From positions 1 through 48,324 of the forward strand of contig NZ_JACHGW010000012.1 of assembly GCF_014202505.1 (NCBI RefSeq): 48,324 nucleotides of DNA. Reading direction: 5' to 3'. The notes beneath the pieces were generated by a model that had not been told where the DNA came from, did not search any database, and saw nothing but the letters and a program-made list of their open reading frames with translations. The stretch is from Armatimonas rosea (GTDB lineage: Bacteria > Armatimonadota > Armatimonadia > Armatimonadales > Armatimonadaceae). Positions 1 through 48,324 of this stretch are shown here, piece after piece. Within the stretch, counting starts at the first letter, position 1. Each line of letters opens with the position of its first letter. The position numbers and the translations under genes were made by a program.

Positions 1-312
1 CACTCCCGTCCGGTAAGCTACCTGCCACTCGGGCGCGATGCGACGGTGGCCTACGGCGATAAGGATCTGAAATTCACCAACACGACCCGTGGGCCTGTTT
101 ATATCGGATACTCGCTTATCGGCCAAACGCTTCGGGCAACGCTCTGGGGTGCTCCCCCGCCGGGTCGCACCGTTACCTTGACCCCAAGAGTCGTCCATCT
201 TGGCCCCGGACGGATTGATGCCGAGCTTTACCGAACGATCAAAGTGGGGGGCAAAGTTGTCCAAAAGGAGCGTCTTCTACGCCATCAGTACCGCTGGAAG
301 CCAAAAAGCTAA
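1..312 (+). CDS. VanW family protein, C-terminal part (cut by window start)
   Basis: The frame is open from base 1 and ends with TAA at 310-312, so the N-terminal part lies outside the window. The visible ~103 residues contain the typical end of a VanW domain: LPLGRDATVAYGDKDLKF followed by N-T-T-R-G-P-V-Y-I, matching the family pattern 'G.dATV.y...DL.f.N.t..PvyI'. VanW-domain proteins are found in vancomycin resistance clusters and widely elsewhere, often exported and linked to the cell wall; their biochemical role is unclear. Nothing here suggests a van cluster. The C-terminus is basic (WKPKS). Family assignment is good; function is unknown. Confidence 0.8.
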   Translation, partial: HSRPVSYLPLGRDATVAYGDKDLKFTNTTRGPVYIGYSLIGQTLRATLWGAPPPGRTVTLTPRVVHLGPGRIDAELYRTIKVGGKVVQKERLLRHQYRWKPKS

Positions 313-817
313 GCGGTCTTGAATGATGGCATGACAGGCTGGGGTACGACAACGACTCCTTCACTTTAGGGCTACAAGGGCTGCATTTTAGAGTACAGGA
401 AAAGGAGCCTTAAAAACAAAAAACGACCTCACTCCTGGTGGAGCAGATCGCTAGAATCTCCTGGTTCCCCAGGTGACTATGAGTACAGTATACGGCGAAA
501 AGGGCCACGAGCGCCACAGAGAAGCCAGTGAAATTAAAGAGCAGAATAATCCTAATGAGGAGCTATCAGAGCCCAGGAGGCTGTATAGAGTAGCATCTTG
601 TCCATTTATGGAAAGCCTAACTTATTTCTCTCGTCTCAGTATTGTCTCACTAAAAAAACCGAGCTGGGGCAACATAAGGAAACTTATTGGACGAGGAGCG
701 CAAAGAGAAACCCCTCACCTCAAAAATCCGATCAAACCAAAGAATGGTTTCGTATACAATGAGAGGAGTTCGGCGCACAGTTCTTTAGGAAATTTGTCTG
801 GGGGTAGGTCATAATCT
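313..817. other. Intergenic region without a convincing gene
   Basis: About 500 bases between the VanW end and the phosphotransferase start. It is more A/T-rich than the flanks. A 113-codon frame opens at 473 (GTG) and ends 3 bases before the next gene, but its translation has low complexity, no recognisable domain and no ribosome binding site, so I do not call it. A small CCTGG-ttcc-CCAGG hairpin sits near 460-473. I see no clear promoter, terminator or RNA gene. Confidence 0.5.
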
Positions 818-2230
818 ATGGAAACCTATAGCACTCTTCTTGTACGCCGAGATACCAAAGACTCACCCCCCCAAATCTTCATGGAGCCTGGCCCGTCTGG
901 GTGGCGACTTCCCGTTTTTGTCCCTCAGCAGGACATCTATAATACGGATATACAGACAGCCAATACCTTGGTAGATCAGCAGCTCGGTATTGCTGTCGTC
1001 ACGCTCCAAGCACTGCGTCTTCCTGAGCCTACCATTGGCGGCCCTCTAAATATCTACGTTATGGAGATGCGGCTCACGGACGACAGTCAGAACAGTCAAG
1101 CCCCTCTGAGAGACGGGAAATGGTTCGGACAAGAAGCTCTTCGTGAGGTCGAGTTTGCCCTGCCAAAGGAGCGTGCGGTGCTTACCGCATGGCTGAAGGA
1201 GGCTCAGGGAGAAAACCTTCCTTCATTGCGTCTTCCCTGGTGGCAAGAAGGATGGTTCGAGGAGACTGCACTCAACCTGAAAAACCATGCCCTTGAGCTT
1301 GGCAGAACCATTCTGGCTCCGGTGGAACAAGTGCGTAGCGCCTCCACTTCTGCGCTTTTGCGAGTGTTAACCGAGCAAGGATTTCTGTATCTGAAGGCTG
1401 TTGCCCCACCGTTTGCTTTGAAGGAGGTCGCTCTTACTATGAAGCTCGCAGAGCGCGACCCTCTACACTTGCCGGTTGTTCTGGCCGCAGAGCGGGATCG
1501 TTTACTTCTGGCAGATTTTGGCAAGCATCGCCCCTTAGGCAGTGAGATTGCACTTGAGCAATGGGAAGAGATCATCCGCTTTTATGCCCAACTACAGACC
1601 TCTTCCGTTAGTTCAGTGCCTGAGTGGTTATCTCTGGGCTGTGCGGATCTGCGAACCAACCATATTGCTACGCACCTGGAAGAACTCATCGCACAAGTGC
1701 CAGAGCGTCTACACGGCTTGTCTCAGCAGCTTTCCATTGAGGAGCTGGCTCAACTTCGCACTCTGGTGAATCCTCTCCGGGACATGTGCCGCGAACTCTC
1801 TGACTATGGAATTCCCGATGCGCTAGAGCATCGGGATCTGCATGCGGGTAACGTTGCAGTGCATGAGGGCGGATTTCTGATCTACGACTGGTCTCATGCC
1901 TGTGTGACCTACCCCTTCTATGGGTTTGGCTCCCTCTTCTTAGATGACGATTGGTTTCCTCAGCAGCCGGAGCTGGTATCCGACCTGCGTGATGCCTATT
2001 TGGATACTTGGACGCAATATGCTCCCCTGCCGCGCTTACAGGCGGCTTTTGAACTCTGGGGGCGGCTTCGTCCGCTCTTCTTGGCTGCTCATCAGAGCCA
2101 TGTTGTAGCCTCCTATCAGGAACGGTTGGGGGGAGAGAGCAATTCCTACGTTGCCGAGACAGCCACCGGCAACGCTCTCCAGTATATGCAGTGGTGGTTA
2201 TCAAACCACTGGCGAAATCTGCTCAAGTGA
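818..2230 (+). CDS. APH-fold phosphotransferase with N-terminal extension domain
   Basis: A 470-residue protein. Residues ~337-345 read EHRDLHAGN, the catalytic loop of aminoglycoside/choline-type kinases with catalytic Asp340. FLIYDWSHA follows about 15 residues later as the metal-binding D motif, so an ATP-dependent phosphotransferase acting on a small molecule is likely. The first ~130 residues are not part of the kinase fold. They resemble the strand order of a NUDIX-like or other alpha/beta domain (STLLVRR, GWRLPVFVP, LNIYVMEMRL), but I see no Nudix box, so that module is unassigned. The gene stands alone and the substrate cannot be told. The start ATG at 818 is preceded by only a weak G-rich stretch (GGGGGTAGG). 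Antibiotic resistance should not be assumed; this fold covers many cellular kinases. Confidence 0.75.
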   Translation: METYSTLLVRRDTKDSPPQIFMEPGPSGWRLPVFVPQQDIYNTDIQTANTLVDQQLGIAVVTLQALRLPEPTIGGPLNIYVMEMRLTDDSQNSQAPLRDGKWFGQEALREVEFALPKERAVLTAWLKEAQGENLPSLRLPWWQEGWFEETALNLKNHALELGRTILAPVEQVRSASTSALLRVLTEQGFLYLKAVAPPFALKEVALTMKLAERDPLHLPVVLAAERDRLLLADFGKHRPLGSEIALEQWEEIIRFYAQLQTSSVSSVPEWLSLGCADLRTNHIATHLEELIAQVPERLHGLSQQLSIEELAQLRTLVNPLRDMCRELSDYGIPDALEHRDLHAGNVAVHEGGFLIYDWSHACVTYPFYGFGSLFLDDDWFPQQPELVSDLRDAYLDTWTQYAPLPRLQAAFELWGRLRPLFLAAHQSHVVASYQERLGGESNSYVAETATGNALQYMQWWLSNHWRNLLK

Positions 2231-2261
2231 TCTGTACCCCATTCACTTGTGTCTCAAAATT

Positions 2262-2295
2262 GAAGTTTAAGGACACATACGGGAAATTTAAGGAC
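2262..2295. repeat. Two short direct repeats, possible IS end remnant
   Basis: GAAGTTTAAGGAC at 2262-2274 and GAAATTTAAGGAC at 2283-2295 differ at one base and are 21 bp apart. Spaced near-identical repeats of this kind occur as multiple transposase-binding sites at the ends of IS21-like elements. No transposase is left here. The region lies between the phosphotransferase and the recombinase, where mobile DNA is plausible. Confidence 0.3.
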
Positions 2296-2454
2296 TCAAA
2301 CATAGGTTTGGCAAACAAGAGAATTAGGGTGTCCCATCTACGAGAGGGATTGGGCAGTAGGCTCTGGTAAGCTTCCCGACCGTCGTTTCGCGAAGGGTGA
2401 CGCGACTCAGGGACGAAAAGGGAAGTGTTTGCCTCTGCTTGTCCTCTCCTCCAC

Positions 2455-3525
2455 CTACACTCCCAGGTACCTAGAACTGGAATCGCTCGGACGGGCGTGC
2501 AGGTATCGTCCCGTCGTGGCAACGCTCGCATGCCCGAGCGTCTGCTGCACCAGGTGGATCGGCGCTCCCCGGTCCAGTGCATGGCTGGCATGAGCATGGC
2601 GCATCCAGTGAGGTGAGACGTTCAGCTCAATGCCTGCCCGCCGTGCCGCCTTCCGGACAACTCGCAGCACCATCGAGGGATCGAGCTTGTAGCCCCCATC
2701 CTTATCCTTTTTCCGACTCCGAAAGAGGGGAGCGCCCCCCTGCACCACTTCAGGTCGCTTCTTTTCAAGAGTCGCCTTCCAGCCCATCAGCTCGCGCCAG
2801 GTCGGAGCGGAGAGTAGAACCATACGTGTTTTCCCACCCTTACCCAAGACCGTCACCTGGCCAGCATCGCCACGAGGAGCCAGATCACCCCAGGTTAGAC
2901 CGCAGAGTTCGCTGACTCGGAGCCCACCCGCGTAGAGCAATCGTAATAGCACCCGATTACGTGGATCGGTCTCTAGGGCGAGGATCTTCTGCAGGTCCGG
3001 CTCCTCCAGAATTCGCTGGGCGAGCTGGTTCTTGACTGTAGGGAGCCGAAGAGGTGCACCGACGTTGGCAGGCAACACGCCGATGCGGTGCCCAAAGGAA
3101 AGTAGCGACTTAACCGAGGACAGCAAACGAGCCCTAGACGCTGCGGAGCGCTCTCGTTCGATCTCCACGTTGCCACCCTCGTATACCTTATATATATAGG
3201 CGCTCGCGTCGGCGAACGCCTGGACATCGCCAAGGGTGACCAGGCTGAGTGGCTTGTCCTCAGTGAACTCTATGAAGCGCTCGGCGTCGGATCGGTACGC
3301 CCGCTGGGTGTGGGAGCTTCGTCCGTGCAGCCAGAGTGCCAGGAGTCTATCGTTCAGTGACTCGGCGGGAATCTCCTGGCCGACTTGGAGCTCGGCAACG
3401 GCGCGGCGCGGGATCAGGGCCGTTCGCTCGCCCAAGTCGGCTGGAGCCGCGACCACAACGAGTTCGCCGCCCACATCCAAGATTTCCACAACATCTTCCA
3501 ACGTCTCTACCGCCTCGCTATCCAT
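2455..3525 (-). CDS. Tyrosine recombinase / phage-type integrase (XerC/D-like)
   Basis: A site-specific recombinase of 356 residues. The catalytic set is complete: Arg203 in AGGLRVSEL, a beta-hairpin Lys in VLGKGGKTR (~232), His306-x-x-Arg309 in HWMRHAHASHALDRG, His332 in LGHASVATT and nucleophile Tyr341 in GRYLHARP. A SAM-like core-binding domain spans ~55-155 (SSHTQRAYRSDAERF). About 50 extra residues precede it, rich in Glu and Val. I start at ATG 3525 because GGAGG lies 5 bases before it; an in-frame GTG at 3537 would put that sequence inside the gene. It is more like a chromosomal or integron/plasmid-type recombinase than a large phage integrase. No att site or tRNA is visible beside it. 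Confidence 0.9.
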   Translation of the reverse strand: MDSEAVETLEDVVEILDVGGELVVVAAPADLGERTALIPRRAVAELQVGQEIPAESLNDRLLALWLHGRSSHTQRAYRSDAERFIEFTEDKPLSLVTLGDVQAFADASAYIYKVYEGGNVEIERERSAASRARLLSSVKSLLSFGHRIGVLPANVGAPLRLPTVKNQLAQRILEEPDLQKILALETDPRNRVLLRLLYAGGLRVSELCGLTWGDLAPRGDAGQVTVLGKGGKTRMVLLSAPTWRELMGWKATLEKKRPEVVQGGAPLFRSRKKDKDGGYKLDPSMVLRVVRKAARRAGIELNVSPHWMRHAHASHALDRGAPIHLVQQTLGHASVATTGRYLHARPSDSSSRYLGV

Positions 3526-3858
3526 CACTACCTCCACGACTTTCCCAGACTCTAGGCACTCGCGCCAGATTCGAGACGGGACCCGCCAGAGTCGCCGAAA
3601 ATCGCCTCGCCGGGCTAATTTCGGCAGGCTTCCCTACCTTTCCTTCAATGCACGAGAAGTGCAGTTATCGGGCATTCGTCTTCTGTTTGTGTGTTGGCAG
3701 GTTTCCCGTGACTTTTGCCGAAACTCGCCAGACCAGCATGTGGAACCAAAACGCACCTGTCGGCCGACATGAAGACCCGGGCTGCGCTCCCGGATCGTAC
3801 GGCGTGAGTCTCTCGCTTGAGCGCGATCTAGGGAAGAGAGTAGTGCCCAGCAGCAGCG
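3526..3858. other. Intergenic region, nothing recognised
   Basis: About 330 bases between the divergently placed recombinase start and the end of the beta-helix gene. Overlapping frames on the plus strand (3236-3772, 3336-3887) run through the recombinase antisense and have no domain; I reject them. I looked for a tRNA or an att-like repeat beside the recombinase and found none. Confidence 0.4.
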
Positions 3859-5508
3859 TTACTTTGTTTCTATCCGGACATCCTTGAACATGAATGGGTT
3901 ATCGCTCAGCCGTAGCAGCTTGCCGCTGGTGGTCGTTACATTTCTGAGAATGACCTTGCTCGTTCGGACATAGGGGAATTTTTCTTTGTAGGACCCATCG
4001 GTCAGAGCCGGATTGAAGTTTGCAAAAATCGCGGCTCCCTGGTAACCGTCGGGATGCTTGGAATCATCAATCCGCAGGGACTCGATAGTGATTCTCTCCG
4101 GCAGGTAGGTGGTATAGCCAAAATCATGGTTTCCCGAGTTACTGCCGCCGATTAGGCTCGCACTGACCGGCTTACCTCCAGAGGGCACGAACACGCAGTT
4201 GCGGATAATGAACTCTCCCTGCCATGTGCTCCCATAGTCGCTGCGCAGATTGACGAGGTTCGGGCCGTAGATGGTAGATTTCTCGACGGTCAGAGTCCCG
4301 GTGCCGATGGCATTGATGCCCATGTGTCCCAGGGTCGAGTTGCGGATGGTGGCATTGGCAACCCCCATGTGCGCGTCGAAGCGCGACAGCTTACAGTTGT
4401 CGTACAGGAGGTTCTTGCTGTAGTTGGATCCCATGATCCCCCAGTACGTGCGGTCGTTGATGTCATTGGTCTGGCTGCAGTTGACAAAAGACACATTGAG
4501 GGCGCGGTTGACCGAAATATCATACGTGCCCATGGAGACCGGCCGTCCGGCTGCCCCGATGGTACCGTAGGTTTTGTGTCCGGTCAGAACGGTGTTGCGA
4601 ACCGTCACGTTGGCGCAGTCACCGATATTGAGGAAGCCGCCATAGGGCGCGCCGCTCTCTCCCTCGCCGATGATTCGATGCTCTAGTCCCTCGACAACGA
4701 CATTGGAGCGCCGGATCGCGATATTTCGGTTGTAGTAGGTGTATTTCGACTCCTCGCGATTGGCAGTGGTGGTGAAGCGCCCTCCCGTGATACGCAACGT
4801 CGTCTTGTCGATGGGCAAGGCCGTGATGTCCGTTATCTGGTCAAAGTCCCAGATGAGGGGAGTCCCTTTGTCCACATTGCCCTCTTTATCCACCAGGACA
4901 ATATCGGTTTGTGAGGACCCACTGTTTTGGTTCGCACCGAAGCGGATGTAGCGCTTGACGTGGGCGTCCGTGGCCGTGATGAGGCTGGGGCCAGGAAGAG
5001 TGACCTCTATTTTCTTCTGATTTCTCTTGAGTGAAGAGATTCCCCCAAGCTTTGTTGGTTGCAGGCTGGAAGTAACCCTGAAGACAGGGGCATTCCGGTT
5101 TTGGACGTTTCTATCATCGATGAGGAAGGCCGCCTTGGCGAAGTCCGTGTCGGTCTGGATGACTGCGGTGCGCTCCTTTCCTCCAATGTAGTACGTGGCC
5201 CCGTCGTCAGCTTTAACGGAAAGGTTGTACTGATTGGCGAATGCATGCGCTGCGGCAATGGCGTCGATATCATCGGCCGTCCCATTCCCCTTGGCACCGA
5301 ACTCACTGTAACGGACGGAGCCTCTCGCCTTGAACTTGAGGACATCGTCGGGCGTCACATTGACACGCAACACTCCCTTGTCATCGGTGCGTATCTCCGT
5401 CCTCGTCTTTTCAATGGTGATGACGATCTTTTCAGACGGGCTCGGAGCCTGCCCGTGCGCTGCCGTCACACCAGCAAGAAAACAGACAAATAATAATATG
5501 TACTTCAT
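3859..5508 (-). CDS. Secreted right-handed beta-helix protein (pectate-lyase/tailspike type)
   Basis: A 549-residue protein with a clear signal peptide (MKYILLFVCFLAGVTAAHGQ). At ~68-85 it has YSEFGAKGNGTADDIDAI, the entry motif of the Pectate_lyase_3 / polygalacturonase-like beta-helix families (FGAKGDGxTDDxxAI). The rest is a long series of short Val/Ile/Asn-rich strands (NVTVRNTVL, NVSFVNCS, NATIRNSTL, LTVEKSTI) expected for parallel beta-helix coils. It probably acts on a polysaccharide outside the cytoplasm; lyase or hydrolase residues cannot be identified from sequence alone. It starts 6 bases after the aldo/keto reductase stop on the same strand, so the two are likely one transcript. 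Confidence 0.8.
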   Translation of the reverse strand: MKYILLFVCFLAGVTAAHGQAPSPSEKIVITIEKTRTEIRTDDKGVLRVNVTPDDVLKFKARGSVRYSEFGAKGNGTADDIDAIAAAHAFANQYNLSVKADDGATYYIGGKERTAVIQTDTDFAKAAFLIDDRNVQNRNAPVFRVTSSLQPTKLGGISSLKRNQKKIEVTLPGPSLITATDAHVKRYIRFGANQNSGSSQTDIVLVDKEGNVDKGTPLIWDFDQITDITALPIDKTTLRITGGRFTTTANREESKYTYYNRNIAIRRSNVVVEGLEHRIIGEGESGAPYGGFLNIGDCANVTVRNTVLTGHKTYGTIGAAGRPVSMGTYDISVNRALNVSFVNCSQTNDINDRTYWGIMGSNYSKNLLYDNCKLSRFDAHMGVANATIRNSTLGHMGINAIGTGTLTVEKSTIYGPNLVNLRSDYGSTWQGEFIIRNCVFVPSGGKPVSASLIGGSNSGNHDFGYTTYLPERITIESLRIDDSKHPDGYQGAAIFANFNPALTDGSYKEKFPYVRTSKVILRNVTTTSGKLLRLSDNPFMFKDVRIETK

Positions 5509-5514
5509 AAGAAA

Positions 5515-6510
5515 TTATTCCCAGGTGTATGCCTCAGGAGCCGGACCACCTGGACCAGGGAAGATCTCGTCCAGACGTGTTAGAATCTCCGGCGTCATCG
5601 TGATCTCCAATGCTCGCTGAGATCCATCAAGCTGTCCAAGGGTGCGCGGACCAATGACCGGTGCGGTCACAGCAGGTTGTGCCAGTAGCCACGCCAGCGC
5701 GACATCAGCCGGTTTCTCACCTAGCTCCGCACAGAAGCTCTCGTATTGCTGTAGGCGGGAACGGTTTGAGGCGATGCGTTGCTCCCGTGCACCGTGGCCA
5801 AGCAGCATGCTCTGCTCTTCGCGACGCCCTGGCTCCAACCTCTTGTCAGACTCTTGAAGTGCTCCGGCGAGCAGGCCCCCTGCCAAGGGACTCCACGGCA
5901 GAAACGCCAGTCCGTAGTCTTGACAGGCAGGAATCACCTCCAGTTCTACGGTACGCTCCAGCAAGTTGTAGGGACTTTGCTCAGATACCAGCCCAAGGAA
6001 GTTCCTATAGTGCGCCACATCGTTGGCCTTGGCGATGTGCCAGCCCGCGAAGTTGCTGCTCCCCGCATAGATGACCTTCCCATCCGCCACCAGCCGCTCC
6101 ATCGCCTCCCAAATCTCGTCCCAAGGGGCGGAGCGGTCGATGTGATGGAACTGGTAGAGGTCAATGTAGTCCGTCTTCAGGCGACGTAGGCTCGCCTCGC
6201 AGGCACGCCGGATGTTCAGAGCGGAGAGCCCGCCATAGTTGGGCCATGGTTCCATGTCGCGGTAGAGCTTGGTGCCCAGAACGACCTTCTCCCGGCGACC
6301 ACTTCCCTGGGCGAACCAGCGACCGATCTTCTCCTCGGTTCTGCCGCGGCTATAGATGTCTGCGGTGTCCCAGAAGTTAATGCCCAGCTCCAGCGCCTGG
6401 TTCATGAGCTCGACCGCTTCGTCTTCGCTCTCGTGCCATCCGAAGTTCATCGTGCCGAAGCAGAGTCGACTGACCTTCAAGCCGGTGCGCCCCAAGTTGG
6501 TGTACTGCAT
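5515..6510 (-). CDS. Aldo/keto reductase
   Basis: A 331-residue NADPH-dependent oxidoreductase of the AKR superfamily (YajO/Tas-like branch). The tetrad is visible: Asp48 and Tyr53 in FWDTADIYSRG, Lys81 in VLGTKLY and His122 in DLYQFHHID. Cofactor-loop motifs lie at the C-terminus (VTAPVIGPRTLGQLDGS). The substrate is not known; sugars or other carbonyls are typical. ATG 6510 is preceded by GGATGGAG about 14 bases upstream. The IS630 element begins only 31 bp upstream of the start, so the native promoter is likely displaced or replaced. The beta-helix gene follows at 6 bp. A second, related AKR is at 32226-33254. Confidence 0.93.
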   Translation of the reverse strand: MQYTNLGRTGLKVSRLCFGTMNFGWHESEDEAVELMNQALELGINFWDTADIYSRGRTEEKIGRWFAQGSGRREKVVLGTKLYRDMEPWPNYGGLSALNIRRACEASLRRLKTDYIDLYQFHHIDRSAPWDEIWEAMERLVADGKVIYAGSSNFAGWHIAKANDVAHYRNFLGLVSEQSPYNLLERTVELEVIPACQDYGLAFLPWSPLAGGLLAGALQESDKRLEPGRREEQSMLLGHGAREQRIASNRSRLQQYESFCAELGEKPADVALAWLLAQPAVTAPVIGPRTLGQLDGSQRALEITMTPEILTRLDEIFPGPGGPAPEAYTWE

Positions 6511-6541
6511 ATTCGTTTCTTACTCCATCCAACGATCGCTT

Positions 6542-7591
6542 TATTGATTTCTCGGCAATGCTGTAAACTAGGTGTATGACAAATCGCGATTGGCAGACCG
6601 AGCGCCGCCTTCAAGCCGTTCGATTGTACCAGAAAGGCTGGCAGCAGAAGACTATTGCCGAAGCTCTTGGAGTGACCAAAGGAGCTATCAGCCAGTGGAT
6701 CAAGAAGGTCCAAGACGTGCCCCAAGAACAATGGTCTGAGGTACTGAGAGTCAAAGTCAGCAGTGGACGGCCTCCCCTTCTCACGCCGGAGGAGAAGAAG
6801 CAGATCGCTACTCTCGTTGAGGAAGGAGCGGAAGCCTGTGGCTTCACAGGTGATGTTTGGACGGTCAAACGCGTTAAGGCAATGGCTAGTCGCGAGCTGG
6901 GAGTTAAAGCCGGAGCCACCACGATTCGCAATGCCCTGATTGAGGAAGGCTTCTCGGTTCAAAAGCCCCAGGTGGAAGCCAAACAGAAGCGTCAAGCTCA
7001 GGTAAATGGCTTTCGTGGAGGATGGGCTAATCTAGAAAAAGGGCAGAGCGAGCGGGAGCCACCATCGTGTTCGTAGATGAATAGGCGTTCCGCTTGCTAC
7101 CGAGTGTGGTTCGTACCTGGGCACGCAAGGGAGAAACACCTGTTTTGAAGACTCCCTGCAAGTACGACCATCTCTCGGTGGCTGGTGTTTTAACCCTCTC
7201 GGGACGTGTGCTGATTAAGGTTCAGGAGAAAGCTTTTACAGGCGAGGATAGTGTGGAGTTTCTGAAGCATATCCTTCGCGAGGTGGCTGGTCAAGTAATT
7301 GTGATCTGGGACGGTGCCAGCATCCATCATGGTGAGGCCGTCAAGTCCTTTCTGTCGTTGGGAGGTTCTGCTCGCCTGCGCTTAATTCGCCTTCCTGCCT
7401 ATGCTCCTGACCTCAATCCTGCTGAGGGGCTTTGGTGCTGGTTGAAACGTGAGCTTAGTAATCTATGTTGTCCCGCCCTTGATGGCTTAAGGATGAACTC
7501 TTGCTTGCTGTGAATCGTCTGCGTCGTCGTCAGGATGTCTTGATGGGGTGTTTCAAGAGAGCGGGTTTACAGATTTAACGAGAGGTCAATA
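6542..7591 (+). mobile_element. IS630-family insertion sequence, degenerate
   Basis: Imperfect terminal inverted repeats bound the element: left end TTATTGATTTCTCGGCAATG from 6541, right end (reverse complement, from 7592) TTATTGACCTCTCGTTAAAT, both continuing to CTGTAAA. Each end has a TA (6542-6543 and 7590-7591), as expected for IS630/Tc1-type TA target duplication. The ~1050-bp length fits the family. The single transposase gene inside is broken. The element sits between the AKR promoter region and an IS1182 remnant, with no matching IS1182 sequence on its left. Confidence 0.8.
6576..7578 (+). pseudogene. IS630 transposase, disrupted
   Basis: The first part (6576 to ~7040) encodes the winged-helix/HTH region (QKTIAEALGVTKGAISQWIKKVQ). 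After a -1 shift at the A-run 7036-7040, the frame gives ATIVFVDE, a TAG at 7082-7084, then AFRLLPSVVRTWARKG and the DDE domain with VIWDGASIHH and LPAYAPDLNPAEGLW. A further shift near 7490 is needed to reach DELLLAVNRLRRRQDV and the natural end at 7578. The A-run shift could be a programmed frameshift, as in some IS630 members. The in-frame TAG right after the first catalytic Asp-Glu and the late frameshift make this copy inactive. Confidence 0.88.
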
Positions 7592-7880
7592 ACTCTAGAC
7601 TCAGAGCATCCTTCCAGTCGATTCTTGCTCTGACAGCATCTGCTGCTTGTCGATCTGAGAGATTTTCTGCAAACTGCATGATGGTCACGAGGGCTAATTT
7701 CCATGGTTCGAGTCCTGGTTTTCCTCGTTTCGGGTAGAGTTTTTCAAAATCCTTGTCGTTGAAGATGGTTCCCAGTTCATCTCGCATCTGTATATAGAGG
7801 TTGCCTTTTGGAAACGCTGCTTTTGCGACTGACTGAGTCTATTGTGGGATGGGCTCGACCGGCTGTGGCTTGAGGGACAT
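7575..7880 (-). pseudogene. IS1182-like transposase, 5' fragment
   Basis: Reading leftward from ATG 7880 gives MSLKPQPVEPIPQ, an in-frame TAG, then TQSVAKAAFPKGNLYIQMRDELG and the DUF772-type N-terminal domain (DKDFEKLYPKRGKPGLEPWKLALVTIMQF, LSDRQAADAVRARIDWKDAL). The homology stops at about 7592, exactly at the IS630 right end. The remaining ~350 residues with the DDE domain are missing and are not found to the left of IS630. Thus the gene was truncated by deletion or by an IS630-associated rearrangement. Confidence 0.8.
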
Positions 7881-7919
7881 GAAATGCTCCTTGAGGGGCA
7901 AAGATATCCTATTTTACTT

Positions 7920-7938
7920 GCCGGGCAAACTGCCCGGC
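7920..7938. terminator. Strong hairpin downstream of the efflux operon
   Basis: GCCGGGC-AAACT-GCCCGGC is a perfect 7-bp GC-rich inverted repeat. It lies ~95 bp beyond the TolC-type gene stop on the minus strand and 40 bp before the IS1182 fragment start. No T-run follows on either strand, so termination is possible but not proven; it could also be an IS end structure. Confidence 0.35.
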
Positions 7939-8033
7939 GAATTCGCCAACAGTATCCGGTCGTTAAAATGATTTTCTCACGACTCGGTTGGGCTTAACCC
8001 ACCGCATTCTTTTCTGGGGACAGTCAAAACGGA

Positions 8034-9545
8034 TCATTTTCGCAAGCTCGCATTTTTCCCCAGAGCCCTATCGAGGGCCGTATTATAGATGTTGAAGTCG
8101 TACAAAGCGTTTACGTAGTCTGCCTTAGCTTGAGCGAGTGAGCGTTGGGCCTCACCGAACTCGATCAGGGGAGAGACTCCCGCCTGCCGAGTGACACCCG
8201 CGCTGTAGCGTAGCCGCGCGAGATTGAACGCTTCTTCGGCACGTATCACGGCCTGACTTGTAGCAACCACTTGTTCTTGAGATTGCTCGATGTTCAAAAT
8301 TGTTTGCCTCACTTCTAGGGTTACAACGTCAATCTGAATGCGTTTATTGTTCTCCGCGAGAGAGACTTGGGCATTTGCAGACTGAAGCCTTGCACGAGCC
8401 TGACCGCCATCAGTGACAGGCAAATTCAAAGAGAATGTGATTTGTCCTGATTGCTTCTGCCCACCCAATCCCGAAGGATTAGGATTGTAGTTATGGGAGT
8501 ACCCAAGGCTTGTGGTGGGCAACAAGCTCTGACGCGCAAGCATGATACCTCTCTTCGCCGCCGCGATGCTTGCCTCTTCCCGCAGGATCTCAGGGCGATT
8601 TTTCAGCGCCTCAGAAAGCAGGCTAGAAAAGTCACTTTCATTGATTTGCAGAGGATCGGAAACAATAGTCGTTTTTTGTTCTTCTTTTGGCTTAACCGCA
8701 ACGACATCAACCAGACGCGTGGGACTTGGGAGAAGGATCGTTGACGAAGCGCTCTTCGGTGTTGCCACGGCACCTGTCGTACTCACCTTTAGCCGTTCAT
8801 CAAAGGCAAGGCCAATCGTGCTCTTTAGTGCCGACAGTGCGATGCTCACGTTGGTTTTCCGCTGGCTGAGGGCGTTTTGAGCGGTTGCCACATCTGCCTC
8901 TGCACTGATGACATCGTACTTTGCTACCGTGCCCGCAGCTACTCGCAGGTTGGCATCCGAGAGACGATCCACCGCATTTTGCAGATCGCTCTGTGCTACC
9001 TCAAGCAGAGACTGATTTCTGAGCACGCCGTAAAAGGCATTTTTGACGTTGAAGACAATATCGTTCTGGACGCGCTTCAGATCTATCTGCGCCGAGAGCT
9101 CTTGGTACTGCGCCTGGGTCACCGCAGCTTTGAGTACGCCGGAAAGGTCTATCGGAACTTGGACGGTTGCGGTGAGCTGGCCACCATACTGAGGCTGCGT
9201 AACTAAGGACTGGTCACCTAGATTCACCACCTGAGTCTGATTCTGGCGTGTCGCCGTGACTCCGGCACTGGTTTTGATACCGAGTGCGGAGCGAGAGATC
9301 CCCGTGCTTCCCTGAGCTTGAGCGAGATTCTCTCGGGCTGCCGCCAGGTCTTTGCTGAGCTTGAGGGCGAGCTCTACCGCACGGTCGATGGTCAGCACCG
9401 CATCGGCGATGTCGGGGGCTACTTCCTTTAGTTTGGGAGAGACAGGAAGTGTCATGCTCTCTTGTGCCCAGGCTCTTCCGGGAACCACGCAGATTCCCAA
9501 GGAGGCTAAAATCGTTACTCGCTGAATTGTCATTAGTTGTCGCAT
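8034..9545 (-). CDS. TolC-like outer membrane efflux protein
   Basis: A 503-residue outer membrane factor that would form the exit duct of the RND pump encoded just upstream. It has a signal peptide (VTILASLGICVVPGRAWAQ) and two long, Ala/Gln/Leu-rich coiled-coil repeats characteristic of the OEP family: ~55-230 (VELALKLSKDLAAARENLAQAQ) and ~310-495 (LLSEALKNRPEILREEASIAAAKRGIMLARQSLLP). ATG 9545 has AAAGGAA 5 bases upstream. It is the last gene of a tetR - MFP - RND - OMF series, separated from the RND gene by 14 bp. The substrate of the pump is unknown. Confidence 0.92.
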   Translation of the reverse strand: MRQLMTIQRVTILASLGICVVPGRAWAQESMTLPVSPKLKEVAPDIADAVLTIDRAVELALKLSKDLAAARENLAQAQGSTGISRSALGIKTSAGVTATRQNQTQVVNLGDQSLVTQPQYGGQLTATVQVPIDLSGVLKAAVTQAQYQELSAQIDLKRVQNDIVFNVKNAFYGVLRNQSLLEVAQSDLQNAVDRLSDANLRVAAGTVAKYDVISAEADVATAQNALSQRKTNVSIALSALKSTIGLAFDERLKVSTTGAVATPKSASSTILLPSPTRLVDVVAVKPKEEQKTTIVSDPLQINESDFSSLLSEALKNRPEILREEASIAAAKRGIMLARQSLLPTTSLGYSHNYNPNPSGLGGQKQSGQITFSLNLPVTDGGQARARLQSANAQVSLAENNKRIQIDVVTLEVRQTILNIEQSQEQVVATSQAVIRAEEAFNLARLRYSAGVTRQAGVSPLIEFGEAQRSLAQAKADYVNALYDFNIYNTALDRALGKNASLRK

Positions 9546-9559
9546 GATCGTTTCCTTTC

Positions 9560-12500
9560 TTAGCCCTCTGATTTTGCCAAGCGGGCTTTGAGGCGTGCCA
9601 CGGACTGCGTCAGGTCGTCCATGAGGGAGTAGATGACCGGCGTGGCCACCAAGGTCAGCAACAGTGAGAGGGTCTGCCCCCCCATGATCAGGTAGCCAAC
9701 CGAGCGATTGGTCGTGGAACCCACTCCCGTGCTGATGACGAGCGGAATCATCCCCGCCACAAAGGCAATCGTGGTCATCAGGATGGGGCGAAGGCGGTCT
9801 TGGCTTGCCTGAACAATGGCGTCTTCCCGTTGCAGTCCTTCCGCCCGAAGCTGGTTGGCGTGGTCCACCTGAAGAATCGAGTTCTTCTTGACGACCCCGA
9901 ACAGAACCAGAAGACCCAGCAAGGAGTTTAGGTTGAGAGAGCCTCCTGTCACCACAAGAGCCAGGAGGCCGAACGGGACAGATAACGGCAAAGAGACCAG
10001 AATGGTGAAGGGATGCACCCAGGACTCAAACTGCGCCGCCAGAATCAAGTAGATGAAGATGAAGGAGAGCGCCACTGCCGTTCCAAAGGCGACAAAGGTC
10101 TTGCCCAGCTCCTTACTCATCCCACCCGGCTGCCCCTGGTACTGATCTCCAAGGTGCAATGCCTTGTAGGCTTGGTCAACCTGATTGAGGACGTCTTGTT
10201 GCGATGCCCCTTGCTTGATATTAATCGAGAGGGTCACTTGCCGTGAGCGTGACAGGCGGTTTATCGCGGCCGGAGCAGTGCTCTCCTCCACAGTGGTGAC
10301 CTGATCAAGCGTGACGGGGCTTCCCTCAGGCTTGCTGCTCGGCACCAAGAAGAGGTTGAGATCCTTCACACGGGTGCGATAGCGCTCCTGCGCACGGGCA
10401 CTGATATCGTAGCGCCGCCCCCCTTCTTCGTACGACGAGACTGTCTGACCCGCCGCAACTATCTGAACGACGCTCGCCAAGTCTGTGGCGGAGACTCCGA
10501 GATCCGCCGCTTTGGCACGGTCTATCACGATCTTAGCCGACGGGTTTCCCGAGGAAGATGAGGAGCTTACATCCGTCACGCTCGGTATTTGCTTGGCCTT
10601 TGCGATCAAGTCATCGGCGGCTTTCTGCAGTACCTTCAGGTCTGGTCCCGTCAGGACGTACTGGATGGCGGGCATGGCACCGCCGCCGCCGAAGGCACTG
10701 GGAGCGGAGACCGTGATCGTGAGGTCTTTGGGGTACTTAGGGACGATCTCTTTGCGAACCTGGTCGATAATGTCAAACGCTGACTTCTTGCTCTTGCGCT
10801 GTCCTATCTCGTTGATACGAACGGCGATTTCACCTTTATTGGCGCTGCCTTGAGAGTCCGAACCGACCGTGACAACGGCGTAGCGAACATCCGGAATGCG
10901 CTTGCGGATGTCCTCCGCGACTTGATTGAGCAGCTCTCCGGTGGCCTTTAGCGAGGTTCCCGTCGGTGCTTGGATAGACACCTGAAACTGGCTCTGGTCA
11001 TCTGAGCTCAGAAACTCTTTGTTGACAAGCCCAATAAGCGGCACTGAGGTGAGGAAAGTTGCGATGCAAACGATGACAACGACCGGGCGGTGATGGAGAG
11101 CCCAGTGGATGAGCTGGGCGTACTTGGTTTCGATTCGGTGGGCCAGCCCGTTTTTATTTAGTGCGTGGCTTTTTTTCGTTGTCCCCCCTGCTTTCAGCCA
11201 GCGCGATGTCAGCATTGGGGTCAGAGTAAAAGCAACCAGCATCGAGACGAGGATCGCAAAAGCCATCGTCAGGCCGAAGGAAGTCAGAACGCGCCCCACG
11301 ATCCCAGACATGAACGCCACGGGCAGGAAGATCGCAACCAGAGAGAGGGTCGTTGCCAGAACTGCCAGCCCGATTTCCTTGGTTGCAGCGATGGAAGCCT
11401 CTTTGGGAGACATTCCCTTTTCATGGATGAAGCGGACGATATTCTCCAGAACCAGGATCGCGTCGTCAATAACGATACCCACCGAGAGAGTCAGCGCCAG
11501 CATCGTGATGGTGTTGAGCGTGAATCCCTTTGCCCACATGAGTAAAAACGTTGCGATGATCGAGGCCGGGATTGCAAGGGCGGCGATAATGGTAGAGCGC
11601 CAGTCTCGAAGAAAAAACAGCACGACCAGGGCGGCCAAAAGAGAGCCTAGAACCAGGTGCTCCTCCAGAGTATGAACCGATGCATTGATGAAGATGGACT
11701 GGTCTTGCGTAATCTGCACCGAGTATCCCGCAGGCATCAGGTGCTTTACACTCTCCAGCCGCTCCTTGATCTGGTCCACGACAGCGACCGTATTGGTGCC
11801 GCTCTGTTTTTGTACTTGCACAAGAATAGTCGATTGTCCATTCAGGCGAGCGATAGAGCTCGCTTCTTTCTCCCCATCCGTGACGGTTGCCAAATCGCTC
11901 AGGTAAATGGGCTGGCTATCCTGCCGCGCGACGACGAGGGATTTAAGCGCTTCAATACTCCGGTAGCGCCCTTCGGTTTGCAGAGAGATATGCGTATTGC
12001 CCTGGTCAAGAGAGCCACCAGGAGCCTCAACATTCTGTTGGGAGAGTGCATTGCGAACACTCAGTGCCGTGAGGCCGTAGGCGCGAAGGCGATACGGATC
12101 GAGCGTGATATTGATCTGGCGTAGCTGCCCCCCAGAGATGGTAGCCTGCCCCACACCGCTAACGGATTCAATTTGCGGGCGCAGGGTCTTGTCCGCGTAC
12201 TCCGTGAGGTTTCGGATGGACTCTCCTGGGGCCGTGAGCGTAAAGGTAAGCACGGGGGTAGAGTCCGGTGCCATCTTCTGAATAGTAGGCTGATCCGCGC
12301 TGCTGGGAAGACTTGGAAGAGCCAGGTTCACCTTGGCCTGCACCTCCTGGAAAGCGACAGCACTGTCTTTTTCAAGCGAGAACTGGACCGTGACAATGGA
12401 GATGCCCTCCGATGACACTGAGGAAACGGTATCCACGCCCGAGATCGTGTTGATCTGTTTTTCGATCTGCTCGGTGACACTGGAGTCCATCTCTTCCGAA

Positions 12501-12667
12501 GAGGCTCCCGCCATGCGAGTCGTGATAGACATAGAAGGCATGTCGGTATTGGGCATCTGCTCCAGCCCGAGATGCTGGAAGGAAAATAACCCCGCCACGC
12601 AGAGAGAGAGAATCAGAACCGCCGCAAAAATGGGGCGTAAAACAGAGATTCTAGCGAGCCATTGCAT
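9560..12667 (-). CDS. RND efflux pump inner-membrane transporter (HAE1/AcrB type)
   Basis: A 1035-residue proton-driven transporter of AcrB length. It starts with MQWLARISVLRPIFAAVLILSL (TM1), followed by a large periplasmic porter loop. The TM4 motif has the paired Asp used for proton relay (LSVGIVIDDAILVLENI). The second half repeats the architecture, with GVVKKNSILQVDHANQLRAEG around TM10 holding the conserved Lys, and a last TM near 1000-1020. The divergent ends and MFP partner indicate drug/lipid-type efflux (HAE1) rather than metal efflux. The start overlaps the MFP gene by 17 bp (12651-12667), so translation is coupled. The OMF gene follows by 14 bp. Confidence 0.95.
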   Translation of the reverse strand: MQWLARISVLRPIFAAVLILSLCVAGLFSFQHLGLEQMPNTDMPSMSITTRMAGASSEEMDSSVTEQIEKQINTISGVDTVSSVSSEGISIVTVQFSLEKDSAVAFQEVQAKVNLALPSLPSSADQPTIQKMAPDSTPVLTFTLTAPGESIRNLTEYADKTLRPQIESVSGVGQATISGGQLRQINITLDPYRLRAYGLTALSVRNALSQQNVEAPGGSLDQGNTHISLQTEGRYRSIEALKSLVVARQDSQPIYLSDLATVTDGEKEASSIARLNGQSTILVQVQKQSGTNTVAVVDQIKERLESVKHLMPAGYSVQITQDQSIFINASVHTLEEHLVLGSLLAALVVLFFLRDWRSTIIAALAIPASIIATFLLMWAKGFTLNTITMLALTLSVGIVIDDAILVLENIVRFIHEKGMSPKEASIAATKEIGLAVLATTLSLVAIFLPVAFMSGIVGRVLTSFGLTMAFAILVSMLVAFTLTPMLTSRWLKAGGTTKKSHALNKNGLAHRIETKYAQLIHWALHHRPVVVIVCIATFLTSVPLIGLVNKEFLSSDDQSQFQVSIQAPTGTSLKATGELLNQVAEDIRKRIPDVRYAVVTVGSDSQGSANKGEIAVRINEIGQRKSKKSAFDIIDQVRKEIVPKYPKDLTITVSAPSAFGGGGAMPAIQYVLTGPDLKVLQKAADDLIAKAKQIPSVTDVSSSSSSGNPSAKIVIDRAKAADLGVSATDLASVVQIVAAGQTVSSYEEGGRRYDISARAQERYRTRVKDLNLFLVPSSKPEGSPVTLDQVTTVEESTAPAAINRLSRSRQVTLSINIKQGASQQDVLNQVDQAYKALHLGDQYQGQPGGMSKELGKTFVAFGTAVALSFIFIYLILAAQFESWVHPFTILVSLPLSVPFGLLALVVTGGSLNLNSLLGLLVLFGVVKKNSILQVDHANQLRAEGLQREDAIVQASQDRLRPILMTTIAFVAGMIPLVISTGVGSTTNRSVGYLIMGGQTLSLLLTLVATPVIYSLMDDLTQSVARLKARLAKSEG

Positions 12668-14243
12668 TGTTTTTCTTCTCCTGGTTGTTATCCGCTTTTA
12701 CGGAATCACCGTTTTTCAGGGTACGCTGCCCGAGCGTGACAACAATATCGCCTTCTTTCAAATCGGAGGAAGATACTTCGCCGACGCCGTCCTCGGAGTT
12801 GATGCTTATGGATTTCTCGATGGCCTTATTGTTTTCGATGACAAAGAAGATGTTTTTACCATCCTTCTTCAAGATGGCTTCCTTGGGAAACAGGACAACA
12901 CCCTGGCTCTTTTCCGTCGTGATCTTCCCTTGAGCAAACATATGCGGACGCAACACACCAGCTTTGTTATCCAGAGAGATTCGCACGGGGAATGTCCGAC
13001 TAGACGAGGAACCAGAGGGATAGATACGAACCACCTTCCCCGCAAATGTCTTTCCCGGATAGGCATCCACCGCGATAGCAACCGATTGTCCTACTTTTAC
13101 GTGACTCAGGGAGACACTGGGAACAGCGGGTTCAAAATACACACTGTCCATCGCCACGATACTGACAATGGGGTTGGTGACGGTGACGTTCTGTCCCGGC
13201 TGAGCGGTTCGAGAAGCGACTTTGCCCGCGAAAGGAGCACGAATGGCCGTATCAGCAACCGCTTGGCGTGCGGTGGTCAGCGCAGCGTTAGCACTATCAA
13301 TGCCAGCACGAGCGGAGGAAATATCGGCTTGCTTTACCGTGAGCTGGGTTTTGTTGGCCAGAGCTGTATCGAGAGATGCCTTCCGAACGGCATCCGTGGC
13401 TCGTCCTGCGGTCGCCTGCCGCAGTGCTTCCTCTGCCTGGTCGATCTGCAATTTTGCTTGGTCGATCTCCTGTTGACGGCTCCCTTTCAGCTGTAGCTCA
13501 ACCGTCGCCTTTGCTGCATTCAGGTTTGCTTGGGCCACATCGCGTGCTGTTCGATACTGATCAATCTCCGCTTGAGAGATCGCCCCCGCCGTAAAGAGTT
13601 TCTCACTACGAGTCAGATCCGCTTGAGCCTTGCGCAGGTTCGCTTCCGCTACCGACAAGCTCGCTTGGGTCTGGAGGCGCTCCTCTGGCCGTGCGCCTTC
13701 CTGTAAGGTCGAGAGCCGAGAGCGAGCACTAGCTAAGGCTGCCTCCGCGGAACGAACCTGCGCCTGTGAGACCGTCGTCTGTTGGTTGTACGTAGCGCGT
13801 GCAGAGGTGACATCCGCTTCCAGAGTCTTGCCTGCCTGCTGGTACGCTGCCTCCGCTTGCGTGAGCCTGGCGCGAGCAGAGTTGAGGCTCGCTTCCGCGG
13901 TGCGCACCTGTGCGAGAAGATCGGTGGCATCGATTCGAGCAATCACCTGTCCTGCTGCTACCGTATCACCTTCACGAACCGTGACTTCTAGGAGTTTGCC
14001 TCCCTGCTTTGCGGAGAGACTTACTTCTTGCAGGGCCATCAGAGACCCCGTCACGTTCAGTGACTTGGTCACCTCGCCACGGTGCGCCTTGGCCGTCACT
14101 ACAGGGGAGGGGGAATTGGCATTCTCTTTAGATCCACCGGGCGATTCAGGAGGCGATCCGCCCGGCTTGGGCATACATCCACTCATCAGCAGGAGTGCCC
14201 CACTACTGAAAGCAAGATGACGTGATAGCTGAACTGTCTTCAT
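12651..14243 (-). CDS. RND periplasmic adaptor (membrane fusion lipoprotein)
   Basis: A 530-residue adaptor, longer than the usual ~380. The N-terminus ends in the lipobox LMSGC, so Cys23 is probably lipidated. A biotinyl-lipoyl half (GGKLLEVTVREGDTVAAGQVIARID) leads into a very long helical hairpin (~115-305, Ala/Gln-rich) that explains the extra length. The second lipoyl half and barrel domains follow (IRAPFAGKVASRTAQPGQNV; GQSVAIAVDAYPGKTFAGKVVRIYP). It would bridge the RND transporter and the TolC-like channel. AGGAAGG directly precedes ATG 14243. A TetR-type operator lies 37-54 bp upstream. Confidence 0.93.
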   Translation of the reverse strand: MKTVQLSRHLAFSSGALLLMSGCMPKPGGSPPESPGGSKENANSPSPVVTAKAHRGEVTKSLNVTGSLMALQEVSLSAKQGGKLLEVTVREGDTVAAGQVIARIDATDLLAQVRTAEASLNSARARLTQAEAAYQQAGKTLEADVTSARATYNQQTTVSQAQVRSAEAALASARSRLSTLQEGARPEERLQTQASLSVAEANLRKAQADLTRSEKLFTAGAISQAEIDQYRTARDVAQANLNAAKATVELQLKGSRQQEIDQAKLQIDQAEEALRQATAGRATDAVRKASLDTALANKTQLTVKQADISSARAGIDSANAALTTARQAVADTAIRAPFAGKVASRTAQPGQNVTVTNPIVSIVAMDSVYFEPAVPSVSLSHVKVGQSVAIAVDAYPGKTFAGKVVRIYPSGSSSSRTFPVRISLDNKAGVLRPHMFAQGKITTEKSQGVVLFPKEAILKKDGKNIFFVIENNKAIEKSISINSEDGVGEVSSSDLKEGDIVVTLGQRTLKNGDSVKADNNQEKKNNAMAR

Positions 14244-14279
14244 ACCTTCCTATCTACAAGGATAAGATGAAGACATTAT

Positions 14280-14297
14280 TAAGTGACCACTCACTTA
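14280..14297 (-). promoter_or_regulatory. Palindromic operator, probable TetR-family site
   Basis: TAAGTGA-CCAC-TCACTTA is a perfect inverted repeat with 7-bp arms. It lies in the 70-bp gap between the tetR stop (14314) and the adaptor start (14243). TetR-family operators commonly have this form and size. Its position implies that the pump genes have their own promoter here, repressed by the product of the upstream gene. Confidence 0.65.
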
Positions 14298-14313
14298 CTA
14301 AAAAGGCGAAAAA

Positions 14314-14916
14314 TTAATCCGGGGCAGGTGGCCGGGCGGGGGCGATACCTTCCCACAGAAGCTCAAGGGCACTATGTGCCTTCGCCTGACGCCATTCCAC
14401 AGAGAGCTGTTGCCCCTCAAGCATGGCCTGGAAGGCATGGAACATGGTCACACCAAGGATAGTAGAGGTAAGGGCTGGTATGTTCGTGCAGTGCAGTTTA
14501 GCCTGAGCCACCTGCTGGTTAAGCCAGTGTGTCAAGAGGGCTTGATCTTGCTGTGGCATCTCCCGTAATGGCCCCTTGGGATCTCCTGGATGAGGGGTTC
14601 CTAGGCTCATGATGAGCCTAGGCATTACATCGATATGGAACGAGAGAAGGGCTAGTAATATAGATTCCAGATGAGTGCGTATGTCTCCGACGACGAGGTC
14701 GGGTGCAACCAATTTGTGCCAGGCCGGGGGAAGTTCTACCTCAAGGGCGGCGGAAAACAGTTCCTCTTTCGTCTGAAAGCGCTTGAAGATGGTTCCTTCT
14801 GAAACTCCAGCGCGCCGAGCAACCTTGGAGGTAGCTGCTCCAAAGCCTTCCTCTAAGAAAACGCTTCTTGCGGCTTCCAATATCTGTTCATCTTTAATGG
14901 TTGTGGGTCGTCCCAT
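14314..14916 (-). CDS. TetR/AcrR family transcriptional regulator
   Basis: A 200-residue repressor. The N-terminal HTH is typical: MGRPTTIKDEQILEAARSVF, then GFGAATSKVARRAGVSEGTIFKRFQTKEELF (~residues 24-54). The C-terminal half is the helical ligand-binding domain, divergent and rich in Leu/His. AGGA lies ~10 bases before ATG 14916. It is encoded immediately upstream of, and on the same strand as, the adaptor-RND-TolC genes. It is therefore the likely local regulator, releasing the operator at 14280-14297 when a pump substrate binds. The ligand is unknown. Confidence 0.92.
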   Translation of the reverse strand: MGRPTTIKDEQILEAARSVFLEEGFGAATSKVARRAGVSEGTIFKRFQTKEELFSAALEVELPPAWHKLVAPDLVVGDIRTHLESILLALLSFHIDVMPRLIMSLGTPHPGDPKGPLREMPQQDQALLTHWLNQQVAQAKLHCTNIPALTSTILGVTMFHAFQAMLEGQQLSVEWRQAKAHSALELLWEGIAPARPPAPD

Positions 14917-15072
14917 AGAGGTACTTCCTGCTGAAGAGCTGAGTCCTAATGTACCATTTTTGCTAGAGTTTCATTATTGACCTTGCTACCTGACCGCCAT
15001 CCCAACATATGGTTTCTTTAAGGACAAATCACGACTGCCTCATCACAAATCGCACCTGGGAAGATCTCCTGA

Positions 15073-16404
15073 CTATGGCGAGGAAACGTCAATAGAATTG
15101 CGCCCCCGAGTTTTCGCACGATAGAGCGCTTGGTCTGCCTGGTCTATCAGTTGTGAAGGGGTCTCTGTTGTGTCCAAGAGGACGGCCCCTCCGATGCTGA
15201 CGGTTATCGGCCGAAGCTCCCAGGCATGAGCCATTATGGCTTGTCGCAGACGCTCCGCAAAGATGAGGGCACCCTCTCGGTCTGTCTCAGGCAGAATCAC
15301 GACAAACTCCTCGCCGCCGTAGCGAGCAACAAAATCCGTGATCCGTGAGGTCGCTTGACCTATCTCCGCAATGCTCTTGAGCACTTGGTCGCCTGCGGGA
15401 TGGCCAAACGTATCGTTGAATGTCTTGAAGTGATCGACATCGAACATCAGGATTGCAAGAGCACTTTGGTAGCGTCGGCTACGCTTGAACTCCTCGACTA
15501 GCCGCTCGTGAAATGCCCGGTGGTTTTTGACTCCGGTGAGGCCATCCGTTGTGGCCAGCTCTAAGAGGCGGACATTGGAGCGCTCCAGCTCTGCGAGCTG
15601 CTCCTCGACCTTGCTCTTGAGCAGGTAGCGCTCCGTTATATCTTTGAAGGTTACGACGACAGCATGAGGCTTTCCATTTTCTACCAAGGGAATACTATTG
15701 ATGCAAATCCAGGTTAGTTCCCCTGAGGGCTTATGAACTCCCATAACAACATTGTGTTGGGATATACCTTCTCTCAGCGATACCATCGCAGGGTGGGTCT
15801 CTCCAGGGAAGTCAGAGCCGTCCTCGTGAATTGCTCGCCAGCGGGGATCCAAAGACGTAACCCCCATCATCTGGTCCGCCGTCAGCCCCAGTATACGCAC
15901 GGCACTCGGGTTGCAGATCGTGATCTCGCCGCTCTGGTTCTGTAGGATGAATCCCTCTTGCATCGCCTCTGTCGCTGCTCGGAATCGCTCCTCGTACGTC
16001 CTAGACTCCTCTTGTGCTACTTTTAGCGTCGTTACGTCTGTTATCTGGACGAAGAACCCCTGAACCAGACCATCCACCACCTCAGGCACATAGTTGACGA
16101 GAACCTGGTAGGTGTTTCCATTGGGAACGGTGACTTTCCTCTCGAAGGTCTGTAGCTCTCCCTGGAGGACGCGGAGAATGTAGGGTAGGTCCAGCTCGTA
16201 GACAGGGCCGAGCCACTCTTGTAGAGGGGAACCAAGAAGCGCCTCTTGCGGCCTGTCTGCCCAGTTGCAAAACGCTCTATTGGCGAAGCGGCAGATCTGG
16301 TTCTCATCCCAGTACGCGATTGGCCCAGGGATGTGATCCAAAGCCCCCACTGCTATATCAGGGATCTCTCTGGGCGGTCGCTCAGAATCATTCGAACTAG
16401 GCAT
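15073..16404 (-). CDS. Diguanylate cyclase with two PAS domains
   Basis: A 443-residue cytoplasmic sensor enzyme making cyclic di-GMP from two GTP. The first PAS (~20-130) contains IAYWDENQICRFANRAFCNW; the second (~140-265) contains FILQNQSGEITICNPSAVRILGL. A short coiled coil (KVEEQLAELERSNVRLLELA) leads to the GGDEF domain, which starts at TDGLTGVKNHRAFHERL. The active site is GGEEF at 363-367. The allosteric I-site R354-x-x-D357 stands the standard five residues before it, so the enzyme is predicted active and product-inhibited. No TM segments or EAL domain are visible. The gene is monocistronic, and its PAS ligand is unknown. Confidence 0.93.
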   Translation of the reverse strand: MPSSNDSERPPREIPDIAVGALDHIPGPIAYWDENQICRFANRAFCNWADRPQEALLGSPLQEWLGPVYELDLPYILRVLQGELQTFERKVTVPNGNTYQVLVNYVPEVVDGLVQGFFVQITDVTTLKVAQEESRTYEERFRAATEAMQEGFILQNQSGEITICNPSAVRILGLTADQMMGVTSLDPRWRAIHEDGSDFPGETHPAMVSLREGISQHNVVMGVHKPSGELTWICINSIPLVENGKPHAVVVTFKDITERYLLKSKVEEQLAELERSNVRLLELATTDGLTGVKNHRAFHERLVEEFKRSRRYQSALAILMFDVDHFKTFNDTFGHPAGDQVLKSIAEIGQATSRITDFVARYGGEEFVVILPETDREGALIFAERLRQAIMAHAWELRPITVSIGGAVLLDTTETPSQLIDQADQALYRAKTRGRNSIDVSSP

Positions 16405-17024
16405 TTTTTATATACTTCTGATATTCCATATATTTTCGCTACACTACCTTTTTTAGAAGAGTAGTGCCACTTGGACACGATTGTCTTTACCACAGGGGGA
16501 ATCTAGCTACACTGAAATAATCCCATTATGGGGTGTGGGTCGCGTTCAGATCCAGGAGAAAAGCGTATAAATTCCGGCTGCTCCTCCAGCCTACTTTGTT
16601 CGCTTAATAAGCATGTTCAGTTGCTCCCTCTCTTGGTCACCTGCAATCATCGGGGATCGGCGCGTTCCTATCTTCAAGGGGGACACCAACAGCACTGAGA
16701 ATCTCCAGCCTCTGTGCGACTCTGGTAACTCCAGGAAGGTGGATCGGTAGAGGGGCCAGCCCAAAAATTTCCCTTTTCTGCCACAACTTGGAGATCTGAC
16801 GACAGCCATGGACCGGAGGCCGCCGCCAAAAACGGTCGATTTGATGACGACTCTGAAATGTACACACAGGACAACCTGTTGCTAAACGTAACACACTTTT
16901 CTGGAGACAGTCCAGTCATAGGGATGCCGTATAGGACTTACAGGTAAAATAGCCTTCAGACAGTGCGCTCACGATATCCCCTCGCCTCCCATTGTCGACA
17001 GCAGGGGTCCCCGAGGTCTTTTTC
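16405..17024. other. Long intergenic region with one dispersed short repeat
   Basis: About 620 bases between the diguanylate cyclase start and the esterase start. Short minus-strand frames at 16591-16919 have no recognisable domain and no start signal, so I do not call them. The only structured item is the copy of a dispersed motif at 16892-16910 (see separate entry). TAAAAT near 16945 could be a -10 for the esterase operon. The region looks like decayed sequence. Confidence 0.45.
16892..16910. repeat. Dispersed short repeat, copy B (CACTTTTCTGGAGACAG core)
   Basis: CACACTTTTCTGGAGACAG resembles CGCATTCTTTTCTGGGGACAG near 8003-8023 and CACACTTTTATGGGGACAG near 43953-43971. All three lie in gene-free DNA, two of them next to IS remnants or presumed foreign genes. 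This may be an insertion-sequence end left after decay. Confidence 0.4.
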
Positions 17025-18914
17025 ATGAACCGACTCGATTTCAACCGCTGGCTCTGTGCCAACATTGCTATTCTCACGGCTGGCCCACTCTGGGCTCAGG
17101 GGAAACTGGAGCAGGGTAAAGATAGGATCGACACGCCCGCTGTGGGAGCAGGGCTCTGTGTCCACAATCTCTTCCAGTCCAACATGGTTGTCCAGCGCAA
17201 CCGCCCCATCCCAATCTGGGGCTGGGCCACGCCCGGCGAGACCGTGACCGTCACCTTTGCCGGTCGGTCTCGCTTCACCAAAGCGGCCCCTGACCGTTCC
17301 TGGAAAGTCGAGCTCCCGGCACTTCCTGCCAGCGCAGAGCCACGAACGATTGTCGTACAGGGCAAAGGGAGCAAGCTCGAGCTCACCAACATCCTGGTCG
17401 GTGATCTCTGGGTGCTGGGCGGTCAGAGCAACATGGAGTTCGAGCTCCACAAGGTGGAAGAAGGCCCGCTGGAGATTCTCTCCGCCAACTTCGACCAGAT
17501 TCGCCTCTTCACCGTCCCTCAGCAAAATGGTCCCGAGCTCAAGCGAGCCTTCCCGCGCCAGTACCAGTGGAGTGAGTTCTTCAGCCAGCACTTCCGGCAG
17601 GGGTACTGGGATGTCTGCTCCCCCGAGACCGTAGGAGAGATGTCGGGGATCGGGTACGTCTTCGCCCGGCGGATCCACATGGCTACCCGGATTCCCATCG
17701 GGGTTGTCGATGTCTCGCGCGGGGGGACGTCCCTGGTGAGCTGGACACCGATCGAGGTGCTCCGAAAGATCGACACCCCCGAGGTGCGCGAGACCCTCGC
17801 CGAGTGGGATAAGAAAGTCGCCGAGTTCGACCCACAGAGAGACCTGGAAGCCCGGCGCAAGCAGTACGACACCTGGGTGGCTCGCCAGCGTGCCCAGGGC
17901 AAGGCGATACCGGCGGATCGCAAGCCGCCCTCCGATCTACAACCCGGTCCGGCGATGGATATGAACCGTCCGGGGAATCTCTTCGCCAGCACTCTCTCCA
18001 CCCTCGCCGGACTACCGGTCAAAGGGGTCATCTGGCATCAGGGCTACAATGATGCTCTGGTGCCCAACGGCCATAAGCTCTATGCACGGGTCTTTCCGGA
18101 GCTGATCAAGGCCTGGCGCACCACCTTCGACGACCCTACCATGCCCTTTGGAATCATCACGCAGGAGACCCAGGACCCGCCGCAAACCCTGGAGAACTTC
18201 CTTCCTCCTATGGTAGACGAAGGAAACTACATCCGCGAGGTTCACTACCAGACCTTTCTCAACCTCCGCAAAGCGAGCGATAAGAATGTTGGCTATGCCA
18301 GTAGCTTCGACCAACACCGCGCCTGGTACCACCCCCAGATCAAGGTTCCCGTGGGCGAGCGCATCGCCAAGTGGGCTCTGGCGACCCAGTACGGAAAGAG
18401 CATCCGCTGGCTGCCCCCCCAGCTTCAGGAGGTCAAGGCCAGCGACGGCAAGCTCTTCTTAAAGCTCGATACCTGGGCGGCTCCCTTCAACGATGGCCCG
18501 ATCCAGGGGTTCGCGATCGCGGGAAAGGACGGACGTTTCCAGCCCGCAAAGGCGGAGTGGCTGGATAAGAACGCCGGTAAGGGAGAGCCGAACTGGGAGC
18601 GCAGTGTGGTGGTGCTCTCCAGCCCGTTGGTGCCGGAGCCGGTCTACTTCCGCTATGCCTGGGCAAGAAACCCGCTGGAGAACCTGAAGTCCACCGACAA
18701 CTCCGGGCTCCCCTTCGACACCCAGCGCAACGATAGCTTCTCCCTCGCCGACATGTTCCAGATCTACACCGGCAAGAGCACCGCGAAGCCCGGTGTCCTA
18801 GGCGAGGGCGAGCGACGCGAGCTGGTCAATGCATTGAAAGCAGAGGATTTGAAGCGGCGACGAGAAGAAGCGAAGGGATTAGGCATGGAAATCTGGAATC
18901 TAGCTCCTAGATGA
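17025..18914 (+). CDS. Sialate O-acetylesterase-like SGNH hydrolase, exported
   Basis: About 629 residues from ATG 17025; this start gives a signal peptide (MNRLDFNRWLCANIAILTAGPLWAQ), and a TTG at 16992 would mask it. The SASA/SGNH signature is clear: GGQSNMEF with nucleophile Ser135, and later GVIWHQGYND with catalytic His338. An N-terminal beta-sandwich (IPIWGWATPGETVTVTF) is usual for sialate 9-O-acetylesterases. These enzymes remove O-acetyl groups from sialic acids or, in environmental bacteria, from plant polysaccharides. The stop overlaps the sulfatase start (ATGA at 18911), so both are translated together and probably act on the same glycan. The lack of nearby sialidase leaves the true substrate open. 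Confidence 0.88.
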   Translation: MNRLDFNRWLCANIAILTAGPLWAQGKLEQGKDRIDTPAVGAGLCVHNLFQSNMVVQRNRPIPIWGWATPGETVTVTFAGRSRFTKAAPDRSWKVELPALPASAEPRTIVVQGKGSKLELTNILVGDLWVLGGQSNMEFELHKVEEGPLEILSANFDQIRLFTVPQQNGPELKRAFPRQYQWSEFFSQHFRQGYWDVCSPETVGEMSGIGYVFARRIHMATRIPIGVVDVSRGGTSLVSWTPIEVLRKIDTPEVRETLAEWDKKVAEFDPQRDLEARRKQYDTWVARQRAQGKAIPADRKPPSDLQPGPAMDMNRPGNLFASTLSTLAGLPVKGVIWHQGYNDALVPNGHKLYARVFPELIKAWRTTFDDPTMPFGIITQETQDPPQTLENFLPPMVDEGNYIREVHYQTFLNLRKASDKNVGYASSFDQHRAWYHPQIKVPVGERIAKWALATQYGKSIRWLPPQLQEVKASDGKLFLKLDTWAAPFNDGPIQGFAIAGKDGRFQPAKAEWLDKNAGKGEPNWERSVVVLSSPLVPEPVYFRYAWARNPLENLKSTDNSGLPFDTQRNDSFSLADMFQIYTGKSTAKPGVLGEGERRELVNALKAEDLKRRREEAKGLGMEIWNLAPR

Positions 18915-20368
18915 AGCCCAATATCCTCTTTATCATGAGCGACGACCACGCCGCGCATGCGATCAGTGCCTACGGCAGTCGCATCAACCAGACGCCGCAG
19001 ATAGACCGCATCGCGCAGGGGGGAGTGCGGCTGACGAACTGCCACTGCACCAACGCGCTGTGTACCCCCAGCCGTGCCACGATCCTCACCGGGCAGTATG
19101 GGCATGTCACCGGCGTGCGCGAGTGGCAGCCGCTCGACAACCGCCGCCCCGTCCAGCTCCAGAAGCTCCTGAAGGCGGCAGGATATTCCACGGCGATCTT
19201 CGGCAAGTGGCACCTCGGGCACGGAATCACCGATCACGTCGACCGCCCCGATCACCACGGCCCCAACGCGGTCCCGGCCGACCCGGTGAGCTTCGACTAC
19301 TGGTCCCTCCTGCCAGGCCACGGGCGCTACCACGACCCAGAGCTGCTCACCCCGGCGGGGCGCACCGAAGTGAAGGGGTACATCAGCGATATCCTCACGG
19401 ATCAGGCGCTGGAGTGGCTCGCCCAGCGCCCTTCGGCCGATCAGCCGTTTTTCCTCTGCGTCCACCACAAAGCCCCCCACCGACGCTGGGAGCCGGGGGA
19501 GCGCTACCAGCACCTCTACACCGACGAAGAAATCCCCTTGCCCGAGACCTTCGACGACGACTACGCGGGGCGGCCCGCCGCGGCGCTGGCGAAGATGCGC
19601 GTGCTGGGCGATCTGAGCCAGAGCGATGTCAAAGGCGACCCTCCCCCCGGCCTAGACGATGCGGCGCTGAAGAACTGGAACTACCAGCGCTACATCAAGG
19701 ACTACCTGCGTTGCGTCGCGAGCGTCGATGCCTCCGTGGGACGCCTGCTCGACTACCTCGACGAAGCCAACCTGGCGCACAACACGATCGTGGTCTACAC
19801 CAGCGACCAGGGCTTCTTCCTCGGCGATCACGGGTGGTACGACAAGCGCTTTATCTACGACCACTCCCTCCGGATGCCCTTTCTGCTGCGCTACCCTGCG
19901 GAGGTGCCGGCAAATACCACCCAGGACGCGCTCCTCACGAACCTGGACTTTGCCCCGACCCTGCTCGACTATGCCGGTATCCCCGCACCCACGGAGATGC
20001 AAGGAGTCTCGGGACGCGCCCTGCTCCGTGGCGAGACGCCGCCGCAGTGGAAGGAGTCGCTCTACTACCGCTACTGGGATCACGGGGGCCACAATGTCTG
20101 CGCCCACTACGGTGTGCGCACCAATACCCACAAGCTGATCTACTTCCATCCCCCCGACACCACCTGGGACGGGATCGTGGAGGCCGAGCCCCGCTTGTCG
20201 CCCTACTGGGAGCTCTTCGATCTCGTGGCAGACCCCAATGAGCTCCACAATGTCTACGACGACCCCGCCTACGCCCCTATCCAAGCCCAGCTCCACGCGG
20301 AACTAGACCGCCTGCAGCAACAGTACGGCGACGAGCCGCTCCACGCTCCACCACACCAACCAGTTTAG
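18911..20368 (+). CDS. Type I sulfatase (arylsulfatase/alkaline-phosphatase superfamily)
   Basis: A 485-residue sulfate ester hydrolase. NILFIMSDDHA at 4-14 holds the metal-binding Asp11/Asp12. The maturation motif CTPSRATILTG gives Cys51, the residue converted to formylglycine (C-x-P-S-R type). FGKWHLGH (~97) and VVYTSDQGFFLGDHGWYDKR (~296) are the other conserved active-site blocks. There is no signal peptide, so it may be cytoplasmic unless exported by another route. No formylglycine-generating enzyme is nearby. Synonymous codons are strikingly C/G-ending compared with the flanks. It is translationally coupled to the esterase and convergent with the M60 gene 12 bp away. Confidence 0.93.
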   Translation: MKPNILFIMSDDHAAHAISAYGSRINQTPQIDRIAQGGVRLTNCHCTNALCTPSRATILTGQYGHVTGVREWQPLDNRRPVQLQKLLKAAGYSTAIFGKWHLGHGITDHVDRPDHHGPNAVPADPVSFDYWSLLPGHGRYHDPELLTPAGRTEVKGYISDILTDQALEWLAQRPSADQPFFLCVHHKAPHRRWEPGERYQHLYTDEEIPLPETFDDDYAGRPAAALAKMRVLGDLSQSDVKGDPPPGLDDAALKNWNYQRYIKDYLRCVASVDASVGRLLDYLDEANLAHNTIVVYTSDQGFFLGDHGWYDKRFIYDHSLRMPFLLRYPAEVPANTTQDALLTNLDFAPTLLDYAGIPAPTEMQGVSGRALLRGETPPQWKESLYYRYWDHGGHNVCAHYGVRTNTHKLIYFHPPDTTWDGIVEAEPRLSPYWELFDLVADPNELHNVYDDPAYAPIQAQLHAELDRLQQQYGDEPLHAPPHQPV

Positions 20369-20380
20369 GAAGATCAGGCC

Positions 20381-22351
20381 CTAGGGCCGCCCCATGGGGA
20401 AATAACGGCTGAGAATGTCTTGCACCACCTGCCGTGCCATAAGGCCATTGCGCTCCTGGTAGTCGTCAAGTGGCTTCTCTTTTGTCTGGGAGCCCGCAGG
20501 ATGCAGGGTCTGAAAGTGCGCGAGATAGGCATCGTGGTTCATGGGGATGATGCTCTGGTAGTGGCGCAGGCGGTCGTAGATCGCACCGGACGGCTTGAGT
20601 CCCGCTTGGGCCAGCTGCGCCTGAAGTGCCTCGGGCTTATCCGGGTGAATTCCCCAAAAATAAAGCAGTGGCGTCAGATCCGCCTTGGCCGCCTTGGACA
20701 TTCGCAGAATTCGACTGTCCGTGGGATCGTCGTTTTTGGGGTACTCGATTCCCTTGGAATAGTCCACTTGAACGGAGTGCCAAAACGCGCTGAGCGCTTC
20801 CCAGCCGAAGAGCTTGACGATATCCACGTACTTTGCATGGCCGCGGTGCTGGTACATCATCTCTGCGGCGACCATGGGCTTGCCCTGCTGGAAATGATCG
20901 GTCACCATCCACGTCAGCGCCGCTTGATCGAGGTTCATCTTCTCGCCATTGCCAAGCGAGCGCCCAAATGCCTGCTCCAGATCGACACCGAACTTCCGGT
21001 TCAAGACCGCAACAAAGGGCACGTTGACAGCAGATTCTGTCTCGCCCTTGAACTTGGTGAGGGACGTGGCGTGGCCCAGCTCATGAAAGGTGGTGTACGG
21101 GGCAAATTGTGGCCCACGGATCATGTAGTTCTTTCGGGCACTGGCCCCTGCTTTCTGCATCGCCAGCTGATCCGGGTTGTAGGGATCGTTGGACATGGGG
21201 TAGCCGGGGAAGTTGGCGGTGCCCCGGTAGAGGACATCGTTTTGCATGTAGAGCACTGTCTTAGGGCGCAGAAGAGGCAGTCCTAGGAGCTCCGAAACGG
21301 CATCCATGGACTGATCCCAGTCGCGCATCAGTGTCACGGGGTCTTCCAGATCACGAATCCAGGCGGCGGGAACCTGCATCATGAACTTATCCGACTCGAA
21401 ATCGGCCCATGGCCCGGGGTGCAGCCGCTCAGTGCTTTTCCACTCAGCCATGGATGTCTTGGAGAAGCTCCGGGCAGAGAAGAACGGGGATCGAACGGCG
21501 TTGGTGATCTTCACCGAAACCAGGCCCGCAGACGCTTTGTAGGGCACTTCGATATAGATTCCACCGCCCAAAGGGTTGGCTATCGGGGTCACGCTACGGG
21601 TGATCGGGAAGACCAGCGACACACGATCCAGCCGCTTGATCTTAGGCTTCTTCGCCAAGTCCCAGGACTGCGCCCCAACCCGAATGGTGAAGCCCTTGCC
21701 CACCAGCGCTGGCGGGACTGTAACCGTACTGATGCTACCAGGGGCGAGATAACATCCGGTTGGTCGGCGTGCGGGGACATCTTGGAACGCCACGGGGAAT
21801 CCCCACGCCTCGGGTTGCGACGCGTTGATTTGGATGTCGTACCCCTGACTAGGATCCGACGGGGCTGTCACTTTACCGGGGAAATACTCCGCCGTTTTGA
21901 AGCTCTTTCCCGTGAGCATCGCGGCACGTTTTTCTAGGTTCTCCGGCGTGTAGGCAAAATCGAGCAACGCCTGCTGGATGGCAAAGAGAGCGTAGTGCAG
22001 CTCTAAGCCGCTGGTTGCGGTGCGGGGAAAGCCACCTTTGGTCGCTGCATTCATGAACAGCGGCCCGATCCGGGTTTCGTAGAGCTCGACCAGCTCGAAG
22101 GCTTTCGCACAAGTGGTCGCGTCCGTGCCGAGCTGCCGGGCATCTTTGAGAACAAGCGCTGTCACTTTGGAGAGCTCGGCGGGTGTCAGCTGTGCTTCAC
22201 CACGGACCTGATCCTGTAGGGAACTCAGGGCAGCCAGCAGCTCAGGGGACGACTGTTTGACGGCCGAAGCCGTCGGTGCCTCGGCCACGGCAACGGATGT
22301 CGTGAATCCCGTCGCCAAGGCAACCAGCAAATACAGGACTTTTTTGTTCAT
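20381..22351 (-). CDS. Secreted M60-family (enhancin-like) zinc metallopeptidase
   Basis: About 656 residues from ATG 22351, chosen because it yields a signal peptide (MNKKVLYLLVALATGFTTSVAVAEA); an upstream in-frame start at 22420 would bury it. The M60 domain contains GCYLAPGSISTVTVPPALVGKGFTIRVGAQSWDL (beta part, ~200-235) and the gluzincin zinc motif HELGH at ~423-427, with a downstream acidic residue expected about 18 residues later (KGETES). M60 enzymes cleave glycoproteins such as mucins. The convergent sulfatase and acetylesterase genes would remove glycan caps, which supports a glycoprotein-degrading locus. The upstream ECF sigma gene is on the same strand, 205 bp away. Confidence 0.85.
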   Translation of the reverse strand: MNKKVLYLLVALATGFTTSVAVAEAPTASAVKQSSPELLAALSSLQDQVRGEAQLTPAELSKVTALVLKDARQLGTDATTCAKAFELVELYETRIGPLFMNAATKGGFPRTATSGLELHYALFAIQQALLDFAYTPENLEKRAAMLTGKSFKTAEYFPGKVTAPSDPSQGYDIQINASQPEAWGFPVAFQDVPARRPTGCYLAPGSISTVTVPPALVGKGFTIRVGAQSWDLAKKPKIKRLDRVSLVFPITRSVTPIANPLGGGIYIEVPYKASAGLVSVKITNAVRSPFFSARSFSKTSMAEWKSTERLHPGPWADFESDKFMMQVPAAWIRDLEDPVTLMRDWDQSMDAVSELLGLPLLRPKTVLYMQNDVLYRGTANFPGYPMSNDPYNPDQLAMQKAGASARKNYMIRGPQFAPYTTFHELGHATSLTKFKGETESAVNVPFVAVLNRKFGVDLEQAFGRSLGNGEKMNLDQAALTWMVTDHFQQGKPMVAAEMMYQHRGHAKYVDIVKLFGWEALSAFWHSVQVDYSKGIEYPKNDDPTDSRILRMSKAAKADLTPLLYFWGIHPDKPEALQAQLAQAGLKPSGAIYDRLRHYQSIIPMNHDAYLAHFQTLHPAGSQTKEKPLDDYQERNGLMARQVVQDILSRYFPMGRP

Positions 22352-22556
22352 GATCGATTGATTTCTCTTGGGTGTGAGAGGCGAGCCAATGCGTTTGCCG
22401 CCGGGAAAGAGCAACGCCACTTCACCTTGATCTGCGTTCGGGCGATGAGTGAGAAGTTCATACTTTCGCCCACCGAATTGTCAGCATCATGGTTTCATTA
22501 TACGAGCGGCTTCTGCCAGTGTTCACCTGTTTCAGCTTCCGGTTCCCTACTCAGCT

Positions 22557-23066
22557 TCAAGTTCCCAGTCCAGTATCAATCCCCGCACGAACTAGGGAGC
22601 GGGCACGGTGCAGGCGAGACTTCACGGCAGCCACCGAAATTCCCAGGCGTTCAGCGACTTCATTCGCAGGGAGATCCTGGACATCGCGTAGCTCATAGAC
22701 CTTGCGGTAGAGTGGAGGCAGCTCCGCCATCACCTGAAGCAGACATGCCTTCGTCTCTTCCTCAATCAGCTGTGAGTCTATGGAGGGGGCATTCGAAGCG
22801 GGCTCGATTCCGTGCTCACTTAGCTCCGCCAAACGCAACACTGGAGCAAGCGCTTCCCGGCGCTTCAGGCGACCGCAGGTGCGCCGGGCAATAATGGCCA
22901 GCCAGCTCTGGAATGCCGTCTCATCACTGAGCTGGTGCATGGCGCGGTAGGCATTGAGCAGCGACTCGGAGAGTACGTCGTCGGCATCATCGGCGTTGCC
23001 ACACATCCGCACCATCTGGCGGTAGACCGCGTCCTTGTGCCGGGCCATTAGTTGGTCAAAGTTCAT
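22557..23066 (-). CDS. ECF-type RNA polymerase sigma factor
   Basis: A 169-residue sigma-70 family protein of ECF length. Region 2 covers ~5-70 (DAVYRQMVRMCGNADDADDVLSESLLNAYRAMHQL; core-binding and -10 recognition). Region 4 covers ~110-160 (LPPLYRKVYELRDVQDLPANEVAERLGISVAAVKSRLHRARSLVR; -35 recognition HTH). No anti-sigma gene is adjacent on either side. It lies just downstream of the terminator of the Met-rich gene, with only about 20 bp left for a promoter, so read-through from that gene is its likely source. Four identical-spaced promoter-like motifs upstream of nearby sulfur and metal genes are the obvious candidates for its targets. Confidence 0.92.
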   Translation of the reverse strand: MNFDQLMARHKDAVYRQMVRMCGNADDADDVLSESLLNAYRAMHQLSDETAFQSWLAIIARRTCGRLKRREALAPVLRLAELSEHGIEPASNAPSIDSQLIEEETKACLLQVMAELPPLYRKVYELRDVQDLPANEVAERLGISVAAVKSRLHRARSLVRAGIDTGLGT

Positions 23067-23085
23067 ACCCCAATACTACCCGAAA

Positions 23086-23117
23086 CCAAAAAACGGGCAG
23101 GGAGAAGTCCCTGCCCG
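23086..23117 (-). terminator. Rho-independent terminator after the Met-rich gene
   Basis: On the minus strand CGGGCAGGGA-CTTC-TCCCTGCCCG forms a perfect 10-bp stem with a 4-nt loop and is followed at once by TTTTTT (23088-23093). It begins 19 bp after the stop of the Met-rich protein gene and ends 20 bp before the ECF sigma start. It should terminate most transcripts but let a fraction read into the sigma gene. Confidence 0.9.
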
Positions 23118-23135
23118 CTCTGCCTTCTCACCGCA

Positions 23136-23876
23136 CTACTGGCGTGGGGGAACTGGGTGGAAGGTATGCATCCCCGCCATTCCGTTCTTGATGAAGTCGC
23201 TCACCGCCTGCGCATGGCTTTGTAGCAGCTTCACTGTGTAGGCATCCTCGGAGGTCTCGACCACCTTCACGCCACGCTCCGTGGCAGTCACGGAGATCAC
23301 GACCTTGTCCGCATTCTGAAACAGCGCGGCAAAGAGCGGATCGCCTTGACGGATGGGCTGGTTCTTCTCTAAGCGTGTCTTCATCGCTGCCACATGCTCC
23401 TGCAACAGCCCTACGGTTTGGGGATCGCTGGACTCGGTCAACGCCTCGATCCCGTTGGGAAGGATCTTCACGGTTCGGCTGATGGTACCGGACTGAGCGA
23501 AAAGGGAGTGGATCGTTCCCATGTCCGCCATGCCACCATTCATCATTCCCATTCCACCGCCCATATTGCCGCCACCCATACCTCCCATCTGGTTCATGCG
23601 GCCCATCATACAGCCCTGCATTCCCATGCCACGGCCCATCTGGTTCATGTTCATGCGGCCCATCATCCCCATGCCCATACCACCACCCATACGCCCCATC
23701 TGATTCATACCACCCATCATGGAGCCCATGTTTCCCATCATGGGGCAGCCCATGCTGCCCTGCTGGGATGAGCCAGAATTGGGGGTCTGAGCCAGAGCGG
23801 CCCCGCTCGCAACGAGAAGCGTTGCTACGGCAAACAAACCTGCGGGAAAGACCCGCATTTTACGTCGAATAGTCAT
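23136..23876 (-). CDS. Exported Met/Gly-rich protein with conserved C-terminal stress domain
   Basis: A 246-residue protein with a signal peptide (FPAGLFAVATLLVASGAALAQ). Residues ~40-118 are almost only Met, Gly, Asn, Arg and Gln in repeats such as GRMGGGMGMGMMGRMNMNQMG, with two Cys (GCPMM, GCMMG). Such Met-rich stretches bind Cu(I)/Ag(I) in periplasmic copper proteins. The C-terminal ~125 residues (IHSLFAQSGTISRTVKILPNG ... LLQEHVAAMKTRLEKNQPIR ... LLQSHAQAVSDFIKNGMAGMHTFHPVPP) closely match the YHS-domain protein at 25439-26158, so both share an unnamed domain. An ECF-type promoter lies 91 bp upstream. Copper handling is inferred, not shown. Confidence 0.8.
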   Translation of the reverse strand: MTIRRKMRVFPAGLFAVATLLVASGAALAQTPNSGSSQQGSMGCPMMGNMGSMMGGMNQMGRMGGGMGMGMMGRMNMNQMGRGMGMQGCMMGRMNQMGGMGGGNMGGGMGMMNGGMADMGTIHSLFAQSGTISRTVKILPNGIEALTESSDPQTVGLLQEHVAAMKTRLEKNQPIRQGDPLFAALFQNADKVVISVTATERGVKVVETSEDAYTVKLLQSHAQAVSDFIKNGMAGMHTFHPVPPRQ

Positions 23877-23966
23877 CCTGAAACTCCCTTCGCTAACCTG
23901 ACGGTCACTCCGAAAATCGCTACTACTCGCACTCAGTCACATCACGGTGAACTCCTCCTATAAAGA

Positions 23967-23995
23967 CAGAGGCTCCCCAAATCGAAAAGGGTTCA
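23967..23995 (-). promoter_or_regulatory. ECF-type promoter, copy 1 (Met-rich gene)
   Basis: On the minus strand TGAACCC (23995-23989), a 15-bp spacer and GCCTCTG (23973-23967). The same two blocks with exactly 15 bp between them occur at 27361-27389, 30355-30383 and 31203-31231. It is 91 bp upstream of ATG 23876, just after the end of the peroxiredoxin-like gene. Confidence 0.75.
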
Positions 23996-24011
23996 AGGGC
24001 GGGAAAACAAA

Positions 24012-24530
24012 TTAGGACACCGCAGCCAGAATCTCGGAAAGTGGAGGACGATCCGCAGGTTCAGCACAGGGATAGGCAAGCCGGACGCTACCCTTCGTAT
24101 CCAGAAGGAAGTCACCGCCGAGCTGGTAGGGATCGCCTTTGATCGGCATGAGCTTGCGCCCCTTGGCCAGTAGACGGAAGTAGTACCAAAACATCTTCGG
24201 GTGCCAGGCAGCCAGCACTGACGAGCCAAGACCAAAGGCGCTGTAGGCTCGGCGCTCTGGATCGAGAAACATCGAAAAGGGGAACTGGGTCGCTTCCTGC
24301 CAGTACCGCGCCAGCTCTGGCGTGGCGAAGCTAACGAGCACCACTTCTATCCCACGTGCTTTCAACTCCTCGTGATGGTCACGCAACTGCGTGACATGCT
24401 CCCTGCAGGGCAGTCACCCAAGGTGTCGTAGGAACACAAGGAGCGTCCATCGATGCTGGCTCAAAAGCTCCCCCAGAGTGATCGTCTCTCCCTCTACTGT
24501 GCGGAGAAACAGTCCCATATTAGGAGCCAT
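24012..24530 (-). CDS. Peroxiredoxin-like (AhpC/TSA_2 type) protein, probable selenoprotein with UGA-encoded Sec39
   Basis: Reading through one in-frame TGA (24416-24414) gives a 172-residue thioredoxin-fold protein. The N-terminus is MAPNMGLFLRTVEGETITLG, then WTLLVFLRHLG-U-LPC-REHVTQLRDHHEELKARG. In this family the position is a Cys of a C-x-x-C redox motif; here the first Cys is TGA and the second (Cys42) is kept, forming U-x-x-C. The rest (VEVVLVSFATPELARYW, FLDPERRAYSAFGLG, GGDFLLDTKGSVRLAYPC) is intact, with no other lesion. A perfect hairpin follows the TGA at SECIS distance. The start overlaps the methyltransferase stop by 11 bp. Without recoding, only a truncated product from an internal start would appear. 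Family is certain; Sec is likely but the Sec machinery is not in the window. Confidence 0.75.
24378..24395 (-). promoter_or_regulatory. Candidate bacterial SECIS element
   Basis: In the mRNA, GUCACGC-AGUU-GCGUGAC forms a perfect 7-bp stem with a 4-nt loop. The stem starts 18 nt after the UGA, and the loop has G as its second base, about 27 nt after the UGA. Known bacterial SECIS elements have a small apical loop with G in its first two positions, 16-37 nt downstream of UGA. The element lies within codons for HVTQLRDH, as expected in bacteria. Confidence 0.65.
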
Positions 24531-25143
24531 GAGCGGCCTTATAGGCTAATACCTGGACGACGGCGCTTGTGCCTGAGTGAAAGGCTCCCTCGTGAACGTC
24601 ACGCTCTTGCTCGTGTGCAATTGCAAAGGACAGCCCCGTGAGCTCCTGCTGGAGCATTGCCAGCGGCATCGTGAGTTCGGCTTGCTGTGGCCCCCCAGTG
24701 CCTCTTCCCACCTGGGCGGGCGTGTATGCCTCCAAGACAAACGCGCCGCCGGGTCGAAGCCCCTCAACTGCCTGTCGATGAATACGCTGACGTAGCAAAG
24801 GAGGCAGATGAGCGAAGATCGAGACAATCCCATCCCAGGCATTGGGCTCTATCTCAAAGTGGGCTAAATCAGCAACAATGGTCTCGATAGTAACCCCACG
24901 CTGGACGGCGAGTGCCTGCGCTTTCTGCAAGCCCTTGGCGGAGCCATCCACGCCCGTCACCGAGAATCCACGCTCCGCCAGGAAGACGCCATTGCGCCCC
25001 TCCCCCTCACAGAGGCAGAGAATACGCCCCGCTGGAATGCGCTCCACAACCGACGCGAGAAAGTCGTTAGGGGACGTGCCATAGGCATACTCATCCTGTT
25101 CGTAGCGATCATCCCACACATCCCGTGGGTAATAGATAGCCAT
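24520..25143 (-). CDS. Class I SAM-dependent methyltransferase (TehB/thiopurine-type)
   Basis: A 207-residue methyltransferase. The opening WDDRYEQDEYAYGTSPNDFL is typical of the TehB/TPMT-like group. Motif I is ILCLCEGEGRNGVFLAERGFSVTGVDGS (~40-67) with Cys/Glu in the loop, and the post-I acidic residue Asp65 should bind the SAM ribose. GGAFVLEAYTP (~131) is motif III. Members detoxify tellurite, selenite or thiols by methylation. The neighbours (a DUF2892 gene 11 bp upstream, a probable selenoprotein overlapping by 11 bp downstream, sulfide genes further upstream) fit a role in chalcogen or thiol handling, but this is inference. Confidence 0.85.
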   Translation of the reverse strand: MAIYYPRDVWDDRYEQDEYAYGTSPNDFLASVVERIPAGRILCLCEGEGRNGVFLAERGFSVTGVDGSAKGLQKAQALAVQRGVTIETIVADLAHFEIEPNAWDGIVSIFAHLPPLLRQRIHRQAVEGLRPGGAFVLEAYTPAQVGRGTGGPQQAELTMPLAMLQQELTGLSFAIAHEQERDVHEGAFHSGTSAVVQVLAYKAAHGS

Positions 25144-25154
25144 CCGTTATCCTC

Positions 25155-25358
25155 CTACTTCGTTTTGTAGGTCGAGAGCTTGAAGGGCAGGTAGAGCGGG
25201 CAGAAGCTCACCACGCTGGTTAGCACAAAGACCCCCGCAAGCACTCCCGCGACAATCGCGAGTGCCCCCTTCAGGATACCCATCGCGATCAAGATACCGA
25301 CGACCAAGGCAACAGCCACTCGAATTGCCCGGTCCGCAGATCCCATATTTGGTTTCAT
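25155..25358 (-). CDS. DUF2892 (YgaP-type) small membrane protein
   Basis: A 67-residue protein with two predicted TM helices (AIRVAVALVVGILIAMGILKGAL and AGVLAGVFVLTSVVSF) and the family ending CPLYLPFKLSTYK. The pattern N-x-G-x-x-D-R-x-I-R at the start (NMGSADRAIRV) and CPLY near the end define DUF2892. These proteins are often fused or adjacent to rhodanese domains and may bind or channel persulfide sulfur at the membrane. It belongs with the two genes that follow within 11 bp. Confidence 0.88.
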   Translation of the reverse strand: MKPNMGSADRAIRVAVALVVGILIAMGILKGALAIVAGVLAGVFVLTSVVSFCPLYLPFKLSTYKTK

Positions 25359-25438
25359 CGTATTGACTTTCTAGAGAGAGTGTAGACAAGATTACGGCAG
25401 TGCTGACGAGGTTCCCTCAGCTCTTTGACGTGTTCCTG

Positions 25439-26158
25439 CTACTTCTTGAGGAACTTCTCGGGGGCTTTCTCGAAAGCCGCTTTACAGCTCGGGCAGCAGA
25501 ACTTGACGGTCTTGCCCTTCCAGGTCACGAACTGCGCTACGTCCACCGGCTCGCCCGTGACCGGACAAGTCTTCTCGCCATCGCCCTTACCGACAAAAGC
25601 AGGCTCTTTGGTTTTCGCGACAGGTGCTGCTCCCTTCGGTGGTGCGGGGTGGCTGACGTGCATCCCCGCGATGCCATCTTTGACAAAGCCACTCACGGCC
25701 TTCGCGTGCTCCTGGAGCAGCTTCACCACATAGGCATCAGAGCTCGTCTCAGTGATCTTGACGCCCCTCTTGGTGTTCTCCACCGTCATTTTCACTTTGT
25801 CAGCATTCTGGAAGAGGACGGCAAAGAGCGGGTCCCACATCCGCATGGGCTGGTTCTTCTCCAGACGAATCTTCATCGCGGCGACGTGCTCTTGGAGCAG
25901 TGCAACGGTTTTTGGGTCAGTAGCCTCCGTCAGTGCCTCAATTCCACCAGGGATGTTCTTGACTGTCCGCTTGATCTTCTTGTTGTCCGCAAAGAGCTTG
26001 TGGATGGTCTGCATGTCCGGCTGGTTGGGGCCGCCCTGTGCATAGACGGGCGTGCAGAAGCCACTGGAACAAGACGAGGTGCCGCCAGGCACCAGAGTCG
26101 AGAGCGCGAGAAGGCCAGCCGTGGCCATCAGTAAACGTGTGTAGTGTTGCATTTTCAT
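25439..26158 (-). CDS. Exported YHS-domain protein sharing a domain with the Met-rich protein
   Basis: A 239-residue protein with a signal peptide (MATAGLLALSTLVPGG...) and two Cys soon after it (SCSSGFCTP). The middle (~55-165: IHKLFADNKKIKRTVKNIPGG ... LLQEHVAAMKIRLEKNQPMR ... LLQEHAKAVSGFVKDGIAGMHVSHPAPP) is paralogous to the C-terminal half of the Met-rich protein at 23136-23876. The C-terminus is a YHS/TRASH-like metal-binding domain, CPVTGEPVDVAQFVTWKGKTVKFCCPSCKAAF, with four Cys. Copper or a similar soft metal is the likely ligand. AGGAG precedes ATG 26158, and the gene starts 6 bp after SQR, so the two are co-transcribed. Confidence 0.85.
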   Translation of the reverse strand: MKMQHYTRLLMATAGLLALSTLVPGGTSSCSSGFCTPVYAQGGPNQPDMQTIHKLFADNKKIKRTVKNIPGGIEALTEATDPKTVALLQEHVAAMKIRLEKNQPMRMWDPLFAVLFQNADKVKMTVENTKRGVKITETSSDAYVVKLLQEHAKAVSGFVKDGIAGMHVSHPAPPKGAAPVAKTKEPAFVGKGDGEKTCPVTGEPVDVAQFVTWKGKTVKFCCPSCKAAFEKAPEKFLKK

Positions 26159-26164
26159 TTTCTC

Positions 26165-27340
26165 CTAAAGTAGCCCTTTGAGCATACCGTGCCAGTACAT
26201 CTGAGGTAGCAGGTGCCGCTTAACCATGTACATGTCCCAGCGCTCCTTCTTCTGGTCAATAAAGGGGAAGGACTGCTTGACATTGTTGTCGTAGTCGAAC
26301 TCCGCCATCACCAGCCGTCCGTAGCCGGTGACCACGGGGCACGATGTGTAGCCGTCGTAAGTGGCTGTGGGCGCTTTCTTCTCCATCACAGCCAGCAGAT
26401 TGCTCACCAGCACGGGAGCCTGCTTGCGAATTGCTGCGCCGGTCTTGGAGGTCGGCAGGCCCGCCGCATCCCCCAGCGCAAAGACATTGAGGAAGCGTGG
26501 GTGCTGGAGTGTCTTGATATCCGCCTCGATCCACCCTGCTTGGTTGGCGAGGGGGCTGCTCTTGATAAAGTCGGGTGCGCTCATCGGGGGCGTTACGTGA
26601 AGCATGGCATAGGGCTGCTCAGTGAGTGCGCCCGTGTCCATGTTCTTGAAGATCGCCACTTTCCTCGCGGCATCCACTTTTACCAAATCCTGTCGGAAGT
26701 GGGTCTGGATGCCGTAGCGAGCGACCGTCTGGGAGAGCACTTTCTCGAACTCCGGCACGGCAAAGAGCTTCGCTCCAGCGGAGTAGAAATGAACTCGCGT
26801 CTTGCCAGCCAAGCCGTGCTGCTTGAGGTAGTCGGCGGCAAGGTACGCTATCTTCTGAGGTGCGCCACCGCACTTTACGGGAGTCGAGGGCATGGTAAAG
26901 ACCACATCACCCTCGCGGACTGCCTGGAGGCTTGTCCAGGTGGAGTCCACGAAGCGCTGGTCGTAGTTGCTACACACACCGTCTTTGCCGATGCTCTCAA
27001 CGAGCCCTTCAACCTTGTTCCAGTCAATCTGGATTCCCGGCGCGACAATCAAGTAATCATAGGCGAGCGTTTTGCCACTAGCCAGCGTCACCTGGTTCTC
27101 CTCGGGCTGGAAGCTCGCCACTTTCTCTTTGACCCACTCGACACCGTGTGGGATCAGGTCTTTCTCCTGCCGCAGCGACTCCGCCACGGTGGTGATGCCA
27201 CCACCAACAAGCGTCCAGAGCGGCTGGTAGTAGTGCTTCTCGCTAGGCTCGATCAGCGTGACCTGGCCCGCCTTGCCTGCGCGAACCAGCCGTGCTGCCA
27301 CAGTGATTCCCGCGGTTCCCCCTCCGACGATAACGATCAT
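26165..27340 (-). CDS. sqr: Sulfide:quinone oxidoreductase (SQR)
   Basis: A 391-residue membrane-associated FAD enzyme oxidising sulfide to sulfane sulfur and passing electrons to quinone. The N-terminal Rossmann motif is VIVGGGTAGITVAARL. The second FAD block is NVFALGDAAGLPTSKTGAAIRKQAPV. Three cysteines lie at 123 (GVCSNYD), 157 (PVKCGGAPQK) and 334 (TSCPVV), in good agreement with the three redox Cys of characterised SQRs. The Lys/Trp-rich C-terminus (MVKRHLLPQMYWHGMLKG) is the membrane anchor region. The start is ATG 27340 with AGGAGG 9 bases before. An ECF-type promoter is at 27361-27389; the YHS gene follows by 6 bp. Confidence 0.93.
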   Translation of the reverse strand: MIVIVGGGTAGITVAARLVRAGKAGQVTLIEPSEKHYYQPLWTLVGGGITTVAESLRQEKDLIPHGVEWVKEKVASFQPEENQVTLASGKTLAYDYLIVAPGIQIDWNKVEGLVESIGKDGVCSNYDQRFVDSTWTSLQAVREGDVVFTMPSTPVKCGGAPQKIAYLAADYLKQHGLAGKTRVHFYSAGAKLFAVPEFEKVLSQTVARYGIQTHFRQDLVKVDAARKVAIFKNMDTGALTEQPYAMLHVTPPMSAPDFIKSSPLANQAGWIEADIKTLQHPRFLNVFALGDAAGLPTSKTGAAIRKQAPVLVSNLLAVMEKKAPTATYDGYTSCPVVTGYGRLVMAEFDYDNNVKQSFPFIDQKKERWDMYMVKRHLLPQMYWHGMLKGLL

Positions 27341-27343
27341 CTT

Positions 27344-27370
27344 GATGCCTCCTAACTAAGCAGAGGCATC
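27344..27370 (-). promoter_or_regulatory. Inverted repeat sequestering the SQR ribosome binding site in read-through RNA
   Basis: GATGCCTC (27370-27363) and GAGGCATC (27351-27344) are perfect complements around an 11-nt loop. The right arm contains the GGAGG of the SQR gene and ends 3 bases before ATG. The left arm overlaps the -10 block of the ECF promoter, so RNA started there would lack it. Only transcripts reading through from the porin gene would carry the whole hairpin. Confidence 0.5.
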
Positions 27371-27389
27371 CAAAAGTCGAAAGGGTTCA
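27361..27389 (-). promoter_or_regulatory. ECF-type promoter, copy 2 (SQR operon)
   Basis: On the minus strand TGAACCC (27389-27383), 15-bp spacer, GCCTCTG (27367-27361), in the 54-bp gap between porin and SQR genes. With a start about 7 bases beyond the -10, the leader is only ~13 nt and still includes AGGAGG. Confidence 0.8.
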
Positions 27390-27394
27390 ACAGG

Positions 27395-28324
27395 CTACTT
27401 CCCGAATAAAAAATACTGATACTGAAGCTCGACACGGTGCTGACGCTGCACGATATAGTCAAGCTGAATACGATTGCGTTTGTCGCTAGGGATCACATTC
27501 ACACCGAGCGTCAGGCCATTCGTTCCGATATCGGGAGAGTAGGTTTGTACCTGCGCCACCAGCTCGGTGCTGGGCGTGAGCTTGCGCACCACATCGGCAT
27601 AGCCCCCCTCGGCACGCCGCTTGACACTGCCATCCAGCTTTCCAACCAAGTACTCTGCACTCCCGCGCCAGGGGCCTTGGTGTGCTAAGACATCCAGTCC
27701 TGCCCGCGTATCCCAGCCATTAAAATTCTTCGCCCCTGCAAAGACCTTGCTAAAGTCGCGGGAGCTGTTATGGCGGACAGCGAGCGAGCCACCCCACTGG
27801 ACGCTCCCAAGTTGCTGAGTCGCACGGCCCACCCAGAGCAGCCCGCCCGTACCTGCACCAACTTGCTGAAGTGCCCCCGAACCACGAAAGAGCCCCAAGC
27901 TATAGGTGAGGCCCTGATGGGGCTTGCCATCGAACTGCACACCAATTTCACGACCGAAGGAGCGCCCCAAACCACCAACAGGCGAGAGTAAGTCGGACGC
28001 GGTAGCGCGGTCGGGGACAAGCAGCTCGCGGTCAATGGTGAGGCGCTGGAGACTAAAGGGCGGACGGAGCTGCCCCACAGTCCACGTGCCCTGAAGTGTC
28101 TTCTTGCGCCAGCTCACATCGTGGAGCCAGAGCTCCCCATCGGTGGGGCTTTGGTTGTTTTCTTTAGTGAAGAGCTGGACAAACCACCGCTCACTCTGGG
28201 TAGGCTCGGTGCTCAGGTTCACGCGGAACCGCCGCACCGAGCCATAGGAGCCAATTCCATCCCCCGCCGTTGCCCGAAGCTGAGCATAACTCACAACATG
28301 AACAGGCGGGACATCCGGGCTCAC
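27395..28324 (-). CDS. OprP/OprO-like porin, apparently without signal peptide
   Basis: A 309-residue beta-barrel-type protein with alternating strands (WFVQLFTKENN, LQGTWTVGQLRPPFSLQ, YSLGLFRGSG, NRIQLDYIVQ) and an aromatic end (HRVELQYQYFLFGK) typical of outer membrane proteins. GQLRPPFSL and a central block (GREIGVQFDG) resemble phosphate-selective porins. GTG 28324 overlaps the preceding stop (GTGA). There is no other start before an in-frame TGA at 28366-28364, and the N-terminus (MSPDVPPVHVVSYAQLR) is not a signal sequence. The gene may have lost its 5' end, or a non-canonical start is used. It is the third gene of the rhodanese-MBL operon. Confidence 0.7.
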   Translation of the reverse strand: MSPDVPPVHVVSYAQLRATAGDGIGSYGSVRRFRVNLSTEPTQSERWFVQLFTKENNQSPTDGELWLHDVSWRKKTLQGTWTVGQLRPPFSLQRLTIDRELLVPDRATASDLLSPVGGLGRSFGREIGVQFDGKPHQGLTYSLGLFRGSGALQQVGAGTGGLLWVGRATQQLGSVQWGGSLAVRHNSSRDFSKVFAGAKNFNGWDTRAGLDVLAHQGPWRGSAEYLVGKLDGSVKRRAEGGYADVVRKLTPSTELVAQVQTYSPDIGTNGLTLGVNVIPSDKRNRIQLDYIVQRQHRVELQYQYFLFGK

Positions 28325-29682
28325 GCGTTGTACGCCTTCCAGCCACCGGGGACGTCGAGAATGTCACGCCGCCCATTGCGTAGTAGCAGGGAGCAGGCAA
28401 TCGCCGAGCGGTAGCCGGAGCCACAGATCACGGCAAGAGGACCTTGCGGGACTTCGGCCAGCCGGGCATTGAGCTCTGCAATCGGGATATGCACCGCGCC
28501 CTCGATATGGCCCGCTTCCCACTCGCCCGGCGTTCGGACGTCGAGAATCGTTGGTGCAGCTTCCACCGAAAGGAGTGCTTTTAGATCGGCGGGTTCGATC
28601 ACCCCGAGCGTGCCCAGCTCACCACCGGCGGCTTTCCAAGCGTCCATGCCGCCATCGAGCCAGCCCACCAAGTTTTCGTAGCCCACTCGAATAAGACGCG
28701 TCATCGCCTCGGTCTCACGCCCCGGCTCGGCGACAACAATGACAGGCGCAGTGGGAGGAAGCACCGCCCCGACATACGGCGCGAAGTTGCCGTCGAGCTG
28801 CACCTCAATCGCGCCAGGGATGTGCCCCGCCTTAAAAGCCCCCGTCGCCCGAGTGTCGAGCACGAGGATACCCTCCTCACTCTGCTCCTCCACAGTGCTT
28901 GGCATGAGGGGCTTGGCGAGAGCCAGGATGCTCTCCACATCCGCGCCGCCCTCTTTATTTTTCGCGGCATCGTGGAAGAAGTAGGCAGGAGGCGCACCGA
29001 GCCCTTCAATGGCATAGGCGATAAAGCCCGCTTCGTCGCCCTGCATCGCGAGTTGCAGCGGAAGGTTAGTCGCTTTCTGCACGGCGAGCGTACTGACGCG
29101 ATCATCGGAGAGGTTCTTGCCACAAGCACTTCCCGCACCGTGGGCAGGCCAAACTTCAATCTCGTCGGCGAGGGGTAGGATCTTCTCCCGTAGCGACGTG
29201 TAGAGCATGTGCGCCATCTGCTCGCTGGTTAGCCCCTTGGCTCCCACAAGGTCAGGGCGTCCAATGTCCCCTAGGAAGAGTGTGTCGCCGGTGAAGAGGC
29301 GCGTAGGCTGCTCGGGCGCTTCCGCCAGAATCGTAATGCCCTCCGGGGTATGGCCCGGCGTCGCTAGGAAAGAAAGGGTGAGGTCACCGAGCGTTATTTT
29401 CTCATCCCCAGAAATGGGCTGGTGGGCAAAAGCGGCTCCTGAGTTCGCACCGAGTAAGATCGTCGCGCCGGTGCGCTTAGCAAGCTCGACATGGCCACTG
29501 ACAAAGTCAGCGTGGAGGTGTGTCTCAATGACGTACTTGATGGTCAGGCCCGCGTTCTTGGCGTCCTCGATGTACTCTTCGACATCACGGCGCGGGTCGA
29601 TAACGGCGGCTTCGCCATTCGAGCCACCGATAAGGTAGGAGGCGTGCGCAAGGCACCCCAGGTAATAAGGCTGGAAAAACAT
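28321..29682 (-). CDS. Persulfide dioxygenase-rhodanese fusion (MBL fold + two rhodanese domains)
   Basis: A 453-residue fusion like CstB/PDO-rhodanese proteins. The N-terminal ETHE1-like metallo-beta-lactamase domain (1-250) contains THLHADFVSGH (His55, His57, Asp59, His64), ATPGHTPEG and WPAHGAGSACGK, the ligands for the mononuclear iron of persulfide dioxygenases. The first rhodanese domain (~265-355) has VVAEPGRETEAM where the Cys loop should be, so it is probably catalytically dead. The second (~365-453) has the active Cys420 in VICGSGYRS. It would turn glutathione or other low-molecular-weight persulfide into sulfite/thiosulfate. It lies 47 bp after the rhodanese-DUF2892 gene and overlaps the porin start. 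Confidence 0.92.
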   Translation of the reverse strand: MFFQPYYLGCLAHASYLIGGSNGEAAVIDPRRDVEEYIEDAKNAGLTIKYVIETHLHADFVSGHVELAKRTGATILLGANSGAAFAHQPISGDEKITLGDLTLSFLATPGHTPEGITILAEAPEQPTRLFTGDTLFLGDIGRPDLVGAKGLTSEQMAHMLYTSLREKILPLADEIEVWPAHGAGSACGKNLSDDRVSTLAVQKATNLPLQLAMQGDEAGFIAYAIEGLGAPPAYFFHDAAKNKEGGADVESILALAKPLMPSTVEEQSEEGILVLDTRATGAFKAGHIPGAIEVQLDGNFAPYVGAVLPPTAPVIVVAEPGRETEAMTRLIRVGYENLVGWLDGGMDAWKAAGGELGTLGVIEPADLKALLSVEAAPTILDVRTPGEWEAGHIEGAVHIPIAELNARLAEVPQGPLAVICGSGYRSAIACSLLLRNGRRDILDVPGGWKAYNA

Positions 29683-29729
29683 AGGAGTTTCCTTTCAAAC
29701 GTAAACGGGTCAGTTACAAGGAGAACCGA

Positions 29730-30323
29730 CTAGCAACAAGTTGTGGTTGTGGATTTAGTGGGAGCGGCCGCCGTCGGGCGGTTCCAGGGCATCTTCTCTA
29801 GTAGGATCGCCATGCCACAGAAGCCCGTTGTCCCGGCCAGTAGCAGTCCAGCTCCGACAAAAATCGCCAAGCCGATCCAGCCCTTGCTGACAAAGAGCGA
29901 GAGGAGTGTACCGATGAGAATCAGGCCCCCCGCTCCGACCTGCACTTGGCGCATGAGCGGCAAGCGGGTCGAGGCGGTCTTGACCACAGGAAGGGAGGCG
30001 TCCATCCAGGCTTTGGTTCCACCTTCCAGAACGATAAGACCGTCGTGGTGCGCCTTGAGCAGCTCACAGGTCATTCCCGCACGTCGGCCACTCTGGCAGA
30101 TGAGGATAACCGGGTCCTGGCGCTGTAGATCGTTCAGGCGCGCCTCCGCCTGATCCATCGGGAGGTTCATCGCACCGGGGACGTGGCCCTCGGCGTACTC
30201 CTGCGGGCTGCGGACATCGATGAGCTGGAAGCGCTCGCCCTTGCTTAGGCGGGCACTCAGCTCCTTGACAGTGACCTTGGGATGGGTCGGATTGGCGCGA
30301 GGAGATAGGGTGGCGGTGCTCAT
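29730..30323 (-). CDS. Membrane-anchored rhodanese (YgaP-like, rhodanese + DUF2892)
   Basis: About 197 residues from ATG 30323, preferred to a TTG at 30338 because GAAAGAG stands correctly before it. An N-terminal rhodanese domain (~15-115) has the active loop Cys76 in VILICQSGRRAG and the family opening VTVKELSARLSKGERFQLIDVRSPQEY. Two hydrophobic segments follow (VGAGGLILIGTLLSLFV and IGLAIFVGAGLLLAG), ending with GFCGMAILLEKMPWN, a DUF2892-type membrane part. It should accept and transfer sulfane sulfur at the inner membrane. The C-terminus ends in TTTTCC. It is the first gene of the operon with MBL-rhodanese and porin, behind an ECF-type promoter. Confidence 0.9.
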   Translation of the reverse strand: MSTATLSPRANPTHPKVTVKELSARLSKGERFQLIDVRSPQEYAEGHVPGAMNLPMDQAEARLNDLQRQDPVILICQSGRRAGMTCELLKAHHDGLIVLEGGTKAWMDASLPVVKTASTRLPLMRQVQVGAGGLILIGTLLSLFVSKGWIGLAIFVGAGLLLAGTTGFCGMAILLEKMPWNRPTAAAPTKSTTTTCC

Positions 30324-30354
30324 AAAATTCTCTTTCAAGCGGTGTACATAATGA

Positions 30355-30383
30355 CAGAGTCAGGCTTTTCGGAAAAGGATTCA
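30355..30383 (-). promoter_or_regulatory. ECF-type promoter, copy 3 (rhodanese/persulfide dioxygenase operon)
   Basis: On the minus strand TGAATCC (30383-30377), 15-bp spacer, GACTCTG (30361-30355). It is 32 bp upstream of the rhodanese start. One base of the -10 block (A for C) differs from the other three copies. Confidence 0.72.
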
Positions 30384-30400
30384 GCGGTACAGAAATATTT

Positions 30401-31183
30401 TTAGCGGTGCAGAAAAATCTCTCGCCCCACCATGTAGGTGCCCATGACCAGGAGAAAGACGCCGAAGGCGGGGCGGAGCTTGTCGCCCGGAATGCGCTTG
30501 GAGAGTAGCGTCCCAATACCCATGCCTACCGCCGCCAAGGCCGTCAGCGTCAGGAGAAATCCCCAGTGTGCCTCACCACGAATTTTGGCGTCGGAGAAGA
30601 AGCCAAAGAGGGAGTTGGCGGAGATGATGGCCAGCGATGTTCCTACGGCCCGCTTAATAGGCAGCTTCACGGCGAGGGTGAGCGCGGGAACGATAAGAAA
30701 CCCACCACCTGCACCCACCAAGCCCGTCACGATCCCGACAATCAGCGCAGGCGGGACGAGCTGGCGCAAGTCCGTAGACTCAGCAGTCTCTCCGGTGGCT
30801 TCTTTACGTTTGCGTAGCATCGAGATGGCTGTCGCGAGCATCAAAGCGGCGAAGAAGATTAGCAGAAGCGTATCGCGGGAGACTTTTCCCAGACTGTCCG
30901 GAATCGCGGGGAGCAGGTAGTGGCGTGTGAGCCAGACCGTCACAAATGAGGGCAAGGCAAAGCCAAGAACCGCACGCCACACGACAAGGCCGCGCCGTGT
31001 CATCAGGCCAGCGCCAATCGCGGCGGTCGCTCCCACGATAAAGAGGGAGTAACCCGTCGCCAGCGAGGCAGGCTGCCCAAAAAGATAGACCAGCACGGGC
31101 ACCGTGAGGATCGAGCCGCCACCGCCCATGAGCCCCAAAGTTATCCCGATGACGACAGCCGCCAGGTAGCCAAATACTTCCAT
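30401..31183 (-). CDS. Sulfite exporter TauE/SafE family permease
   Basis: About 260 residues with 7-8 TM helices. The start is ATG 31183, because GGAG lies 8 bases before it and an ATG at 31201 would sit on the promoter -10. The TSUP repeats are visible: an N-terminal half starting AAVVIGITLGLMGGGGSILTVPVLVYLF and a second half with ALIVGIVTGLVGAGGGFLIVPALT, both with the Gly-rich loop of the family. These carriers move sulfite, sulfonates or other sulfur anions. It has its own ECF-type promoter. Its product would expel the sulfite made by the downstream persulfide dioxygenase. Confidence 0.92.
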   Translation of the reverse strand: MEVFGYLAAVVIGITLGLMGGGGSILTVPVLVYLFGQPASLATGYSLFIVGATAAIGAGLMTRRGLVVWRAVLGFALPSFVTVWLTRHYLLPAIPDSLGKVSRDTLLLIFFAALMLATAISMLRKRKEATGETAESTDLRQLVPPALIVGIVTGLVGAGGGFLIVPALTLAVKLPIKRAVGTSLAIISANSLFGFFSDAKIRGEAHWGFLLTLTALAAVGMGIGTLLSKRIPGDKLRPAFGVFLLVMGTYMVGREIFLHR

Positions 31184-31202
31184 TGAGAGATCTCCGAGCA
31201 TG

Positions 31203-31231
31203 CAGAGGCTCTTAAAGCAAGAAAGGATTCA
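31203..31231 (-). promoter_or_regulatory. ECF-type promoter, copy 4 (TauE-type exporter)
   Basis: On the minus strand TGAATCC (31231-31225), 15-bp spacer, GCCTCTG (31209-31203), 20 bp upstream of the chosen start of the exporter. It is located in the divergent region with the plus-strand TSUP gene. Confidence 0.8.
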
Positions 31232-31311
31232 ATTTGGTACAACAATCCAGTCAGGGAACTTTTGAAGCCCGATTTTCGCACAACCAGAAGGAGAGAGGCG
31301 ATGAGCACTAT

Positions 31312-32148
31312 ATGGACGTGATGGGGTATTCCCTAGCGGCGATCCTAGGTCTCGCTTTTCTGGGATTAGCTGTCGGAACCTTTGGCACTCTCATTGGTGC
31401 TGGTGGCGGCTTTCTTCTGGCTCCCGCCCTCCTGCTTCTCTATCCCCACGAGCGCCCCGAGACCATCACCGCAATCTCGCTTGCCGTCGTATTTTTCAAC
31501 GCGGCCTCAGGCTCCATAGCCTATGCACAGCAGAAGCGCATCGACTATCGGTCAGGCTTATACTTTGCTCTGGCCTCCGTGCCGGGGACTCTCCTGGGAG
31601 CCTACACCACCGGCTTCATTCCCCGTCAGACGTCCAACTTGGTCTTTGGCTGCCTGCTCTTCGTTCTAGGCTGGCTGGTTTTCTTCAACGCGAAGCAGAG
31701 ACTACTCGCTCCGCAGGCAAGTGATCCGAAGGCAACGAACCACTGTCACCTAGTAGACCGCAATGGTGAGGAGTACCACTGGTCCTACTCGATGCGGCTC
31801 GGAGTCGCCATTAGCCTTGGGGTGGGCTACCTTTCCAGCCTGCTTGGCATCGGTGGTGGCACTATCCACGTCCCCGCACTAGCCCGCCTGCTACATTTCC
31901 CGGTGCGTATCGCCACCGCCACCTCGCACTTTATTCTGGCACTCGTCGCGCTGATGGGCACGGTTGCCCATATTGCCCTAGGAGCATTTGCCCATGGCTC
32001 GCGCCGAACCGTGTTTCTCTCCCTCGGAGTGGTTCTGGGAGCACAACTTGGGGCGCATCTTTCGCACCGAATCCAGGGCACTTGGATACTTCGCGCTCTG
32101 GCCAACGCACTGTGTCTGGTTGGGCTGCACCTGCTCTTTTTGCACTGA
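31312..32148 (+). CDS. Second TauE/SafE (TSUP) family permease
   Basis: About 278 residues from ATG 31312 (MDVMGYSLAAILG); the frame is open upstream to 31234, but the extra residues are hydrophilic and unlike the family. TSUP repeats: VGTFGTLIGAGGGFLLAPALLLLYP and VGYLSSLLGIGGGTIHVPALARLL, with a hydrophilic central loop (~145-170) holding NHCHLVDRNGEEYHW. It diverges from the other TSUP gene and is only distantly similar to it. It has no copy of the ECF motif in its own direction. Sulfur-anion export is the family role; the substrate is uncertain. GAGAGAGG lies rather far (about 18 bases) upstream, so the exact start is open. Confidence 0.87.
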   Translation: MDVMGYSLAAILGLAFLGLAVGTFGTLIGAGGGFLLAPALLLLYPHERPETITAISLAVVFFNAASGSIAYAQQKRIDYRSGLYFALASVPGTLLGAYTTGFIPRQTSNLVFGCLLFVLGWLVFFNAKQRLLAPQASDPKATNHCHLVDRNGEEYHWSYSMRLGVAISLGVGYLSSLLGIGGGTIHVPALARLLHFPVRIATATSHFILALVALMGTVAHIALGAFAHGSRRTVFLSLGVVLGAQLGAHLSHRIQGTWILRALANALCLVGLHLLFLH

Positions 32149-32225
32149 GCACGTGAGCCAGTACCGTTTTAACCTTGATTTTCAGTGACAGATAGTCGTC
32201 GTCGCCTTGCGACGCCAAGATCGCC

Positions 32226-33254
32226 TTAGGCTCCCCCACTGTCGAGGCCCGGAAGGCGGCCCACCTGCCAGCCCGCATTGTTGAGAAAGTCGGCTACCGC
32301 GGTTCCGGGCGGCACCAGCGTGTCGACGCCAGCGAGAAACGCTTTCGGCAGCGAAAGGTAGGCTGCGGGAAGTAGGCTAGTGAATTGCTCCAGAGTTCGC
32401 GGCCCGATCAGCGGTGCGGTGACGAGCGGGTTTGCAAGCGTCCACGCGACGGCGGCCAGTGCCGGATCGAAGCCGTGCTCGCGCGCCAATTCAACATACG
32501 CCGCCGAGACCTCGGCGGCGCTGGAGTTAGAACGCTCGCGCCACATCAAGTTTCTCGCAATTCGAGACCCTTCAGGAAGTTTTTCGGGCGAGATCGTGCC
32601 GTACTTGCCCGTGAGCTGCCCGCCCGCTAGCGGCGACCAGACGATCAGCCCCCAGCCAGCGTACTTTAGAAACCCCGCGCGGTCGTTCTCAATCCGGCGA
32701 TCCAGGATGTTGTAGGGAGCCTGCTCGCAGACCGGCCCGACCCGGTGCGCCACCTTCGCCGTCCAGTGCGCCTCCGACATCTGCCAACTCGCGAAAGTGC
32801 TCGTCCCCCAATAGCGAATCTTGCCCTCTTTCACCAGCGTGTCGAGGGTCTCGACGGTTTCTTCTAGCGGGACGCTGGGATCGTATCGGTGGAGCTGATA
32901 GAGGTCGATCCAGTCGGTGCGAAGCCGACACAGGCTCGCCTCAACGCCAGCTTTAAGGTGCCGTCGCGAAAGTCCACGATCGTTCGGCCCCGGCCCCATA
33001 GCGCCATTGACCTTCGTCGCCAACACGATCTGGGAGCGGAGGTTCGACTCTACGAAGAACTTCCCGAGAATTTCCTCGCTGCGCCCCGCGGCGTAGACAT
33101 CAGCGGTGTCCCAGAACGTCACCCCGGCGTCGCAGGCGGCATTCAGAATCGCCAGTGAGTCTTCCTCCGTGGTCGATTCACCGAAGTTCATGCAACCCAG
33201 GCAGAGGTTGCTCACCTTCAGCCCGGAGCTTCCCAGAGAAACCGTCTTCGCCAT
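32226..33254 (-). CDS. Aldo/keto reductase
   Basis: About 342 residues from ATG 33254, which has AAGAGG at fitting distance; an in-frame GTG at 33287 is less likely. It is an AKR with the tetrad Asp/Tyr in FWDTADVYAAGRSEE, Lys in VLATKVNGAMG and His in DLYQLHRYD. C-terminal VTAPLIGPRTLEQF is the NADPH-binding end. It is clearly related to the AKR at 5515-6510 (same GLKVS-LC-G-MNFG opening and same GPRTL end) but encoded alone. It converges with the TSUP gene (77 bp apart). The substrate is unknown. Confidence 0.92.
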   Translation of the reverse strand: MAKTVSLGSSGLKVSNLCLGCMNFGESTTEEDSLAILNAACDAGVTFWDTADVYAAGRSEEILGKFFVESNLRSQIVLATKVNGAMGPGPNDRGLSRRHLKAGVEASLCRLRTDWIDLYQLHRYDPSVPLEETVETLDTLVKEGKIRYWGTSTFASWQMSEAHWTAKVAHRVGPVCEQAPYNILDRRIENDRAGFLKYAGWGLIVWSPLAGGQLTGKYGTISPEKLPEGSRIARNLMWRERSNSSAAEVSAAYVELAREHGFDPALAAVAWTLANPLVTAPLIGPRTLEQFTSLLPAAYLSLPKAFLAGVDTLVPPGTAVADFLNNAGWQVGRLPGLDSGGA

Positions 33255-33485
33255 TGCCCACACCCTCTTTCCCGCCGTCCGCTCCACGCAGGTTGGCTTT
33301 GGATCATTCTACGTCAGGCGGAGGAAGGGCGCACAGACGCCCCTTCACCTGTTACTGCTCTAAGCAAACGCAGGAGCATCTCCTACGATCCGGGCGTCAC
33401 CCCCTCGCTAAGTGGACTGCGCTCAGAAAAGTGAGCAATGGGTTAAGCAACAAACCCCTAATCGCGGGTACAAGAAGCCGTTCAT

Positions 33486-33501
33486 TTTTGTACGTACAAA
33501 A
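33486..33501. promoter_or_regulatory. Palindromic operator before the RHH gene
   Basis: TTTTGTACGTACAAAA is a perfect 16-bp palindrome ending 17 bp before the start of the ribbon-helix-helix gene. RHH antitoxins typically bind such short palindromes to repress their own promoter. Confidence 0.65.
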
Positions 33502-33518
33502 TGTGATAGAGTTGAGGC

Positions 33519-33719
33519 ATGGCTACCCTCACAAAACCCGCCAATAAGGCCAAGGCTAAAGAACCCAGGACGGGGCGCATGAACCTACGCCTGTCCACCT
33601 CCGCCAAGACGCTAGTCACCGAGGTAGCACAGCTCTGTGGGCTCAGCCTCAGTGAGTATGTCCTGAGGCACGCCCTGGAAGCTGCGCACCAGCAATATGT
33701 GGCTGGCGTGCGCGAGTAG
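33519..33719 (+). CDS. Ribbon-helix-helix / DUF1778-like antitoxin, orphan
   Basis: A 66-residue protein. The basic N-terminus (KPANKAKAKEPRTGR) is followed by MNLRLSTSAKTLVTEVAQLCGLSLSEYVLRHALEAA, an RHH fold as in DUF1778/TacA-type antitoxins: strand MNLRLS, helix 1, turn GLSLSEY, helix 2. In those systems the gene is followed by a GNAT acetyltransferase toxin that blocks aminoacyl-tRNA. Here the next gene starts 131 bp away and is a regulator, so no toxin is present. The antitoxin may be an orphan, a remnant, or a stand-alone regulator. The perfect palindrome upstream suggests autoregulation. Confidence 0.75.
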   Translation: MATLTKPANKAKAKEPRTGRMNLRLSTSAKTLVTEVAQLCGLSLSEYVLRHALEAAHQQYVAGVRE

Positions 33720-33785
33720 TCTGTGATTGACACTCTCTTGATTGATTACCTGTCTACCTAAAAACACGGAGACACGAGGCGAGGA

Positions 33786-33807
33786 GCCCTACGCTGCGGC
33801 GTAGGGC
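33786..33807 (+). terminator. GC-rich hairpin after the RHH gene
   Basis: GCCCTACGC-TGCG-GCGTAGGGC is a perfect 9-bp stem with a 4-nt loop, 66 bp after the RHH stop. It is followed by GTTTGAAAA, only a weak T-tract. It would separate the RHH transcript from the regulator promoter that begins about 30 bp later. Confidence 0.5.
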
Positions 33808-33837
33808 GTTTGAAAAACGGCGGAGCCCGAGGCAGGG

Positions 33838-33843
33838 TAAAAT
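33838..33843 (+). promoter_or_regulatory. -10 element for a leaderless transcript (first regulator)
   Basis: TAAAAT lies 7 bases before GTG 33851 with no ribosome binding site between them. Transcription would start at or next to the start codon. No good -35 is seen. Confidence 0.5.
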
Positions 33844-33850
33844 CAGCGCA

Positions 33851-36484
33851 GTGGATACTTGGCACTTCGAGCTACTTGGCGGCGTTCGCGCCTCCACTGC
33901 GTCGGTTCGAGTAGATGACCAGGTGGGCAAGAAACCTGGAGCTCTACTGGCCCTGCTCGCTCTCTCACCGGGACGCACCCGGTCCCGTGAGGAAGTCATT
34001 GATATCATCTGGCCCGAGGTGGACTTTGACGAGGCGCGCAACCGCTTTCGGCAGACCCTCTTTGTGCTCCGCAAGCAGCTGGAGCCTGCCGGGGTCGCGC
34101 CGGGAAGTGTGCTCTTTACAGACCGAACCCAAGTCGGAATTGCGGCGGGGCATACGAGCGATGTTGGGTTGTTCGAGCAAGCGTTGCGCAGTGCCGCTAT
34201 GACGACCGAGCCGGTTGTTCGTGCCCAGCACTTGCGCTCTGCCTTAGCGCTTTACAAAGGCGAGTTCGCGCCGGGTTTCTACTTGGACATACTGCTCACC
34301 GAGCGGGAGAGGCTCAATGCCCTAGCGCAGAGCGCACGAGAGCGCCTCGCCGAGCTGGAGGCCACGCAGAGTACGGAAGTGACGCTGCCCGCACCCGTTC
34401 TGCCTGTGCCGGTTCGGACGGAGAACCGCTTCTTTGGCCGTCAGTCCGAGCTTGAGCACCTGCAGCTCCTGCTTGAGGACTTCCGGCTCGTGACGCTTCT
34501 AGGGCCGGGGGGTACGGGAAAGACACGTCTCGCACAGGAGCTACAAGCTACCACGCCCAGCTCTCACTTTATCAGCCTGAGCTCACTACGAAACGGGACT
34601 AGTATTCCCGATGCCATTGTCAGTACCTTAGCTTTGCCCGACTCCACGGATACAGCGCTGGTGCGCCTGCGAGCTGCTTTTGCCGAAAAGTCGGCGCTGT
34701 TGATCTTAGACAACGTTGAGCAATTAGTTACCAGCGGCGGTGCGGAGGCAATCGCAAGTGTCTTAGAAGCTGTCCCCACGCTACGTCTGCTCGCGACATC
34801 ACGCATTCGCTTGGACTTGCCACAGGAGTCGGCTTGCCAGCTTTCACCGCTTCCTAAAGACGATGCTGTTGCGCTATTTGTGGACCGCGCCCGCCTGGCT
34901 AAATCTAGCTTTGTGCTGACCGATGAAAATGAAGAAGCTATTGCCGAACTGTGCAGGCGTCTTGATGGGCTGCCACTCGCCATCGAGCTTGCCGCCGCCC
35001 GCGCTGCGATCCTGACACCACAACAGATACTGGAGCGCCTTGCTCGCCGCTTCGATCTGCTATCAGACAAGCGCCGTGACCGAGAAGAGCGGCACACGAG
35101 CTTGCGGGCCGCGCTCGACTGGGGCTGGAGCCTGCTTGCCCCCGATGTCCAGCGCTTCTTCACCCAGCTCTGCATCTTTCGAGGGAGCTTCTCGCTCGAA
35201 GCCGCCGAAGCCATAACGGGAGAGTTTCTCGCCATTGACTACCTCCAGAGCCTCGCCGATGGCTCGTTTCTTGTGGCGGAGGGAGAGCGCTTTCGCCTGC
35301 TAGAAACCCTCAGAGAATATGGCCTGGAAAAACTCAGCAAAGACGATAGCGACACGCTCACCCAAAAACACGCCGATTACTTTATAGACTGGACGGCAGA
35401 AAGGAAGCTCCTGCTCAATGGGGCGCAGTTTGCCGAGATACTAGCGCTCTTTAAGCAGGAGCAAGATAACTTTATCGCGGCACTAGACCGAACCCTGATC
35501 TCTGATGCCAAGCGGGCGGTGGTTCTGTGCCTGAACGTGGCGCGTTTCTGGAACTTCTCCTACTGGCTTCACCCGGCCCTGAGCTACCTGCAGCAAGCAC
35601 TCGCCGCGACGGAGCGTGCGGAAATTCCAGCGGAGCAAGTGGCTCTGCTCCACTCTAACTTGGGGCTGGCCTATGAGTCACTTCAAATGGACTATCTTAG
35701 CGCACGAACCCATTACCAGAAGTACTACGACTTTAAACAAGGGCAGCTTAAAGAGCGGGAGGCCGCAGGCGACGATGACGCGACACTCTTCCCGATTCGG
35801 CGTGCCCTTGCGGGAACGGTACATAATCTGGGAACGAGCTACTGGTTTGCCAAAGACCTGGACGCCGCTCAGCGCCACTACAACGAGGCCCGTATTCTCA
35901 ATACGGCTATCGGCAACGATGCCTGGCGTGCATTCAATCTCTGTGGATTGTACCTGGTCGCTTGGACACGTGGCTACTCCGCAGAAGACCCGGAGGAGCA
36001 GGCGATCTACTTTGAGCAGGCACTGAGGTATGTTCAGGAGGGGGAGGCGATCTGCCGCGAGGTTCAGCAGGATTTCTATCTGTGTTACATGCTCTGTGGG
36101 CTTGCCCGTCTCTATCCGCTCTTGAATCAGCAGGAGCGTGGCCTGCCTGCTTTAAAAGAGGGCTTTGAGATCGCCTGCGCTCTGGAGCACCGGGTTTATG
36201 TTGTGGATTTTCTCTACTTCTACTACTGTCAGGCACTCCACGACAAGCGCTTCGAGGAAGCCACGCAGTTCTGGGGAGCTGCGGCAGGCTATGCAAAACA
36301 GTGGGATATTGTGGTTCCCCATGAAGATCGTCACCTGCGTCCCCAAGTCAATCTAACAGAGCTTCTGGGGCAGGAGCGCTACGACCTGCTCTATGAGGCG
36401 GGCTTCCACGCCTCTCTCGAATCCCTCCAGACCCTCGCCGCTCGGATTCACACGTCTCACGAGACGCAACGACTAGCCTACTGA
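33851..36484 (+). CDS. AfsR-like regulator: BTAD + NB-ARC ATPase + TPR (first)
   Basis: An 877-residue STAND-type regulator. The N-terminus (1-~165) has a winged-helix/OmpR-like part (FELLGGVRASTASVRVDD, SREEVIDIIWPEVDFDEARNRFRQTLFVLRKQL) and a BTAD bundle (LRSALALYKGEFAPGFYLD). The NB-ARC domain holds Walker A GPGGTGKT (218-225), Walker B LLILDNVEQLV, LLATSRIRL and GLPLAIELAAARA. The C-terminal ~400 residues are TPR-like helices (LHSNLGLAYESLQMDY, HNLGTSYWFAKDLDAAQRHYNEARIL). Such proteins activate specific promoters upon ATP and effector/phosphorylation input. GTG 33851 follows TAAAAT at leaderless distance. The next gene is a second member of the family, 23 bp downstream but with its own TATAAT. 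Confidence 0.9.
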   Translation: MDTWHFELLGGVRASTASVRVDDQVGKKPGALLALLALSPGRTRSREEVIDIIWPEVDFDEARNRFRQTLFVLRKQLEPAGVAPGSVLFTDRTQVGIAAGHTSDVGLFEQALRSAAMTTEPVVRAQHLRSALALYKGEFAPGFYLDILLTERERLNALAQSARERLAELEATQSTEVTLPAPVLPVPVRTENRFFGRQSELEHLQLLLEDFRLVTLLGPGGTGKTRLAQELQATTPSSHFISLSSLRNGTSIPDAIVSTLALPDSTDTALVRLRAAFAEKSALLILDNVEQLVTSGGAEAIASVLEAVPTLRLLATSRIRLDLPQESACQLSPLPKDDAVALFVDRARLAKSSFVLTDENEEAIAELCRRLDGLPLAIELAAARAAILTPQQILERLARRFDLLSDKRRDREERHTSLRAALDWGWSLLAPDVQRFFTQLCIFRGSFSLEAAEAITGEFLAIDYLQSLADGSFLVAEGERFRLLETLREYGLEKLSKDDSDTLTQKHADYFIDWTAERKLLLNGAQFAEILALFKQEQDNFIAALDRTLISDAKRAVVLCLNVARFWNFSYWLHPALSYLQQALAATERAEIPAEQVALLHSNLGLAYESLQMDYLSARTHYQKYYDFKQGQLKEREAAGDDDATLFPIRRALAGTVHNLGTSYWFAKDLDAAQRHYNEARILNTAIGNDAWRAFNLCGLYLVAWTRGYSAEDPEEQAIYFEQALRYVQEGEAICREVQQDFYLCYMLCGLARLYPLLNQQERGLPALKEGFEIACALEHRVYVVDFLYFYYCQALHDKRFEEATQFWGAAAGYAKQWDIVVPHEDRHLRPQVNLTELLGQERYDLLYEAGFHASLESLQTLAARIHTSHETQRLAY

Positions 36485-36492
36485 AGAATCGG

Positions 36493-36498
36493 TATAAT
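36493..36498 (+). promoter_or_regulatory. -10 element for a leaderless transcript (second regulator)
   Basis: A consensus TATAAT 9 bases before ATG 36508, no ribosome binding site between. It lies in the 23-bp gap after the first regulator gene, so the second regulator can be transcribed on its own. Confidence 0.6.
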
Positions 36499-36507
36499 CG
36501 AGCCTGT

Positions 36508-39342
36508 ATGGTACACCTGAGGCTCCTAGGGACCTTCCGTGCTCAGACCCAGGAGGGGCTCCCACTACGCTTCAGCCGCCGGAAATCAGAGGCACTCGTG
36601 GCCTTCCTCGCGCTCCATCCTGGCCCGCACTCCCGGGAGAAACTCGCCGGGCTCTTTGGGGGTGAAGGCACCGACGACGACACACGAAGGGCATTGCGTG
36701 TCGTTCTCACCGATGTGCGCAAAGCGCTGGGCGAGACGAGTCTCCAGGGCGACCGGGATACGCTGGAGCTATCCCCCGAGCTACGGGTACAGCTCGATAC
36801 GACGGCACTGGAGCGGCATCTGCGCCTAGGGGAGCTAGAGGCGGCGCTGGCCCTCTGCCAAGGCGAGCTTTTGGAGGGGATCTACGACGACTGGGTGCTG
36901 CCACTGCGCGAGCACTACCGGCGGCAGGTATGTGAGGCTCTAGAGAGCCATGTCGGGCGGCGACGAAGCGCGGGGGACTATGCCGGTGCGATTACCTCGG
37001 CCCAGCGGCTTCTCGCTCTGGACCCCGCCCATGAGCCTGCCCACCAGCATCTGATGGTTTGCTACGCCGCCTCGGGGGATCGACAGAGCGCTCTCGCCCA
37101 GTACGAGGCCTGCCGTGCGGCTCTGGAAAAGCGGCTCGGGACAGCTCCCTCGAAGGAGACTCAGGCACTCTGGCAGGAAGTTCAGAGACACGCTGAGGGC
37201 ACCACGGCGGCGGCACTGACCAACCTGCCCCGCCCCCTGACCAGCTTTATAGGGCGCGAAGAGGCCCTAGAGGAGATCGAGACCCTTCTCACTCAGGCGC
37301 GGCTCGTGACCCTCACGGGAATGGGGGGGCATGGGAAAACACGCCTCGCGATCCAGGCGGCTGAGGAGGGTAGCCACGCCTTCCCCGATGGCGTCTGGTG
37401 GGTGGAGCTCGCTTCGTTAACCGAGGAAGGACAGCTAGAGCAGGCAATTGCTCATGTCCTAGGGGTGAAGGAGCGGGGTGGGAAGCCGCTGCGGCTGCAG
37501 GTGGCACAGGCACTTAGCGAGAAGCGGCTCTTGCTGTTGCTGGACAACGCGGAGCATCTGCTTGCCGCCTGCGCCGACACGGTCGAGTACTTGCTGGCGC
37601 ACTGCCAAGGACTCACCGTTCTTACTACCAGCCGTGTCCGCCTCGGGGTGCCCGGTGAGACTGCCTGGGCGGTCCCCCCCCTCACCGTGCCGATACGCAC
37701 TGAGCTCAAGTATCTCAAGAAGAACGAATCTGTTCAGTTTTTTATCGAGCGAGGGCGCATAGGGGGGCTACAGCTGAGCGACGAGAACGCGGCGACCATC
37801 GCCACGCTCTGCCAGCGACTGGAGGGAATCCCTCTGGCATTGGAGCTAGCGGCGGCGCAACTACGTACCCAGAGCCTAGAGCAGCTCGCGAGCCGTATCC
37901 AGACCACCTTAGAGGCGCTGGTCTCCGACGATCCCACCCAAACGCCACGTCAGCGAACCCTCCATGCTCTGGTCGCGTGGAGCTATGCGCTCCTGAACCC
38001 GGTAGAGCAGGCGCTCTTCCGACGGCTTGCGGTCTTTGCGGGAAGTGGAGGGTTGGAGGCGGTGGCAGTGATCGCAAGCGGCTACGATACGCCTCACGAG
38101 ACACTCCTTCCCCAAACGACGGCCTCGGTGTGGGCGCTTCCCGTCACGGGTCTCCTCGTGACCCAACAGCTACTGGAGAGCCTCTCGGAGAAATCTCTCC
38201 TGCGACGTTTTCGGAGCGAGCAGGGAGTGCGCTATGGCATGCTGGAGACCCTGCGTGAGTTCGCCTTGGGAGTGCTACAAGACGAAAACGAGTGCGTGCC
38301 TCTACGAAAGCGCCATGCACAGTATTTCTCCGAGCAGCTTGCCCACGCGAGTGTGGATCTCTACACCGCACAAGAATCTGGGCTCTTTGCCCTGCTGGAG
38401 CAGGAGCTTCCCAATGTGCGCGAAGCACTGGCACACCAGCTGGAGACACCAGACTGGCTTTGCTCTGCCCCAATGCTCTCCACCCTACGGCGCTTCTGGC
38501 AGGTGCGAGGGTACTTCACCGAGGCGCGTTCGTGGCTAACCCGGCTCCTTGAGCACCCTGCTGCCCTGTCTCTCTCCGAGGAGCGGGGGGAGCTCTTACA
38601 CGGGCTGGGTGTACTACTGGCCCTGAGCGGTGAGCTCGAAACGGCACGGGAGTGGCTTGAGCAAGCCCAAGCGGTCTATGAGGCCTGCTCCGTTCCAGAG
38701 AAGCGGGCCATTGTCCTCAATAACCTTGGCAATATCGCCATGGACCAGCACGACCTAGCGACCGCACGTCCCCTCTTCGAGCAGGCACGGCTCTTGGCGG
38801 AGGAATCAGGGAGTGTGCGTGTCCAGAGCATGACCCTCAACAACCTCGGCACCTTCTTGAAGAGCTCTGGGAACTGGGCAGAGGCGCGGGTGGTTCTGGG
38901 CGAGAGCCTTCGGTTGTACGAGAGCCAGGGGAACCGACGCGGGATGGGAATCGTGCTCAGTAACCTGGGAGCAATCGCCCTCGATTTGCAGGACAACGTC
39001 GAGGCGCAGCAAAACTTCACCAGCGCTTTATTGATTCACTGTGAGGTGCAGGACCGCCGGGGGGCAATGATCTCCGTCATCAATTTAGCGACCTTAACCC
39101 GCCGTCAGCAGGACTGGGAAGTCACCGCGCTCCTACTGGGAACCATACAAACCACACTAGAGCAGCTTGCCATTCAGCTTGGCCCAGAGGCGCAAGCCGC
39201 CTACCAAGGGCTCCTCAATGACACCCGTCAGGCCTTGGGCGAGTCGCGCCTTGATGTTATCCTGGCTCAGGGCAGAGCGCTCTCAATGGAAGCGGCCATG
39301 GAGCAGATTCCATCCGCGCTACAGAGCCAAACGGCTTTGTAG
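36508..39342 (+). CDS. AfsR-like regulator: BTAD + NB-ARC ATPase + TPR (second)
   Basis: A 944-residue protein of the same architecture as its neighbour. The winged-helix part is VHLRLLGTFRAQTQEGLPLRFSRRKSEALVAFLAL, with TRRALRVVLTDVRKALG. The BTAD bundle (~90-240) contains YAGAITSAQRLLALDPAHEPAHQHLMVCYAASGDRQSAL. The NB-ARC domain has Walker A GMGGHGKT (271-278), RLLLLLDNAEHLL, LTTSRVRLGVP and IPLALELAAAQ. C-terminal TPRs are clear (IVLNNLGNIAMDQHDLATARPLFEQARLL, LNNLGTFLKSSGNWAEARVVLGESLRL). The two regulators are paralogous but clearly diverged. Its 3' end forms a terminator hairpin and overlaps the first SARP-type box for the repeat-protein gene. It is a prime candidate activator of the following genes. 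Confidence 0.92.
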   Translation: MVHLRLLGTFRAQTQEGLPLRFSRRKSEALVAFLALHPGPHSREKLAGLFGGEGTDDDTRRALRVVLTDVRKALGETSLQGDRDTLELSPELRVQLDTTALERHLRLGELEAALALCQGELLEGIYDDWVLPLREHYRRQVCEALESHVGRRRSAGDYAGAITSAQRLLALDPAHEPAHQHLMVCYAASGDRQSALAQYEACRAALEKRLGTAPSKETQALWQEVQRHAEGTTAAALTNLPRPLTSFIGREEALEEIETLLTQARLVTLTGMGGHGKTRLAIQAAEEGSHAFPDGVWWVELASLTEEGQLEQAIAHVLGVKERGGKPLRLQVAQALSEKRLLLLLDNAEHLLAACADTVEYLLAHCQGLTVLTTSRVRLGVPGETAWAVPPLTVPIRTELKYLKKNESVQFFIERGRIGGLQLSDENAATIATLCQRLEGIPLALELAAAQLRTQSLEQLASRIQTTLEALVSDDPTQTPRQRTLHALVAWSYALLNPVEQALFRRLAVFAGSGGLEAVAVIASGYDTPHETLLPQTTASVWALPVTGLLVTQQLLESLSEKSLLRRFRSEQGVRYGMLETLREFALGVLQDENECVPLRKRHAQYFSEQLAHASVDLYTAQESGLFALLEQELPNVREALAHQLETPDWLCSAPMLSTLRRFWQVRGYFTEARSWLTRLLEHPAALSLSEERGELLHGLGVLLALSGELETAREWLEQAQAVYEACSVPEKRAIVLNNLGNIAMDQHDLATARPLFEQARLLAEESGSVRVQSMTLNNLGTFLKSSGNWAEARVVLGESLRLYESQGNRRGMGIVLSNLGAIALDLQDNVEAQQNFTSALLIHCEVQDRRGAMISVINLATLTRRQQDWEVTALLLGTIQTTLEQLAIQLGPEAQAAYQGLLNDTRQALGESRLDVILAQGRALSMEAAMEQIPSALQSQTAL

Positions 39343-39349
39343 CGCTTTT
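39316..39349 (+). terminator. Terminator overlapping the end of the second regulator gene
   Basis: GCGCTACAGAGCC-AAAC-GGCTTTGTAGCGC forms a 13-bp stem (one G-U pair) with a 4-nt loop, followed by TTTT. It spans the stop codon at 39340-39342. The right arm is also the first half of the 11-bp direct repeat described next. Confidence 0.7.
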
Positions 39350-39370
39350 GTAGCGCTTGCTCCTTAGAAT
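39337..39370 (+). promoter_or_regulatory. SARP-type promoter box for repeat protein 1
   Basis: TTGTAGCGCTT occurs twice in direct succession (39338-39348 region and 39349-39358 region, period exactly 11 bp). The second TGTAGCGC ends 8 bp before TAGAAT (39365-39370). SARP activators bind direct repeats with an 11-bp period, the promoter-proximal one 8 bp from the -10. The regulator genes immediately upstream carry the matching DNA-binding domain. The overlap with the terminator is a caution. Confidence 0.6.
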
Positions 39371-39420
39371 GGTTTTCGTAAGCTAAATCAACTCCCTTAT
39401 CGGAAAGGAAAACGAAAACC

Positions 39421-39603
39421 ATGAACACCAACATCATCAAGACCAACGCAACCAAGGGCGCTGGCATCAACCACAACGAGTCCACGCTTCGCACTTCTGC
39501 TGGCAAGGGATCTGGCACGAATCATAACGAGAGTGGGCTCCGCACTTCTGCAACGAAGGGAACGGGCGGCAATCACAACGAGAGCGTGCTCAAGGTGAAG
39601 TAG
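39421..39603 (+). CDS. Small tandem-repeat protein 1 (3-4 NHNES repeats)
   Basis: A 60-residue protein of unknown family made almost wholly of a 17-residue repeat. The layout is MNTNIIKTNATKGAGI, then NHNESTLRTSAGKGSGT, NHNESGLRTSATKGTGG and NHNESVLKVK. The N-terminus is itself a degenerate unit (NTNIIKT aligns with HNESTLRT), so there is no separate leader or signal peptide. It is basic, hydrophilic, lacks Cys, Trp and Tyr, and is likely cytoplasmic or exported without a standard signal. GGAAAGGA precedes ATG by about 11 bases. Position and style recall AfsS of Streptomyces, a ~63-residue repeat protein made under AfsR control, but the repeat sequence is different. Confidence 0.8.
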   Translation: MNTNIIKTNATKGAGINHNESTLRTSAGKGSGTNHNESGLRTSATKGTGGNHNESVLKVK

Positions 39604-39623
39604 CCCCCATCGCCGAGACGGTG

Positions 39624-39667
39624 CCCCCCCAATCATAGGACTGAACTGCCCCCATGATTGAGGGGGG
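39624..39667 (+). terminator. Hairpin after repeat protein 1 gene
   Basis: CCCCCCAATCAT (from 39625) pairs with ATGATTGAGGGGGG (39654-39667) apart from one bulged A, around a 17-nt loop. It begins about 20 bp after the stop. No T-run follows, so it is a probable but non-canonical terminator that would separate the two repeat-protein genes. Confidence 0.55.
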
Positions 39668-39728
39668 TGAGGAACGAGGCAGGGGCGTGGGGCAAATATA
39701 ACACAACATTTTCCCGCGCCTCGCCAAA

Positions 39729-39761
39729 ACTAACGGTGGACTAACGGAGGCTTCGTAAGAT
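39729..39761 (+). promoter_or_regulatory. SARP-type promoter box for repeat protein 2
   Basis: ACTAACGGTGG (39729-39739) and ACTAACGGAGG (39740-39750) are direct repeats with an 11-bp period, differing at one base. ACTAACGG of the second copy ends 8 bp before TAAGAT (39756-39761). Geometry is the same as in the box for repeat protein 1, but the sequence differs, which suggests a different activator or different affinity. The start codon is 100 bp downstream. Confidence 0.65.
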
Positions 39762-39860
39762 GGTGTCATAGCAAGCAGCCAAGCACAAAACAAAAATAAT
39801 AAAGCAAGGCGCTTGAAAAAAGACCAGGCGGAGACGCCCGGAAACAAGGAAACCAAAACT

Positions 39861-40247
39861 ATGAACACCAACACCATCAAGACCAGTGCAACCAAGGCCT
39901 TCGCACGGAACCACAACGAGTCCACGCTACGCACCGCTGCTGCAAAAGCCTATGTTCGGAACCACAACGAGAGCGCACTCCGCACCGTTGCTGCAAAGGG
40001 CATCAGCATCAACCACAACGAGTCCACGCTACGCACCGCTGCTGGCAAGGGGCTAAGCCTCAATCATAACGAGAGCGCGATTAAGACCACGGCTGCCAAG
40101 GGTATCAGCCTCAATCACAACGAGTCTACGCTACGCACCGCTGCTGCAAAAGCCTATAATCGGAACCACAACGAGTCCACGCTACGCACCGTAGCTGCAA
40201 AGGGCGTGAGTCTCAACCACAACGAGAGCGCGATCAAGGCGAAGTAG
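39861..40247 (+). CDS. Small tandem-repeat protein 2 (8 NHNES-type repeats)
   Basis: A 128-residue paralogue of the 60-residue protein. After a degenerate first unit (MNTNTIKTSATKAFAR) come six full units and a final half, all beginning NHNES with an exact 17-residue (51-bp) period. The consensus is NHNES-[TA]-[LI]-[RK]-T-x-[AG]-[AG]-K-[AG]-x-x-x, and the end is NHNESAIKAK. Two unit types (with KAYxR and with KGxSL) partly alternate. I use ATG 39861, because MNTNTIKT matches the paralogue and AAGGAAA precedes it; an ATG at 39813 is less likely. There is no signal peptide and no Cys. Possible roles: AfsS-like regulator, repeat precursor peptide, or metal/nucleic acid binding. None is proven. 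Confidence 0.8.
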   Translation: MNTNTIKTSATKAFARNHNESTLRTAAAKAYVRNHNESALRTVAAKGISINHNESTLRTAAGKGLSLNHNESAIKTTAAKGISLNHNESTLRTAAAKAYNRNHNESTLRTVAAKGVSLNHNESAIKAK

Positions 40248-40267
40248 CCTCCCCTGCTCGTACCCTT

Positions 40268-40299
40268 GCCACTCCCTTCCCGGAGCCGGAAGGAGTGGC
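40268..40299 (+). terminator. Hairpin after repeat protein 2 gene
   Basis: GCCACTCCCTTCC (40268-40280) pairs with GGAAGGAGTGGC (40288-40299), allowing one bulged C, around a 7-nt loop. No T-run follows. It may protect the 3' end or attenuate transcription into the small secreted-protein gene 33 bp later. Confidence 0.5.
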
Positions 40300-40332
40300 G
40301 GGTCGAGGTGAAAACGGAAACGGACGAAACGG

Positions 40333-40530
40333 ATGAAAACTCTCTTACTGATTGCCCTACTTTTGATGACGACGACACCTAGCTTTGCCGACGACTCCAA
40401 CTCCGAGCGTCCCGGCTGGATGCGCGAGGGCAAGGTCGTTCAGGCCCGCGAGCTCTCTGTTGCCTTCCAGGGCTTTGTCTATCTCACCTGCTACGCCACC
40501 TCCCAGAGCGCCGTAAAGAAAAACGCATGA
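40333..40530 (+). CDS. Small secreted protein
   Basis: A 65-residue protein with a good signal peptide (MKTLLLIALLLMTTTPSFA, cleavage before DDSNSER). The mature ~46 residues read ERPGWMREGKVVQARELS and then GFVYLTCYATSQ, with a single Cys. I recognise no family. GGAAACGGA-type purine-rich sequence precedes the ATG. Its stop overlaps the TPR gene start (ATGA at 40527), so it belongs to the TPR-MFS operon. It could be an exported peptide, a partner of the exporter, or a small periplasmic factor. Confidence 0.65.
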   Translation: MKTLLLIALLLMTTTPSFADDSNSERPGWMREGKVVQARELSVAFQGFVYLTCYATSQSAVKKNA

Positions 40531-41606
40531 GCACAATAGAGAGCGCCATCGCACTTTTTGAAGATGCCAGTGCCGCCCGTGAGCAGGGCAGCATTGCCCA
40601 AGCCACGACACTCTGTGCGCAGAGCTTGGCGCTCTTTGAACAGCTTGAGGGCGACTCTCCCGACACCGCCAACGTTCTCCTCACCCTCGGCGAGCTTCAG
40701 CAGGCGCTTGGCGACTACGAAGAAGCAAAAGAGTCGGCGACACGGGCGGAGACGATTTTAGACACCCTGAAAGAGAGCTTTACAGGGCCTGTTGCCGTAG
40801 GGCTGCGCGTACAGGCACTGGGGCAAATCGGCAATGTGCTTCGCCACCAGGGGAGGTACAGCGAGGCCAAGTGCTTTCTCGGTAAGGCCCTTGAGCTGGC
40901 CCGCGATGGCTTGGGTGAGAGCGACGAGAACACGGCCTTTGCCCGCAACAATGTCGGGATGCTCTACAAGTACACTGCCCAGTTCGACGAGGCCGAGGAA
41001 CTCTACGGCACCGCACTCACCGCACTTGAGAAAGAGCTCGGGGAAGGGCACCCCAACACCGCCACGCTCTACCATAACCTTGGGGGACTAGAGCACGCCC
41101 GCGGAAATTACGAAAAAGGCGAGCCACTGGCAAGACGAGCCTGGGAGATTAACCGAGAGCACCTCGGCGAGAGCCATCCCACCACCCTCGCCGATGCCGC
41201 CGCTTGGGCAGGGCTCCTCGATGGATTGGAGCGCTACAACGAATCCGAGCCAATCTACCGGCGAGTCCTAGAGACCTTCGAAGCCCTCTACGGCCCCGAG
41301 CACTACGAGGTAGTCGTTGCACTCAACAACCTCGCCAATGTGCGTTATGCGTTGGGGGATGTGGCAGAAGCCGAGTCTCTCATGCGCCGTGCTCTGACCG
41401 CCAAGGAAAGCTCCCTCGGCCCCGAGCACCCCGACACGGCACTCACGGCAAGCAACCTGGGCGTCATCCTCCAGAGCAGGGGCCAGACCGACGAGGCACG
41501 CACCCTCTTTACCCGCGCCCTCAACACGTTCCAGAATACCGTCGGCAAAGACCACCCTAAGACTCAGATGGCACGCGAAAACCTTGCAAGTGTAGGACTT
41601 TCGTGA
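40527..41606 (+). CDS. Tetratricopeptide-repeat protein (kinesin-light-chain type)
   Basis: A 359-residue protein made of about eight 42-residue TPRs, with the kinesin-light-chain-like pattern: LGQIGNVLRHQGRYSEAKCFLGKALEL, ARNNVGMLYKYTAQFDEAEELYGTALTALEKELGEGHPNTATLYHNLGGLEHARGNYEKGEPLARRAWEI. No catalytic domain, signal peptide or membrane segment is visible. This repeat type often accompanies STAND regulators and may bind peptides or proteins. It overlaps the small secreted-protein gene by 4 bp and the MFS gene by 4 bp (GTGA), so the three are translated together. Confidence 0.9.
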   Translation: MSTIESAIALFEDASAAREQGSIAQATTLCAQSLALFEQLEGDSPDTANVLLTLGELQQALGDYEEAKESATRAETILDTLKESFTGPVAVGLRVQALGQIGNVLRHQGRYSEAKCFLGKALELARDGLGESDENTAFARNNVGMLYKYTAQFDEAEELYGTALTALEKELGEGHPNTATLYHNLGGLEHARGNYEKGEPLARRAWEINREHLGESHPTTLADAAAWAGLLDGLERYNESEPIYRRVLETFEALYGPEHYEVVVALNNLANVRYALGDVAEAESLMRRALTAKESSLGPEHPDTALTASNLGVILQSRGQTDEARTLFTRALNTFQNTVGKDHPKTQMARENLASVGLS

Positions 41607-42817
41607 CCGTCTTTCGAGCCCTGCGAAACCGAACCTTCGCCGCACTCTGGCTAGGGCAGACCCTCTCCCGTATCGGGGACTTCACCTATGAGCTCGCACT
41701 GGCATGGTGGGTCCTCAAGAAAACCGGCTCACCACAGGCAACCAGCCTCGTGCTGATCTTTGCCCTCACCCCCTCAGTTCTCTTTTCACTTCTCGGAGGA
41801 GTCGCCGCGGATAAGTTCGCGCGTGCCTGGCTGATGCTCGGTTCAGATATAGCCCGTGGAGTCGTCGCGCTGGCCGTGGCCCTGCTGAGCGCCTCGGGAA
41901 GGCTAGAGGTGTCGCATCTCTACGTGGCGAGCCTGCTCTTTGGGTTTCTGGATGCCTTCTTTCAGCCCGCCTACGCCGCCCTCGTTCCCCAGCTCATCTC
42001 CGAGGACGAGCGCCCTTCCGCCACAGCACTTACGGGCATCAGTATGAGCCTCGGACGAATCGCCGGGCCTGCTATCGGTGCTGGGCTGGTGGCAGCCCTA
42101 GGTCCAACGTTAGCATTCAGTATAAACGCCGTGACGTTCTTCGTCTCCAGTCTTCTCCTGCTTCCTGCCCTGGGAGTTCGCCTTCCCAAAGCCGCGATTC
42201 CCCATGAGGCTCCCCTCTGGCAGTCACTCGGAGAAGGCTTTCGCACGGTTCGTCGCCAGCGCTGGCTGTGGGTAAGCATCGTGCTCTTTGCCTTGACCAA
42301 TATCACCCTGGTCGCACCGTATTGTGTCTGTATGCCCTATCTGGTGACGCAAGTGCGCCACGCGGGAGTGGGCACTCTGGGAATACTCTACGCCGCATTT
42401 CCACTGGGTTACCTGCTCGGGGGTCTCTGGCTTGGGCGACTGCCGCGGCTACGGCGACGTGGTCTGGTGATGCATGGAGCGATGGCTCTAGCAGCGACCA
42501 TGCTTGCGCTCCTGGGAACACGTCTGCCACTCCCCGTTCTCCTCGTGGCAGCTCTGATAAACGGGGTGGCGCTGGAGGCCAATAACCTGGCCTGGATGGG
42601 ACTCCTCCAAGAGAAGATCCCTCCCGAGCAACAGGGGCGTGTCTTTAGTATCGATGCGATGGGGTCGCTCGCACTCCTGCCTCTTGGGCTCGCGCTGGTA
42701 GGCTGGGGGGCAGTGGTGCTTGGGCCAGATAAGATCTTTCTCCTTGGTGGCAGCGTGACCACCCTGCTCTCTCTGTTCGTACTAGTAAGCGTGCCCTCCC
42801 TACGTCAACTGGATTGA
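41603..42817 (+). CDS. MFS transporter (probable exporter)
   Basis: A 404-residue permease with 12 predicted TM helices. The N-terminal RNRTFAALWLGQTLSRIGDFTYELALAWWV is typical of the MFS_3/enterobactin-exporter-like and macrolide-exporter groups. GGVAADKFARAWLMLGSDIARG contains the loop 2-3 motif (G-x-x-A-D-x-x-x-R region). The second half starts about residue 215 with RQRWLWVSIVLFALTNI. GTG 41603 overlaps the TPR stop. Its partners suggest export of a small product of this locus, but no biosynthetic enzyme is present. Confidence 0.9.
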   Translation: MTVFRALRNRTFAALWLGQTLSRIGDFTYELALAWWVLKKTGSPQATSLVLIFALTPSVLFSLLGGVAADKFARAWLMLGSDIARGVVALAVALLSASGRLEVSHLYVASLLFGFLDAFFQPAYAALVPQLISEDERPSATALTGISMSLGRIAGPAIGAGLVAALGPTLAFSINAVTFFVSSLLLLPALGVRLPKAAIPHEAPLWQSLGEGFRTVRRQRWLWVSIVLFALTNITLVAPYCVCMPYLVTQVRHAGVGTLGILYAAFPLGYLLGGLWLGRLPRLRRRGLVMHGAMALAATMLALLGTRLPLPVLLVAALINGVALEANNLAWMGLLQEKIPPEQQGRVFSIDAMGSLALLPLGLALVGWGAVVLGPDKIFLLGGSVTTLLSLFVLVSVPSLRQLD

Positions 42818-42937
42818 GCCACCAGGAAATGGCTGTGAGCTAAGATACCAAAATATGGTTCCTTTAGGGAGACACTTAGGGCATGGAGCGACTGCTGACG
42901 CCCCTCGGGGTGAGAACTCCCCGGAGTGCTCTGGCGG

Positions 42938-42943
42938 GTACAA
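42938..42943 (+). promoter_or_regulatory. -10 element for a leaderless transcript (Rpn-like gene)
   Basis: TACAAT ends 6 bases before ATG 42950 and there is no ribosome binding site. Same arrangement as before 33851 and 36508. Confidence 0.55.
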
Positions 42944-42949
42944 TCAGAC

Positions 42950-43801
42950 ATGCCCACTCCCTTCGACGCGACCACCAAAGAGCTGGTACGATTCCAGCCC
43001 GAGGACTGGCTCGCGCTCCTCGGACTGCCACCTGAGCCCTGTGAGCTGGTGGATGCGGATCTGGCAACCGTCTCCACAGAAGCTGACCGACTCATTCGTG
43101 TCAACTCCGCCAAGCCCTACCTCGTCCACATAGAGTTTCAGGCAGGGCACGATGGGCATGCCGTTCCGGGCCGAATGTTGCGCTACAACGTCCTGGCGGG
43201 TGAGCAGACTGGCCTCGTCGTCCTGAGCTATGTGATCTTGCTCCGACCCGAGGCCGACAGCCCCGCGCTCACGGGCAACGTCGAGCGCCTCCGTCCCAAC
43301 GGAACCCGCTACCTCGCCTTCGAGTTTGGCGTGATACGGCTCTGGAAGCTACCAGTTGCTCAGGTACTCCGCGGCGGACTAGCGACACTTCCTTTGGCTC
43401 TACTCTGTGACCTTTCCGCCACAACACCCGAGAATGTAGTCACGAATCTAGAGACCAGGATCGAGGCGGAAGCAGAGCAGGAAGAGCGGCGCAAACTCTG
43501 GACTTCGACCTACTTGCTGGCTGGGGTGCGGTACGCACCGGAAATTGCCGGTAAACTATTGGAGAAAGCGGTGGCACAGATGAAAGAATCCATGACATAT
43601 CAGAAGATCCTCGCAGACGGACGCGAGGAAGGCAAGGTTGACGGGGAGCGCTTACTCTTCTTAAAAGTGTCTCGACCTCGTTTAGGCGAGCCCGACGCAA
43701 AGACGCTCGCTGTCATCAATGCTGCATCCTCGGAGACTATCGAGCTTTGGGCAGATAATTTGAACCGCGTCGAGAGCTGGAGCGAACTCGTCAAAGCCTG
43801 A
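42950..43801 (+). CDS. Rpn-like / DUF4351 PD-(D/E)XK nuclease family protein
   Basis: About 283 residues from ATG 42950; this start fits the leaderless -10, and an in-frame TTG at 42926 would not. The core has ADRLIRVNSAKPYLVHIEFQAGHDGHAVPGRMLRYN, where the Asp and the E-x-Q (HIEFQ) are the usual Rpn-type PD-(D/E)XK residues. The C-terminus (SRPRLGEPDAKTLAVINAASSETIELWADNLNRVESWSELV) is a DUF4351-type helical tail. Such proteins are common, multi-copy accessory nucleases in cyanobacteria and related genomes. Activity is not certain. A hairpin with a T-run follows ~90 bp later. Confidence 0.75.
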   Translation: MPTPFDATTKELVRFQPEDWLALLGLPPEPCELVDADLATVSTEADRLIRVNSAKPYLVHIEFQAGHDGHAVPGRMLRYNVLAGEQTGLVVLSYVILLRPEADSPALTGNVERLRPNGTRYLAFEFGVIRLWKLPVAQVLRGGLATLPLALLCDLSATTPENVVTNLETRIEAEAEQEERRKLWTSTYLLAGVRYAPEIAGKLLEKAVAQMKESMTYQKILADGREEGKVDGERLLFLKVSRPRLGEPDAKTLAVINAASSETIELWADNLNRVESWSELVKA

Positions 43802-43888
43802 CGACTCCAACGGATTTCGAAGGCGTGAGTGGTCTGTACGGGTTGGCGCAGGTAGCTCACGTCCTCTCGTTTTTGGACCGTCTTTCGC

Positions 43889-43931
43889 CCCCACCTCATC
43901 CACCTATTGTCAAAAAAAACGGTGGGGTTTT
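43889..43931 (+). terminator. Possible terminator after the Rpn-like gene
   Basis: CCCCACC (43889-43895) pairs with GGTGGGG (43921-43927), followed at once by TTTT. The loop is long (25 nt, including an A-run), so folding is less certain than for the other hairpins. Confidence 0.45.
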
Positions 43932-43952
43932 CGGACTGTCGAATGTGACCTC

Positions 43953-43971
43953 ACACACTTTTATGGGGACA
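43953..43971. repeat. Dispersed short repeat, copy C
   Basis: CACACTTTTATGGGGACAG, one of three related motifs (others at 16892-16910 and ~8003-8023). It lies just upstream of the DUF1592-type gene, possibly marking the edge of acquired DNA. Confidence 0.4.
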
Positions 43972-44029
43972 GATCCAGAGATCTGGGGAGCCCAAAAATA
44001 ACTCGTTGCCCCCGTCCGGAAACTCAATA

Positions 44030-46648
44030 ATGCCTCACCACTTTCGAACAAAACTTGCTACCACTCTGACACTTGTTGGGCTGGCAGGATCATTTATTCC
44101 CGTTGGCACTGCTGAACCCATGCCGAAGGCCAAGCGTGACGACTATCAAAAGTTTGTCGCACCGCTCCTCGCAAAATCCTGCATCGCTTGTCATGGTCCG
44201 AAAAAGTCTAATGCGGGACTTCGAATCGACCAACTGGATCCAAATCTTCTCACGGGTAGGGACGTCGATCGGTGGATCGAGATTTACGACGTCCTCAGCA
44301 AACGCGAGATGCCGCCGGCGGGCGAACCGAACTACCATCTCAAGGACGAGGACAGAGCCCGGATCATCGAATGGTTGGGGAAGGAAATGCAAAAAGTCTC
44401 CCAGACCCGGAGAAATGCCGGAGGTCATGGTTCCTTCCGCCGCATGGCGAACTACGAATACAACCACGCCCTGCAGGACTTGCTGGATCTCAACCTTCAG
44501 TTTACCGAGGCACTCCCGCCCGAAAACACGTCCGAAGATGGCTTCAAAAACAGCTCAAAGTATCTCCAGATGTCGGCGACGCAGCTCGAGACCTATCGTG
44601 AGATAGCCATCGAGGCCCTACAAAAAGCAACCGTCGAAGGAGACCGCCCTCAGGTGGTGACCTGGCAGATCCCGATGCAAGAGGTGCTGGACAAAGCCGC
44701 CGCCTTGAAACAGAAACCCATCCCTCCCAAAAACTCCGCGAATGCCAAAGACATCCGGTATACCCACGTTCTCAACAAGGACACTGGTGAGGGCTTCTCC
44801 TATAACTGGGCCTACTACGTTATCTTAGATGGTGAAGCCCGCCAAGGGATCTGGAATCTCAAACCTGACAAAACCACCTCCGCCATCCCGCCTGTCTCCA
44901 ACGTCGTCGCGGTTCTCCCGCCTTCCCGACAGTTCCACCTCGATCTGGGAAACTCGGTTCCAGAGGAAGGCATCTTACGGGTCCGGATTCGCGTCGGTGC
45001 AAGCGAACGCCAGCCTGGGCAGTCGGCAAACCTCAGATTGGTTTTCGGCTTTCAAAGCAACAATGAGGGAAGAGGGTCCGTCATCGTCAGCGAGCGGGAC
45101 GTTGAAGTGACCGCTTCCACCAAGGATCCGAAGTTTGTCACCTTTGATGTTCCGCTCGCTGGGCTGCCGCGAAACCCCTTCCGAAAAACGCACGAAATCG
45201 GAAGCTTTCCCAACTGCACGGAGTATCTCGAAATCCACAACATTTCCTCGACTGGAAAAGGAGGAAAGAATCCGCCGGTAAATCTAGAAATCGACTACGT
45301 CGAAGTGGAAGCCGGGCTCTACGAGACATGGCCGCCAAAATCCCACACCGCCATCTTCTTCGATAGCCCAAATCGGAAGGATGAAAACGCGTATGTCCGG
45401 GAGATTCTGAAGCGCTTCATGACGCGGGCGTGGCGACGTCCAATTACAGATAGCGACATCGCGGCCTACCACCAGCTCTTCAGAAAATATCGCCCTGGCT
45501 TCTCCACTTTCCAAGAAACCGTGATAGAGGTCCTCGCCACCGTGTTGGCCTCACCCGAGTTCCTTTATCTCGTTCAAACCGAATCCCCCAAACCTTCTCA
45601 GACTCGGACAGTCAGCGACCTGGAGCTGGCCAATCGTCTCTCCTTCTTTCTCTGGTCCAGCATTCCGGACGCCCAGCTCCTCGACCTCGCCTTTTCTGGC
45701 AAACTCAAATCGCCGAAGACTCTGGATTCCCAAATCCAGCGCATGTTGGCTGATCCCAAATCAAAGCGATTCACCCGGCACTTTGTCCAACAGTGGCTGG
45801 GCCTTGAGGCCTTGGACAACGTCGTCGTCGATCCATTGAAGTTCCCGATCTACGACGAAGCGTTCCAGAAGAACCTCATCGCGGAGCCGCATGCCTTCTT
45901 CGACCACGTCCTGCGTAACAATCGCAGCATTGTGGATTTCCTCCAATCGGACTACCTCGTCATCAACGAACCCCTGGCGCAACACTACGGAATCCCCGGC
46001 GTGACCGGGCAGGAATTTCGGAAAGTCCCCATTGATGCCCGAGTCAACCGCGGCGGCCTTCTCACCACTGCGGCCGTCCTCACCATGACTTCCACCGGGG
46101 TGGATTCCAATCCGCTCAAACGCGGCGTTTGGCTCCTGGAAAGAATGCTCCACGACCCGCCACCACCGCCGCCGCCCAATGTTCCCCAGGTGGATCTCAC
46201 CGACCCCCGGATTCTCAAAATGACCCCGAAGGAGCGGATGGCCGACCATCGCAACAATGCCGCCTGCCGGTCCTGTCACGCCAAGATCGATCCCTGGGGG
46301 ATTTCGTTGGAAAACTTCGATGCCATCGGGCGCTTCCGCACCACCATCAATGACAAGCCGGTTGATGCCACCGCCGTCCTCTACAACAACAAAGCACTGG
46401 AAGGAGTGACGGGATTAAAAAGCTACCTCATGGCCGACCGGCAGGATCAATTCAGAAAAGCGATGGTCCACAAATTGAGCACCTACGCTCTAGGCCGCCC
46501 GATGTCGTTTGCCGACCGCAGTGAGCTAGATAGAATAGCAGCAGAACTCAAAAAACGTGGAAACGGTCTGAAGGACCTCGTTTCCATCATTATTCACAGC
46601 CGTTTGTTCCGTGAAAAGGTCGTGGGGGGAAAAGAACATGAGAAATAA
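44030..46648 (+). CDS. DUF1592-type cytochrome c protein (Planctomycete PSCyt family)
   Basis: About 872 residues from ATG 44030 (GGAAAC before it); an in-frame TTG at 44006 is less likely. A signal-like segment (TLTLVGLAGSFIPVGTA) precedes a haem motif CIACHGPKKSNAGLRID. Then come the DUF1587/1595/1592/1588/1585 blocks: HGSFRRMANYEYNHALQDLLDL, FMTRAWRRPITDSDIAAYHQLF, ELANRLSFFLWSSIPDAQLLDLA, QWLGLEALDNV, RGGLLTTAAVLTMTSTGVDSNPLKRGVWLLERML. A second CRSCHAKIDPWGISLENFD lies near the end. These are large extracytoplasmic proteins of unknown function, usually next to DUF1552 genes. The stop overlaps the DUF1552 start by 11 bp. Confidence 0.92.
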   Translation: MPHHFRTKLATTLTLVGLAGSFIPVGTAEPMPKAKRDDYQKFVAPLLAKSCIACHGPKKSNAGLRIDQLDPNLLTGRDVDRWIEIYDVLSKREMPPAGEPNYHLKDEDRARIIEWLGKEMQKVSQTRRNAGGHGSFRRMANYEYNHALQDLLDLNLQFTEALPPENTSEDGFKNSSKYLQMSATQLETYREIAIEALQKATVEGDRPQVVTWQIPMQEVLDKAAALKQKPIPPKNSANAKDIRYTHVLNKDTGEGFSYNWAYYVILDGEARQGIWNLKPDKTTSAIPPVSNVVAVLPPSRQFHLDLGNSVPEEGILRVRIRVGASERQPGQSANLRLVFGFQSNNEGRGSVIVSERDVEVTASTKDPKFVTFDVPLAGLPRNPFRKTHEIGSFPNCTEYLEIHNISSTGKGGKNPPVNLEIDYVEVEAGLYETWPPKSHTAIFFDSPNRKDENAYVREILKRFMTRAWRRPITDSDIAAYHQLFRKYRPGFSTFQETVIEVLATVLASPEFLYLVQTESPKPSQTRTVSDLELANRLSFFLWSSIPDAQLLDLAFSGKLKSPKTLDSQIQRMLADPKSKRFTRHFVQQWLGLEALDNVVVDPLKFPIYDEAFQKNLIAEPHAFFDHVLRNNRSIVDFLQSDYLVINEPLAQHYGIPGVTGQEFRKVPIDARVNRGGLLTTAAVLTMTSTGVDSNPLKRGVWLLERMLHDPPPPPPPNVPQVDLTDPRILKMTPKERMADHRNNAACRSCHAKIDPWGISLENFDAIGRFRTTINDKPVDATAVLYNNKALEGVTGLKSYLMADRQDQFRKAMVHKLSTYALGRPMSFADRSELDRIAAELKKRGNGLKDLVSIIIHSRLFREKVVGGKEHEK

Positions 46649-48029
46649 TCGAGTCGTGATGAAACGACGAACCTTCCTTAAAGGTGCTGGTATTGACCTC
46701 GCGCTGCCATGGATGGAGACCTTCGCCGCCAAGGGTGAGTCACAGGATAAGCTGGCCCGCTTTGTGAGCATCTACCATCCGGACGGAGTGGGCCTGCCCC
46801 GGCAGGATGACCCGGCTTGGAAGGACTGGAGCTGGTTCCCGCAGGGAGGCGAACGCGACTTCCGCCTCACCAAGGTCCTCGATGTCCTCGAACCGCTACG
46901 CAACGACATCACGATCTACTCCGGCCTCTCCCATCCCGCTTCGCGCAAAGTCCACGGTCACTCCAATGCGGACCAATACCTCACGGGTGCCGCCACCGGA
47001 AGCGAGGGGCCGTATAAAAACACGATCTCACTCGACCAAGTCATCGCCGAAGAGTTTGGCCGCCACACGCGCCACTCTTCGCTCGTTCTCTCTACCAATG
47101 CGGGAACCGGCGCTCCGCGCGCCACACATACTTCCTCCTTCGACCAACAAGGCCGTCCCATTCCTTCTATCAGCCGTCCCAAAGAGATCTTCGACCTCCT
47201 CTTCGTCACCCAAGGAAAGGAAACCCGCGACAAACTCGCCCGCAGCAAAAGTGCGCTCGATCTCCTCATCGCCAACGTCAACACGCTCAATCGCAAGCTC
47301 TCCAGCCACGACCGCGAGACGCTCCAACAATACCTCGATGCAGTCCGCGACACCGAAATTAAACTGCACAGGGCCGAAAAATGGATCGATACCGCCCTTC
47401 CCGAAGTCGATGCCCGCCACTTGAATCTTGAGGTCACCGTCCGCGACAGCCGCGCCTACGTGCAGACCATCTACGAGCTCATCTACCTCGCCTTCCTCAG
47501 CGATTCGACCCGTGTCGCCACCTACATGATGGGCAGGGAAAACTCTGGAGGCCCGCAGGATTTGCTGGCCCGGGCCGTCGGCCTCAACAACGCCCACGGC
47601 CTGACTCATGAGGTCAAGAAACCCAACGGCTGGCGCAACCTGGGAATCTACAACCGCTTTCAAGCGGAGGAATTTGGTCGCTTCCTCCAAAAGCTCAAAG
47701 ACACCCCCGAACCCAACGGAAACGGCACCCTGCTCGACAACACCTTCGCCATGCATGGGTCCGCTTCGAGTAGTTTCCATCTCTCGCGGAACTACCCCAT
47801 CATCTCGGCTGGCGGCAAAAACCTTGGCTTCAAAAACGGCCGCTACCTCAAGTTCTCCAGAGACGAAAACCTTCAGTCCAACGCCGGAATCGATGACGAC
47901 TCAGGTTGGAGAAGCGACATCGAGCATTATGAACTGCCGCTCGCCCACCTCTTCGTCACCATCCTGAAACGCGTGGGTATAGAGACCAACGAGTTTGCCG
48001 GCTACAAGGGTACTCTTGATCGGGTCTAG
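46638..48029 (+). CDS. DUF1552 family protein
   Basis: About 463 residues from ATG 46638 (GGGGAAAAG upstream), overlapping the previous gene by 11 bp. The N-terminus has a Tat-like start, VVMKRRTFLKGAG, but the hydrophobic stretch that follows is short (IDLALPWMETFA). The DUF1552 core is clear: RFVSIYHPDGVGLP, KVLDVLEPLRNDITIYSGLSHPASRKVHGHSNADQYLTGA, SLDQVIAEEFGRHTRHSSLVLST and HLFVTILKRVGIETNEFAGYKGTLD. Function is unknown; the DUF1592-type and DUF1552 genes are routinely paired in Planctomycetes, Verrucomicrobia and Armatimonadota. Synonymous codon choice looks different from the rest of the window. Confidence 0.92.
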   Translation: MRNNRVVMKRRTFLKGAGIDLALPWMETFAAKGESQDKLARFVSIYHPDGVGLPRQDDPAWKDWSWFPQGGERDFRLTKVLDVLEPLRNDITIYSGLSHPASRKVHGHSNADQYLTGAATGSEGPYKNTISLDQVIAEEFGRHTRHSSLVLSTNAGTGAPRATHTSSFDQQGRPIPSISRPKEIFDLLFVTQGKETRDKLARSKSALDLLIANVNTLNRKLSSHDRETLQQYLDAVRDTEIKLHRAEKWIDTALPEVDARHLNLEVTVRDSRAYVQTIYELIYLAFLSDSTRVATYMMGRENSGGPQDLLARAVGLNNAHGLTHEVKKPNGWRNLGIYNRFQAEEFGRFLQKLKDTPEPNGNGTLLDNTFAMHGSASSSFHLSRNYPIISAGGKNLGFKNGRYLKFSRDENLQSNAGIDDDSGWRSDIEHYELPLAHLFVTILKRVGIETNEFAGYKGTLDRV

Positions 48030-48324
48030 TTGCCGTGCTTTCCGCGACCTGATGAAAGAGCCGGATCTGTTCGTGCGTGCCTGCCCCTTGCCACTCTGGT
48101 CAGAGAGTACAGCAAGGGGTCGAACAAACATAGCGGTTAAAGAGGGACACCGACACAATGGGAGCAAAAACGGGCCAATTCTAGGCTCAGTTCTCTCCTT
48201 GGTAATGCTCGTCGGTAACGTGCTCAAGCCAACTGTACGGACGATCTGAATTTCCCCGTAATTTTCTCAGGTAGGCAGTAGGTCATTCCGGGGCTATTGT
48301 AGAGTCGCGAAACAAACACAAAGC
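48030..48324. other. Downstream flank, nothing recognised
   Basis: About 300 bases after the DUF1552 stop to the end of the window. The short frame at 47995-48249 overlaps DUF1552 and has no domain. CCCCTTG...CAAGGGG (about 48090-48119) is an inverted repeat with a 20-nt loop and might be a weak terminator. Confidence 0.35.

What the first reader, a model, noticed from the sequence alone, without database searches (positions are those of the whole stretch)
33838..42817. AfsR/AfsS-like module outside Actinobacteria: twin BTAD-STAND regulators, two NHNES-repeat proteins, small secreted protein, TPR, MFS
Seen: two BTAD-NB-ARC-TPR regulators followed on the same strand by two small, wholly repetitive proteins, then a translationally coupled small secreted protein, TPR protein and MFS transporter. 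Known: in Streptomyces, AfsR (same architecture) directly activates afsS, which encodes a ~63-residue protein of short repeats that stimulates secondary metabolism. Inference: this is an independent or distant version in a diderm, non-actinobacterial genome, duplicated in both regulator and repeat protein. I know of no description of this repeat family.
Basis: partly seen in the sequence, partly recalled or inferred. Interest (0 to 1): 0.9.

Follow-up and report, generated by a model that had tools for sequence, protein, structure and literature searches.

The report
Tandem-repeat peptides with a TPR partner
Two small repeat proteins in this bacterium belong to an apparently undescribed family of tandem-repeat peptides that is found in distant bacteria beside a dedicated partner protein and often an exporter, and here sits behind two antibiotic-regulator-like genes.

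Summary
In detail: two AfsR-architecture regulators, two NHNES-repeat proteins, then an overlapping small secreted-looking protein, TPR protein and MFS transporter. The AfsS reading does not: three AfsS proteins lack the motif and align with the NHNES proteins no better than their own shuffles.

What recurs elsewhere is the repeat peptide plus a TPR partner: in two Kutzneria-type genomes, four genomes of another genus of that family (one keeps only a short form) and a Streptomyces plasmid, where the peptide is unannotated. These TPR proteins form one clade with the window's (100/99), apart from all 29 TPR matches fetched from its own phylum. A C39-peptidase ABC exporter adjoins the TPR gene in three of the genomes, an MFS transporter in the plasmid and the window. 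No BTAD-STAND gene was found beside the peptides in these seven actinobacterial loci.

Best reading: exported multi-copy peptide precursors with a dedicated TPR protein, here under AfsR-type control. The cassette is shown; the function is inferred.

The parts
33851..36484 (+). regulator 1: weak winged helix / marginal BTAD, NB-ARC (STAND), weak TPR; 877 aa
36508..39342 (+). regulator 2: BTAD (77 bits), NB-ARC, TPR; 944 aa
   Evidence: 65 bits to AfsR model NF053617, cut-off 1430
39316..39345 (+). 13-pair terminator-like hairpin at the end of regulator 2; overlaps the first copy of the direct repeat below
   Evidence: 10 such sites in 33500-43000, 8.4 expected; this one has the most pairs
39337..39358 (+). 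perfect 11-bp tandem direct repeat TTGTAGCGCTT x2, afs-box-like; TAGAAT (possible -10) at 39365-39370
39421..39603 (+). repeat protein 1: degenerate first unit + 3 NHNES units, 17-aa period
39624..39666 (+). hairpin between repeat genes 1 and 2 (16-nt arms, 88% complementary)
   Evidence: fold of 39600-39690 z-score -1.95, 7 of 200 shuffles as good
39729..39750 (+). 11-bp tandem direct repeat ACTAACGGTGG/ACTAACGGAGG (10/11), afs-box-like; TAAGAT (possible -10) at 39756-39761
39861..40247 (+). repeat protein 2: degenerate first unit + 7 NHNES units, 17-aa period
   Evidence: AlphaFold mean pLDDT 47, single sequence
40333..40530 (+). 65-aa protein with signal-peptide-like N-terminus (by eye); stop overlaps the TPR start (ATGA)
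   Evidence: no Pfam or NCBIfam match
40527..41606 (+). standalone TPR protein, in one clade with actinobacterial TPR proteins encoded beside NHN peptides
41603..42817 (+). MFS transporter (MFS_3/MFS_1), start overlaps the TPR stop (GTGA)

Best explanation
An NHN-peptide cassette. Shown: tandem-repeat peptides with the motif NH[NS][EQ]xx[LIV](x)[RK] (Kutzneria keeps only the NH[NS][EQ] part) are encoded next to a standalone TPR protein of one clade in the window and in several Actinobacteria, and an exporter gene adjoins or overlaps the TPR gene in four of seven actinobacterial loci (C39-ABC in three genomes, MFS in the Streptomyces plasmid) and in the window (MFS). Inferred: the repeat proteins are multi-copy precursors or carriers of a short peptide; the TPR protein binds the NH core, as carrier or receptor; the exporter moves the peptide out, so it acts as a secreted signal or effector. 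In this genome the cassette has been placed under AfsR-type activators that bind 11-bp direct repeats upstream of both peptide genes.
For: Pairing: Kutzneria buriramensis L019 (NHNE-N39-NHNE hits only 4 stretches in the genome collection, and one is this pair); second Kutzneria-type genome; three genomes with [repeat peptide]-[33-aa peptide]-[TPR]-[C39-ABC]-[ABC], one of them, L086, without the long repeat peptide; a fourth, L088, with an NHNQ peptide between two TPR genes; Streptomyces plasmid with an unannotated peptide, MFS and TPR. TPR tree: the window, the plasmid and all 15 standalone relatives in one clade of 17 of 66 rows, support 100/99. Peptide similarity to repeat protein 2 beyond shuffles: 0 of 1000 as high for the plasmid, L087 and Kutzneria peptides, 3 of 1000 for L085. 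C39 peptidase 66.8, 70.8 and 72.3 bits, cut-off 22, in L085, L086, L087. Purifying selection on NHNES. Boxes: the only two clusters at >=10/11 in the window against 6 clusters in 358,218 other bases of the genome, none 11/11.
Against: No signal peptide or proven cleavage site on the repeat proteins. In Kutzneria no exporter lies in the peptide-TPR operon; the convergent neighbour looks like a permease by eye but has no Pfam match. The MFS of the window and of the plasmid are not close (26.6 bits). Nine of the 15 standalone TPR relatives have no NH-motif peptide just upstream, though one of these, L063, lies in the same cluster as L080; L082 has only a 33-aa peptide with NQHSE. On the tree the peptide label needs 4 changes. 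With a shuffle that keeps the repeat period, L085 against repeat protein 2 is weaker (14 of 1000). The first box shares sequence with a terminator-like hairpin. The six actinobacterial upstream regions scanned have no box at >=9/11.
Confidence: 0.5

Rival explanations
1. The repeat proteins stay in the cell as multivalent ligands of the TPR protein: a strand of NH motifs on flexible linkers that clusters or titrates it (scaffold, antagonist or stability partner). The exporter serves another substrate.
For: Peptide and TPR are the constant pair; exporters are not orthologous or are missing. The second Kutzneria-type member has only two units. In L088 an NHNQ peptide is fused in frame to a short TPR segment.
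Against: A C39-peptidase ABC exporter adjoins the TPR gene in three genomes, overlapping it in two as called, and MFS overlaps TPR in two unrelated lineages.
Confidence: 0.25
2. A ribosomally made, modified peptide (RiPP) whose modifying enzyme is unlinked or not recognised; the TPR protein helps maturation as in FxSxx-type clusters.
For: The window TPR resembles the TPR part of FxsT (172 bits, below cut-off 300); its partners score 67-111 bits. C39-ABC and MFS are usual RiPP exporters (general knowledge).
Against: No radical SAM or other maturase among the 27 window ORFs scanned or among the genes shown around the cassette in L085-L088, L096, L098 (middle 12 kb, read by eye). No FxSxx C-terminus.
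Confidence: 0.12
3. AfsS-like: AfsR-type regulators switch on small intracellular repeat proteins that stimulate secondary metabolism.
For: Gene order regulator then repeat protein; 11-bp direct repeats upstream of both repeat genes as in the afsS promoter (passages of PMC10936776).
Against: No sequence relation to three AfsS proteins; relatives lie beside TPR and exporter genes, not regulators.
Confidence: 0.1
4. Structural, metal-binding or amyloid-like low-complexity protein with no signalling role.
For: Regular His-bearing repeats; no confident fold (single sequence).
Against: Recurring TPR partner; no secretion signal; motif number from 2 to 7 and free linkers.
Confidence: 0.03

Closest known systems
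AfsR/AfsS of Streptomyces
   Same: BTAD-STAND-TPR regulator followed by a small repeat protein; paired 11-bp direct repeats before the small gene
   Different: Repeat sequence unrelated; two regulators and two repeat genes; relatives pair with a TPR partner and exporter instead of a regulator
RRNPPA quorum sensing with tandemly duplicated propeptides (Rap3T-Phr3T; abstract and outline of PMC11343458 seen)
   Same: TPR-type protein (recalled for Rap) beside a precursor with several copies of one peptide
   Different: The repeat proteins have no signal peptide by eye, the TPR was not tested against a Rap model, an exporter gene is present, diderm and actinobacterial hosts
FxSxx-COOH peptide systems (NCBIfam FxsT; section 24 of PMC7159879 read)
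   Same: Small variable peptide beside a TPR protein; TPR region similar
   Different: No FxSxx tail, no radical SAM or metallopeptidase recognised beside the repeat genes; TPR scores below the FxsT cut-off
C39-ABC (PCAT) peptide exporters
   Same: Adjoins the cassette in three actinobacterial genomes
   Different: The window has MFS; the usual double-glycine leader is not evident by eye

Membership tests
AfsS | AfsS repeat sequence | tested here: not met
   0 NH[NS][EQ] motifs in 3 AfsS; 736 to 1000 of 1000 shuffles score as high
AfsS | lies just downstream of an AfsR-type gene | tested here: met
   78 nt after regulator 2
AfsS | paired 11-bp direct repeats next to the -10 element | tested here: inconclusive
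   present at both genes; first overlaps a hairpin; binding not testable here
AfsR (NF053617) | score over the curated cut-off 1430 | tested here: not met
   regulator 2: 65 bits; regulator 1 not listed at E<=5
SARP/BTAD-STAND regulators | winged helix + BTAD + NB-ARC + TPR | tested here: inconclusive
   regulator 2: BTAD, NB-ARC and TPR over cut-off, winged helix not listed; regulator 1: NB-ARC over cut-off, BTAD only, winged helix and TPR below cut-off
FxSxx-COOH system | FxsT over cut-off 300; FxSxx tail; radical SAM | tested here: not met
   172 bits; tails end NHNESVLKVK and NHNESAIKAK; no radical SAM in the 27 ORFs scanned
RRNPPA quorum sensing | Sec signal peptide on the propeptide | tested here: inconclusive
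   by eye none on the repeat proteins, one on the separate 65-aa protein; no predictor run
RRNPPA quorum sensing | TPR protein binds the re-imported peptide | not testable with these tools
   needs binding assay
RiPP | maturation enzyme in the cluster | tested here: not met
   none recognised in 27 ORFs
NHN-peptide/TPR cassette (defined here) | tandem NH[NS][EQ] peptide next to a standalone TPR of one clade | tested here: met

The most novel reading that the evidence does not exclude
A previously undescribed class of peptide communication or conflict systems, spread across phyla: multi-copy NHN peptides with a dedicated TPR partner and an interchangeable exporter, here wired to twin AfsR-type STAND regulators whose own TPR domains may sense the peptide.
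Probability: 0.3. Interest if true: 0.82.

Novelty: new variant of a known kind. Interest (0 to 1): 0.62.

Why it matters
Small repetitive genes are easily left out of annotation (the Streptomyces plasmid peptide has no feature). A peptide family with a recurring TPR partner across phyla would give a handle on what the TPR domains of AfsR-type regulators sense, a question I take from general knowledge to be open, and on peptide signals outside Bacillota. It can be tested with one synthetic peptide and one purified TPR protein.

Tried and rejected
AfsS homology: rejected. Relatives of repeat protein 2 by protein search: only the own genome of 41 searched; 36 candidate stretches in the genome collection, none confirmed; nothing believable in plasmids (best E 0.3, collagen-binding proteins). 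NHNE pattern with variable gap: own genome only, of 291 in the phylum; 2 of 396 in the phylum of Kutzneria, namely Kutzneria itself and G769, which looks like chance. Pattern hits set aside as unrelated: Nocardia albiluteola large N-rich protein, Clostridium mediterraneense repeat proteins (2 loci), two viral contigs. Window TPR in its phylum: 26 of 291 genomes at E<=1e-20, own genome included; only up to 7 candidates a genome were scored. In the BLASTP the four best rows after the window itself are actinobacterial (163-175 bits), the best phylum row has 141, and two peptide-associated rows (L083 133, L082 125) lie below it, L080 (117) further down. Plasmid TPR hits: 11 of 123 records opened (H1-H6, H11, H14-H16, H19); H11 has no annotation; of the other ten only H5 is a standalone TPR gene, the rest are TPR proteins of about 790-1150 aa. 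The Piscinibacter C39-ABC hit lies in another peptide cluster. Structure of repeat protein 2: no confident fold. Rfam: no match in 33000-43500. DUF5908 resembles the L085 peptide weakly (21.6 bits, cut-off 27.7): not followed. The first trees had 17 of 29 phylum loci prepared and 11 used, six lost as empty or under 150 residues, and left out L062; one search puts in all 29, L062 and the ten longer-frame matches, and the clade stands.

Full report
Observation. Regulator 2 is a BTAD-NB-ARC-TPR protein; regulator 1 looks the same with a marginal BTAD. Repeat proteins 1 and 2 have 3 and 7 NHNES units at exactly 17 residues, after a degenerate first unit and with a short last unit ending in KVK or KAK. 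N, H, N, E and S are invariant in 10 of 10 units, while the codons of the first N, the H and the S vary and serine is coded by TCC, TCT, AGC and AGT. That is selection on the protein, not recent DNA copying. The 65-aa protein, TPR and MFS genes overlap. The genome has 6.3 Mb in 19 contigs and 16 BTAD matches, so BTAD genes are common there. The contig is exactly the window and shows no end overlap.

Is it AfsS? I took AfsS from three genomes in which AfsR passes the NCBIfam cut-off, 3 of 60 searched. Their repeats are GDAHAT, TTLNNAMP and ADFHAT types. None has NH[NS][EQ]. Of their own shuffles, 736 to 1000 of 1000 score as high against the NHNES proteins, whereas for the peptides described next 0 to 3 of 1000 do. 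Membership in AfsS is therefore rejected.

Relatives. In the genome collection, two NHNE motifs at the window's spacing occur in 4 stretches; the window's own genome may be left out of that scan. Three are long N-rich proteins in Nocardia and Clostridium. The fourth is a 72-aa protein of Kutzneria buriramensis whose gene overlaps a TPR gene; that TPR is 37% identical to the window's over 297 columns. A search with that TPR in 240 genomes of the family, up to 10 candidates scored in each, gave 25 matches at E<=1e-20: 15 standalone relatives in open frames of 290-428 aa (one, L062, with an internal stop) and 10 in longer frames. Upstream of five of the 15 are small proteins with NH motifs (L060, L061, L080, L081, L083), and a sixth (L082) has only a 33-aa peptide with NQHSE. 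L083 reads ...NHNDELVVRTDIKAGYEPDNHSEELVVRTDIRVGARDEKTNHSEELVIRTDIRAG..., close to the window's NHNESTLRTAAAKG. Nine of the 15 have none just upstream; one of those (L063) is in the L080 cluster.

Exporters. In L085, L086 and L087 the order is repeat peptide (missing in L086), 33-aa peptide, TPR, an ABC protein of about 714 aa with a C39 peptidase domain (66.8, 70.8 and 72.3 bits, cut-off 22), and a second ABC protein. TPR and C39-ABC genes overlap in L086 and L087; in L085 my simple gene caller starts the ABC gene 41 nt further on. The genus has 8 held genomes and 3 of them match the long peptide or its short form; a fourth, G422 (L088), has an NHNQ peptide fused to a short TPR segment between two TPR genes. 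A plasmid TPR hit (40% identical) led to Streptomyces sp. NBC_01334. There an MFS gene comes first and overlaps the TPR gene, and an unannotated ORF upstream reads MTQNNQAVVRRAGSMNHNQAVVRRAGSMNHNQAVVAR, behind a GGAGGAAG ribosome-binding sequence. So the window's three parts, peptide, TPR and MFS, recur in another phylum. The two MFS proteins are not close, so the exporter is interchangeable. In the two Kutzneria-type loci no exporter is in the operon; the neighbour on the other strand looks like a permease by eye and has no Pfam match (L098 scanned).

Tree. I put together the window TPR, the plasmid TPR, all 25 matches, all 29 TPR loci fetched from the window's phylum and ten plasmid TPR segments: 66 rows. 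The window, the plasmid and all 15 standalone relatives form one clade of 17, support 100/99; no row from the window's own phylum is in it (the bootstrap had not fully settled, and 9 rows fill half of the columns or fewer). Smaller sets agree (100/98 for 16 of 27 rows; 100/99 for 16 of 37). Eight of the 17 are labelled as having a peptide, L082 with its short form among them; the label needs four changes (0 of 500 shuffles as low), and near-copies inflate that. The kinship fits transfer between phyla; the direction is not known.

Regulators. tblastn with both regulators found nothing in L085-L088, L090 and L095-L098; hits in L089 and L091-L094 lie about 8 kb away, beside TPR loci without an NH peptide. 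The plasmid stretch has none annotated. The regulators are thus a local addition.

Control. In AfsR promoters two 11-bp direct repeats lie just upstream of the -10 element (passages of PMC10936776). The window has only two clusters with at least 10 of 11 matches at an 11-bp step: TTGTAGCGCTT x2 at 39337 and ACTAACGGTGG/ACTAACGGAGG at 39729. They stand upstream of the two repeat genes, followed by TAGAAT and TAAGAT after 6 and 5 bp. The window has 5 such positions, 2 of them 11/11; 30 Markov shuffles gave 0.77 on average and no 11/11. In 18 other stretches (358,218 bases, 14 of them around other BTAD matches) there were 6 clusters, none 11/11; steps of 9, 10, 12, 13 and 14 gave 23, 3, 30, 0 and 8 clusters. 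Both boxes hold TARCG. Caveat: the first copy of the first box is also the 3' arm of a 13-pair terminator-like hairpin at the end of regulator 2. No such box (at least 9/11) was found in 300-350 nt before the actinobacterial peptides of L085-L087, L096, L098 and L101; L088 was not scanned. I rate direct control by BTAD regulators as likely for repeat gene 2 and possible for repeat gene 1.

Mechanism. Shown: peptide-TPR pairing across phyla, adjacency to exporters, conserved NH core, variable copy number and linkers. Inferred: export, peptide release and signalling or effector action, by analogy with tandem propeptides of Rap-Phr systems (abstract of PMC11343458) and with FxSxx peptide systems beside TPR proteins (section 24 of PMC7159879). 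Hairpins behind repeat genes 1 and 2 could let the peptide genes be expressed above the downstream genes; that is inference, and their folding is only modestly better than shuffles (7 and 24 of 200 as good).

Novelty. No Pfam or NCBIfam family above cut-off for the two window repeat proteins, four of the actinobacterial peptides or the plasmid peptide. In the held library no paper holds the six peptide strings tried or the term combination; NHNET gave 15 papers, none on such a peptide by title. The library is open-access only. I call it a new variant of a known kind, since multi-copy peptide precursors, TPR partners and SARP control are each known.

Noticed in passing
window 33519-33719 (+): 66-aa ribbon-helix-helix-like protein (Pfam TacA1 33 bits, cut-off 21; NikA-like 28.2, cut-off 27) just before regulator 1.
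   Followed up: no
window 39369-39379 / 39412-39422: Perfect 11-nt inverted repeat whose 3' arm covers the start of repeat gene 1; it could hide the start codon if transcription begins upstream of it.
   Followed up: no
L101 3251-3364 (NZ_CP130719.1 383069-383182): Unannotated 37-aa NHN tandem-repeat peptide in a Streptomyces plasmid.
   Followed up: yes
L088 9882-10151 (-): NHNQ peptide fused in frame to a short TPR segment, between two TPR genes.
   Followed up: partly
L085-L087, genus of G438: The C39-ABC/TPR/peptide cassette is in 3 of 8 held genomes by peptide match; one has no long repeat peptide. Looks accessory.
   Followed up: partly
L021, L022: Clostridium mediterraneense has long proteins with many VVNHNKENTDKHSDAKP-like repeats and an LPDTG end.
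   Followed up: no
L116: Piscinibacter gummiphilus plasmid: C39-ABC with MoeB and DUF692 genes, a probable modified-peptide cluster.
   Followed up: no
window 2455-3537 (-): Phage-type integrase near the contig start.
   Followed up: no
window 42926-43801 (+): 291-aa ORF after the MFS gene without a Pfam match at E<=0.001.
   Followed up: no
L081/L085 peptide: Weak resemblance to Pfam DUF5908 (21.6 bits, below cut-off 27.7).
   Followed up: no

Follow-up and report, generated by a model that had tools for sequence, protein, structure and literature searches.

The 48,324-nucleotide stretch of DNA analysed here (the window) carries two large regulator genes followed by two small repeat-peptide genes, and all features described below lie on the plus strand. 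S1 (33851..36484) encodes a large SARP-like regulator of 877 aa with a winged helix, a short BTAD, NB-ARC and TPR, and S2 (36508..39342) a large SARP regulator of 944 aa with a winged helix, a full BTAD, NB-ARC and TPR; the two look co-transcribed because only 23 bp lie between them. The 3' end of S2 forms a terminator-like hairpin of 13 pairs followed by TTTT (39316..39345). The first half-site of box 1 (39337..39358) serves as the 3' arm of this hairpin; box 1 consists of two copies of TTGTAGCGCTT (39337-39347 and 39348-39358) followed by the -10-like hexamer TAGAAT (39365..39370), 50 nt ahead of the ATG of P1. The translation of P1 (39421..39603) is a 60-aa repeat peptide with three NHNES units. 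Box 2 (39729..39750) consists of two copies of ACTAACGG(T/A)GG, namely ACTAACGGTGG (39729-39739) and ACTAACGGAGG (39740-39750), and precedes the -10-like hexamer TAAGAT (39756..39761) and P2 (39861..40247), whose translation of 128 aa holds seven NHNES units with a 17-aa period. P2 is a paralogue of P1, and no Pfam or NCBIfam model matched the NHN-repeat peptides at curated cut-off. Downstream lie a 65-aa ORF with a signal-peptide-like start that matched no family (40333..40530), a TPR protein gene assigned by domain match and locus comparison (40527..41606), which in other phyla is the partner gene of NHN peptides, and an MFS transporter gene assigned by domain match (41603..42817), 50 % identical to the MFS at the same place in Litorilinea.

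In S2, PF03704 (BTAD) follows the N-terminal winged helix with an E-value of 2.5e-21 (77 bits), which is the arrangement that defines a SARP. In S1, a whole-genome search returned PF03704 at E 3.4e-4 as a partial alignment covering profile positions 2-74 of 146 only, and a protein scan at E 0.01 did not list BTAD and gave Trans_reg_C 20.9 bits, below its cut-off. The S1 N-terminus matched AfsR chains at E 2e-4, and AfsR chains matched a profile of S1, S2 and two relatives at E 2.6e-10 across both domains. NB-ARC exceeds its cut-off in both proteins, as does TPR in S2 (S1 reaches 25.7 bits for TPR_12, below the cut-off of 30.1), and it is the combination of NB-ARC and TPR that marks large SARPs of the AfsR type. 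The genome as a whole contains 28 S2-like matches.

Register and rarity of the two tandem repeats

The two repeats of 11-bp period that the original prediction had placed before TAGAAT and TAAGAT are present in the sequence as described. Its distance of 8 bp between the conserved block of the second copy and the hexamer is correct for ACTAACGG, whereas TTGTAGCG ends 9 nt away; counted from a core common to both boxes, TA(G/A)CG (39351-39355 in box 1 and 39742-39746 in box 2), the second copy is 9 nt from the hexamer in each. Because this core is shared, the repeats are less different than had been held, although the three letters ahead of it are wholly different (TTG in box 1, GAC/AAC in box 2).

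Allowing one mismatch at most, the window contains no tandem 11-mers other than boxes 1 and 2, and periods of 10 to 25 other than 11 gave no such tandem repeat there. First-order Markov copies of the window contain 0.3 tandem 11-mers each, and sampling the genome elsewhere, in 14 stretches of 20 kb, gave four in 280 kb. The expectation for the two intergenic gaps is 0.005, with a probability of 1.4e-5 for two or more. A further 1.6 Mb of the genome contained 24 tandem 11-mers, against 39 10-mers and 33 12-mers; 11-mers are thus no commoner than their neighbours, and it is the place of the two boxes, not the period alone, that is special.

OmpR/PhoB-type boxes are also 11-bp direct repeats, bound by winged helices near the -35. 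SARP operators, in the accessible parts of two papers, are described for actinomycetes (PMC10936776, PMC10972967) as direct repeats spaced by 11 or 22 bp, the 3' copy standing 8 bp from the -10; the SARP forms a side-by-side dimer, and sigma region 4 rests on this dimer and not in the -35 groove (PMC10936776). Boxes 1 and 2 have the same layout, with two direct 11-bp repeats about 8 bp from a -10 and no good -35, and no sigma-70 promoter with a -35 was found in 39200-40600. As far as those texts extend, AfsR of Streptomyces coelicolor is, like S1 and S2, a large SARP with NB-ARC-type and TPR domains, and in the afs box of afsS, as in boxes 1 and 2, two 11-bp direct repeats replace the -35, the 3' one lying about 8 bp from the -10 (PMC10936776, PMC10972967). 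The AfsR repeat is given as CGTT(T/C)ATCGNN, and its (T/C)ATCG can be laid on TA(G/A)CG (PMC10972967). Unlike AfsR, the window system lies outside Actinomycetota, and the afsS -10 in the same texts is CACTGT, whereas those here are TA-rich. The secondary operator of PimR and the sites of other cluster-situated SARPs are likewise direct heptamer repeats near the target promoter, with the regulator gene near its target; in the portion of the source at hand, however, the targets serve antibiotic synthesis, whereas here they are repeat peptides and there is no PimR-like 10-bp unit (PMC10972967). Literature searches combining SARP with Chloroflexi or Armatimonadetes found no paper, those on response regulators found nothing, and the peptide motif gave unrelated matches only.

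A box 1 footprint in Litorilinea

Among the matches listed by a scan for paired NHN(E/Q) codons was contig L117, part of a MAG of Litorilinea aerophila (Chloroflexota), with the gene order of the window: SARP, nine-repeat NHNET peptide, TPR and MFS. Directly 3' of the SARP stop lies TTGTAGCGCTTTTGTAGCGATT-GGTGGA-TAGAAT, identical to the window at 21/22 positions of the box, 6/6 of the -10 and 2/6 of the spacer, compared with 13/25 in the 25 nt upstream and 19/50 in the leader; the -10 stands 51 nt from the ATG. Over the best-matching 34 nt the two loci agree at 29 positions, whereas 100 shuffles never exceeded 21. The N-terminal part of S2 is 51-53 % identical to the Litorilinea SARP, whose recognition helix, DARRALRVVLTDLRKNL, resembles that of S2 (DTRRALRVVLTDVRKAL) and is unlike that of S1 (EARNRFRQTLFVLRKQL). 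Since this S2 orthologue is the sole SARP-domain match in 20 kb of L117 and presents the same recognition-helix face, S2 most likely reads box 1, very probably the operator-promoter of P1.

We also compared 32 NHN-peptide starts, comprising P1, P2 and 30 others chosen by eye. At all three with a SARP neighbour (P1, P2 and the L117 gene), a tandem 11-mer matching at 10-11 of 11 positions is present, while the other 29, in loci of at most 8 kb without a SARP match, reach at most 8 of 11. Among these 29 is L096, the other peptide locus in that Litorilinea genome. Apart from the known Litorilinea genome, no NHN arrays were found in 400 Chloroflexota genomes, and the window was the only place with them among 291 genomes from its own phylum. 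Plasmid tblastn with P2 gave no match; with S2 it gave 348 records, all below 60 % identity, which were set aside.

Related boxes in this and other genomes

At up to three mismatches, box 1 occurs in 3/46 genomes of Caldilineales, the order of Litorilinea (control 0): in Litorilinea itself, at two sites in G727, one of them with three tandem copies, and at one in G729. In this order the box is also present away from any SARP terminator. We then used a generic pattern blind to gene context, WSTARCG-N4-WSTARCG-N9-TANNNT, with reversed-pattern controls. It matched in 5/291 genomes of the window's phylum (the two window boxes and five sites in four other genomes, these with TGTAACG in both copies) and in 5/150 genomes from the class to which Litorilinea belongs (the known site and five new ones), counts not above the controls (5 new sites versus 8, and 5 versus 4). 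In 9 of the 10 new sites, the variable letters are the same in both copies, where 1 in 8 would be expected for each (P 7e-8), and a SARP gene lies within 200 bp of three of the ten (P < 1e-6, assuming 28 SARPs per genome placed at random). In L235 the SARP stop codon falls inside the box, and in L236 the box is 156 bp past the end of the SARP ORF, each box being followed by a secreted-protein-like ORF; in L243 the box sits at the start of a divergent SARP, 47 nt ahead of a secreted-protein-like ORF. The L244 box is made of one TAGCG and one TAACG copy and lies 1.7 kb downstream of the end of a SARP whose helix is S2-like. No SARP was found on the contigs of L232, L233 and L234 (TGTAACG), and the only further box that the generic pattern gave in 20 Chloroflexota stretches with S2-like SARPs was a divergent one, next to a SARP of G727.

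Within the same genome, an ORF comparison covering 1.6 Mb, five 20-kb stretches and the window placed a box of this type between -60 and +500 of the stop in 3/22 SARP-like ORFs versus 4/667 other ORFs (P 0.0009), a rough denominator because some of the 22 match the HMM outside the DNA-binding domain; without the window the figure is 2/21 (P 0.012), and behind 19 of the 22 no such box was found. Scanning these parts of the genome for further boxes, as suggested with the original prediction, yielded relatives behind two other SARP-like ORFs, but neither box 1 nor box 2 itself recurs in the 6.3-Mb genome at up to three mismatches. At C1:1069207, tandem GTGTAAGG copies and TATAGT stand 188 nt ahead of the next gene, which we take to be YebC-like, and the SARP behind this place (L154) has R at position 92 (AfsR numbering). 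C1:909001 is an S1-like SARP, for which the match to the S2 query spans only residues 11-137, surrounded by CTAACG boxes at 909021, 903658 and 910703. Each is 9 nt from a TA-hexamer and lies 23-46 nt ahead of an ORF that looks secreted or lipoprotein-like; two of these ORFs are paralogues, and the boxes are the closest counterpart of box 2. For the paralogue most similar to S1 (C1:267936-265303, 67 % N-terminal identity), no box passes the generic pattern; in its 3' flank TTACG-6-TTACG-9-TATTCT can be picked out by eye, to which we give no weight. Three places in this genome have exact 8-mers at an 11-bp distance ahead of a TA box; two of them look like DnaA boxes and were rejected as SARP boxes.

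The remaining generic-pattern sites, L245, L246 and L247, carry TCTARCG in the same geometry with no SARP on the stretches examined. They precede genes that we take to encode Hsp20, Hsp20 and ClpB, so that in Chloroflexota such boxes stand before Hsp20 at two genomic places and before ClpB. They are a different regulon sharing the geometry, and these three heat-shock boxes show that geometry alone is no proof of a SARP; non-SARP regulators may use it too. Box 1 alone might then belong to these SARPs. Box 2 would in that case be read by some other winged-helix protein, either an OmpR/PhoB-type response regulator or an activator of heat-shock genes, that likewise acts from 11-bp direct repeats ahead of a -10. 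OmpR-family response regulators do bind 11-bp direct repeats, the TCTARCG tandems keep the same 9-nt gap, and box 2 (ACTAACG) is one letter off TCTAACG. However, OmpR/PhoB-type response regulators have a receiver domain, and none was found among the 20 window proteins scanned, S1 and S2 included, though a distant gene might encode such a regulator; an S1-like SARP of this genome has CTAACG tandems on its flanks, and the gene behind box 2 is a paralogue of one that has a SARP box. We therefore regard a non-SARP reader of box 2 as unlikely.

Proposed pairing of regulators and boxes

We consider it probable that both boxes are operator-promoters of large (AfsR-type) SARPs, with S2 acting on P1 via box 1 and S1 most likely on P2 via box 2. 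Two SARP molecules, presumably a homodimer, would occupy the two 11-bp repeats as neighbours, substituting for a -35 element, and activate transcription by holding RNA polymerase over the -10 hexamer that starts 9 nt past TA(G/A)CG. S2 would drive P1 through the TAGCG core of box 1 and S1, most likely, P2 through the TAACG core of box 2, and the NB-ARC and TPR parts presumably gate this activity, as in AfsR. Judged from sequence, the SARP-type promoters of the original prediction are strongly supported for box 1 by the Litorilinea footprint beside an S2 orthologue, and fairly for box 2 by register, gap and the CTAACG analogues.

The one-to-one pairing that had also been proposed is supported for S2 and box 1 by the Litorilinea block with its single SARP; for S1 and box 2 it is plausible. 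At helix positions 88 and 92, S1 has Q and V and S2 has V and D, where AfsR has T and R, and the repeats differ accordingly. D or N at position 92 goes with TAGCG in S2, Litorilinea, L243 and L173 (L244 is mixed, with one copy of two), and S or A goes with TAACG in L235, L236 and C1:909001. S1, with V at this position, would face the TAACG of box 2, and this small set of related sequences, not phylogenetically independent and noticed post hoc, points to that pairing. That an S1-like SARP of this genome has CTAACG boxes around it also makes it plausible that S1 reads box 2, so that the assignment draws on elimination, the position-92 correlation and an in-genome analogue. P2 thus probably has in box 2 an operator-promoter of the SARP type, for which S1 is the first candidate. 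S2 alone might instead read both boxes, or both SARPs might read both, as the common core would allow and as the mixed box 1.7 kb from an S2-like SARP at L244 could suggest; but the letters before the core share nothing between the boxes, S1 and S2 differ at both helix positions, and the two copies match each other in most boxes, and we find such shared reading improbable.

Beyond the window, we suggest tentatively, and with some doubt, a portable cassette of regulator, operator and secreted or peptide target that exists outside Actinomycetota. In it, the 3' end of the SARP gene would bear the tandem 11-bp operator belonging to that SARP. Position 92 would set the core (D/N for TAGCG, S/A/V for TAACG), S1/box 2 and S2/box 1 would be orthogonal circuits that arose by duplication, and box 1 would double as terminator of its regulator. 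A box kept across phyla together with regulator and target is ready for a bench test, and the recurring order of regulator, box and target could be used to predict targets for many large SARP genes, such as the 28 S2-like matches here.

The overlap of box 1 with a terminator hairpin, against which the original prediction had cautioned, is real: copy 1 supplies the 3' arm of the 13-pair stem at 39316-39345 (-23.8 kcal/mol, z -7.2), whose tail is formed by the Ts at the copy junction, so that the S2 terminator would reuse the first half-site of the operator. Unlike the afs box, as far as it is described in the sources above, box 1 thereby overlaps its regulator's own stop codon and terminator. 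That box 1 is a mere by-product of this terminator, a duplicated 3' arm and no operator, is suggested by the place of its first copy but is very improbable, given that the hairpin includes neither the second copy nor the -10, that both are kept in Litorilinea despite a much weaker hairpin, and that the same box stands away from any SARP terminator in Caldilineales. With the window hairpin strong and that at the same place in Litorilinea weaker (-10.9, z -2.9), dual use is clear once and weak a second time; among 14 other boxes folded, three had z below -2 (L247 -3.4, L232 -2.5 and L172 -2.2).

NHN(E/Q)-repeat peptide genes and their TPR neighbour

Across the loci recovered by pattern scan, homologues of the TPR gene of the window adjoin NHN(E/Q)-repeat peptide genes in several phyla, as they do in the window itself (peptide and TPR genes, 39421-41606). 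By our own reading, 27 scan loci were classed as true peptide loci and the remaining 91 served as the comparison set; among the matches listed, the TPR homologue occurs at 11 of the former (L043, L047, L049, L058, L060, L084, L096, L098, L100, L106 and L117) and at none of the latter. The peptides themselves fall into no Pfam or NCBIfam family, and no RiPP maturase was seen within the window block that holds their genes.

SARP-like proteins and CTAACG boxes in the A. rosea genome

Searching with the large SARP regulator S2 returned 28 S2-like matches in the A. rosea genome. Many of its SARP-like proteins align only to approximately residues 4-143 of the 231-residue query, as if they carried a short BTAD like that of S1, the large SARP-like regulator of the window. 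An S1-like SARP gene (C1:906410-909001) is surrounded by three CTAACG tandem boxes (C1:903658, 909021 and 910703), each with a secreted- or lipoprotein-like ORF 3' of it, of which two are paralogues of 855-859 aa.

Tandem boxes before heat-shock genes in Chloroflexota

TCTA(A/G)CG tandems, spaced 11 bp apart and lying 9 nt 5' of a TA-hexamer, were found in Chloroflexota at three places (L245, 300-332; L246, 9722-9754; L247, 3741-3773), ahead of genes that we take to encode Hsp20, Hsp20 and ClpB, respectively. These tandems possibly point to a heat-shock activator with SARP-like geometry.

Other gene sets in the window

The window also contains an RND efflux set (8034-14243, minus strand; HlyD-type adaptor, AcrB-type pump and outer-membrane factor) and a planctomycete-type protein pair (44006-48029, plus strand), comprising a cytochrome/DUF1592 family member and a DUF1552 (HXXSHH) protein.

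What the first reader, a model, noticed from the sequence alone, without database searches (positions are those of the whole stretch)
39421..40247. A new 17-residue NHNES tandem-repeat protein family, present as a 60-aa and a 128-aa paralogue
The repeat NHNES-[TA]-[LI]-[RK]-T-x-[AG]-[AG]-K-[AG]-x-x-x has an exact 51-bp period: 3 NHNES units in one protein, 7 in the other. Even the N-terminus is a degenerate unit, so no leader exists. Near-identical codons between units indicate recent expansion. The conserved His-Asn-Glu could bind metal; the fixed Arg/Lys sites could be processed to release 17-mers. None of these is shown.
Basis: seen in the sequence. Interest (0 to 1): 0.85.

Follow-up and report, generated by a model that had tools for sequence, protein, structure and literature searches.

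The report
NHN-motif repeat peptides paired with TPR
The two repeat proteins are real and belong to a widespread, apparently unnamed family of small bacterial peptides built around the motif Asn-His-Asn-Glu/Gln, found next to one particular kind of peptide-binding (TPR) protein and often next to an exporter, so they probably form a peptide-and-receptor (or peptide-and-carrier) pair shared by distantly related bacteria.

Summary
In detail: 60-aa and 128-aa ORFs with 3 and 7 NHNES units, exact 51-bp period, under purifying selection between units (dN/dS 0.27). The expansion is not recent: synonymous sites differ by about 50%. The finding is larger than reported. The arrays head a co-directional gene set with a kinesin-light-chain-like TPR protein and an MFS transporter. 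A Chloroflexota MAG has the set twice (TPR up to 52%, MFS 52%, upstream BTAD/NB-ARC/TPR regulator 43% identical). In Actinomycetota the same TPR follows other small ORFs sharing only NH[N/S][E/Q]-x-hydrophobic-hydrophobic, in 1-7 copies, down to 18 aa. All 13 loci whose TPR carries the signature HNx[GA]G[LI]xH[AS] have such an ORF upstream; none of 11 signature-less TPR loci do. Searches ran both ways (peptide first, TPR first). The 17-residue period and Arg/Lys sites are local; the NHN[E/Q] motif and TPR partner are the conserved core. Best explanation: a linear-motif peptide, often a multicopy precursor, recognised by the TPR groove and commonly exported, working like a peptide-TPR signalling pair but not a member of RRNPP or FxSxx-COOH. 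Binding, export and processing are inferred, not shown. Novelty: new variant of a known kind.

The parts
39421..39603 (+). NHN peptide gene 1: 60 aa, 3 NHNES units, 17-aa period
39861..40247 (+). NHN peptide gene 2: 128 aa, 7 NHNES units, 17-aa period with 102-bp higher-order repeat
   Evidence: AF2 single-sequence model has no confident fold
40527..41606 (+). KLC-like TPR protein, 359 aa, 8 TPRs; carries HNLGGLEHA signature; proposed partner of the NHN peptides
   Evidence: 52% identical to the TPR next to a Litorilinea NHN gene, 47% to another; AF2 pLDDT 96.4; Foldseek best hits are peptide-binding TPRs
41603..42817 (+). MFS transporter (MFS_3/MFS_1), start overlaps TPR stop by 4 bp; proposed exporter
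   Evidence: Pfam; 52% and 50% identical to MFS in the two Litorilinea NHN loci
36508..39342 (+). BTAD/NB-ARC/TPR regulator immediately upstream; same position in one Litorilinea locus
   Evidence: Pfam; 43% over 852 aa to L109 4201-7251
33851..36484 (+). second BTAD/STAND-type regulator; membership in the module uncertain
   Evidence: Pfam; only about 31% identical to the Litorilinea regulator over part of its length
40333..40530 (+). 65-aa ORF with signal-peptide-like N-terminus, overlapping the TPR start (ATGA); not found in related loci
39316..39345 (+). terminator-like hairpin plus T run at the end of the regulator gene, suggesting that NHN gene 1 may start a separate transcript
   Evidence: 6 such sites found in the region versus 4.5 expected, so weak

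Best explanation
The window holds one copy of a two-gene core, an NHN-motif peptide gene plus a dedicated KLC-like TPR protein, here joined by an MFS transporter and an upstream BTAD/NB-ARC/TPR regulator. The NH[N/S][E/Q]-x-Phi-Phi segment is proposed to be a short linear motif that lies in the concave groove of the TPR superhelix, next to the conserved HNx[GA]G[LI]xH helix. Tandem copies make the protein a multivalent ligand or a precursor holding several peptide copies. Where an MFS is present the peptide, or pieces of it, is proposed to be exported. The most likely role is cell-cell signalling or a secreted peptide product, with the TPR as cytoplasmic receptor or carrier. Shown here: the arrays, selection on the reading frame, and the gene pairing across phyla. 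Inferred: binding (about 0.65), export (about 0.5), signalling rather than a bacteriocin-like or modified-peptide product (about 0.4). The confidence given is for the binding-plus-export chain as a whole.
For: Peptide first: a blind DNA scan of 84,980 genomes for two NHN[EQ] at 17-aa spacing gave 23 stretches. A TPR homologous to the window's lies directly downstream, same strand, in 4 of them (Litorilinea, two Kutzneria, Patulibacter) and in none of the other 19. TPR first: searches with TPR proteins alone led to six further signature-bearing TPR loci, all with an upstream NHN/NHS array or mini-ORF. In total 13 of 13 signature TPR loci have one, against 0 of 11 signature-less TPR loci. Conserved gene set between distant phyla: TPR 52%, MFS 52%, regulator 43%. 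MFS in 7 of 13 loci, MFS and TPR genes overlapping by 4 bp in several. The TPR model is confident (pLDDT 96.4) and nearest in fold to KLC-cargo peptide, APPBP2-degron and LGN-NuMA/Inscuteable complexes, all of which bind extended peptides. Purifying selection on units. The last motif lies 4-7 residues from the C-terminus in 12 of 13 proteins compared.
Against: No binding, export or processing was tested. The TPR has no effector or DNA-binding domain, so how a signal would be read is unknown. Six of 13 loci lack an adjacent MFS. Only one peptide (Patulibacter L085) has a hydrophobic leader. One locus carries a SagB-type peptide dehydrogenase, which hints at peptide modification rather than plain signalling. 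AF2 could not be run on the complex.
Confidence: 0.5

Rival explanations
1. Modified secreted peptide (RiPP-like or bacteriocin-like): the NHN protein is a multi-core precursor, the TPR is a carrier or maturation scaffold, the MFS is exporter or self-immunity, and NHN[EQ] is the recognition element.
For: In G1047 a SagB-family peptide dehydrogenase (TIGR03605, 107 bits, cut-off 78.4) starts 11 bp after the TPR. Units vary strongly between species but little within a gene, as in multicore precursors. The TPR proteins are closest to the FxSxx-COOH system TPR model, though far below cut-off.
Against: No modifying enzyme recognised next to the window genes or at the other loci examined; hardly any Cys (1 in 13 proteins); NHN proteins match no RiPP precursor model above cut-off.
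Confidence: 0.25
2. Multivalent intracellular scaffold: the unstructured repeat protein stays in the cell and gathers several TPR molecules; copy number sets stoichiometry, and no peptide is released.
For: Evenly spaced repeated motif, low-confidence fold, core pair without adjacent exporter in 6 of 13 loci.
Against: Single-motif members (18 aa in G1144; 40 aa in Patulibacter) cannot crosslink; MFS in 7 of 13 loci; spacing 13-38 residues is not conserved.
Confidence: 0.15
3. Regulatory leader ORF: translation of the NHN mini-ORF controls the downstream TPR/MFS genes (attenuation or nascent-chain arrest), and the peptide itself has no further function.
For: Always upstream; can be only 18 aa.
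Against: Arrays of 7-12 units and duplicate genes are not expected of a leader; selection extends over whole units.
Confidence: 0.05

Closest known systems
RRNPP/RRNPPA peptide-TPR quorum-sensing pairs (Rap-Phr, NprR-NprX, PlcR-PapR, AimR-AimP), including tandem-pheromone propeptides of phage Rap systems (PMC11343458, PMC10075063)
   Same: Short peptide gene adjacent to a 250-500-aa TPR protein; propeptides may hold tandem copies; the TPR protein binds a short linear peptide.
   Different: Described in Bacillota and their mobile elements; most propeptides there are Sec-exported with a signal peptide, absent in 12 of 13 loci here; the TPR here is KLC-type with its own signature; a fixed NH[NS][EQ] motif is shared across phyla.
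FxSxx-COOH peptide systems with TPR/AP-ATPase partner (PMC7159879; NCBIfam NF040586)
   Same: Small fast-diverging protein with a conserved C-terminal motif next to a TPR protein related to FxsT (best NCBIfam hit of the NHN-associated TPRs examined, below cut-off).
   Different: No FxSxx motif, no radical-SAM/SPASM, no metallopeptidase, TPR not fused to an AP-ATPase.
Kinesin light chain-type TPR domains bound to cargo peptides (e.g. 6swu, 6fuz, 3zfw); APPBP2-degron; LGN-NuMA/Inscuteable
   Same: Same TPR architecture; extended linear peptides bind in the concave groove.
   Different: Eukaryotic trafficking, degradation or polarity proteins; no NHN motif; no operon partner.
SARP/AfsR-like BTAD-NB-ARC-TPR regulators
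   Same: Domain architecture of the upstream regulators.
   Different: Seen beside only 2 of 13 loci, so accessory, not core.

Membership tests
NHN-TPR module (defined here) | Small ORF with one or more NH[NS][EQ]-x-Phi-Phi motifs, the last 4-7 residues from the C-terminus | tested here: met
   Window ORFs: 3 and 7 copies, 6 residues after the last
NHN-TPR module (defined here) | Downstream co-directional TPR protein with signature HNx[GA]G[LI]xH[AS] | tested here: met
   HNLGGLEHA in 40527-41606; 13/13 loci vs 0/11 controls
RRNPP quorum-sensing systems | TPR receptor of 250-500 aa with adjacent propeptide gene | tested here: met
   359-aa TPR, NHN gene 2 ends 279 bp upstream; criteria from PMC10075063
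RRNPP quorum-sensing systems | Propeptide 10-100 aa with Sec signal peptide (or SHP type) | tested here: not met
   60 and 128 aa, no hydrophobic N-terminus by inspection (SignalP not available); only Patulibacter L085 has one
RRNPP quorum-sensing systems | Relation to Rap/NprR/PlcR/AimR receptors | tested here: not met
   None among the 60 best PDB sequence matches of the TPR profile or the 50 best Foldseek matches shown; KLC-type matches instead
RRNPP quorum-sensing systems | Mature peptide re-enters the cell and switches the receptor | not testable with these tools
   needs experiment
FxSxx-COOH system | C-terminal FxSxx motif in the peptide | tested here: not met
   Window proteins end NHNESVLKVK / NHNESAIKAK; no FxSxx model hit
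FxSxx-COOH system | FxsT TPR equivalog (NF040586 cut-off 300 bits) | tested here: not met
   172 bits
FxSxx-COOH system | Radical-SAM/SPASM or metallopeptidase gene nearby | tested here: not met
   No such Pfam/NCBIfam match among the flanking ORFs 33851-43801
RiPP cluster | Peptide-modifying enzyme in the cluster | tested here: not met
   None recognised at the window; SagB dehydrogenase only in G1047
KLC-type TPR protein | TPR_12/TPR_10 repeats and KLC-like superhelix | tested here: met

The most novel reading that the evidence does not exclude
A peptide-communication system outside Bacillota, previously undescribed, in which NHN[E/Q]-tagged peptides, often encoded as tandem multicopy precursors, are exported by MFS transporters and read by a dedicated KLC-like TPR receptor, spread by horizontal transfer between Actinomycetota, Chloroflexota and the window's phylum.
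Probability: 0.3. Interest if true: 0.88.

Novelty: new variant of a known kind. Interest (0 to 1): 0.7.

Why it matters
Small peptide genes are mostly missed by annotation: in the Streptomyces plasmids here two of the three peptide ORFs are unannotated and the third is called hypothetical. A conserved motif plus a TPR signature lets anyone find the pair by computer and gives a direct, cheap binding test. If the pair signals, it would extend intracellular TPR-peptide communication beyond Bacillota to several little-studied phyla; if it is a peptide-product system, it gives a new handle for finding such products.

Tried and rejected
(1) Structural solenoid or fibre: single-sequence AF2 gave pLDDT 47, and weak phmmer hits to designed proteins and tail fibres look compositional. 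(2) Known domain: Pfam/NCBIfam/PHROG/PADLOC hits to the NHNES proteins are absent or sub-threshold. (3) A remembered family of KAGGxxxNHNQT peptides: pattern and tblastn searches in Chloroflexota genomes, IMG/VR and plasmids gave nothing usable, so it is not used as evidence. (4) Own-phylum relatives: the weak protein hits inspected (best E 0.01) are composition matches without NHN. (5) Phage or viral origin: no NHN-TPR pair found in phage records or IMG/VR. (6) Structured-RNA explanation: no Rfam hit; the hairpin after gene 1 is modest (z -1.98). (7) Recent expansion: rejected by pS about 0.5. (8) No paper naming the motif or system was found; the library is partial, so this is weak evidence of novelty. 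(9) Cyanobacteria: no hit of the NHN profile in 292 genomes, but that profile misses short Actinomycetota members, so absence is not shown.

Full report
What is in the window. ORF 39421-39603 encodes 60 aa with three NHNES units and ORF 39861-40247 encodes 128 aa with seven; every spacing is 17 residues. TRF gives 51-bp arrays plus a 102-bp higher-order period in the second. Whole-genome searches find no further copy. Nei-Gojobori comparison of units gives dN/dS 0.27-0.29 with pS 0.50-0.58: the peptide sequence is kept while the DNA has drifted, including serine switching between TCN and AGY.

Neighbourhood. All on the + strand: two BTAD/STAND regulators (33851-36484, 36508-39342), the two NHN genes, a 65-aa signal-peptide-like ORF (40333-40530), a 359-aa TPR protein (40527-41606) and an MFS transporter (41603-42817), the last three overlapping by 4 bp each.

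Relatives, peptide first. A scan of genome contigs for two NHN[EQ] codon patterns at 51-bp spacing returned 23 stretches. Four contain small in-frame repeat ORFs with a homologous TPR gene directly downstream: Litorilinea aerophila MAG (12 units such as NHNQTLVAVQKPGRALTT), two Kutzneria species and Patulibacter. tblastn of the window TPR finds nothing in the other 19 stretches. The Litorilinea genome has a second locus with 9 units such as NHNETAVKLSIVRKGLKT. There the whole order regulator-NHN-TPR-MFS matches the window (regulator 43%, TPR 52%, MFS 50%); in the first locus TPR is 47% and MFS 52% identical.

Relatives, TPR first. tblastn of the window TPR against plasmids hit Streptomyces sp. 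NBC_01334. Upstream of its MFS-TPR pair lies an unannotated 37-aa ORF MTQNNQAVVRRAGSMNHNQAVVRRAGSMNHNQAVVAR. A search of 216 genomes of the class of Kutzneria with its TPR gave G1047, G1132 and G1144 besides Kutzneria and one STAND-TPR fusion. All three have upstream NHN ORFs: 82 aa, 92 aa and 18 aa (MFYLARIVSNHNQVLLQD). A later plasmid search with these TPRs gave two more loci, examined as a blind test: a second NBC_01334 locus with NHNE protein WP_121413644, and Streptomyces sp. 3211 with an unannotated array of NHSEVVVEEGVAPQRGL units. A second Patulibacter locus (L085, met through a sub-threshold profile hit) has a 40-aa peptide with hydrophobic leader ending LNHNETVVER, followed by the TPR.

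The rule. All 13 loci whose TPR has HNx[GA]G[LI]xH[AS] have an upstream NH[NS][EQ] ORF on the same strand. Eleven TPR loci without that signature, including FxsT-annotated ones, have no such array. The 13/13 versus 0/11 contrast is a description, not an unbiased test: the signature was derived from part of the set, and some loci were chosen by the peptide. For Streptomyces sp. 3211 the motif was widened from NHN to NHS after looking. The fairest subset is the six TPR-first loci, of which six of six carry the peptide ORF (five NHN, one NHS); background is 1 in 1,399 short ORFs with one NHN[EQ]. Consensus over the 13 proteins (Streptomyces 3211 not among them): N-H-N(S)-E/Q-[VTIS]-x-[VLI], with 4-7 residues to the C-terminus in 12 of 13; charge (pI 4.1-12.0), spacing (13-38) and the rest of the unit vary freely.

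Distribution. In the window's phylum (291 genomes; the phylum is not named by the tool, probably Armatimonadota by inference) only the window's genome has a clear match, and no other member has a close TPR. Among 400 sampled Chloroflexota only the Litorilinea MAG does. The NHN profile is insensitive to the short Actinomycetota members, so these negatives apply to window-like arrays. Sporadic presence with 43-52% identity across phyla suggests horizontal transfer, though the base composition of the module differs only slightly from its surroundings.

Mechanism. The TPR model is confident (pLDDT 96.4, eight TPRs). Its best PDB fold matches are KLC with cargo peptides, APPBP2 with a degron, and LGN with NuMA or Inscuteable: superhelices that hold extended linear peptides. 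The invariant His183, Asn184, Gly187 and His190 (alignment A2) lie in helix 176-192, by repeat position a groove-lining A helix (inference). The simplest reading is that NHN[E/Q]-x-Phi-Phi is the ligand motif. Multicopy units then give several peptides per precursor or several binding sites per chain. MFS genes in 7 of 13 loci suggest export. One locus has a SagB-family peptide dehydrogenase right after the TPR, so a modified-peptide product remains a live rival.

Known systems. RRNPP pairs and their tandem-pheromone propeptides (PMC10075063, PMC11343458) are the nearest functional analogue, but the Sec signal and receptor relationship are not met. FxSxx-COOH systems (PMC7159879) share the small-peptide-plus-TPR layout, but motif, radical-SAM gene and FxsT cut-off are not met. 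It works like these; it is not shown to be either. No curated family searched here covers the peptides.

Noticed in passing
window 40333-40530: 65-aa ORF with a signal-peptide-like start (MKTLLLIALLLMTTTPSFA) between NHN gene 2 and the TPR gene, overlapping the TPR start codon; no homologue in the related loci.
   Followed up: partly
window 39626-39668: Strong inverted repeat (CCCCCCAATCAT ... ATGATTGAGGGGGG) just after NHN gene 1, without a T run; could limit transcription between the two NHN genes (fold z -1.98).
   Followed up: partly
L122 9234-10352 (G1047): SagB-family peptide dehydrogenase directly after the NHN-TPR pair, hinting at peptide maturation in that branch.
   Followed up: partly
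L128 2535-3029 (Streptomyces sp. 3211 plasmid p3211-1): Unannotated array of NHSEVVVEEGVAPQRGL units; the deposited annotation calls a gene on the opposite strand there.
   Followed up: yes
L127 5810-6340 (Streptomyces sp. NBC_01334 plasmid): 176-aa hypothetical protein overlapping the TPR stop, possible extra member of the module; no NCBIfam match.
   Followed up: partly
window 42926-43801: 291-aa ORF with no Pfam or NCBIfam match just downstream of the MFS gene.
   Followed up: no
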